Virus record (IMG/VR): IMGVR_UViG_3300046462_000211
Coordinates: 1 to 30,442 of that record
Strand: one strand, 5' to 3'
Length of the DNA stretch: 30,442 nt
Source of the DNA: a virus
Shown here: one piece after another, positions 1 to 30,442 of the stretch
How positions within the stretch are numbered: position 1 is the first letter of the stretch
Layout of the letters: every line of letters begins with the position of its first letter
The notes under the pieces: generated by a model
Database searches by the model: none
Seen by the model: only the letters and a program-made list of their open reading frames with translations
Told to the model about the DNA's origin: nothing
Translations under genes and position numbers: made by a program

Positions 1-612
1 GAGTCTCTTTCCTTGGAATGGTATGAGCGCAAAAGCGGGTGTGTTCTGAGCCGCCGAGGTGAGGTTATTTCTCATTCCACCCATAACTGGGCGGCGGCCA
101 CTCTGGACGGGTGGGACCCAATTTTGGGTTGTCCGTGTGAATGCAAACATTGTGGCGGGCGTGAGCCGCTTGAGGTTTTGATTGACAGATACCAGCCCCA
201 ATGCCAGTGGCAAATGTTTGTCAGCGGAGCCCAACAATGCGCTCTGTCGGTCATCATGGGGGCTAACGAGCCCATCGTGGAGTACATCGAACGTGATGAC
301 GCCTACATTGCGGAGATGGTCGAGCGCGGCGAGCAGTTCATGCTGTGCGTCGCGCTGCGCCGCCCGCCCGTCGATCTGGAGCCCGTTCCGCCGCCGGCCG
401 ATGCCACCAAGATCATCGACATGACTGGCAACGTGGGCTGGCTGCGGTCAGCCGAAATTTGGATACAATCCTATCAGGCCGCCCAAACCGCCAAGGAGCA
501 AGAGAAGGTACTCAAGGCCATGATGCCTGAAGACGCAAAGAAATGCTTTGGGTACGGTGTTAGGATTACACGAGATAGAGCAGGAAGATTGTCACTCAGG
601 AGGGATGAATGA
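1..612 (+). CDS. YqaJ/lambda-exonuclease-type recombination nuclease, 5' partial
   Basis: The reading frame is open from the first base of the window, so the N-terminus lies outside it; a TTG at 13 is only an apparent start. The visible part matches the catalytic core of the YqaJ/lambda-exo family: an Asp in ATLDGW (about bases 91-108), then the Glu-x-Lys pair in CECKHC (about 136-153), then a conserved Gln-rich segment QCQWQMF, the usual order of metal-binding and catalytic residues. These enzymes digest one strand of a DNA end and load an annealing protein onto the exposed strand. The C-terminal third is helical and charged. The stop overlaps the start of the annealing-protein gene by ATGA (609-612), the typical coupling of a Red-like pair. 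Family assignment is fairly confident; biochemical polarity is inferred from the family. Confidence 0.8.
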   Translation, partial: ESLSLEWYERKSGCVLSRRGEVISHSTHNWAAATLDGWDPILGCPCECKHCGGREPLEVLIDRYQPQCQWQMFVSGAQQCALSVIMGANEPIVEYIERDDAYIAEMVERGEQFMLCVALRRPPVDLEPVPPPADATKIIDMTGNVGWLRSAEIWIQSYQAAQTAKEQEKVLKAMMPEDAKKCFGYGVRITRDRAGRLSLRRDE

Positions 613-1427
613 GTTTGCCAACAAAGCCGCCAGCCGGCAACGACATCATGGAGCAGGTCATCATCAAGGGCGACCTGTCCAAGCTGACGCCCGAGGACCG
701 GGTGCGCTACTACAACGAGGTCTGCAAGAGCGTGGGGTTGAACCCTCTGACGCGCCCGTTTGAATACATTACGTTGAACGGGAAACTGACGTTGTACGCC
801 CTTCGTGCCTGCGCGGACCAACTGCGGCAGATCAACAAGGTATCACTCAAGATCGTTAGCCGGGACGTGACCGAGGGCATCCTGACCGTCCATGTGCAGG
901 CGAGTCTGCCGGATGGCCGGGTTGACGAAGACCTCGGGTGCGTGGCCTTCCCGGACACGCTCAAGGGCGAGGCCAGGGCCAACGCGGAACTCAAGGCCAT
1001 TACCAAGGGCAAGCGGCGAGCTACGCTATCGATCTGCGGGCTGGGATGGCTTGATGAAACCGAGGTGGAGAGCATACCGGGAGCCAAGAAGCCGCCGGCC
1101 CATGCGCCCAATGTGATGAAGCTCTCGGCTGAAGAGGAGAAAATAAGGGCCGAGATGGAGGCCTTTCATCCGAAGGGAGAGGCTGTAGTGCCAACATCGC
1201 GGTTTGATACCACTGCCGCCCCTCCCTCCATGAAGGAGTTAGCCGAGGCCGCACAGGCGGCGGCGCGTCAGGGCGAAGTGGCGTTCAAGGAGTTCTGGCG
1301 GCCCCTCACTGTGGCGCAACGCTCCATGCTCGGCGGCATGGGCGAGGAACTACGCAAGATCATGGACGGACAGCACGATCCTATGACGGGGGAAGTTTTA
1401 CCGGAGGATTCAGCACCGGAGGCATAG
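609..1427 (+). CDS. RecT/Bet-like single-strand annealing protein
   Basis: This 272-residue protein carries features typical of phage annealing proteins: a GLNPLTRPFEYI segment (residues 43-54) followed by NGKLTLYA and a later KGKRRATLSICGLGWLDETE segment (133-152). The Bet/RecT families have a comparable GLNP segment and a basic helix. Such proteins bind single-stranded DNA and anneal it to complementary strands during phage recombination or replication. Translation is coupled to the upstream nuclease by an ATGA overlap, which favours the ATG at 609 over the internal ATG at 648. The last 100 residues are Ala/Glu-rich and probably a flexible tail. The gene ends inside the opposing gene 1381-1677, giving a 47-base tail-to-tail coding overlap. 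The exact superfamily (RecT, Bet or another) cannot be settled by eye. Confidence 0.72.
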   Translation: MSLPTKPPAGNDIMEQVIIKGDLSKLTPEDRVRYYNEVCKSVGLNPLTRPFEYITLNGKLTLYALRACADQLRQINKVSLKIVSRDVTEGILTVHVQASLPDGRVDEDLGCVAFPDTLKGEARANAELKAITKGKRRATLSICGLGWLDETEVESIPGAKKPPAHAPNVMKLSAEEEKIRAEMEAFHPKGEAVVPTSRFDTTAAPPSMKELAEAAQAAARQGEVAFKEFWRPLTVAQRSMLGGMGEELRKIMDGQHDPMTGEVLPEDSAPEA

Positions 1428-1677
1428 TGGACATTGCGGTCACGTCATCGGCGGACAGCACCCCCTTGTCCACCAGTGCTTGTATCAGCCCGGCTAGGTC
1501 GGGGACAGCCACTGGATCAGGATCGACATAGGCCGCCGCAGCCGTCGTGGCGGCCGCCTTCTGTTCGTAGGTTGCGGAGTCTTGGAAGAAGATGAACCCG
1601 TCCGCCGCCACCCCGTCGATGTCGGGGCAGACTGCGCGGATGGCGGCGTCGAAGGCGGAGAGGTTGGTGATTGTCAT
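1381..1677 (-). CDS. small protein at the distal end of the tail operon, unknown function
   Basis: This is the last gene of the long minus-strand operon and encodes 98 residues. I prefer the ATG at 1677 because it forms an ATGA overlap with the stop of the upstream fibre gene and sits about 9 bases from a GGTGGGAG ribosome-binding site; an ATG at 1683 is also open. The N-terminal half, with PDIDGVAADG followed by DSATYEQKAAA, resembles a short domain often found at the end of phage tail genes (a P-(x)-IDGV segment followed by an AT-x-x-Q-x-x-AA helix). The C-terminus is Pro-rich. It could be a fibre accessory or assembly protein. Its end overlaps the annealing-protein gene on the other strand. 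Confidence 0.6.
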   Translation of the reverse strand: MTITNLSAFDAAIRAVCPDIDGVAADGFIFFQDSATYEQKAAATTAAAAYVDPDPVAVPDLAGLIQALVDKGVLSADDVTAMSTMPPVLNPPVKLPPS

Positions 1678-3002
1678 AGCCATATACTCCCACCCAATAT
1701 ATTTCCGCTCGATCCGTCGAATGTGTTGGCGTGAGTTCCGTCCCCCTGCTCAACGGCAAAAATTGTTGTTAGACCTGCGCTCGAAACTTGGTACACCGAT
1801 GAATAAGCGCCAGGTATCGATGTCGATGACGGATTTGTAAAAAAAACATTAGTGGCAAATGCGGTCGATATAGTGCTCAACCCATTAATAATAAACGACC
1901 CAACATTGGCAGTTAGAGAGCTGTCGGCATCGTAATAGAATGAGGCCGCCCTCTCACTATCTGATTGAATATATGAAATCTGATTTCCTGCGCTTGCTCT
2001 GGCTTGCCTAGCAGTGGCGGTAGAGTAAGTGTAAGGACTTCCGTTATCTATTACAATGGTATTGTGTAATACCTTGTTGTAATAGTTGCAGATGCCAAAC
2101 GATGCTGCTCCTCCGCCGGAGGCGGCGGTGCCGTACACAAAGCTCATCAGTCCGTTGCCGCCACCGTTCATTATGACGGTGCCGACAAAAGTTCCTTGGT
2201 TTGACGTTACGGAAATCACGGTGGACGGTCCCGTCCTCATTGAAACAGTTGTTCCATTTGTTAACATACCGCCAAAAATCGCAATCGGAGAGGCGCGCAG
2301 AACAGGGTTCGTCCAGGCTACAAAAGCCATAACAGGAACCCCTCCTACCAACGTAATGAATACGTCGAATGCGACCCCGGCCGGGAAATTGCCGCTGCTG
2401 GTCGTATCAACACCCAACCCTACCTGATCCGCGAGCGAAGAGCAGAAGCTATATTGTTGAAGCGTGGAGCCGTTCCATATGGGAATGAATTGGTTGACGT
2501 AAGGAGCATAGTATACAATGGATGTCCCGTTTACGGACGCTGGCATTACGGGGCTTGAGTTTGTTAGTGTCAGGCGACCGCCGGGCGTGCCGCCGAGGCC
2601 AGTAGACCCACCGCCCACCGCAGGCTGCTCCAGGAAGAAGCCTGGAAACCCACCGGCCAAGGTGGTGCTGTAGATCAGGACGTACTCCTGGCCGCTCACC
2701 AGATCGCCAACGTTGGCCTGGGTGGCACCATCGGCGTGGTACACCGGCAGGAAGCCGAGGCCGTTGAACTGTGCCGTGACCGCCGCGCTGGAGTTCCCGT
2801 TGGCCCTGAAGCGGTAGCCGCCCAGTTCGTTGTAGGAAGTCAGGACTGGGCAGTTAATCAGCGGCGTCAGCGACACAGCGTTGTTGCCCGAGGCCGAGCA
2901 CGGTATTTGGATCATGGCGGCAGTCTGGTTGAACATGCCGTCGAATAGGGAAAGCGGCTGATCGCCGCCGAGCAACGTGCCGAAAATTACCGGCCATGTC
3001 AT
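1674..3002 (-). CDS. fibre-like distal tail protein
   Basis: A 442-residue Gly/Ser/Thr/Asn-rich beta-type protein with no signal peptide. Its N-terminus, MTWPVIFGTLLGGDQPLSLFD, resembles the short conserved start common in tail-fibre proteins of phages of Rhizobiales and relatives, where it probably attaches the protein to the virion. The remainder has alternating hydrophobic and polar residues and Gly-rich turns, as expected for a receptor-binding or fibre shaft protein. It follows the HNH endonuclease gene with an ATGA overlap (2999-3002) and overlaps the next gene by ATGA. Base composition in this gene is visibly more AT-rich than in the capsid genes, as is common for exchangeable fibre genes. 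Function is inferred from position and composition only. Confidence 0.6.
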   Translation of the reverse strand: MTWPVIFGTLLGGDQPLSLFDGMFNQTAAMIQIPCSASGNNAVSLTPLINCPVLTSYNELGGYRFRANGNSSAAVTAQFNGLGFLPVYHADGATQANVGDLVSGQEYVLIYSTTLAGGFPGFFLEQPAVGGGSTGLGGTPGGRLTLTNSSPVMPASVNGTSIVYYAPYVNQFIPIWNGSTLQQYSFCSSLADQVGLGVDTTSSGNFPAGVAFDVFITLVGGVPVMAFVAWTNPVLRASPIAIFGGMLTNGTTVSMRTGPSTVISVTSNQGTFVGTVIMNGGGNGLMSFVYGTAASGGGAASFGICNYYNKVLHNTIVIDNGSPYTYSTATARQARASAGNQISYIQSDSERAASFYYDADSSLTANVGSFIINGLSTISTAFATNVFFTNPSSTSIPGAYSSVYQVSSAGLTTIFAVEQGDGTHANTFDGSSGNILGGSIWL

Positions 3003-3499
3003 GGGGCTGACCTCGCAAATTCACCAAATACCTTCAATGCCTCCAATTTGTAAGCCAGCACAGCATCATCTTTGCTGTTGAACCGCCCTATTGTTTTTTT
3101 TGCTACTCTCACCCTCCACCTCTTGGTCCACGGGTCGAACGATACGCCCTTATACCCAGAAGTGTTTCTTTTACCAATATTCGTGTTTGCAACATTTTGG
3201 GAGCGAGTAGAGAGCCGCAAGTTCGACCACTTGTCGTTTTTAGGGTCTGTATCTTTGTGGTCTATTTCCACAGTTGGCCACTCTCCCATCATTAATGCCC
3301 AGGCGATTCTGCTCCTCAAAAAGTCTATGCCATCAATACAAATACAGACACGTCCGTCACTCTTTCGAGCGTGCCCAGCCAAGTCTCCAGACTTAAGCAT
3401 CCCCCTGTCAGTGCGGCAAACAACAACCCCGGTAGTCGGATCGTAGCTGACCACCTCCCTTAACCGTTCTATTGAAATGCTATTGGTGGGCCAAGTCAT
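2999..3499 (-). CDS. HNH homing endonuclease with AP2 DNA-binding domain
   Basis: This 166-residue protein has the two-domain layout of free-standing phage homing endonucleases. Residues about 75-110 form an HNH core (PTVEIDHKDTDPKNDKWSNL, with the IDHKD, N and WSNLR positions of the HNH_3 type, followed by SQNVANTN). Residues about 113-162 form an AP2-type DNA-binding domain (SGYKGVSFDPWTKRWRVRV, then IGRF and a DAVLAYK helix). Such enzymes cut a specific site and spread their own gene. It sits between two fibre-like genes with ATGA overlaps on both sides and is AT-rich relative to the capsid genes. Its first codons (MTWP) nearly duplicate the first codons of the next gene, a possible trace of insertion. 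Confidence 0.9.
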   Translation of the reverse strand: MTWPTNSISIERLREVVSYDPTTGVVVCRTDRGMLKSGDLAGHARKSDGRVCICIDGIDFLRSRIAWALMMGEWPTVEIDHKDTDPKNDKWSNLRLSTRSQNVANTNIGKRNTSGYKGVSFDPWTKRWRVRVAKKTIGRFNSKDDAVLAYKLEALKVFGEFARSAP

Positions 3500-5736
3500 G
3501 TGAAGTGTCCGTTCGCCGGGTCGATCCAGGTCGGAAATGCCGCAGTGGTGGCTGTGCTATTGGGATCGAAACCTAGCGCCTGCCAAGAGGTAAAGGTTAG
3601 ATTGGACCCGGAAATCCTGTTGAATTGAGAAGAGTTGGTGCCGCCCGAAGTGGCGTTAGGGCACAGGTAGTTGTTGCGATCCACTATGGCCGTTGTGAAC
3701 TGCGCAGATGGTCCCATATCCATAATATTGCAGGACGCTCCGGTGCGCGTGTCCTCGATCTGGTTGTCGGTGGACACGAGAGGCTTGGTTGCGGTTATCG
3801 TGTTGGTGGTCGGCAACATAACTATCGCGGAAGCTGTTGCTGATGACTGATAAATCTTGTTCCTGTAAACCTGGTATCTCATGCTACCAGTACATAAAGC
3901 GGCACCGCCGGTCCCCGACAGGGATGGGAGAAACCAGCCTGCGTCACTTCCCCAGACAAAGTGATCGCGGAAGGTGCCTCTAAGCAAACAATTCGGCGGG
4001 TATCCTCCTTGACCAAGGTTGGAGTGAGCACACTTTTGCGAGACAACATCCACCCACTGAACCGCCGTTGCGTTGTTGAATCCGTCGCTGAAATCAGACG
4101 CGACCTCACACCCGCTGAAATAACAGGAGTCAATGCAAAAGTAGTGTACGAAGTGAACCGATACGCTACCTACATATATGGCAGTCCCTGTGGTAAGGGT
4201 TAGAGCACTAAGCTGGTAGGTTCCTATGCCTCCTGGAGTTCCCGTTAGCTGCATTGTTATGGTGACACCAGGAGGAACCGCTGTGTTGAAGTTAACACAA
4301 TACAAAGTCATCCCCACTTGGATTGGCGGGGTCCCTCCAAACAAAGTGTTTACAGTAAAAACTCCTGTCGTTATGCTACCATCTAGTATGATAGCACTAG
4401 TGTAGTTAGTGTAGTCTCCGTTTATGCAAGATTGTTTGGTTGGACCGCTTCCTGTGTTCGTGGTGGCGCCGAAGTTGATCCACCGGCATAGGAAGTTGTC
4501 TCCGATGCCAGGGTAAATATGGTGGTCCCTGCTGTTGTCGCTGCCCGCTCCGACTATTGTACCACCCATGATGAAGAACCACTGGCTCCAGCCGAGGAAA
4601 GACATGCTCATGCGATTTCCGGCAAACGGGGCAAGAGGGCTGGTAACCGACATATTCCATGTGCCGGCCCGAACACAATTTGCTACCGCTGGATCATTTT
4701 GGGGGGACAGTGCGAATACGTCCTGCCCAGCTATGTTGAGCGTCGTGCTGACTGTGCAGTTGTCCCAGTAAAAATCATGGTACACGGCAGCAGGGTCAAA
4801 GTTGGCACCAATAAACCCGGCAGCATTGCCAAATGTGTTGGTACCACTGGTAACACATTGGATGTTTGAAACCACAATATCCGTCAGACTGTACCCACCT
4901 GACCCAGAACCTGGTCCTGTATTAAATCCAACCGCCGCGTTGTTGGCGGTACCGTCTTGATTTATAATAGGGTCAGCGCCGGTGCTGTAAGCGTCGAATC
5001 GAACTTGATCCAAGGAAGATGCGCCCGAAAACCCGAGCGTTTGACCGACGAAGTTTGAACCACGCTTGAGATGAATAGCAATATTGCTGGGGGAAACTCC
5101 AGCAGGAGAAACCGCCGACCACGCAGTCTTTGCCGCATTGATGGTTTGGAATGGAGTCCCTGATGAAGTCCCGTTGTTAGAGTCGCTACCTCCGACTGAA
5201 TCGCACCACCACTCGTGCGCAGCCGTGAAGGCGGTGGCAGTGAAGGTTGCCGTAGACGTAGCGGTAGTGAACCCAGCTCCGTTGGCACCGCGGATTGTCA
5301 GGGTAACGGTATAGGTGTCGGCTACACGGCAGACGAAGGCGGCGTCAGGGCCGGTCTGGTCAGTGTTCGCATTTACGCTCGGGCCGCCGGTCGTATAGGG
5401 ATACACTGCCGGGTTGGTGAAATTCTCTGCGGCAACAGTGCCCCCGGCGCGACTGATGCTCCAGGAATATTCCAAGTCCTCATATGGCTGGGTCGTGCCG
5501 GTTGCCGTTATGGCAGACGCCGAGGCTTGGAAGAAAGCTGGCAGTTGGCCGCTCGTGCGCGACATGCTGATGCCGCCGGCAGTGTTTATGGCTGTGATCG
5601 TCACATTGGGGTTGCCACCAAACCCGGGGGGCGGCGGGACAAAGGCAGACCCGTGTGTCCACGCTAACGCTGGCGCCATCCTGTAAACGACAGCCAATGC
5701 TGTGGCAGCTAGAAGTTCTCGTCTGCTAATAAGCAT
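3496..5736 (-). CDS. exported PKD-like plus right-handed beta-helix protein with Tat-like signal
   Basis: A 746-residue protein. Residues 1-25 look like a twin-arginine export signal: SRRELL at 4-9, a hydrophobic stretch to about 18, and an APALA cleavage site before W26. Residues about 43-170 have PKD/Ig-like features (LEYSWSI, then TYTVTLTI). From about 176 a parallel beta-helix begins with WWCDSVGGSDSNNGTSSGTP, the usual entry sequence of pectate-lyase-like phage and bacterial surface proteins (D-x-x-x-G-x-D-x-N-x-G). Such proteins are often polysaccharide-binding or depolymerising tail spikes; no catalytic residues can be assigned here. The mature part has 16 cysteines, high for a phage tail protein and consistent with an oxidising compartment. 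It overlaps the upstream gene by 11 bases and the HNH gene by ATGA. Confidence 0.68.
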   Translation of the reverse strand: MLISRRELLAATALAVVYRMAPALAWTHGSAFVPPPPGFGGNPNVTITAINTAGGISMSRTSGQLPAFFQASASAITATGTTQPYEDLEYSWSISRAGGTVAAENFTNPAVYPYTTGGPSVNANTDQTGPDAAFVCRVADTYTVTLTIRGANGAGFTTATSTATFTATAFTAAHEWWCDSVGGSDSNNGTSSGTPFQTINAAKTAWSAVSPAGVSPSNIAIHLKRGSNFVGQTLGFSGASSLDQVRFDAYSTGADPIINQDGTANNAAVGFNTGPGSGSGGYSLTDIVVSNIQCVTSGTNTFGNAAGFIGANFDPAAVYHDFYWDNCTVSTTLNIAGQDVFALSPQNDPAVANCVRAGTWNMSVTSPLAPFAGNRMSMSFLGWSQWFFIMGGTIVGAGSDNSRDHHIYPGIGDNFLCRWINFGATTNTGSGPTKQSCINGDYTNYTSAIILDGSITTGVFTVNTLFGGTPPIQVGMTLYCVNFNTAVPPGVTITMQLTGTPGGIGTYQLSALTLTTGTAIYVGSVSVHFVHYFCIDSCYFSGCEVASDFSDGFNNATAVQWVDVVSQKCAHSNLGQGGYPPNCLLRGTFRDHFVWGSDAGWFLPSLSGTGGAALCTGSMRYQVYRNKIYQSSATASAIVMLPTTNTITATKPLVSTDNQIEDTRTGASCNIMDMGPSAQFTTAIVDRNNYLCPNATSGGTNSSQFNRISGSNLTFTSWQALGFDPNSTATTAAFPTWIDPANGHFT

Positions 5737-6658
5737 TGATGCCCAGAGCGGTAGCGAAGGTGTTTATTCGGTCGGCCACCTTCTTGGCATTTGCTGCCGA
5801 CAGGCCGGTGCTCAGGAAAACAAAAGAAATCTGGTCTGTGGAAAAGCTTGATGCAACACTGCCGTTCCACAGAGCCGATATGGCAATATTGGTTGTCGGG
5901 GGCCCAGCATCAGCCGATGCTGCGTTCGTTGCAAACGGAGTCAGGCTGCTGTTGAGATAGAGGTCTACTTGCGTAGCAGTCGTTCTGGAGCCAATCCATT
6001 GACCTTTGGCTTGAGTGTTGGCCGCGCTGGTGAACGATCCGTCATTAACGCCGAAGTCAGCCGCCGAGGAATTTAGAGGCCGGATATAGTCGAAGACGCC
6101 CGAATCTGTGGTGCCCAGGAGAAACATGCTGGCACTCATTGTTCTTGCAGACGTTATGTATCCGCCGATCGCAAAACTCGATACCGTAACGCCCGCACTA
6201 TTGGGGTTGAATTGGGTATCCAAATATCCGTCCGATCCATTTCCGACATATCCAACATTGGCGGTAAAGGTAATTGTGCCGTGGGATACGAGCGAGAAGC
6301 TGGTGCCGCAAAGGTTGAGCAAGGAGGTGGCTGAGTCGGGAGCGGCCAGGACGTAGACAGCATACATGGCCCCGCCTGTGACACACCCGACGCTATCGGT
6401 TTCCAAGCCGCAAATCAGGTTGTCGTAGTTTGTCTTCTGCGGGTCAGTCAGACCAGAGGTGCGAGCTAGAAAGTCGGTCGAGGGAGTGCAGGAAGGGGTG
6501 AATGGCGAGGACCCGGAAACGCCGCACGGCTGGAAGACCAAGGAGTGCTGATTGACGGCACCACAGCCAAGCTGCCCGATCTGGGCGCGTGCTCCAGGCT
6601 GTTGGGCAAGCCACACTATCCCCAGCAGAAGAACCAGGGCTGAGAGAATACGATACAT
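5726..6658 (-). CDS. exported LamG-like beta-sandwich protein
   Basis: A 310-residue protein with a Sec signal peptide: a short basic start (MYR), hydrophobic LSALVLLLGIVWLA and an ARA/Q cleavage site near residue 25. The mature N-terminal 100 residues contain all six cysteines, which could form three disulfides. The middle and end (about 130-300) resemble a concanavalin/LamG-like sandwich: GNGSDGYLDTQFNP, a GGYI strand, a WIGSRT strand, DLYLNSS, and a closing helix with SAANAKKVADRINTFATALG. Domains of this kind usually bind sugars and are common in phage fibres. It is separated from the upstream stop by one base and overlaps the next gene. It could be a virion adhesin or a host-envelope protein. 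Confidence 0.62.
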   Translation of the reverse strand: MYRILSALVLLLGIVWLAQQPGARAQIGQLGCGAVNQHSLVFQPCGVSGSSPFTPSCTPSTDFLARTSGLTDPQKTNYDNLICGLETDSVGCVTGGAMYAVYVLAAPDSATSLLNLCGTSFSLVSHGTITFTANVGYVGNGSDGYLDTQFNPNSAGVTVSSFAIGGYITSARTMSASMFLLGTTDSGVFDYIRPLNSSAADFGVNDGSFTSAANTQAKGQWIGSRTTATQVDLYLNSSLTPFATNAASADAGPPTTNIAISALWNGSVASSFSTDQISFVFLSTGLSAANAKKVADRINTFATALGINAY

Positions 6659-6659
6659 A

Positions 6660-7469
6660 TCAGTTCGCCTGTGAGTGGATGAACTTGCCGGTTCCAGCCG
6701 CAGTAAGAACCGGGCAGTCTGTCGAGGAGATGGCTACCACTATTCCGGCCGAGAAGTGCTCCCAAGGCCCTGGATTGTAATTGATGCTGGCACCCCAGTC
6801 CGTCACACCCTTCTGAAGTTCAAAACATCCCTGTAGATTGCCGGAGGCCGTCCCGACAGTCAGGGTGGCATTGCTGGGGAGGGATGTGGCATTTATGATA
6901 AACACCCAACCTGCCGCCGAACTGGTCACATAGGCATTCTGGAGATTTCCGGCCGAAGCCTTGGCCACTACATTGGTTGCCGTTGTGCCGGCCACTACCG
7001 TTGTTCCGGCACTGGTCGAGGTTGAATCCTGGATAATGCCAACACCGCCAATAGAGACAGTAGAGGCTTGAGTAGGAATTGCCGCCCCTGTATTTGTAGC
7101 AATGGAGGCCAGGGATGTGTTTGCTGTGGTTTGATTGGCCGCCGTAGCCGCCCCAGTGGGGAGGGTTATAGTTCCAGCAATATTGTTGATGTTGTTAGTG
7201 GCCCCCGTGAGTTGGGTGGCAAAAGTTCCCGCGTTGGTGACAGCCCCAGCAACAGAAACGGCGCCACCGGCACTAACCGCTGCGCATTGGGTTGGGGTAG
7301 CTGGGTCGCACAAAAGTTGTTGCGCGTAGTTAACAGCACTCACAACGAGTGAGCCGAAGGTCGTTCCACTTCCCTGTGTTACGGTGTAATTGGTGGCAAG
7401 GGCCGCCACGGGCAGAGCCGCAATGAGGCAGACATAGGCTACCCTGAGAAGCCTGATAGGCCATTTCAT
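6660..7469 (-). CDS. exported phage structural-type protein of unknown role
   Basis: I place the start at 7469 (MKWPIRLLR), not at the upstream in-frame ATG at 7499. It forms a TGATG overlap with the preceding stop and lies 7 bases from an AGGAG site, and it gives a clean Sec signal: basic start, hydrophobic VAYVCLIAALPVAALA, cleavage before TNY. The product is 269 residues. The middle is Ala/Thr-rich with an AATAANQTTANTSLASI segment like the linkers of many phage fibre-associated proteins. The C-terminal 90 residues have the pattern of a small beta domain common in phage particles, including PWEHFSAGIVVAISSTDCP. The mature part has four cysteines. Its presence with a signal peptide is unusual for that domain type. 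Confidence 0.6.
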   Translation of the reverse strand: MKWPIRLLRVAYVCLIAALPVAALATNYTVTQGSGTTFGSLVVSAVNYAQQLLCDPATPTQCAAVSAGGAVSVAGAVTNAGTFATQLTGATNNINNIAGTITLPTGAATAANQTTANTSLASIATNTGAAIPTQASTVSIGGVGIIQDSTSTSAGTTVVAGTTATNVVAKASAGNLQNAYVTSSAAGWVFIINATSLPSNATLTVGTASGNLQGCFELQKGVTDWGASINYNPGPWEHFSAGIVVAISSTDCPVLTAAGTGKFIHSQAN

Positions 7470-7666
7470 CAGAAAACTCCTAGCATAGGTAGAGCACATC
7501 CGGCCGATAGATCGAGAGGCCCACTACATCCCGGGGGAGGTGGCGGTGGGGCCAAGGTGTTGTTGGTATTGGGCCCGATCTGGATAAGCGAACCAGGACC
7601 TATGGGCGCCTGTGCCATGGCCTGGGCCACCAGGAAAGCCATCAGGATGAGGATGAACCACCTCAC
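7469..7666 (-). CDS. small exported Pro-rich protein
   Basis: A 65-residue protein that is almost half signal peptide: MRWFILILMAFLVAQAMA followed by QAPIG. The mature peptide of about 45 residues is Pro/Gly-rich with a six-proline run at about 40-45 and two cysteines (PPGCSG and GCALP). It is coupled to both neighbours: ATGA overlap with the upstream gene (7663-7666) and TGATG with the downstream gene. No domain is recognised. It could be a periplasmic peptide or a linker protein of an exported complex. Confidence 0.55.
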   Translation of the reverse strand: MRWFILILMAFLVAQAMAQAPIGPGSLIQIGPNTNNTLAPPPPPPGCSGPLDLSAGCALPMLGVF

Positions 7667-7992
7667 TGGAAGTACTCCACGTCCACGGTGGCACCGCTAC
7701 CGATGACTTGGAGGGCAATAAGGGCGTCCCGGCCAGCGATCTGAAAACAGGCCCCCGAGGCTACCGCCATACCGACTGTGGAGCTTGGAGTTGTGCCCGA
7801 TGTCGTGTAGCGGATGGCCGCAGTGTCTACGCAGATTTCAGCGATCCTGGCCTGGGTGGGGACGGTCAGGGTCTGGACAGAGGTTACGGCCAATCCATAC
7901 TGGGGCGTCCCGGTCGGCTTGTACTGATAGACGGCCTGTGCCCACGCTGGCAATGACACGCAAACCACCGCTGCCGCCAGGATCGCTCTCAT
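7663..7992 (-). CDS. small exported beta protein
   Basis: A 109-residue protein with a Sec signal peptide (MRAILAAAVVCVSLPAWA, cleaved before QAVYQ). The cysteine inside the hydrophobic stretch lacks a lipobox, so it is not called a lipoprotein. The mature part has two cysteines (EICVDTA and GACFQIAG) and a pattern of short beta strands ending in VDVEYFQ. The layout, a strand with Cys, an xIRYTTSG turn, a G-A-C-F strand and a closing strand, resembles small decoration-like beta-sandwich proteins of phages. A good ribosome-binding site (AGGAGA, 6 bases away) supports the start. The next gene upstream (8031-8456) has a similar layout. Confidence 0.58.
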   Translation of the reverse strand: MRAILAAAVVCVSLPAWAQAVYQYKPTGTPQYGLAVTSVQTLTVPTQARIAEICVDTAAIRYTTSGTTPSSTVGMAVASGACFQIAGRDALIALQVIGSGATVDVEYFQ

Positions 7993-8030
7993 TTAATATC
8001 TCCTGCCTCGCCAGCCTCGCCTCCTAGCTA

Positions 8031-8456
8031 TTAGTAGTATTCCAACACTGTGATGTTGGGAGTGGCCGAGGCCGAGGACCCGTTCCAGGCGGAACCGAGA
8101 TTGCCAATGACGTTGCCGAGGCCCGAGCCGGGGACGGTGAAGCAGGAGGTGACGCCCGAGGCGATGGCGGGGAGGCCGATACCCACCGCAGAGGTGGAGA
8201 GAACGATGGTGCCGGCGGGGGCCACAAACTCGACCACCGCAGTCGGGTTGCAGAACACGAGGCCCTTGCGGGTGGGGTTCTGGCCAACGATCTGCACTGG
8301 GGTGCCGCCGTTCAGAGCAACGGTGGTGCCTGCGGGGCCAAGCTGAGTACCCTGAGCCTTCACCATGGTTGGTCCTTGGTTAACAGCAAGGATAATCAAG
8401 CCTGCAACGACCCCGAAGGCAGTCGCAGCTATTACGTTCTCAAGAGCACGATGCAT
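8031..8456 (-). CDS. membrane-anchored or exported small beta protein
   Basis: A 141-residue protein starting with a charged segment and one hydrophobic helix (about residues 8-25, VIAATAFGVVAGLIILAV), then either a cleavage site near VKA/QG or an uncleaved anchor. The rest is a small beta domain with two cysteines (GLVFCNPTAVVEF and VTSCFTVPG) and a C-terminal strand ITVLEYY. The order of elements resembles the protein encoded at 7663-7992, suggesting the same fold, though identity is low. The start has an ideal GGAGG site 5 bases upstream. Function is unknown; exposure on the outer side of the inner membrane is inferred from the signal. Confidence 0.55.
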   Translation of the reverse strand: MHRALENVIAATAFGVVAGLIILAVNQGPTMVKAQGTQLGPAGTTVALNGGTPVQIVGQNPTRKGLVFCNPTAVVEFVAPAGTIVLSTSAVGIGLPAIASGVTSCFTVPGSGLGNVIGNLGSAWNGSSASATPNITVLEYY

Positions 8457-8457
8457 T

Positions 8458-8844
8458 TCAGCCTCCGTTGCCGGTTATACCGGCTCGCCAGTATAGGGCA
8501 ACGATTGGACCTAGAACCGTCACCGAGAATAGGGCCGCCGCGATGGTCCGCACCTGAGTTGGGTCCCACACCGCAAAACTCCATATGCCGCAGGCGGCCA
8601 CAACGGCTATCAGACCCAGCAGCCGAGCCGATAGCACATCGAGGGCCGCAATTAGGACGGCAGGATACTCTTTTTTGATTTGGGCGATAGGCGACGAACG
8701 AACTTGGGGCTCCGGGACAGGAATTGGCTCTGGCCTGGGAGGCGGAGGCGGCATGGCCACCACGTTCTCGACAGGCTTGGGACCATCATACAAATCCGCC
8801 TGCTCCACGCCCTCGGGTAGTTCATTTGGCAAAGAAAGCGCCAC
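8458..8844 (-). CDS. two-helix membrane protein with Pro-rich N-terminal segment
   Basis: A 128-residue protein beginning with GTG at 8844, chosen because AGGAGG lies exactly 5 bases upstream and no better start is visible. Residues 31-46 are almost entirely proline alternating with acidic, basic or small residues (MPPPPPRPEPIPVPEP), similar in style to TonB-type periplasm-spanning spacers. Residues about 63-91 and 99-118 are two transmembrane helices. It overlaps the preceding small gene by 23 bases. It lies directly upstream of the run of exported proteins and may work with them in the membrane, or it could be a holin-like or anchor protein. No family was recognised. Confidence 0.55.
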   Translation of the reverse strand: MALSLPNELPEGVEQADLYDGPKPVENVVAMPPPPPRPEPIPVPEPQVRSSPIAQIKKEYPAVLIAALDVLSARLLGLIAVVAACGIWSFAVWDPTQVRTIAAALFSVTVLGPIVALYWRAGITGNGG

Positions 8845-9007
8845 TAGCTCCTCCTATTCCTTCGTCTATCTTGTGGCGGATCGCCAGTATCTTGGCCCCC
8901 ACCTCGATTGCTTTCAGTCGCTCCGAGTTGGACAACTCCTTGCCACGGAGCGCCCTTCTCACTTCAATCTCCAACACGTCGATCAGACTCTTCTGCCTTG
9001 CCGTCAT
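8822..9007 (-). CDS. small helical protein, unknown
   Basis: A 61-residue, charged, mostly helical protein. The segment SERLKAIEVGAKILAIRHKID (about 28-48) looks like an amphipathic helix pair, followed by a flexible Gly-rich end with FF near the C-terminus. Similar short proteins with an RLKA-IE-G-K-L helix followed by FF occur in other phages, but no role is known to me. It is ATGA-coupled to the large virion protein gene upstream, and its 3' end contains the ribosome-binding site of the next gene. Confidence 0.5.
   Translation of the reverse strand: MTARQKSLIDVLEIEVRRALRGKELSNSERLKAIEVGAKILAIRHKIDEGIGGASGAFFAK
8850..8855 (-). promoter_or_regulatory. strong ribosome-binding site fixing a GTG start
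   Basis: AGGAGG on the minus strand, five bases before the GTG at 8844. It lies inside the 3' end of the preceding 61-residue gene and determines the start of the Pro-rich membrane protein. Confidence 0.6.
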
Positions 9008-10461
9008 GGCTGGGCCGCGTTGAGGGTGTCGTAGCCTTCCCCCTGATGATCGAGGGCCTGCTGACCACCAACTGCCCCACTTCGCAGGGTCTGGTCCCGC
9101 AGCGACTTCTTGGCGTCCACCCTCATCGCCGCGTTTTTGACGGCCTGCTGCTGGTTTATTGTGGCCCTCTCCTGAACTTTCGATATGAGATTTTCGATCT
9201 GCTGGTCAGTAAGATATTCTCCCAATTTTCGGAAGGCGAGTTTTGCTGTCCCCAATCCCACTGCGGCTGGGAAGCTAGCTAGTCCTATCAAAGGCAGTAG
9301 ACCATGGGGAACCGATTTATCTATTGAACGAGCGCCTCGGGACATAACCGTGCCTCTCACAGTGTCCTCAAGGGCCTGCTGCTCTTCTGGATTAAGCCTG
9401 CTCAGTCTTTTGTCATTTTTGAGTATACTGTTTAGCTTCTGCAATTCGGCGTTTTGGGTGTTGCCCTTCCACCCCGTCGAGGAAGCTTGGTTTATGCCTT
9501 GCTCTCTTGCCTTTTGTAGTTCTTCTACCTGTGACTTTACGTTCCAATCGTTGATGGCGTCCTTTAGGGTATTATTTATTTGTGGGTCGCGTTGTTTCAT
9601 AAAATCCACGACTTCAGAGCGAGCTAGTTGACCGGCTATCCGCTCGTCGGCCGGGACGGTTCCCAACTTAGCATGAAGATTCATCAAATCCTTGTACCGG
9701 GCCGGTTGATTTCTATCCTTCAAATATCTCTCCATGTACTTATACGTCATGGGAGAATTTATGTCGTCACGAGAATTGGTGTCCAACCATGTGTCTAATG
9801 TAGAATGGAGTGCGTCTGTTTCATGAGTAGGGATAAGGGTTGGGTCGTTCTCGATGACCTTATAGCCTTGTTTAGCACTGGCCTCGATGTCGGGAGCTTT
9901 GGCAAGAGCCTTTCGCCCTGCCGCCTCTCTCATGGCCTTGGAACCCGCTCCAGTTCCAGCCCCGCCGGCAACGCCGCCCGCCACGGACGCCAAAGTTTGC
10001 CCCCATTCCGGGGCGCCCAATTCCTCGGCAATCTTGCGGCCGTAATGTGAACCGGCACCGCCCATAGCCGCGCCGCCGATCTTGAGCGCAGCACTACCAG
10101 CGCCGAGAAGGTTCAATGGATTAGCCACTGCTTCACCCACGTCACCGGCCAATGTGTCCCCCTGCGGCTCAAGACCCAGCGCCTTGTTCATCCTATCGGC
10201 GTAGTGCGGGGTGAATTTTGGGTTCTCTGGTATTTGGAGTCCTTCGCGGAGGCCCTTGCCGGTGACGGCCTCGCCCAGAGAGCCGAGTGTTCCAGTCACG
10301 CCCCTGGCCAATCCCTTGCCCAGTTCCTTGATGCCACTGGGGCCTTCGTCAGGCTGGTACTGCTGCTGGGCAAAGGCAATAGCCTGCTCCTGGGTGGCGC
10401 CTTCCGGCCCTTCCACCGTGATAACTTTGCCATCGGGCGCCTGTACCTTAAATTGGGGCAT
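9004..10461 (-). CDS. probable internal virion (ejection-type) protein
   Basis: A 485-residue cysteine-free protein. The N-terminus, FKVQAPDGKVITVEGPEGAT followed by QEQAIAFAQQQY, is the short beta-hairpin plus helix found at the start of many internal or ejected virion proteins of short-tailed phages. Two Gly/Ala-rich hydrophobic stretches follow (about 118-190 and 400-420), which could insert in membranes during DNA entry, with charged helices between them and at the end. In short-tailed phages such proteins leave the capsid with the DNA and form a channel through the envelope. Position after the tail hub and the other large low-complexity proteins fits. No lytic transglycosylase motif was seen. 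Confidence 0.58.
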   Translation of the reverse strand: MPQFKVQAPDGKVITVEGPEGATQEQAIAFAQQQYQPDEGPSGIKELGKGLARGVTGTLGSLGEAVTGKGLREGLQIPENPKFTPHYADRMNKALGLEPQGDTLAGDVGEAVANPLNLLGAGSAALKIGGAAMGGAGSHYGRKIAEELGAPEWGQTLASVAGGVAGGAGTGAGSKAMREAAGRKALAKAPDIEASAKQGYKVIENDPTLIPTHETDALHSTLDTWLDTNSRDDINSPMTYKYMERYLKDRNQPARYKDLMNLHAKLGTVPADERIAGQLARSEVVDFMKQRDPQINNTLKDAINDWNVKSQVEELQKAREQGINQASSTGWKGNTQNAELQKLNSILKNDKRLSRLNPEEQQALEDTVRGTVMSRGARSIDKSVPHGLLPLIGLASFPAAVGLGTAKLAFRKLGEYLTDQQIENLISKVQERATINQQQAVKNAAMRVDAKKSLRDQTLRSGAVGGQQALDHQGEGYDTLNAAQP

Positions 10462-12021
10462 CTACTGGATTACCTTCCATCCCCCACCTCCCCCGCCTTG
10501 CTTTGCGGGTACATCGGGGAAGGCACCAACGGGCGCATTGGTTGGGGTTCGCGTCTCTCTCACCGCCTCCATCGAGTTTTGCACTTCGCGCCACAGCATC
10601 TGAAGTTGCGTCTTGTATGCCTCCGGGCTTTGCGCCATATCGAGAAAGCCGCGCTTCTCCGACTCCATTGCCTCGCTTACGCGAGGTATCCCCTGCGGGT
10701 TCATGGCGCGTCCATACGCCTTTGCCAGAGTTTGGTTGGCCACCAAAAAAGCGTTCCACTTTGGATCGCTCATATACTGCTGTTCTTTTTGTCGAAGAAC
10801 ATTCAAGGGAACTGCTTTTCCTCGTGGCATATTGTTTGATGCTTCAAGAGCAATTGGTATGGCTCGCTGTACCTCCCCAGTTGCGGCCAAAACCCTCTGC
10901 TCCATAGAGCCAGCCAATTTGCTCTGGGATACGTCTCCACCCCACCTCTTCTTATTGGCCTCCAAATCTTGCACGGTAAGGCCGCGCTCATTCAGCCGCT
11001 TTGCAATCATGTTTTGGGCATTTGTCATTGACCCTGTGCTTCTCCCCATCTGAGCAAGAGCAGATGGATCGCCATCAATAACCCGGTCGGCAAGTTTTAT
11101 GAGTGCGTCCTCGTTTACCCCATTCATCTGTTCAATTTGTTTTTTTAACTTTTCCGTCTGAAGTTCTACCACTTTTGACTTCTCAACTCTGTCTTCGTGG
11201 TGTTCACGCTCCGTCTGCTGAAACTCGGCCAGTTTGGTGAAGTCGTGCATCTTTGCGGTGTTGTACGTGATCTGGTCGTCGTACTTGGTGGCAACCAGCT
11301 TCATCATCTCCATCTTCTGGGCGATGTTGGTCTGCTGGTCCTTCCAGACGGCATTGTACTCGTCCAGCTTCGCCTGATTTACATCGTTGACGTTCTGCTC
11401 TGCTTCCTTCCATTCTTGGTGCATCTGGCTGAAGGACTCTACGTTGCCCTCATGGAGTCCCTTCATCATGCCCGAGAATGCCGTCAGCGCAGTGGTGGTG
11501 CCTTTGCGTGAAAAGCCGCCGGCCAACGCCCCCATCAGGGCGGCCACCTGCATATAGGCCATGCTGCTTGCCGAGAAGTCGGCCTTGGGAGGAGGCTTGT
11601 TTCGCTCCAAGACTGGAGGCTTGTTCTTCCGCATGTCCTCCATGGTGGACTGGAGGTCCTTGATGCGCCCCCCCATGTCCGCCTGTTTCTGCTTTTGCAG
11701 AACATCGTTGGCGGCGGTCGCCCCTTCAACGGCCTTGCGAACATCGTCAGAGGTGTAGTCGCCGCCGCCAGGTATGGCACCAGCCCCCATATCCTTGGGC
11801 GCTTCTTTGCCGGTTGCAAGTCTGTGGAGGGGCTGGAACCCTTGCGCGGGAGGCGCCTGTTGGGGGTTAAAGGAGGTAGGAGCTAAGCGGTCGTCATCCT
11901 TCAACTCCATTGCCGTCGATTGGAATGACGCTGGAGCAAAGTGTGCATCATCCTTCAACGCTGTAGCAAAGTATGCATCATCCTTGAGTTCGTCGGCAAA
12001 GGGCTGGCGATCATCGGTCAT
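10462..12021 (-). CDS. helical virion protein with N-terminal ELKDDA repeats, probable internal protein
   Basis: A 519-residue cysteine-free protein. The first 50 residues contain three degenerate copies of a short acidic repeat: ELKDDAYFA (about 11-19), ALKDDAHFA (21-29) and ELKDDDRLAP (39-48). Residues about 165-190 are hydrophobic (AYMQVAALMGALAGGFS), followed by a long charged coiled-coil region (about 195-310), then a helical C-terminal half with a Gly-rich end. Long helical, Cys-free proteins at this place in short-tailed phage genomes are usually packed in the head and ejected with DNA. The stop TAG directly abuts the start of the next gene. No enzymatic motif is visible. Confidence 0.55.
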   Translation of the reverse strand: MTDDRQPFADELKDDAYFATALKDDAHFAPASFQSTAMELKDDDRLAPTSFNPQQAPPAQGFQPLHRLATGKEAPKDMGAGAIPGGGDYTSDDVRKAVEGATAANDVLQKQKQADMGGRIKDLQSTMEDMRKNKPPVLERNKPPPKADFSASSMAYMQVAALMGALAGGFSRKGTTTALTAFSGMMKGLHEGNVESFSQMHQEWKEAEQNVNDVNQAKLDEYNAVWKDQQTNIAQKMEMMKLVATKYDDQITYNTAKMHDFTKLAEFQQTEREHHEDRVEKSKVVELQTEKLKKQIEQMNGVNEDALIKLADRVIDGDPSALAQMGRSTGSMTNAQNMIAKRLNERGLTVQDLEANKKRWGGDVSQSKLAGSMEQRVLAATGEVQRAIPIALEASNNMPRGKAVPLNVLRQKEQQYMSDPKWNAFLVANQTLAKAYGRAMNPQGIPRVSEAMESEKRGFLDMAQSPEAYKTQLQMLWREVQNSMEAVRETRTPTNAPVGAFPDVPAKQGGGGGGWKVIQ

Positions 12022-12022
12022 G

Positions 12023-13459
12023 TTACGTTACCGCATTTTGAACGGCAGAAGGCTTGGCGGCGCTGTTGGTGCTGACCGCCGCCAATAGGCCAAAGGACTT
12101 CAATGCATCGCCAACGGCCTGGTTATATTGCTGATCGCCCTGAGCCTGTAGTTGGGCGGCCTGCAAGAGGGCGTTATTGGCGCCCGAGTTGATGTTGGCG
12201 GCTGTCCCGAGGCCGGCGTTTGCTGCCGTAGCGGATTGGAAGGCCGTATTGATAAGCTGGGTGATCATAGCCGTCTGTTGAGCTAGGGCATCCTGCTTGA
12301 TCTGGGCAACGTCGCCCAGGAACCGGCTGTCGCTGTTGGGATCGGTAACGCCGTGGCTGGCGTAGAACTGGTATCGCTGGTTGGTCTGGTCTTGAACGTA
12401 CTTAGCCAACGTGGCCGCCTGGGCTGGACTGATCTGGTTATTGGTGGCGTTGGTCAAGTCGGTGGCCGCCGTTTGGTTGAATAGCGGGACGTTCTGAGTG
12501 GCCTGCGGGGACAACTGAGCGGCTTGGGCCTGGGCGTTGTTGACGGCTTGCTGAGCCTGCGGCGGAATGCCCGGAGCCCCCTTGTACAAAGTAGAACCAA
12601 GGAAGCCCAATGGGAGCGCCAGTTCCGCCGCCTTGGTCCACGGGGAGTTCAGGACCCCCCCCAATTGTGAGGTCAGGCTAGAAGAGGCGGCTGGTGCCGC
12701 CCCACCACCTCCGAAGCTTTCTCCCGCACCTCCCGTCAACCCAGTGTTTGCCCCGGGTAATGGATTGTTGGCCGCAATCCCCTCCTTTAGGGTTGCGGGG
12801 GCGGCATCCGCGCTGGCGCTCCCAAGAGACCCTGGGTCGGCGCCAAGAGCCGCGTCGATGTTGGCATTTGTGCCAGCTAGTTCAGTGGCCGGGTCCGTGA
12901 AAGCCGCCGCTGCCGATGGCACAGATGGTGTAGTTCCCGCCGCCAAGGATGTGGCTGCGCTGGTGGCGGGCGTGGCCCCAGTTGAGATGTCAGGAGCTAA
13001 AGCCAGAGCATTGGCGGCATCGCCACCCACCGAGGTACCCAGGCTCCCGCCGAGGCCAGACAGATCAGCCCCTGCACCGGCAAGTCCGGCGGTATCTAAG
13101 GCATCGGCCACACCAAGGCCCCCTACTACCCCTGCGTCTACCGCTCCGGCCCCTAGGTCTGCCGCCAGCCCAGCGTCTACTGCCCCCGCCCCAAGATCGG
13201 CGGCTCCCAAACCGGCATCGGCCGCGCCGACAGCGCCCGCAGCATCGGCCGCGCCAAGTCCGACATCGGCCGCGCCAAGTCCGACATCAGCCGCGCCGGC
13301 ACCCAGATCGGCCAGCCCCAATCCCGCCCCAATCTCTGGGGCCAGGAAGGGCAGGGCCACGGCAGCACCAATGCCGGCCGCTTCAAGGCCGGACCGCAAC
13401 GGATGGGCCTCGATCCCGCTGATCTGACGGTTGATCCAATCCTCTAGAGAAAAGCCCAT
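12023..13459 (-). CDS. Ala/Gly-rich repeat virion protein
   Basis: A 478-residue cysteine-free protein. After a short amphipathic start (MGFSLEDWINRQISG) and a hydrophobic stretch, residues about 45-125 are a run of GLGAAD-type repeats (GLGAADV, GLGAADA, DLGAGAVDAG), with 7-residue periodicity and matching 21-base DNA repeats. The middle is Ala/Ser/Thr-rich and disordered-looking. The C-terminal 150 residues are helical and Gln/Asn/Ala-rich. The hydrophobic Gly/Ala repeat could pack as helices in a membrane, as proposed for ejected proteins. Together with the two neighbours downstream it probably forms the internal protein set; this is inferred from order and composition. Confidence 0.52.
   Translation of the reverse strand: MGFSLEDWINRQISGIEAHPLRSGLEAAGIGAAVALPFLAPEIGAGLGLADLGAGAADVGLGAADVGLGAADAAGAVGAADAGLGAADLGAGAVDAGLAADLGAGAVDAGVVGGLGVADALDTAGLAGAGADLSGLGGSLGTSVGGDAANALALAPDISTGATPATSAATSLAAGTTPSVPSAAAAFTDPATELAGTNANIDAALGADPGSLGSASADAAPATLKEGIAANNPLPGANTGLTGGAGESFGGGGAAPAASSSLTSQLGGVLNSPWTKAAELALPLGFLGSTLYKGAPGIPPQAQQAVNNAQAQAAQLSPQATQNVPLFNQTAATDLTNATNNQISPAQAATLAKYVQDQTNQRYQFYASHGVTDPNSDSRFLGDVAQIKQDALAQQTAMITQLINTAFQSATAANAGLGTAANINSGANNALLQAAQLQAQGDQQYNQAVGDALKSFGLLAAVSTNSAAKPSAVQNAVT
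13245..13286. repeat. 21-base tandem repeat in the Ala/Gly-rich gene
   Basis: Two exact copies of a 21-base unit (13245-13265 and 13266-13286), followed by a diverged third, encode the GLGAADV heptad of the 478-residue virion protein. The repeat is in frame, so copy-number change would leave the protein readable. Confidence 0.85.
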
Positions 13460-13468
13460 GGCGGCACC

Positions 13469-15727
13469 TTATGCGTTGTTCAAAGCGTCAAACGCTGCGG
13501 TATTGTCTATAGGAGCCGCCCCTCCTGGTCTAGCGCGAGGGGCAAAGAGGCCAAGTTCCGGGTTGAAGTTGCCCAGTGGCAATCCTTCGTCCCCGAGAGT
13601 GATGGTGGGAAAGAACGGGTTATGCACGGGGGATGACCCATCGGCAGGAGATGTCCCGTCCGCCGGGCTTGTTCCGTCCGCCGGGGTATTTCCTGGTATC
13701 GGCTCGATAAGCTGGGACGCCAGCAGGTTGCCGCCTCCACCATTACCGCCACCCGGTCCCCCGCCATCTCCCGTATTTCCTGCTCCATCGCCTGCTGGAT
13801 TGCCAATTCCTGGATCATTCAGCGCCGACAAAACATCCGGGTTGGTGCTAGGGGCAATGTCGGGTCCAACTGGAGTTGTAATGTCTGGCGGTGTACCAGG
13901 ACTAGGACCTGGAGCCGGTGCTGGCGCGGGTGGGGCCGCCGCATCAATCGAGTTGAAACCTCCGCTGGCTATCTTGACGTTTGGGGCGGGAGCGGGAGCT
14001 GCGGTTGGATCTGGAGTTCCGGCAACGACCGATGTGGCAACCTGGTTCTGCTGACTTTCAGGCGTGAGGTTGCCGCCCTGCAATCCCCCAAGCGGCTCGT
14101 TAAGGCCGGGAAGATTCTCTAAGCCGGGAAGAGTGCTGGTGGCATCAGCCAATCTGGGCGCTGGACCACTATCAGGAAAAGCATTCTGAACAGGAGTGCC
14201 CCAAGTCGTTTGATTGTTGGTGGCCCATGAAGGCAATCCGCTGGCGTCTTGAATAGTTGCCGGTTGATCCCCAACACCAGGTTGGCCGTAAGTATTAAAG
14301 GCAGTTGGGCTACTGTCTGGGAACATTCCCGGCTGAAGTAGTTCATTGAACGATGATGTCGCCGTAGGCGGGATTGTTACATCGTTGAAGCCCTCGGTTG
14401 TCATAAAACTAGGTTCTTGAGCGCCTACGGGAGCTGGAGGACTGGTTGGCTGTCCATCTACTTCAATCCCAAGGATGTCTGTCCCAGGGCCAAAAGCATT
14501 CCCCGCAAACTGCGGCCCCATGTTGGACGGAATCCCTCCCAAACCCAGCCCTTGCTGCGCCGCCTGAGCCTCGGCAATGGTTGGACCGGCTGTTCCCATG
14601 GCGTTTGCCATATTGGGCGGGGGACCTTGATCGATTCCGCCGGGAGCTGGAGCGGGCTGATCCGGGGTCGGCGCATCGCTGGGCAGCGGGCTGGTGTCTT
14701 GGGCGGCCTGCGCCCTCGCCATACCCTGCTGGGCTGCAAGAATTGCCTGATCCCCGGTCTGGGCCGGGACCGGGTTCTGGTCGCCGGCCACATTCTGCTG
14801 TTCAGGACTGGAGGGGGCGGCGTTGGCCGTTCCAAGGGCCTGAGCAATAGGGCTGTCACCCTGGCCGGAAAGAAGACCTGATAGAGACGAAAACCCGCCG
14901 CCGAGTCCTAGAGCCGAAGCGGCGGCAGCGGGGCTGGCGGACGCCACCTGGCCCAAGCCAGAAGGTTGGCTTCCAAGACCAGCCAAGCCTCCCATGGGAG
15001 ATGCTGCCGCTGCTGCTGTTGGCGCTGGGGCTGAGTCCAGCGCCGCCCCCATATCTCCAGTAATGCTGGAGCTTTGAGTGCCTCCGGTAGGACCGGAAGC
15101 GGCAGGAGCCGAGACTTGATTGTCGGCCGCGCCGGGGGATTGATTGTCGGCCGCGCTGGGAGATTGGTTGCCGCCGGTTGGGTCCGACGAGGCAGCGAGG
15201 CCGCCACCATCAGATGTACCAATATTCCCATCGGCACTAGGACCTTGATTCCCGCCAGTTGCGTCAGCCCCAGGCCCGGGGCCGCTATCGGCGACAGATG
15301 TGCCATCGGCCGGACCACCACCGCCCTCGGCAGTTGTTCCTTGCGTCCCGCCAGTCGCATCGGACGCTGGCCCTCCGGCCCCGGCATCAGCCGAAGCTGC
15401 GGCCCCCTGACCGTCCGAACGGTCATTGCCGGGGGATTGGTCGCCGCCGGTTGGGTCTGAGTTGCTGTCATCGTCACCCGGGGATTGGTCGCCGCCGGTT
15501 GGGTCTGAGTTGCTGTCGTCGGCATTGCTGTCACCGTCTGCACTGCTGTCACCGTCTGCACTGCTGTCACCATCGTCTGCATTGCTGTCGCCATCATCTC
15601 CCCCGCCGTCATCACCGCCGCCGTCACCGTCGTCTCCCCCGCCGTCATCATCGCCGCTCGCAAACAGCCAAGACGGTTGCCAGCCCCACTCGAACTCGTC
15701 AAAATAGTCTTTGGTCAGTCTGCGCAT
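13469..15727 (-). CDS. large Asp/Gly/Pro-rich low-complexity virion protein with PTGG-x-Q repeats
   Basis: A 752-residue cysteine-free protein. Only the first 23 residues (MRRLTKDYFDEFEWGWQPSW onward) look ordered. Residues 25-75 are a polyacidic Asp/Gly/Ser tract with GDSSAD units. Then six copies of (P/A)TGG-(D/N/T)-Q occur near residues 76, 92, 124, 156, 183 and 213, roughly every 16 or 32 residues. The remainder is Pro/Ala/Gly/Gln-rich, with a second short repeat near residues 690-708 (SPADGT). The DNA has direct repeats to match. Such a protein may be a flexible, negatively charged filler or linker in the particle. No known family was recognised, and the start is supported by GAGGA 7-8 bases upstream. 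Confidence 0.55.
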   Translation of the reverse strand: MRRLTKDYFDEFEWGWQPSWLFASGDDDGGGDDGDGGGDDGGGDDGDSNADDGDSSADGDSSADGDSNADDSNSDPTGGDQSPGDDDSNSDPTGGDQSPGNDRSDGQGAAASADAGAGGPASDATGGTQGTTAEGGGGPADGTSVADSGPGPGADATGGNQGPSADGNIGTSDGGGLAASSDPTGGNQSPSAADNQSPGAADNQVSAPAASGPTGGTQSSSITGDMGAALDSAPAPTAAAAASPMGGLAGLGSQPSGLGQVASASPAAAASALGLGGGFSSLSGLLSGQGDSPIAQALGTANAAPSSPEQQNVAGDQNPVPAQTGDQAILAAQQGMARAQAAQDTSPLPSDAPTPDQPAPAPGGIDQGPPPNMANAMGTAGPTIAEAQAAQQGLGLGGIPSNMGPQFAGNAFGPGTDILGIEVDGQPTSPPAPVGAQEPSFMTTEGFNDVTIPPTATSSFNELLQPGMFPDSSPTAFNTYGQPGVGDQPATIQDASGLPSWATNNQTTWGTPVQNAFPDSGPAPRLADATSTLPGLENLPGLNEPLGGLQGGNLTPESQQNQVATSVVAGTPDPTAAPAPAPNVKIASGGFNSIDAAAPPAPAPAPGPSPGTPPDITTPVGPDIAPSTNPDVLSALNDPGIGNPAGDGAGNTGDGGGPGGGNGGGGNLLASQLIEPIPGNTPADGTSPADGTSPADGSSPVHNPFFPTITLGDEGLPLGNFNPELGLFAPRARPGGAAPIDNTAAFDALNNA
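15432..15517. repeat. 38-base direct repeat, period 48, in the Asp-rich gene
   Basis: Positions 15432-15469 and 15480-15517 are identical over 38 bases with a period of 48, in frame, and encode DSNSDPTGGDQSP in two copies. A diverged related segment occurs near 15155-15182. Confidence 0.85.
15526..15561. repeat. 18-base tandem repeat encoding GDSSAD
   Basis: Two exact 18-base copies (15526-15543 and 15544-15561) with a partial third encode the acidic GDSSAD units. All units keep the reading frame. Confidence 0.8.
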
Positions 15728-15737
15728 GGCAGAATCC

Positions 15738-16088
15738 TCAAGTTATCCCGAGGGCACTTCGGATGAGCGAGTGCTCGTCAGCATGGGTGTCCATCCAATC
15801 GGACCACTGGTCGCTCTTTGTCAAGTCCACATCGGCCAGGTTTATGCCGCCAACCCCGCTGAATGTGCGTAGCTGCTGGTGGGTAGCCTCGTGGGACTCA
15901 AGCCAGGCCGATATGACCTTTTGATCAGGGTCCCAGAGGGCAAAATTGTAGTCGGAAATAAAGACAACTGGTGTCTGAGACTGGAATATGCGGACGAACT
16001 GAGCGTGCTCCAGGTAGTGCTCCTGAAGCCAGATGGAGAACCCGGTGGCATCGTGGGGGAGGCAAATATCGTGAAAAAATATACTCAC
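15738..16088 (-). CDS. small protein with three W-x3-H-x3-H repeats
   Basis: A 116-residue protein with the same motif three times: WLQEHYLEH (residues 20-28), WLESHEATH (62-70) and WMDTHADEH (98-106). The last two are followed by a similar tail (QQLRTFSGV, SLIRSALGI). His pairs four residues apart on a helix are classic metal-ligand spacing, so three sites or one shared site are possible. Proteins with this kind of repeat appear in other phages next to tail-hub or internal protein genes, but I know of no assigned function. It is ATGA-coupled to the propeller-like protein gene, suggesting equal dosage with a tail component. Confidence 0.62.
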   Translation of the reverse strand: MSIFFHDICLPHDATGFSIWLQEHYLEHAQFVRIFQSQTPVVFISDYNFALWDPDQKVISAWLESHEATHQQLRTFSGVGGINLADVDLTKSDQWSDWMDTHADEHSLIRSALGIT

Positions 16089-17866
16089 GCCGCAGTCCTC
16101 GACGCCATGGTGGTGCCGTCCTGATACTCCATTACCATTCCATTGATAATTAGGCCAGAGAACGATCCCTCAAGCGTAAGCCCCAGGTAAACACCGGTTC
16201 CAGCCGCTTTGCTCCTTTGATAGAGAAACCCAGTTGAAAACCAGAATACGTCTTGCAGCGAGTTGTTCTGAAATTGCACCTTTTGGTTCAAATTATTGAC
16301 CCAAGTAACTAAGCCTCCGGTCTGAAACGGGAATGCAGTACTGCCATTCTCCGTGTCCACAGTCATGTTCATGGTGGATAATGTATTTGAATTTAGCGAT
16401 ACGGAGCATCGCATGGCCCTCTTGCCTTGATGAGGAGCGCCGTTATCTGATAATGCTGTCTGCACCAGAATAGTAACGGGTTTCGTTGGGTCCTGGAACA
16501 TCTGGGTAATGTCGCTGCCCGAGGACGAGAAGGTTTCGATGATGCCGTTGATAGGACACGTGACAATGGAGGTGATAGCGTCTCCTTGACTAGCTAGGAA
16601 CCACTTGTTCTTGTAGAAAGACAACATGATTGACCGGGTGATTCCCTTCACTGGGTCTTTGTATCTAGCCAGCAGTAGGAATGTATGGAGAGATGTGTGA
16701 AGGTCTTGCACGGCGGCCTGTAGCGGTTGGCTAAAATCCATCAAGGCAAATATTCCGTCCATGGGATCAGACACCTTCTCGACCGAAGCCCCGAGGACGG
16801 CGTAGACCCCAACCTTGTTGGCAAACAGAATCAGGCGATTATAGGATGCAATGCCCCGGGGAAAAGGTGTTCCCTGGTCAGACGATAGGGTGACGATATT
16901 AAATATCGTGGTGGAGCCGGAAACTGTAACTGTTCCAATCTGCTTGATGGAATTATCGCCGAATATGTACAGGAAGTTATTGAGACTCCGTAATGCAGTG
17001 ATCGAGTGTACGAGATCGGCATCCGTGATGGTGGTCGATCCGGCGGCGTCGGCTGTCGCGGCATCGTCAAAACCTTTCGTTCCTGTCCATGTCAAAACCC
17101 GTCCGCCACCGATCCAGACTCTTCCCGCGAAGATTGCCAGGGTGGTCGCAGTGAGGGAAAAGTGGGGCCAGACAATCGCTGTGGCCGCTGGCGCACCTGT
17201 GGCTGGCGAAAACGTAACCGTAATCGTGTCCCCGGCCAAGTATCCCGTCCCTGCGGTATCCAGGACAACGGCAGTGACCACGCCCCCGGTAATGACGGAA
17301 TGGGCAGTCGCGGCCACCGCCCCACCGCCAGAACCAGCCGAGAGAGTAACCCCGGGTGCCGCTCCAAAGGAGCCTCCTCCTGCCGTGACAACAATGTGGG
17401 GGGACGCCCCACCAGATTGGACGAAGACATTTCCATCCCAGGTGCAGTAGCCTGCCGTCGCATCGGCTATCAGAACGCGCTGAGACGACCAGGTTGTGCA
17501 ATCGGGGACAAGAGAGAAGGTCCCGGCCAGAGCAAACTTTACGGACGTGTTGGCTGTGAGGTTGAAGTCCCAGCCGGAGCCGTCAGCGCCGAACGCTATG
17601 ATGTGGTCGGCGTTGACCAGCGTATTTGGGTTGGTGAAATTGGCGAAGAACAGAGAGTCAAATGTGGTTCCCGCGATGTTGAATATTGATGGAGCAGGGC
17701 CGTTGCAGACCACCAACTGGTTGGGGCCGACAATCTGCATGTTCTCGCACCAATACAATTCATTGACCGCCAGAGCCTCTCTAGCCGACTGCGTGTTCAT
17801 GGTGGTGAAACCGCGATAGGCGATGTAGGACTTGGTATCGACTTGTTGCTGGGCTACGCTGGGCAT
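16085..17866 (-). CDS. propeller-like tail hub or DNA-stabilising protein
   Basis: A 593-residue protein starting at 17866 in a TAATG overlap, with GAGGGG upstream; an upstream in-frame ATG at 17893 lacks this support. It has repeated blade-like strands (HIIAFGADGSGWDF, RVLIADATAGYCTWDG, RVWIGGGRVLTWTG, NNFLYIFGDNSIKQIG, NRLILFANKVGVYAV), as in the beta-propeller tail proteins of short-tailed phages that close the portal channel (P22 gp10-like). A glycine-rich module (residues about 155-234) is inserted in the propeller and contains GTGYLAGDTITVTF. It follows the adaptor gene, as expected for a tail component added after it. The functional call is by fold style and gene order. Confidence 0.62.
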   Translation of the reverse strand: MPSVAQQQVDTKSYIAYRGFTTMNTQSAREALAVNELYWCENMQIVGPNQLVVCNGPAPSIFNIAGTTFDSLFFANFTNPNTLVNADHIIAFGADGSGWDFNLTANTSVKFALAGTFSLVPDCTTWSSQRVLIADATAGYCTWDGNVFVQSGGASPHIVVTAGGGSFGAAPGVTLSAGSGGGAVAATAHSVITGGVVTAVVLDTAGTGYLAGDTITVTFSPATGAPAATAIVWPHFSLTATTLAIFAGRVWIGGGRVLTWTGTKGFDDAATADAAGSTTITDADLVHSITALRSLNNFLYIFGDNSIKQIGTVTVSGSTTIFNIVTLSSDQGTPFPRGIASYNRLILFANKVGVYAVLGASVEKVSDPMDGIFALMDFSQPLQAAVQDLHTSLHTFLLLARYKDPVKGITRSIMLSFYKNKWFLASQGDAITSIVTCPINGIIETFSSSGSDITQMFQDPTKPVTILVQTALSDNGAPHQGKRAMRCSVSLNSNTLSTMNMTVDTENGSTAFPFQTGGLVTWVNNLNQKVQFQNNSLQDVFWFSTGFLYQRSKAAGTGVYLGLTLEGSFSGLIINGMVMEYQDGTTMASRTAA

Positions 17867-18753
17867 TACCAGCCCCTCTGCATTCGGCGCCACATAGTCT
17901 GGTAGGCGTTCTGCATACGTCGCGTCTGACGGGTCCTCTGTATTTGCTGATACCTTTCTTCATATTTCTTATTGAAGTAGTCGGCCTGACCAAAGTTCTG
18001 CAACTTGATCAGGGCTAGGTGGGCCGCGTAAAACTGCACACAATCGGCCATTGGCATGATGATTTGAAGATCGCTGTCGGTCGGCAACAACAGCAACCCC
18101 GGCAACACCACGGCGTCAATCTCCAAGGTATAGGTCTGGTCGGGTACCGGGTATAGATAGAAGGTGTTAGCCTCGGTGTAGTTGGACCAAACTGCCGGCT
18201 GGCCGCTTCGTAGCGTCGTGTTGGAACGCATGAACGCCTGAAATGTGCTGAATACCTCCCATTTCATCATGGAACGCTGGGTGCCGAAAATGCTGGTGAT
18301 CGAGAGGAAGTCCATCACGCGGACGAGAGGAACTGCCGTCGCTGCGGCAGCGCCAGCCGAGAAAGTGACTGCGGGGGTTGTGGTGTAGCCGGACCCCCAG
18401 TTGGTCATGGCGATGGTCGATACCACCATGGTGGGGGCCGTTCCGGTCATAACAGCCGTTCCGGTGGCCGTTACTCCTCCGCCCCCCGGGGGGTCGAAGG
18501 TAATCGTAGGCGTGCTGCTGTAGGTCCCACCGTTGGTGACTATGGCGCCACCCACCCCGCCGGACATGGGGTAAGTTTCCTGGTTGGCAATCGAGGACAG
18601 GTTGGTGAAGAAAGAACGCACGCAATGGAAGTCTAGGGCAACCCTGGTGCGTGCGTTGTTAATGAATGTCGTTAGCTCTGTAGTTGTAAAATCAATAGCA
18701 GAGCTATCGTGGATAAGCTCCTGGACTTGCGAAATGTAATCGGAGAGGAGCAT
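17866..18753 (-). CDS. head-tail adaptor-like protein with inserted beta module
   Basis: A 295-residue protein. The N-terminus (LLSDYISQVQELIHDSS, then TTTELTTFINNARTRVALD) has the helical start typical of phage head-tail adaptors (a short helix, a T-x-x-E-L-x-x-F-I-N-x-A helix). The C-terminal part has helices that fit a ring protein (LALIKLQNFGQADYFNKKYE) and an Arg-rich tail. Residues about 64-142 hold a Gly-rich insert with two GxYxxxPxxTF units (GGTYSSTPTITF, GSGYTTTPAVTF). Adaptors form a ring below the portal and receive the tail. It lies between capsid genes and the hub gene, in the expected order. Confidence 0.62.
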   Translation of the reverse strand: MLLSDYISQVQELIHDSSAIDFTTTELTTFINNARTRVALDFHCVRSFFTNLSSIANQETYPMSGGVGGAIVTNGGTYSSTPTITFDPPGGGGVTATGTAVMTGTAPTMVVSTIAMTNWGSGYTTTPAVTFSAGAAAATAVPLVRVMDFLSITSIFGTQRSMMKWEVFSTFQAFMRSNTTLRSGQPAVWSNYTEANTFYLYPVPDQTYTLEIDAVVLPGLLLLPTDSDLQIIMPMADCVQFYAAHLALIKLQNFGQADYFNKKYEERYQQIQRTRQTRRMQNAYQTMWRRMQRGW

Positions 18754-18762
18754 TCATGGTCC

Positions 18763-19176
18763 TTAAGCCCGCGCTTCTGCCGCGTCCACCGCCGCCATGG
18801 TCTTGTTCACTTTGGGAGCCCTCTTACCCAAGGGCTCGCCGTCCTCATCCACCTCGACCGGCACCATGCGGTAGAGGATGGGGGTGATTTCGATCTTCTT
18901 GTAGAAGCTGTCCGCGCGACCGTCCGCGACCATTTCCGGCGTGTTCCATCCCATCCGCTTCTTGACGTGACGCTCCACGGTTGACAGGTCCACGCTGGGG
19001 AACCAGCCAAAGATGTGGTTGGCCGCGTCGATGGGAAGCGAGATGGGGACGTTCTCCGGGAACGTATAGGGCACACCGTCAAAGCGGTCGCTGATCGGAA
19101 AGTCGTTCCGATTGACCACCTTGACATTCATGATCTGGGGCTGGCCGAGTTCAGATTCTGTGACCGGTTCAGTCAT
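18763..19176 (-). CDS. conserved-looking capsid-region protein, unknown
   Basis: A 137-residue protein. Residues about 17-60 carry a compact beta-type segment (NVKVVNRNDFPISDRFDGVPY, then TFPENVPISLP and AANHIFGWF), a pattern I associate with small proteins between capsid and adaptor genes in several phage groups. The C-terminus is charged and Ala/Lys-rich. It is ATGA-coupled to the upstream small gene and ends 9 bases before the adaptor start. It may be a minor capsid or head-completion protein; no direct evidence. Confidence 0.52.
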   Translation of the reverse strand: MTEPVTESELGQPQIMNVKVVNRNDFPISDRFDGVPYTFPENVPISLPIDAANHIFGWFPSVDLSTVERHVKKRMGWNTPEMVADGRADSFYKKIEITPILYRMVPVEVDEDGEPLGKRAPKVNKTMAAVDAAEARA

Positions 19177-19436
19177 GATTTTGCCTTCTTTCTAGCAGGC
19201 GTAAGCTCGTCCTCGGTTATCGGGGGCGGTAGAGGCCCAACCACTTCCGGCGCAAGCGTTTCGGGTTCCGGGGGGTGTTCGCGTTCGTCCGGGTAGTTGA
19301 TCCACGTATTAAAGGCATTCGCCATGGCAATGAACATTGCGGCGTCGAAGTGATCGTTGTTGTCGCGCGGGGCCGTTGCATAGGCATCTCGTTTAGCCTT
19401 GGCGACCGCCTCTATCAAGTCCTTGATGTGGTCCAT
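19173..19436 (-). CDS. small acidic protein of the capsid region, unknown
   Basis: An 87-residue protein with a helical N-terminal half (IKDLIEAVAKAKRDAYA, then HFDAAMFIAMANAFNTWINY) and a Pro/Glu-rich C-terminal half ending in a basic tail. No family was recognised. The start lacks a strong ribosome-binding site but lies 4 bases beyond the end of the preceding gene, and the stop overlaps the next start by ATGA, so it probably is translated by coupling. Confidence 0.48.
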   Translation of the reverse strand: MDHIKDLIEAVAKAKRDAYATAPRDNNDHFDAAMFIAMANAFNTWINYPDEREHPPEPETLAPEVVGPLPPPITEDELTPARKKAKS

Positions 19437-19440
19437 GGGA

Positions 19441-20670
19441 CTAGTCGTTGATCATCATTTGCAGGACGGAGGTGTCGTTGATGCCGCCTTGGGTCATGGC
19501 CGAGAACACGATGGACCCCGTTCCTATGGATGAACTTTGCAGAACGCCGAAGTTGGCGGCGATCAGCAGTTTCTGGAACCCGAAACCAGGGTCCTCCATG
19601 GTCAGGGCGCCGGCCGTGGAGGTGAGAACACCTCGGGCGGGCCGGGGCTGTAGCCAGTTGTTGTTATAAAAGGCCGTGGTAATGGGCGGAGCGGTAGCGG
19701 GCGTGAGAAGACCCAGCGAGCTGACCCAGGCATTCCCAACAGTGTAAGCAGTGCCCGAACCGCCGGTCAGGGTCAGCAGCGCGGTGGAAAGAATGGCGGT
19801 GGCGGCGGCGCTGGTTGGGCCGTTGGCGAAGGTGATGGCTGGGATGGCCGAGGCAAGGTAGCCGGAACCGTAGTCGGTGACCACGAGGCCGGTGAGGGTG
19901 GCGCTCCCGGCGAGGGCCGGGCCGGTGATCAGGGCGCCAGTCGTTCCCGAAGCCGGGGTCAGGCCAGAGGCCCAGTTCTGAGGCGGCAAGTTGGTGATCA
20001 GGCCGGGTGGGAAATAGGGGGCCGGCAACCCGGTGGCCGGAACCGTATAGGGCAGCGCCAGGGAACCGGGATAGTCGAAGAACTGCGGCACCACGTAGAA
20101 GTTAGGCACCGAGGTGTAGCCGGCGCCAGGATTAACCATGGTCACTGAAGTGATGGCGCCGCCGGCCGTCAGAGCTGCCACTGCGGTAGCCTGAATGCCT
20201 CCGGGGGGCGGCGGATCGATCAGGATGGTGGGCGGTGTCACGAAGCCGGAACCGGCTTGGGTAACGGTCGCGGTGCCGCCTGCGGTCCCAACCGCCCCGC
20301 CGATGATGGCATAGCCTTTGGCTTGGATACCGGAGGCCGGGGCCGCGATGGTGACCGTGCAGCCGGTCTGGGTGGGGCCGATGCCGTTGGTCCCCACCGT
20401 CCCAGGAGTCGTAATCGAAGCCCCTTGCACCACGCCCGACATGTTGATGATGCGCCAGTTGTAGCCGTCCACCGCCATGGCGAAAGTAGGAGCGCCGGCC
20501 GTGGACATGTTGCGCCAGGACCATTGCACCGGGTCCCACCACTGTAGGATGGTCTGCCCACCCAAGGTGATTAGGTAGTTTCCCGGGGGCAGGTAGGAAT
20601 AGGCCCCGCCGGGAAGCGAAATCGGGAATGAACCCGCCTGGTTGAATGGAAATGCGCCACCGAGTCTCAT
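19441..20670 (-). CDS. structural protein built from Gly-Tyr beta modules, capsid-region
   Basis: A 409-residue protein. Residues 1-80 form an N-terminal domain (GGAYSYLPPGNYLITLGG, QWWDPVQWSWRN) that recalls particle-attached proteins. The rest repeats a beta module: GSGFVTPPTILIDPPPPGG (140-158), then ATAVAALTAGGAITSVTMV and GAGYTSVPNF (161-191), and GSGYLASAIPAITFANGP (268-285) followed by TSAAATAILS. Such modules are common in phage surface proteins as stacked Ig-like or hairpin units. The gene directly follows the capsid protein gene, so it may be a head decoration or head-fibre protein. Ribosome-binding site AAGGGTGA supports the start. Confidence 0.55.
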   Translation of the reverse strand: MRLGGAFPFNQAGSFPISLPGGAYSYLPPGNYLITLGGQTILQWWDPVQWSWRNMSTAGAPTFAMAVDGYNWRIINMSGVVQGASITTPGTVGTNGIGPTQTGCTVTIAAPASGIQAKGYAIIGGAVGTAGGTATVTQAGSGFVTPPTILIDPPPPGGIQATAVAALTAGGAITSVTMVNPGAGYTSVPNFYVVPQFFDYPGSLALPYTVPATGLPAPYFPPGLITNLPPQNWASGLTPASGTTGALITGPALAGSATLTGLVVTDYGSGYLASAIPAITFANGPTSAAATAILSTALLTLTGGSGTAYTVGNAWVSSLGLLTPATAPPITTAFYNNNWLQPRPARGVLTSTAGALTMEDPGFGFQKLLIAANFGVLQSSSIGTGSIVFSAMTQGGINDTSVLQMMIND

Positions 20671-20680
20671 GGGTTCACCC

Positions 20681-21688
20681 TTAAATGTTCAGGTAGGCGA
20701 GGTTGTCGAACTTGCCGTGGGCCTTGCACTTGACATCAACCATCTCCAGAAGCGTCAGGAGCGCGCCGAGATAGCCAAACTGGCCGTTGGCCAAAGTGCT
20801 TTCAAACCCGGTGAAGTGGAAGGATGCACGCTCATGAATGTAGAGAGAGAGGTAGTCAGTGTTGAGGAGATAGAGGGTGCCCTCGGGACAATAGGGGTCG
20901 GGATAAAATGGCACCCCGGCGATATCAAGGGCCTTGAACAGGGCTTCGACCTTGCCCTCGCTGAAGGAGGAATTGGGGGTGACGTTGTAGCGTTCATTCG
21001 GGGTAAAATCTTGCGCCAAATTTGTCCAAGTTCCAAACCCCATGAGCCCCATCTTGGGGGTCTCGCCCGTAACCTTCGTCACCTGGCTGATGTATTGCAA
21101 CATCAAATTCCTGGTGGGGGTGGTAGCCGAGGAGTTGTGGACGTAAGTTGATTTCCAAAACGCATTGTTGGTTCTGGATAGACCGCCGTAGCTGGCGGCG
21201 AAGGTTCCGTCATCCACCGCCGCCGGCAACCCAACCATGGACTGGGTATTGGCGATGTTGTTGTACATGTCGGTGGAGAAGCGGTCTAATGTAACGTTGG
21301 TGGCGTCGTTCATGCGCGCTTCGATCAGCGGCACTACCGAGTAGTCCAACTGGACCAAGCCCTCCATTCCTAGGAACGGAATGGCGGTGAGATACCCTTT
21401 GAGGTCGAATTCCGCGTTCTGCAAACCAGGCGTCACACCAGGCTGGTTGAACGATCCGTCATAGCCGATGTTCTGAATCGTCACCATGGGGTTGCCCTGG
21501 AGGGGAACCGTGATGGGTGACAAGCCGCCGGAGGCCACCTGAGCGTGGGAAAGCATCGCCGCCATCCACGGAGTGGACTTCCAAAGTTGGACGAACACCT
21601 TGGGAATGAAGGCTCGACGGGTGACAGCCGCCAATTCCGCAGCTATCGCGCCTTGCGCTGGAATAATGCCTTGACCGAATACCGGCAC
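20681..21688 (-). CDS. major capsid protein candidate
   Basis: A 335-residue protein of the right size and place for an HK97-fold major capsid protein: it follows the scaffold-like gene and precedes adaptor and tail genes. Features that fit are an N-terminal helix (AELAAVTRRAFIPKVFVQLWKS), a beta region with ITVPLQGNPMVTIQNIGYDG, a long spine-like helix around PLIEARMNDATNVTLDRFSTD, and a late strand-turn LYLLNTDYLSLYIHE typical of capsid proteins of this group. The start is preceded by AGGAGG at ideal distance, one of the strongest sites in the window, fitting high expression. No protease gene is seen, so cleavage of an N-terminal arm is not indicated. Confidence 0.78.
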   Translation of the reverse strand: MPVFGQGIIPAQGAIAAELAAVTRRAFIPKVFVQLWKSTPWMAAMLSHAQVASGGLSPITVPLQGNPMVTIQNIGYDGSFNQPGVTPGLQNAEFDLKGYLTAIPFLGMEGLVQLDYSVVPLIEARMNDATNVTLDRFSTDMYNNIANTQSMVGLPAAVDDGTFAASYGGLSRTNNAFWKSTYVHNSSATTPTRNLMLQYISQVTKVTGETPKMGLMGFGTWTNLAQDFTPNERYNVTPNSSFSEGKVEALFKALDIAGVPFYPDPYCPEGTLYLLNTDYLSLYIHERASFHFTGFESTLANGQFGYLGALLTLLEMVDVKCKAHGKFDNLAYLNI

Positions 21689-21716
21689 ATGAGCCTCCTA
21701 CTGTTATTGCCGCCGG

Positions 21717-22220
21717 TTATCGGCCGGCGCGAAATTCATCAATGATGGCGTAGGCAGCATCCGAGGCCGCTTTTTCCGGGTTTTGCAGCAGGCCAGGGAG
21801 GTTTGGAAACTCCCAGATTTGCCCGTGACGCATCTTGTCGCGATTGGATGGCTTCGAGGGAGCAATATCGGCGGCGTAGACCTTGGCGGCGGCCTCGTAA
21901 TCGTTGAGTCCGTACTTCTTCATCACGCCGGTTTCGATTTCCTTGACCTGATCCTCGGTGTATTTCCCCGAATTGATCAATTTGTTGCGCTGGTTGCGCG
22001 CATTTCGCTGCGCCTGCTCCGCTTTGGAGCGGATTTCCTTCTCTTCCTGCTCTCGCTTGAACTGCGACTTGAAATCTTCGAACTGAACATCGGCCGGAAG
22101 GCGGTAATTCGGGTCCACCTTCTTCATTTGCTTGAGAAAATCGTTGCGCGTATTAGGGTCGCCGGCCAGTTTCATGGCCAGTTGCCCCAGAGATTGCAGA
22201 ACTTCAGGTGTGACAGCCAT
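21717..22220 (-). CDS. scaffold-like capsid assembly protein candidate
   Basis: A 167-residue protein. An in-frame ATG at 22355 would extend it through the next gene in another frame; I prefer the ATG at 22220, one base after the upstream TAA stop. Residues about 46-85 form a charged coiled coil (EDFKSQFKREQEEKEIRSK, then QAQRNARNQRN), followed by KYTEDQVKEIETGVMKKYG and LNDYEAAAKVYAADIAP. This helical, charged make-up just upstream of the capsid gene fits a scaffolding protein. No protease motif is present. The C-terminus is helical (AASDAAYAIIDEFRAG). The call rests on position and composition. Confidence 0.55.
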   Translation of the reverse strand: MAVTPEVLQSLGQLAMKLAGDPNTRNDFLKQMKKVDPNYRLPADVQFEDFKSQFKREQEEKEIRSKAEQAQRNARNQRNKLINSGKYTEDQVKEIETGVMKKYGLNDYEAAAKVYAADIAPSKPSNRDKMRHGQIWEFPNLPGLLQNPEKAASDAAYAIIDEFRAGR

Positions 22221-22221
22221 G

Positions 22222-22449
22222 TTAGTACCCATCTTTGAGTTTGATGCCGGCAAGACCGGGGTAACCGGACGGATTGCCGTAGTTCTTGGCCTTAGAGGTG
22301 TCTTTGAGGTTGCCGGTCGGGAACGCTTTCTCGAAATTGCGATTGATTTCGACAATCATCTTGTCTGACGTGCCCACCATGTAGCCCTTGCGGCCGAACG
22401 GATTGATGATGCTGTCGGCCTCGGCGGTGTCTTTGGCTTTCTCGGCCAT
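22222..22449 (-). CDS. small protein upstream of scaffold, unknown
   Basis: A 75-residue protein with a charged N-terminus and a region NPFGRKGYMVGTSDKMIVEI followed by a basic, Gly/Asn-rich C-terminal half. Its start shares one base with the upstream stop and its stop lies one base before the scaffold-like start, so it sits in a coupled chain. No family was recognised. A capsid-related or accessory role is only suggested by position. Confidence 0.48.
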   Translation of the reverse strand: MAEKAKDTAEADSIINPFGRKGYMVGTSDKMIVEINRNFEKAFPTGNLKDTSKAKNYGNPSGYPGLAGIKLKDGY

Positions 22450-22646
22450 TAGATCGGCTTGCCCTTGCGGGTGAGGTCGCTTTTTTCCAGAGCCAGCGGC
22501 CGGTCGGGCGCCATCAACTTGGAGGCGGACGAGAACCCGCCGTGCTCAGAGAAGGACGCGACGTTCTGAAACATGCCGTTCTTGGCTTTTCGGGTGCCCA
22601 TGTCGCCCGAGGAAACCTTGGGGCGAAGGTAGTTATATTCTGCCAA
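22449..22646 (-). CDS. small protein with TTG start, unknown
   Basis: A 65-residue protein, Lys/Ser/Gly-rich, without a recognised domain. The start is TTG at 22646: AGGAGG (22652-22657) stands exactly 5 bases upstream and no ATG or GTG is suitably placed, so the site decides the start. It is coupled by a one-base overlap to the next gene. Possible roles include a minor head component, but no evidence was seen. Confidence 0.5.
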   Translation of the reverse strand: MAEYNYLRPKVSSGDMGTRKAKNGMFQNVASFSEHGGFSSASKLMAPDRPLALEKSDLTRKGKPI

Positions 22647-22651
22647 TGTAA

Positions 22652-22657
22652 CCTCCT
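22652..22657 (-). promoter_or_regulatory. strong ribosome-binding site fixing a TTG start
   Basis: AGGAGG on the minus strand, five bases before the TTG at 22646. Its strength and spacing make the rare start codon convincing. Confidence 0.65.
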
Positions 22658-22658
22658 G

Positions 22659-23099
22659 TTATGCGCCGCCGCCGGGCATTTCCATCGGAGCCATTGTCGG
22701 GGCGCCGATGCCGGGGCGAGGTGTGATTCCGGGGGGAGGCGCTGCACCACCAATGCCGCCACCCTTTGCGGCTTGCGCCATCTGGGTGGCGACAGCCGGG
22801 GCCATCGCGCCGTCCTGCTCCTTGCCGAAGTTTGCAGTGAGGGCTCTCACGGCGTTGATCAACCCGTTGTACTTCTTGCTGGCAATTGGGTAGGCGAGCA
22901 GCGCCTTGTGCAGAGTTTCAATCGCAAACTTTACCTGTGCGTCTGCCGCCGCTTCTTTGCCTGCTCCTTCCCCGGGGGAAAGCGCGGGCGACGATCCTGG
23001 ACCAGTCGGCCCACCGGCCGGATTTCCCGGCAACGCCGGCCTGGGCGGCAACATGCCGCCGGCTGTCATTGGTGGTCGAGGGCCGAAAGGAGGAGACAT
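22659..23099 (-). CDS. Pro/Gly-rich protein with LHK/SKKYN helical core
   Basis: A 146-residue protein with disordered Pro/Gly-rich arms on both sides of a helical core at about 55-93. The core contains LHKALLAYPIASKKYNGLI (63-81), which reappears in closely related form in the small protein encoded at 25894-26052. It is the first gene after the terminator, so it opens the capsid operon; GGAG lies 5 bases upstream of the ATG. No promoter could be assigned with confidence in the gap before it. Function is unknown; the repeated core suggests a shared binding partner in the particle or packaging complex. Confidence 0.52.
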   Translation of the reverse strand: MSPPFGPRPPMTAGGMLPPRPALPGNPAGGPTGPGSSPALSPGEGAGKEAAADAQVKFAIETLHKALLAYPIASKKYNGLINAVRALTANFGKEQDGAMAPAVATQMAQAAKGGGIGGAAPPPGITPRPGIGAPTMAPMEMPGGGA

Positions 23100-23170
23100 T
23101 CTTGCTCCAAAACTAATTCGTTTTTGAGCAATACGCCTAAATGGGGGAGCTTGTCACCGCGACGGTCGAC

Positions 23171-23206
23171 AAACAAAAACCCCGCCAGGGGGGACAAGGC
23201 GGGGTT
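23171..23206 (-). terminator. rho-independent terminator between portal and capsid operons
   Basis: On the minus strand AACCCCGCC (23206-23198) pairs perfectly with GGCGGGGTT (23186-23178) around a 11-base loop, followed by a T-rich tract (TTTTTGTTTG including the stem end). On the plus strand no T-tract follows the stem, so it works for the leftward transcript. It ends the lysis/terminase/portal operon. Confidence 0.85.
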
Positions 23207-23238
23207 CTCGCGTCCGTGGGGACTGACAGGGTTTGCGT

Positions 23239-23274
23239 TTAGCGCCGCCTGCCGCGTCGGTGCCGCCTAGCCAT
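23239..23274 (-). CDS. 11-residue arginine-rich micro-ORF
   Basis: This tiny ORF encodes MARRHRRGRRR: seven Arg and one His in eleven residues. GGAGG stands exactly 5 bases before the ATG, as good as the site of the capsid gene. An in-frame upstream ATG at 23286 would add MEVT but uses no comparable site. The ORF lies about 100 bases after the portal stop and 32 bases before the terminator hairpin, so it would be the last gene of its operon. It could be a real micro-protein that binds DNA or RNA, or a translated leader affecting termination. Chance occurrence cannot be excluded. Confidence 0.4.
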   Translation of the reverse strand: MARRHRRGRRR

Positions 23275-23373
23275 GGTGACCTCCATTTTGATTACCCGTC
23301 ATTGCGGGCGGGAGTTTCTACCAGGACATTCAACTACAGAAATAGCCGGGGCGCAACGCGACGAACGACGCTA

Positions 23374-25101
23374 TTAAGCCGCCTTATGCCCCTTCTTGTC
23401 GCCGCCCATCGCGGCCTGCTGCTGGGCCTTCTGCACTTCCGCCTTCACGCGCTTGCGCAACTGATGAATCAAGTTGTCGGCGTTGGGCGGGTTTAACATG
23501 CGGATCAGTTGCTCGCGATCAATCGCCTGGGCCTTGAACAAGCCGGCGGCCTGTTCCTTGGCCTCGTCAGCAAACAGGGGCGAGTGGCTGTGTCCCGCCA
23601 CCCTGATCTTGAGTTTGGACTCTGCCATCAGGGCCGGGATCAACTCCTGTCCGGTGTCGGTCATCATGCGGACATCGGAGTTCTTCTGGATCAGTTTAAT
23701 ACCAATGTCGGCTATCTTGACGAGGGGCTGTTCGAGCCCTACCGCCACTTTGCGAATTCGGCCGGAACCGGTCGTCGCCAGTTGTTTAGCATGACCACGA
23801 CCTCGGACGCCCGATGTGCCTTGGCCGGTGACCGTTTCAGTAAGCCCACTCGCTTCCAGGAAGATTTGCCCAATTTCATTGAACTCACGGAATAGGTCTT
23901 CCGGCATGGGCGGCTTGAGTTCATCGACTTTCGCGCCCGGGACCATATCCATGACCCACGAGCCGGGACCGCCGAGCGCCTCGGCCTTTTCGTCACTAAG
24001 CCCCATGAAGCCAGAAAAGACCTTGGCAGGATCCACTTGCCGTTCCAGTATATCGCTAATTTGCTGGAGCCTTTCGTTGGTCCAAACTTGTAAGGGTATG
24101 AGACGGTCACTATGCGCCTCACCCCAAAAAAAGTTGTAGAGCGAATACGGCTTGACATGAATGAACGGATGCTCCTGCTCCAGGAATATGTTGGACTTGC
24201 CCTTGTACTGCTTGCGCACGCTGTCGAGCGAGGTGGCGCGTCCTAGAGCGGCGATGGTATCGCGCGAGTCGGACAGTACCCCGTCCACGCCGTCGCAACA
24301 TGTAAACAGGGCAAAGTCCTCGGTCACGTCATCCCAAACCCAAACCTCATGGAAACGAACCATAGGATTGTCGCTGTTGGGCTCGTAGGTAGCTCTCGGC
24401 TCGTAGTCCACGGTGGCGCGCCCCATCATGGCGCCCGATAGGTTGGGGCCTCCGGTGGCCGATATGAGGAGGTTGGCTAGGACCGGGGGCATCTCGTCGC
24501 TAAATTGCCCCGGACGGGCCGCCATCTGCTTGATGAGAGGCTTCTTCCCTGCCCGCAGCAACCTCTGTACCGCGTTGTCCCAATTGATGGAATAGGAATG
24601 GACAAACGCTTCCTGGCTGTCGAGTTCCGGCTCCGACTCGTCATAGACCGAGAAGTCGTGCGGGGCAAACAGCCGGCCGAAAAGCTCACCCCTGGCGTTG
24701 TTCCACCCCATTTTGATGAACATCGAGTCGAACACCAGGGACCACAGCAGGGCGTCATTGAACATGTAGGCGATGCCCGAATCCCTGAACACATCGTTCC
24801 ACTCATCCTCCATGGACATAATCTGCGCCACGATCTCGTCGGAGGAGTTGCGGGGGGCCGCGATGTTGAACCGGCAATGGTCGGCCGCGTACAGGAAGGA
24901 GGCCACCAGGTCGGTATGGGCCTGGAGCCTGTTATACTTTACTTCGACACTGTAGTCCGAGGTGCCAAACATGAAGTACCTCTTTCTGCGGAGATACAGG
25001 GCATCTCGGTCGCGCTTTGAGGATAGGCAAGTGTCAAGAATGGACTGCACCTTGTCGTCGCGGTCTTTGCCGCCTTTGATGTTGCCGCGCGGGATTATCA
25101 T
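23374..25101 (-). CDS. portal protein
   Basis: A 575-residue protein of normal portal size, located after the terminase and before the capsid genes. It has an N-terminal helical start, a wing region with GIAYMFNDALLWSLVFDSMF (a helix common in portals), a stem-type region with HPFIHVKPYSLYNFFWGEAH followed by SDRLIPLQVWTNERLQQISD, and a C-terminal crown of Ala/Gln/Lys-rich helices (QAQAIDREQLIRM to KAEVQKAQQQAAMGG). Portals form the twelve-fold ring through which terminase pumps DNA. The gene is ATGA-coupled to the upstream zinc-ribbon gene. The resemblance is strongest to portals of short-tailed phages, by general impression. Confidence 0.8.
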   Translation of the reverse strand: MIIPRGNIKGGKDRDDKVQSILDTCLSSKRDRDALYLRRKRYFMFGTSDYSVEVKYNRLQAHTDLVASFLYAADHCRFNIAAPRNSSDEIVAQIMSMEDEWNDVFRDSGIAYMFNDALLWSLVFDSMFIKMGWNNARGELFGRLFAPHDFSVYDESEPELDSQEAFVHSYSINWDNAVQRLLRAGKKPLIKQMAARPGQFSDEMPPVLANLLISATGGPNLSGAMMGRATVDYEPRATYEPNSDNPMVRFHEVWVWDDVTEDFALFTCCDGVDGVLSDSRDTIAALGRATSLDSVRKQYKGKSNIFLEQEHPFIHVKPYSLYNFFWGEAHSDRLIPLQVWTNERLQQISDILERQVDPAKVFSGFMGLSDEKAEALGGPGSWVMDMVPGAKVDELKPPMPEDLFREFNEIGQIFLEASGLTETVTGQGTSGVRGRGHAKQLATTGSGRIRKVAVGLEQPLVKIADIGIKLIQKNSDVRMMTDTGQELIPALMAESKLKIRVAGHSHSPLFADEAKEQAAGLFKAQAIDREQLIRMLNPPNADNLIHQLRKRVKAEVQKAQQQAAMGGDKKGHKAA

Positions 25102-25580
25102 TTGGTGCCTCGGTGGATGGCCTCATATTTAGGGACCATCCCGGTGGAGTTGGGCGACTTCTCGCTCACCTGAGTTTTGACCCCCAATTTGCCGGCCGCA
25201 ATCGGCAGTTTGGCGGTAACTCCGGTAGGAGCACATATGGACGCAGGGTTGCCGGCGGCGTCAAGCGGTAAATCGACGGACCACCCGGCCATGCCGGCGG
25301 GCTGGAACTTCATGGTCTTGCCCGGGGTCACCACCGGGTTGACCTTGGGCGCCGTAGACTCGTGCTTGCGCGGGGAGCGGTAGTTTTTGTCGCCGTAGGC
25401 GGCCGTCAACTGGGAAACAGTGCGGTCTATCTCCTTGGTTCTGTCTGATCGCAGCGCCACCGGTCTGGGCACCCATTGCACGCGGATGCCGCCGCACCTG
25501 GGACAGGGCGGGTGGTCACCCTCGCCATCCCATTGGTGGAGACAGTGTTTATTGAGACAAATCCAAGACCGGATGATCAT
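25098..25580 (-). CDS. Cys4 zinc-ribbon protein upstream of portal
   Basis: A 160-residue protein. I choose ATG 25580, in an ATGA overlap with the upstream stop, over an in-frame ATG at 25697. Four cysteines at residues 8, 13, 26 and 29 (CLNKHC and CPRC) form a probable zinc ribbon. The rest is basic and Pro/Gly/Lys-rich and likely disordered. It may bind nucleic acid or mediate protein contacts in DNA packaging. It overlaps the portal gene by ATGA, suggesting it acts with portal or terminase. No named family was recognised. Confidence 0.58.
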   Translation of the reverse strand: MIIRSWICLNKHCLHQWDGEGDHPPCPRCGGIRVQWVPRPVALRSDRTKEIDRTVSQLTAAYGDKNYRSPRKHESTAPKVNPVVTPGKTMKFQPAGMAGWSVDLPLDAAGNPASICAPTGVTAKLPIAAGKLGVKTQVSEKSPNSTGMVPKYEAIHRGTK

Positions 25581-25897
25581 GCCGCTCTCCTGGACTTGGG
25601 ATATTCGTAACGCGGCAGTGACGGGAATTCCGGCCCCGTGATCTCGTACTTGCAATTTCTGCCGGGGCGATGCCAGCGCAGTCCGTTCTGGACGCACTGG
25701 ATAGCGTACTCCAGCCGCTTGCGGTGTCCCGCACCCAGAGGCCGTTTCCGCGCCAGTATCGCGTAGAGGTTAGTTCTGTTTATCCCCACAAACTCGCACA
25801 GCGGGGTTATTCGTATCGTCAGGGAGCCGTTCTCGTCCCTGAACTCCTGATCGTATTTGAATCGTCGGAACCACCTGATGATCTCGTCTGTGTTCAT
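25577..25897 (-). CDS. helix-turn-helix protein, possible small terminase or regulator
   Basis: A 106-residue basic protein. Residues about 30-68 read as a helix-turn-helix: PLCEFVGINRTNLYAILARK (32-51), where VGINRTNLYAIL resembles the turn and recognition helix, followed by GAGHRKRLEYAIQCV. The rest is basic with a beta-like C-terminus. In this place between terminase and portal it could be a DNA-recognising small terminase subunit or a transcription regulator; the sequence does not decide. It is ATGA-coupled on both sides. Confidence 0.6.
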   Translation of the reverse strand: MNTDEIIRWFRRFKYDQEFRDENGSLTIRITPLCEFVGINRTNLYAILARKRPLGAGHRKRLEYAIQCVQNGLRWHRPGRNCKYEITGPEFPSLPRYEYPKSRRAA

Positions 25898-26052
25898 GCA
25901 CTCCCTTGCCCAAGGTCTTCTAGTTGTTTTATAAGTATGTTGTACTTTTTACTACCAATCGCGTACTTTGTAAGCGTCTTATGTAAAAATTTAACCAACA
26001 TTTTTACCTGCTTGTCTTCAGCCCTTTCCTTTTTTTTACTCCTGGCCATCAT
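25894..26052 (-). CDS. short LHK/SKKYN helical protein
   Basis: A 52-residue, Lys-rich protein starting at 26052 (ATGA overlap) or at 26049, the next codon; both lie behind GGGAG. Its core LHKTLTKYAIGSKKYNILI repeats the core of the protein encoded at 22659-23099, with at least twelve identical positions. The gene is strikingly AT-rich between GC-rich neighbours, which hints at acquisition from another source. Function is unknown; basic charge would allow nucleic-acid contact. Confidence 0.55.
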   Translation of the reverse strand: MMARSKKKERAEDKQVKMLVKFLHKTLTKYAIGSKKYNILIKQLEDLGQGSA

Positions 26053-26432
26053 ATGCTCCCTAGTTTCTTGCATGTCGGGCAGTAGGACCGCCGCTTCTGA
26101 AACTTCCAACCAATCCTCTCAAACGCCGTGATGACATCGTTGGTTATGTCGGTGTCTCCCCGGCGGATTTGCTTGGTGTCCCCCCAGGCAAGGGTTCCTA
26201 CGCGGTTGTGGACGATGGGGGAGTCCACACCGCACCGGAAGCAGTTGGTGCGGAACGGAGCCAGTTGCTGGAACCACTTGGCAAAGTATGCGGCATATTC
26301 CTCTTCCGGTGATTTAACCGGGGCCGGTGCCGGCTCCTGGGGCTTCCCATCCATCGCCTCTTGGTATTGCTTCTTGCGCTCGTGCAGCGCCTTAACGGCC
26401 TTGTCGAGAAAGGCCAGCTTGTCCTCAGGCAT
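26049..26432 (-). CDS. Cys4 protein downstream of terminase, unknown
   Basis: A 127-residue protein. The first 50 residues are helical and charged, followed by an acidic segment. Two CxxC pairs, C64/C67 (NCFRCG) and C118/C121 (YCPTC), could bind one zinc, bringing together a middle region with LAWGDTKQIRRGDTD. The start shares one base with the terminase stop and has GAGGAG six bases upstream. It may be a terminase-associated or DNA-binding factor. No family was recognised. Confidence 0.55.
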   Translation of the reverse strand: MPEDKLAFLDKAVKALHERKKQYQEAMDGKPQEPAPAPVKSPEEEYAAYFAKWFQQLAPFRTNCFRCGVDSPIVHNRVGTLAWGDTKQIRRGDTDITNDVITAFERIGWKFQKRRSYCPTCKKLGSI

Positions 26433-28264
26433 CAGTTTCTCCTCTCATCGATCATTATCTTCTGGCTGCGGAGGTAGTCGATCCCTATCCTCTGCGCCGC
26501 GTCGGGGCCGGCGCCTATCGTCTCCATGTAGGCGCGCTCGAATGTGAGCCCCATGTTGCGCAGCTTGGGCTGCACCCAGCGTCGCCACGCCTCATGGGCC
26601 AGAGCCGCCGCCATGACCCTATCATCCTTGTTGCTGCCCTCGGCCTGAATGTTACCGTCCTTGATGACGATGGTCTTCATTTCCTCCAGGAGGTACATGG
26701 AGTTTATGATAAACCTATGGAGTTCGAATGCGTCCTTGAAGGCGTGCATCATGGGCGGCTTGTTGTTACCATTGGTGCGCCAATGGTAGGCGAGGCCGCC
26801 GCCCATGGAGTCTGAGCGTCGATAGAGAAACGACCTCATGTTGTTGAGGACATAGCGTATATCATTGGGGTCGCGGCCATCGCTCGCATGGTTTATCATA
26901 TTGTTGGTCTGGGTGCGAAGGGCGTTAGCCTCGTTCATCACCGCCTCTCCTGGGCCGTTTATCTCGATAATCGGCATCACGTTGCGGTAGTAGCCGGCTA
27001 GATGACAGAGTGCCCAAGCGCATTGATACGTCGAGACATTCGGTGACACAAACTCCGCAACTTGCACCATTCGGTCGCTGAAACATCTTGCGACGTGGAT
27101 AACTGCTCGATCAGCTTCGTCGCTACTTCCATATGCTGGATCACAGCCGATAACGTAGTGGCCTTTGGGACTGGGCTCTTCCCATATCTTGAGTTCTGCA
27201 CGGCGGTCCCTCGTGGCGTTGACTATGGTGTCCTGCCAGCGTTCCGACATGGCGTATTTGAACGGCATGAAAGGCTGCTGGCGAGCGCGCTTCATCGCCT
27301 CGGTCAGGCTGGTGTTGGTGAAGAAGATGGACCCGGTGGCGACGAATGCGTCGTCCTCCAGCCACGGATACATCTCGTCCATCTTAGACTGATCGCCCGC
27401 GCACTCGCTTGGACTCTCAAGTTTCCAGCGGTACCAGGCGATTTGGTTCATGGTGACTTCTACGCCGTACTTTTCCTTGACGAGTCTTCTCCGTCTGCGC
27501 TCCAGTACGTGTAAAGGAGTCTCGTGTCCTTGAGGCATGTAGATAGAAAACCACGGGTGATCGTCCGGGAAGGTATAGTGATCATGGCGCCACCAGCCGA
27601 CAAATATACATCGTATCGTTGGGTCCTCGCGCGCCTCCGTATACCTCTCTTGCCAGAAGTTAAAGCCATTGGCTGTGGTCTCCTCTACCTTCAGGCGATG
27701 GGGGTAGTAGGTGGACATGGTGGCGGATAGTTCGTTGAGGTCGTCGGGCGACCCCCAGAACGCCACCTCGGTGGCATGGATGTAGTTGTTGGCCGATGAT
27801 CGACCCAGCCCGCCCTTGGACTTCTCCTTGATGCCGGCCACCAGGTACTGGATGACGGAGCCGTTCTTGAGCACGAGCATGTCGCGGTTTTCCACGTCCC
27901 ATCGTATTTTGTGGGACTTCGGTAGCCCAGCAAAAAACACCTTGAAGGTGTTGCGGAACACGGCCTTGGAGCGGTCCTCGTGGGTGACGAAGGCGCCGAG
28001 GAGGCCGTTGTGGTTCATGGCCCAGAACAGGTCGAGGGCGATGAAGAACGTGGTCATGCCGAGTTGGCGGGCCTTGAGAATGTAGAACGTGGTGATGCCC
28101 TTATCTATGGCGTCGCACATCTCGTCCAGCACGTAACGCTGGGTCCCCAGCATGGTCATGGGGATGAGGCCGAAGTCCTTGGTCTGTATCTTGAGCTTGG
28201 ACAGAAATGTCTCGAAGCGCACCCGAGGGAACGGAGCTACCGCAAATTTAGAGACCGCGTTCAT
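26432..28264 (-). CDS. terL: terminase large subunit
   Basis: A 610-residue packaging motor with both expected domains. ATPase: Walker A variant KARQLGMTT (residues 64-72), Walker B-like YIHATEVAFW with the catalytic Glu at 166, and a coupling-type segment VEETTANG (193-200). Nuclease: GCDPAYGSSDEADRA with Asp375, PIIEINGPG with Glu434, and SNKDDRVMA with Asp547/548, matching the acidic triad of terminase nucleases. It cuts and pumps DNA through the portal. The start lies in the end of the upstream gene (17-base overlap), with GAAGGCGG ahead. No classical small subunit sits upstream; the helix-turn-helix gene downstream may fill that role. Confidence 0.9.
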   Translation of the reverse strand: MNAVSKFAVAPFPRVRFETFLSKLKIQTKDFGLIPMTMLGTQRYVLDEMCDAIDKGITTFYILKARQLGMTTFFIALDLFWAMNHNGLLGAFVTHEDRSKAVFRNTFKVFFAGLPKSHKIRWDVENRDMLVLKNGSVIQYLVAGIKEKSKGGLGRSSANNYIHATEVAFWGSPDDLNELSATMSTYYPHRLKVEETTANGFNFWQERYTEAREDPTIRCIFVGWWRHDHYTFPDDHPWFSIYMPQGHETPLHVLERRRRRLVKEKYGVEVTMNQIAWYRWKLESPSECAGDQSKMDEMYPWLEDDAFVATGSIFFTNTSLTEAMKRARQQPFMPFKYAMSERWQDTIVNATRDRRAELKIWEEPSPKGHYVIGCDPAYGSSDEADRAVIHVARCFSDRMVQVAEFVSPNVSTYQCAWALCHLAGYYRNVMPIIEINGPGEAVMNEANALRTQTNNMINHASDGRDPNDIRYVLNNMRSFLYRRSDSMGGGLAYHWRTNGNNKPPMMHAFKDAFELHRFIINSMYLLEEMKTIVIKDGNIQAEGSNKDDRVMAAALAHEAWRRWVQPKLRNMGLTFERAYMETIGAGPDAAQRIGIDYLRSQKIMIDERRN

Positions 28265-28532
28265 CGGCCGCCTTCATGGCGTTGAACACCATCCCGAGTG
28301 TGACGCGCAAATGATAATCGTTCTTGTAGTTGAAACTCTCCATCTTGAACTTCTCGTCCGGTGTCGAGTGAGTGGGCCAATGGAGTCCGGCATATTCCAT
28401 GAACGTCTTCACCCCGGCGTCGAGGACCTCCTTCCCGGGCATTTCGATGATCTTGTCGTCCAACTCGGCGTGGTGGACAGTTTCCTCGTCATCGATGATG
28501 GCGACCTTGATGGGACCCTTCCTGCTCATCAT
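28248..28532 (-). CDS. small acidic protein upstream of terminase, unknown
   Basis: A 94-residue protein. The first third is beta-like (GPIKVAIIDDEETVHHAELD), the rest helical (DAGVKTFMEYAGLHWPTHS, YHLRVTLGMVFNAMKAADE). It is ATGA-coupled to the membrane protein gene upstream and overlaps the terminase by 17 bases. Position suggests a terminase partner, but it lacks an obvious DNA-binding motif. No family was recognised. Confidence 0.5.
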   Translation of the reverse strand: MMSRKGPIKVAIIDDEETVHHAELDDKIIEMPGKEVLDAGVKTFMEYAGLHWPTHSTPDEKFKMESFNYKNDYHLRVTLGMVFNAMKAADERGL

Positions 28533-28750
28533 CGGACACCTAAATTGATGTGAACACCAGCCAGCATGTTCAAGAGCGGGATCACGATGTAGAAGATGAC
28601 GATTGCCACCACCACGATGATAAGTATGACGTTGATGGCCTGGGCGAAGATCGGTTCCATTGGGATGAGACCAATCACCAGACGAGCGGCCCAGAAGATA
28701 AACCCGGCTATCAGCAGGGCTATGATGATCTGAATGAGAAGCGGCAGCAT
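28529..28750 (-). CDS. small two-helix membrane protein, possible holin
   Basis: A 73-residue hydrophobic protein with two transmembrane helices (about 4-28 and 38-62) around an IPMEPIFAQAIN loop. The pattern, LLIxxIxxGxIxWxxxxxIPM followed by a VVVxI helix, resembles the small Thivi_2564-type membrane family found in phages and bacteria. In a lysis-like gene group a holin role is plausible, but the family has no proven function that I know. AGGAGG ahead of the ATG indicates good expression. Confidence 0.6.
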   Translation of the reverse strand: MLPLLIQIIIALLIAGFIFWAARLVIGLIPMEPIFAQAINVILIIVVVAIVIFYIVIPLLNMLAGVHINLGVR

Positions 28751-28759
28751 TATGACCTC

Positions 28760-29179
28760 CTATTTGGCCGGGTGTGACTCATGCCTTTCCTCGTTCTCGA
28801 TGGCATTGATGCGCGCGATCAACTGATCGATCAGCTTGTTGCGCTCGGTTTCCCATGCTTTGAACGCATCGTCCCGTAGGAATGGCGTCGCCATGTACTG
28901 ATCGACTCGCTTTACAAACTCATCGTGCGCGGCCTTGGTCAGCCGAGTCTCCTTGATGTAGTCGATTTCCTTGCGAAGGAGTTGGTCGTTTTTGTTTGTG
29001 TCCGCTCTCAACTGATTTATTACATTCTCCGTAAGAGTAAATCTGGTGTCGGCATTTCTGGACAACGACGCTATATCCGAAACCAGGATAAAATACTCCC
29101 CGGCCATGATTGTGCCGATAAGCCCAAGCGTGGCCACGACATTCCCCCATGATAGGAGTGATATGAGTGGTGCCGGCAT
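28760..29179 (-). CDS. single-pass membrane protein with long coiled coil, spanin-like candidate
   Basis: A 139-residue protein with one N-terminal transmembrane helix (about 11-34) and a long charged helical region (about 45-130) with heptad-like spacing. This layout, inner-membrane anchor plus periplasmic coiled coil, resembles i-spanins such as Rz, but no partner outer-membrane lipoprotein gene was seen. It also resembles generic phage coiled-coil membrane proteins. It is preceded by a 41-base gap with nothing recognisable. Confidence 0.5.
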   Translation of the reverse strand: MPAPLISLLSWGNVVATLGLIGTIMAGEYFILVSDIASLSRNADTRFTLTENVINQLRADTNKNDQLLRKEIDYIKETRLTKAAHDEFVKRVDQYMATPFLRDDAFKAWETERNKLIDQLIARINAIENEERHESHPAK

Positions 29180-29220
29180 ACCCCCATCATAGGGCTAAGA
29201 CTCGGGTATGTCATCGCCTA

Positions 29221-29508
29221 TCAGGGGGCCGCGGTTTGGGCCTTGGCGACCTCGGTAGCGTTGTCCGCAATCAAGGAGCGGATTTGGGTCACTGCCGCCT
29301 CGACATCGGCGTCGGAGGTGCCGGGGGTGGTGATCTTCGTCAGTAGTGTTTCAATCTCGGCGTTGTTGACCACCAGTTGGTTGGCGAGGTCGTCAAGGGC
29401 GGCTTTAAGATCGGTAAGGGCCGACATCATCTTCTCCATCGTTGCCGTGATCGCATCGAGTTTATCATCAATGCGTAGAAAAAACTCCCATTCCCATGGC
29501 CCCATCAT
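29221..29508 (-). CDS. small helical protein of the lysis region, unknown
   Basis: A 95-residue protein from ATG 29508 (ATGA overlap with the upstream stop); the in-frame ATG at 29604 lies inside the upstream gene and is not supported. It is mainly helical: RIDDKLDAITATMEKMMS, then LTDLKAALDDLANQLVVNN and a Thr/Asp-rich turn. Related short coiled-coil proteins are common in phage lysis and tail regions. No membrane segment. Function unknown. Confidence 0.5.
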   Translation of the reverse strand: MMGPWEWEFFLRIDDKLDAITATMEKMMSALTDLKAALDDLANQLVVNNAEIETLLTKITTPGTSDADVEAAVTQIRSLIADNATEVAKAQTAAP

Positions 29509-29813
29509 GAGCCCTCTGGAAGTACAGGGGTGGGGTTGAGTACCTGGGAATTGGGCTGTCCGGGAGTGTTGTGATTGAGAAAGTCCTTGAACACGTCCAG
29601 CCATGACTTGCCGGTTTCCGCTTTCATGAACCGGAGAGCGCCGATAAGAAATGGCACCGCCTTCATGATCAGCGACACGGCGGGGAGAATACCCGCCAGA
29701 CCACCAATCGTTTCTATCAAACCCTGATGGTCTTCGACCCCTTGAAGAGTGTTTTCCGCTATGGTGTACAGATCGCCAACTGTCGGAGTGGCACCGGTGT
29801 CGGTATTGGTCAT
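29505..29813 (-). CDS. small membrane protein, possible holin component
   Basis: A 102-residue protein. Residues about 35-60 are hydrophobic (ETIGGLAGILPAVSLIM followed by KAVPFLIGALRFM), forming one long or two short membrane helices; the end has an HNTPGQPNSQVLNP segment that I have seen in small phage proteins near lysis genes. ATGA overlaps on both sides. A holin-like role is plausible by position. Confidence 0.5.
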   Translation of the reverse strand: MTNTDTGATPTVGDLYTIAENTLQGVEDHQGLIETIGGLAGILPAVSLIMKAVPFLIGALRFMKAETGKSWLDVFKDFLNHNTPGQPNSQVLNPTPVLPEGS

Positions 29814-30187
29814 GTGGTTTTCCTATGGTTGTCGTCTATCTTTTTCTCAATTCTCTGCATTCGCACTTCAATGCGTTCCCCCACATCTCTCGCGTCTACT
29901 CCGATTTGGATAATAGCATCCCGTAGAACGTCCTTGGGAATATAGTTGTCTCGCATATAAAGTTCGACCTCGGAAATTTTCTGCCTGATTGCTGTAAATG
30001 TCTCGCCAATGTTACGAACGGCGCCGGTCATCTGGTTATAGTTGTCAAACTTTATGTTGTTGATGTCTTTTTCCAGTTTTGCCTCGATACTCGAAAGTTT
30101 TCTGGTTCCGGTGATGATCATCGCTATGGTTTGCAAAACCAAGGTGACGACCCCTATGGCAAGAGCCACTAATGTCTCATCATTCAT
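29810..30187 (-). CDS. single-pass membrane protein with coiled coil
   Basis: A 125-residue protein with an N-terminal transmembrane helix (about 6-27, LVALAIGVVTLVLQTIAMIIT) followed by a charged coiled coil (about 30-120). The layout is similar to the protein at 28760-29179, so the lysis-like group holds two membrane-anchored coiled-coil proteins. It might be a spanin, holin partner or superinfection protein; the sequence does not decide. ATGA overlaps on both sides. Confidence 0.5.
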   Translation of the reverse strand: MNDETLVALAIGVVTLVLQTIAMIITGTRKLSSIEAKLEKDINNIKFDNYNQMTGAVRNIGETFTAIRQKISEVELYMRDNYIPKDVLRDAIIQIGVDARDVGERIEVRMQRIEKKIDDNHRKTT

Positions 30188-30442
30188 GGGACCGGTAGGT
30201 CTACGGTGCAGGTGTTGTCGGTCTGGAGGCCCAGCGCGGCGGCAAGTCCGGGGCTCATATCACAGATGCGGCCCGTATTGGTATTGGGCCCCCAATCGAT
30301 GGGACGGGCCTTCAGGGTTTTGCCCTTGGCCGTGACCATCACCATGATGCCCTGGAGGTATGAACGGGAGGTCTGCTTATAGTCCCAGCGGCACGCGATG
30401 TAATGGGATGCCGGGTCCAATCTGCGGGCCAAGCCGGTGGTT
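30184..30442 (-). CDS. double-psi barrel-like protein, 5' partial, possible lysis-related domain
   Basis: The frame is open to the right window edge, so this is the C-terminal part of a longer gene; a TTG at 30432 is only an apparent start. The end reads RPIDWGPNTNTGRICDMSPG then LAAALGLQTDNTCTVDLP. The pattern D-x-GP-x-x-x-TGR-x-x-D-x-S-P, then LG and a closing strand, resembles RlpA/3D-type double-psi beta-barrels, often linked to cell-wall hydrolases. The neighbouring lysis-like genes fit. Without the N-terminus, enzyme identity is open. Confidence 0.55.
   Translation of the reverse strand, partial: TTGLARRLDPASHYIACRWDYKQTSRSYLQGIMVMVTAKGKTLKARPIDWGPNTNTGRICDMSPGLAAALGLQTDNTCTVDLPVP

Follow-up and report, generated by a model that had tools for sequence, protein, structure and literature searches.

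Exported phage proteins and spikes in described systems

Tailed phages are held to finish their virions in the cytoplasm; their tail fibres and spikes are assembled there and, as a norm, lack a signal peptide. Phage-encoded exported proteins include Lom, Cor, Llp, the spanins and the g3p of filamentous phages, which share phage-encoded export with the proteins predicted here but are not known as tail-fibre cassettes. Exclusion lipoproteins of the Cor/Llp type carry a lipobox with a Cys at +1 after the h-region, and differ in this from our six proteins, in none of which a lipobox was seen by eye. A search of open-licence PMC titles and abstract beginnings returned, among the matches listed, no report of signal-bearing tail-fibre cassettes in tailed phages.

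In Pantoea stewartii, a glycan enzyme resembling tailspikes, WceF, is exported by Tat, and so pairs a tailspike-like protein with a Tat signal (PMC7949094). It differs from the cassette in being a bacterial gene of an exopolysaccharide cluster, and neither cysteine nor disulfide is mentioned in the text of the paper (PMC7949094). In the Pseudanabaena phage Pam5 (ON014757) none of the tail fibre, RBP and spike (Pam5_16-18) bears a signal; they contain 2, 0 and 0 Cys, and the spike is a single chain. The Pam5 spike tip is homologous to g1674 of our window (29%, E 6e-18), and Pam5_16 to a signal-bearing 334-aa protein of contig L155 (43.6% over 220 residues). The freshwater relatives MW202753 and MW202825 resemble the window in gene order and have terminases 42.0% and 41.4% identical, but, unlike the window, their fibre- and sandwich-type genes are without signals by our loose rule. 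In MW202825 this rule flagged just an annotated holin and one further hydrophobic start; in MW202753 the strict rule found signals in 0/17 core and 0/12 downstream genes.

Gene content of the cassette

The window (the whole stretch of viral DNA analysed, 30,442 nucleotides) contained all six cassette ORFs at 3496-8456 on the (-) strand, consecutive and with short gaps or overlaps. By gene order, the cassette follows the large virion-type genes and precedes the spike, a position typical of tail fibres and spikes. Its features and neighbours were as follows (slashes mark cleavage sites).

1674..3002, (-): g1674, 442-aa signal-less spike; tip matches Pam5_18 and a signal-bearing L155 fibre
2999..3499, (-): HNH endonuclease gene between cassette and spike
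3496..5736, (-): g3496, 746 aa; Tat-like signal SRRELL...ALA/WTHG, 16 mature Cys, without recognised domain
5726..6658, (-): g5726, 310 aa; Sec signal ARA/QIG, LamG-like stretch, 6 mature Cys
6660..7469, (-): g6660, 269 aa (revised start); Sec signal ALA/TNY, CDPATPTQC loop, 4 mature Cys
7469..7666, (-): g7469, 65 aa; Sec signal, Pro-rich linker, C-terminal loop CSGPLDLSAGC
7663..7992, (-): g7663, 109 aa; Sec signal AWA/QAV, 2 mature Cys
8031..8456, (-): g8031, 141 aa; long N-terminal signal, A34/Q35 site, small beta sandwich
8458..8844, (-): g8458, 128 aa, 1 Cys; two hydrophobic segments (by eye)
8822..9007, (-): g8822, 61 aa; conserved marker gene locating the slot in relatives
9004..15727, (-): four large proteins without Cys; virion/ejection proteins by position, included in the contrast set

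A gene like g8458 directly preceded the g8031 homologue in relatives. The first-pass annotation was right about the existence of g6660 and its signal, but its start is most likely 7469, where it overlaps the preceding gene by TGATG, and not 7499.

Export signals and cysteine content

Six consecutive genes with Sec- or Tat-like signals had been proposed, and this description held. Five of the six proteins passed the strict signal-peptide rule (both our rules were home-made, not SignalP); g8031 failed it but has a conserved A-Q site, as A34, Q35, C69 and C105 were invariant in 9/9 members of its family (g8031 included), with the site [AVT]-x-A/Q. The homologues of g7663 in L050 and L015 were also signal-bearing. 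The Tat-type signal assigned to g3496 could be kept as Tat-like only: the protein starts with SRRELL, which we take to be a Tat-like motif, but its h-region is weaker. At cleavage sites set by eye, the first mature residues from g8031 to g3496 were Q, Q, Q, T, Q and W. With the same sites, recounting gave the cysteine numbers already noted for the mature proteins, 16, 6, 4, 2, 2 and 2 from g3496 to g8031, all even, and the lack of Cys in the four large proteins at 9004-15727 was confirmed.

The cassette proteins are very probably exported from the cytoplasm and disulfide-bonded. Export is supported by the gene position, the conserved cleavage site and the Cys pairs tied to signals in shared fibre domains. 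Since such signals depart from the norm for fibres, we call the proteins fibre-type and not ordinary fibres.

Domain and homologue searches

PHROGs and Pfam yielded almost nothing for the six proteins. Pfam gave no match above cut-off, and we therefore regard them as lacking a recognisable enzymatic domain. PDB sequence searches returned nothing for g3496, g5726 or the g8031 family, and g3496, g6660 and g8031 had no homologue in 50,697 phage records (E limits 0.01, 0.01 and 0.1). As regards fibre or spike domains, the sole phage matches of the six were weak ones of g5726 to LamG-like stretches of phage proteins, “LamG-like” being the label of the first-pass annotation and of the present analysis and not of any search result. 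Three of the 10 cultured-phage records with a g5726 match were examined; these lacked a signal, and the stretch matched contained 0 Cys. An AlphaFold2 model of g8031 was a beta sandwich (mean pLDDT 69.1); its fold search gave no match at E ≤ 0.001, and many of the weaker ones were cupin-like. The domains initially named were supported in part: g5726 has its weak LamG-like matches and g8031 its modelled sandwich, and g3496 matched no PHROG, nor any Pfam family above its cut-off. When compared with WceF, the Tat-like start of g3496 comes without a beta-helix or other domain match. For g1674, the mean pLDDT of the AlphaFold2 model (44.7) was too low for use.

Signals and cysteine parity in related genomes

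The same slot was enriched in signal-bearing genes in related phages. Across 11 genomes including the window, signals were found in 36/85 genes downstream of g8822 and in 2/131 genes of the virion-gene core (Fisher 4e-15), a p-value that overstates independence because many counted genes are mutually homologous and families were counted more than once. One of the two core hits (in G005) was itself a signal-bearing fibre. Window g8031 was counted as not signal-bearing, and two of the counted signals, G014:26409 and the multi-TM G015:14736, are doubtful. Gene calls came from a simple ORF script and probably include some spurious downstream “genes”, and several contigs stop within the 8.5-kb stretch counted. 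The totals leave out L018 (near-duplicate) and L064 (control); L041 and L068 yielded no count, as the marker motif was not found in them.

Even numbers of mature Cys were found in 29/29 complete signal-bearing genes having Cys (six more had none), against 24/61 signal-less core genes, the other 37 being odd (Fisher 4e-9, with the same overstatement). A contig-cut gene with 23 Cys in G010 was dropped from this count, and the strict rule at times put the cleavage site too early, by a few residues or more. Parity was imperfect outside this family: L075 had 9 and a 605-aa L155 protein 7 mature Cys. Judging from the positional and parity controls, a chance origin of the observation is unlikely.

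The FTVNAKG repeat and its cysteine pair

The FTVNAKG repeat is common in phage fibres. Signals were present in 8/8 repeat proteins with a flanking Cys pair and in 7/85 without it (Fisher 6e-8), although the eight include some retrieved for their Cys and not for a signal. This set comprised 93 of 109 unique ORFs, after removal of 16 signal-less ones running off the locus start; L166, which is open-ended, was kept as its signal start lies inside. Excluding open-ended ORFs gave 7/7 against 7/85 (4e-7), and using all 109 ORFs gave 8/8 against 7/101. In a scan not selected for Cys the counts were 3/3 and 7/84 (0.001), or 2/2 and 7/84 with closed ends only (0.01).

Several individual cases deserve mention. 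No start was seen in L208 and L209, which have the repeat context of L138, and the start codon of L206 is TTG. The L211 protein, with one unpaired Cys, had no signal by the strict rule and was flagged by the looser one, and the L043 beta-helix protein passed the loose rule only. The strict rule marked L114 (probably false), L096 (1 Cys) and L109 (0 Cys).

Split spikes and a possible assembly route

By sequence, some signal-bearing proteins in other contigs are of fibre ancestry; they showed Gly_rich_2, Beta_helix and S74 just below cut-off. In L155 the N-terminus of the Pam5_18 spike matched a 167-aa signal-less protein (E 3e-9) and its C-terminus the 605-aa signal-bearing protein (37.7%, E 2e-43). 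On these matches, the one-piece Pam5 spike is split in L155 into two proteins, an anchor lacking a signal and a tip that bears one. A second anchor, in L219, matched the Pam5_18 N-terminus (E 1e-9), and its gene overlaps a signal-bearing gene by 4 bases. The product of the latter matched the N-terminal and middle part of its L155 counterpart, with no match to the Pam5 tip among the matches listed. The 334-aa signal-bearing L155 protein matched tail spikes of known structure (E 5e-8) and the head-binding domain of a tailspike (E 1e-4); it has C44 and C76, and three signal-less homologues lack Cys at both positions. In L008, L011, L038 and L058 the gene immediately upstream of a signal-bearing fibre is small, of sandwich type and without a signal.

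The split spike and the head-binding domain on a signal-bearing protein point to virion parts, the evidence coming from L155 and partly L219, not from the window. We favour, tentatively and at somewhat below even chances, a route in which exported fibre parts acquire disulfides in the periplasm and are added to virions at lysis, while the anchor remains signal-less. The cassette products would be proteins of tail-fibre or spike type, exported from the infected cell's cytoplasm by Sec or, perhaps for g3496, by Tat. Signal peptidase would cut them and the periplasm oxidise the mature proteins; we infer that holin lesions at lysis would then mix periplasm and cytoplasm, and that around this time the exported parts may dock on signal-less anchors of cytoplasm-built virions. 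No signal-less docking anchor of this kind was identified in the window. Membrane-targeted virion proteins, the second of two options offered by the first-pass annotation, come closest to this route.

If true, such export of fibre parts would give tailed-phage morphogenesis a second line of assembly. Should exported, disulfide-bonded fibre-type proteins form a recurrent class, this would imply either extracytoplasmic tail assembly, in which case disulfide-stabilised fibres and a simple dependence on DsbA are expected, or new host-surface remodelling by phages. Either reading could be tested with one cultured phage of this kind.

Alternative explanations

A somewhat less likely reading is that the exported proteins stay on the envelope or surface glycan, where the receptor would be masked, cleaved or modified and re-adsorption of progeny and superinfection blocked; tail-fibre modules would be re-used as decoys or glycan enzymes. 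Signals and Cys pairs would fit this, as would WceF, a tailspike-like glycan enzyme exported by Tat (PMC7949094). The same slot holds a Wzy_C-like protein in L037 (E 1.4e-5, below the curated cut-off) and multi-TM proteins resembling it in L038 and L058, and L058 has a signal-bearing protein with an esterase domain. Comparison of the window with the near-identical G002 also agrees with receptor masking: the cassette was 98-100% identical while divergence among the aligned stretches peaked in the spike gene g1674 (59-71% identity per 300-base bin, 1500 to 2700), though identity also falls in places within the virion-gene core, to 76-79% near 9300, 12900 and 15300. So constant a cassette would be unlike a host-range determinant, and the signal-less g1674 is the obvious spike in the window family. 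However, L155 has a tip-less anchor beside an exported tip, and an exported protein that contains a head-binding domain; both are hard to reconcile with proteins confined to the envelope, and the six window proteins had no Pfam match above cut-off that would mark them as enzymes. Of the envelope structure first proposed, the export component is well supported by sequence; the support does not extend to a structure that persists in or on the envelope.

A role as secreted adhesins or matrix proteins, by which cells would clump or the host surface be altered for other ends, lysogenic conversion included, is improbable. The composition of the proteins is fibre- and adhesin-like, and one contig, of Bradyrhizobium tropiciagri, has a signal-bearing repeat-pair fibre with phage-type spike genes next to it. 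Against it, a tyrosine integrase (PF00589) was absent in 10/10 related phage records, some of them fragments, with the control positive in 14/14 genomes.

Still less probable is that the hydrophobic N-termini are membrane-insertion or docking segments of virion proteins acting in genome ejection, and not export signals. Podophage ejection proteins enter the envelope, g8031 fails the strict rule, and in the model the helix at its N-terminus might serve as an anchor; yet the positive n-regions and AxA-type sites fit export better, the A-Q site of the g8031 family is invariant in 9/9, and signals are tied to Cys pairs. Chance hydrophobic N-termini combined with chance even Cys counts are scarcely credible, for although the signals were predicted by home-made rules, the positional, parity and repeat-pair controls all argue against chance.

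Layout of the window

The window (an IMG/VR virus record of 30,442 bases) is laid out like a podophage genome, with its genes on the minus strand. Gene roles were assigned by position and resemblance, except for the terminase and the HNH endonuclease, which were identified from matches. After the terminase come what we take to be portal and capsid genes, and those at 17866 and 16085 presumably encode tail tubular proteins.

Features of the window
26432-28264, minus strand: terminase, matching annotated terminases
15727-9004, minus strand: four large proteins without cysteine (sequence count)
8822 and 8458, minus strand: two small conserved genes, between the large proteins and the cassette
3496-8456, minus strand: cassette of six genes, after the 8458 gene and before the HNH endonuclease
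2999-3499, minus strand: HNH endonuclease (family match), after the cassette
g1674 with g1381, minus strand: spike (g1674), after the HNH endonuclease (position and resemblance)

HNH-type endonuclease genes, recognised by look only, were also found in or near fibre slots of two other contigs (L015:11816-12211, L058:10843-11277), and all three are possible homing elements. At 28760-30187, upstream of the terminase, lie small genes that encode hydrophobic segments; they are possible lysis genes, and for three of them no Pfam match above cut-off was found.

Signals and cysteines in the cassette and its slot

The first-pass annotation had described six exported-type proteins with even cysteine counts, downstream of four large cysteine-free proteins. 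Both counts were confirmed, with 16, 6, 4, 2, 2 and 2 cysteines following cleavage sites set by eye, though the gene listed at 6660 most likely starts at 7469. The best single case for a predicted signal site with conserved cysteines is the g8031 family, judged from its alignment. In its nine members, eight of them 30-48% identical to g8031, the N-terminus drifts while A34-Q35 (the predicted site), C69 and C105 are invariant.

To see whether the pattern exceeds chance, we used the conserved marker gene g8822 to find the slot in 11 phage genomes, including the window, and compared up to 8.5 kb downstream of it with up to 14 kb upstream. Signals were predicted in 36 of 85 downstream genes versus 2 of 131 upstream genes, one of the latter being a signal-bearing fibre. 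By genome, the signal-bearing share of slot genes ranged from 1/11 to 3/3. The freshwater relative MW202753 had signals in 0 of 12 downstream and 0 of 17 upstream genes. Among 35 complete signal-bearing genes, 29 had cysteines, always in even number (29/29), against 24 even and 37 odd counts in signal-less core genes with cysteine. The p-values for position (4e-15) and parity (4e-9) overstate independence because homologues were counted more than once.

A C-terminal cysteine loop (type CSGPLDLSAGC), 6-10 residues before the end, was seen in five signal-bearing proteins (window 7469-7666, L037/L057, L050, L060), either standalone or ending a LamG-like protein. Two signal-less ORFs (L117, L156) that fit a loose pattern for this loop look like chance matches.

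Signals and cysteines in phage fibres at large

Scanning viral contigs for DNA that encodes the repeat FTVNAKGL, found in fibres, detected at least 120 stretches. When a cysteine three residues before the repeat was also required, a second scan detected 12 stretches in viral contigs and 14 in genomes, most of the latter being chance matches or unrelated ORFs. Among the matches listed, 93 unique ORFs were kept. Signals were predicted in all 8 with the cysteine pair (about four sequence types by eye) and in 7 of the 85 without it; signal-bearing ORFs (n = 15) had 1.45 cysteines per 100 residues and the others (n = 78) had 0.15. Two further domains agree with this tie, on few cases. The LamG-like stretch comes with cysteines in signal-bearing g5726, while the three phage records looked at, out of ten, had no signal and no cysteine in the match. 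The tailspike head-binding domain has C44 and C76 in L155, a locus outside the window's family, and three signal-less homologues lack cysteine at both positions. Unlike most signal-bearing repeat fibres, those of L096 and L109 had 1 and 0 cysteines; their phages possibly infect hosts without an oxidising periplasm.

Fibre-type parts were found on signal-bearing proteins from the slot or linked contigs: Gly_rich_2 (L037), Beta_helix (L060, plus L043 under a looser signal rule), an esterase end (L058) and an S74-like chaperone end (G010; 21.2 bits, just under the curated cut-off of 22). Four window relatives (L008, L011, L038, L058) have a small gene of the sandwich type, without a signal, immediately upstream of a signal-bearing fibre.

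A split spike and the possible role of the exported proteins

Two loci outside the window's family, L155 and L219, are the most telling on what the exported proteins may be. The spike of Pseudanabaena phage Pam5 is one protein, whereas in L155 it is two: a signal-less N-terminal anchor (167 aa) and a tip carried on a signal-bearing protein of 605 aa. A second signal-bearing protein of L155 (334 aa) has the tailspike head-binding domain. The anchor recurs in L219, a locus on a Bradyrhizobium tropiciagri contig, as a signal-less 176-aa gene that shares four bases with a signal-bearing 457-aa gene. Matches listed for the 457-aa protein include the first part of the 605-aa protein of L155 but not the Pam5 tip.

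Cassette-type proteins are very probably exported from the cytoplasm and oxidised, as predicted from their signals and cysteines. More tentatively, the exported parts would dock on virions around lysis, since the best explanation for retaining a virion anchor that lacks its tip is that the tip still arrives there. That they serve the envelope instead seems somewhat less probable, but has its own evidence. When the window is aligned with the otherwise near-identical phage G002, divergence peaks in the signal-less spike g1674 (59-71% identity in 300-base bins, 1500-2700) while the cassette is 98-100% identical, so the window's exported proteins may serve the envelope; some core stretches also dip to 76-79%. 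Some relatives carry Wzy-like and esterase genes, and WceF is a bacterial precedent (PMC7949094).

Among the papers listed by searches of open-licence full text, none described tailed phages with cassettes of signal-bearing tail-fibre genes. Fibre-type proteins are a known kind; their export would be the new part. The window's family looks lytic by gene content, as none of 10 records, fragments among them, carried a tyrosine integrase.

Multi-TM proteins follow the g8031 homologue in the slot of L037 (10390-11445), L038 (10259-11410) and L058 (11302-12333). The first matches Pfam Wzy_C (E = 1.4e-5, under the curated cut-off) and may be a phage-encoded O-antigen ligase or polymerase; its two counterparts look similar to it. 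Proteins with a signal-type start after fibre genes (L038:17662-18468, L196:3940-4749) had no Pfam match; we take them to resemble an alphaproteobacterial outer-membrane protein. L155 also encodes, close to its signal-bearing fibre and on the opposite strand, a membrane protein (2885-3769) that resembles an acyltransferase and possibly modifies surface glycans.
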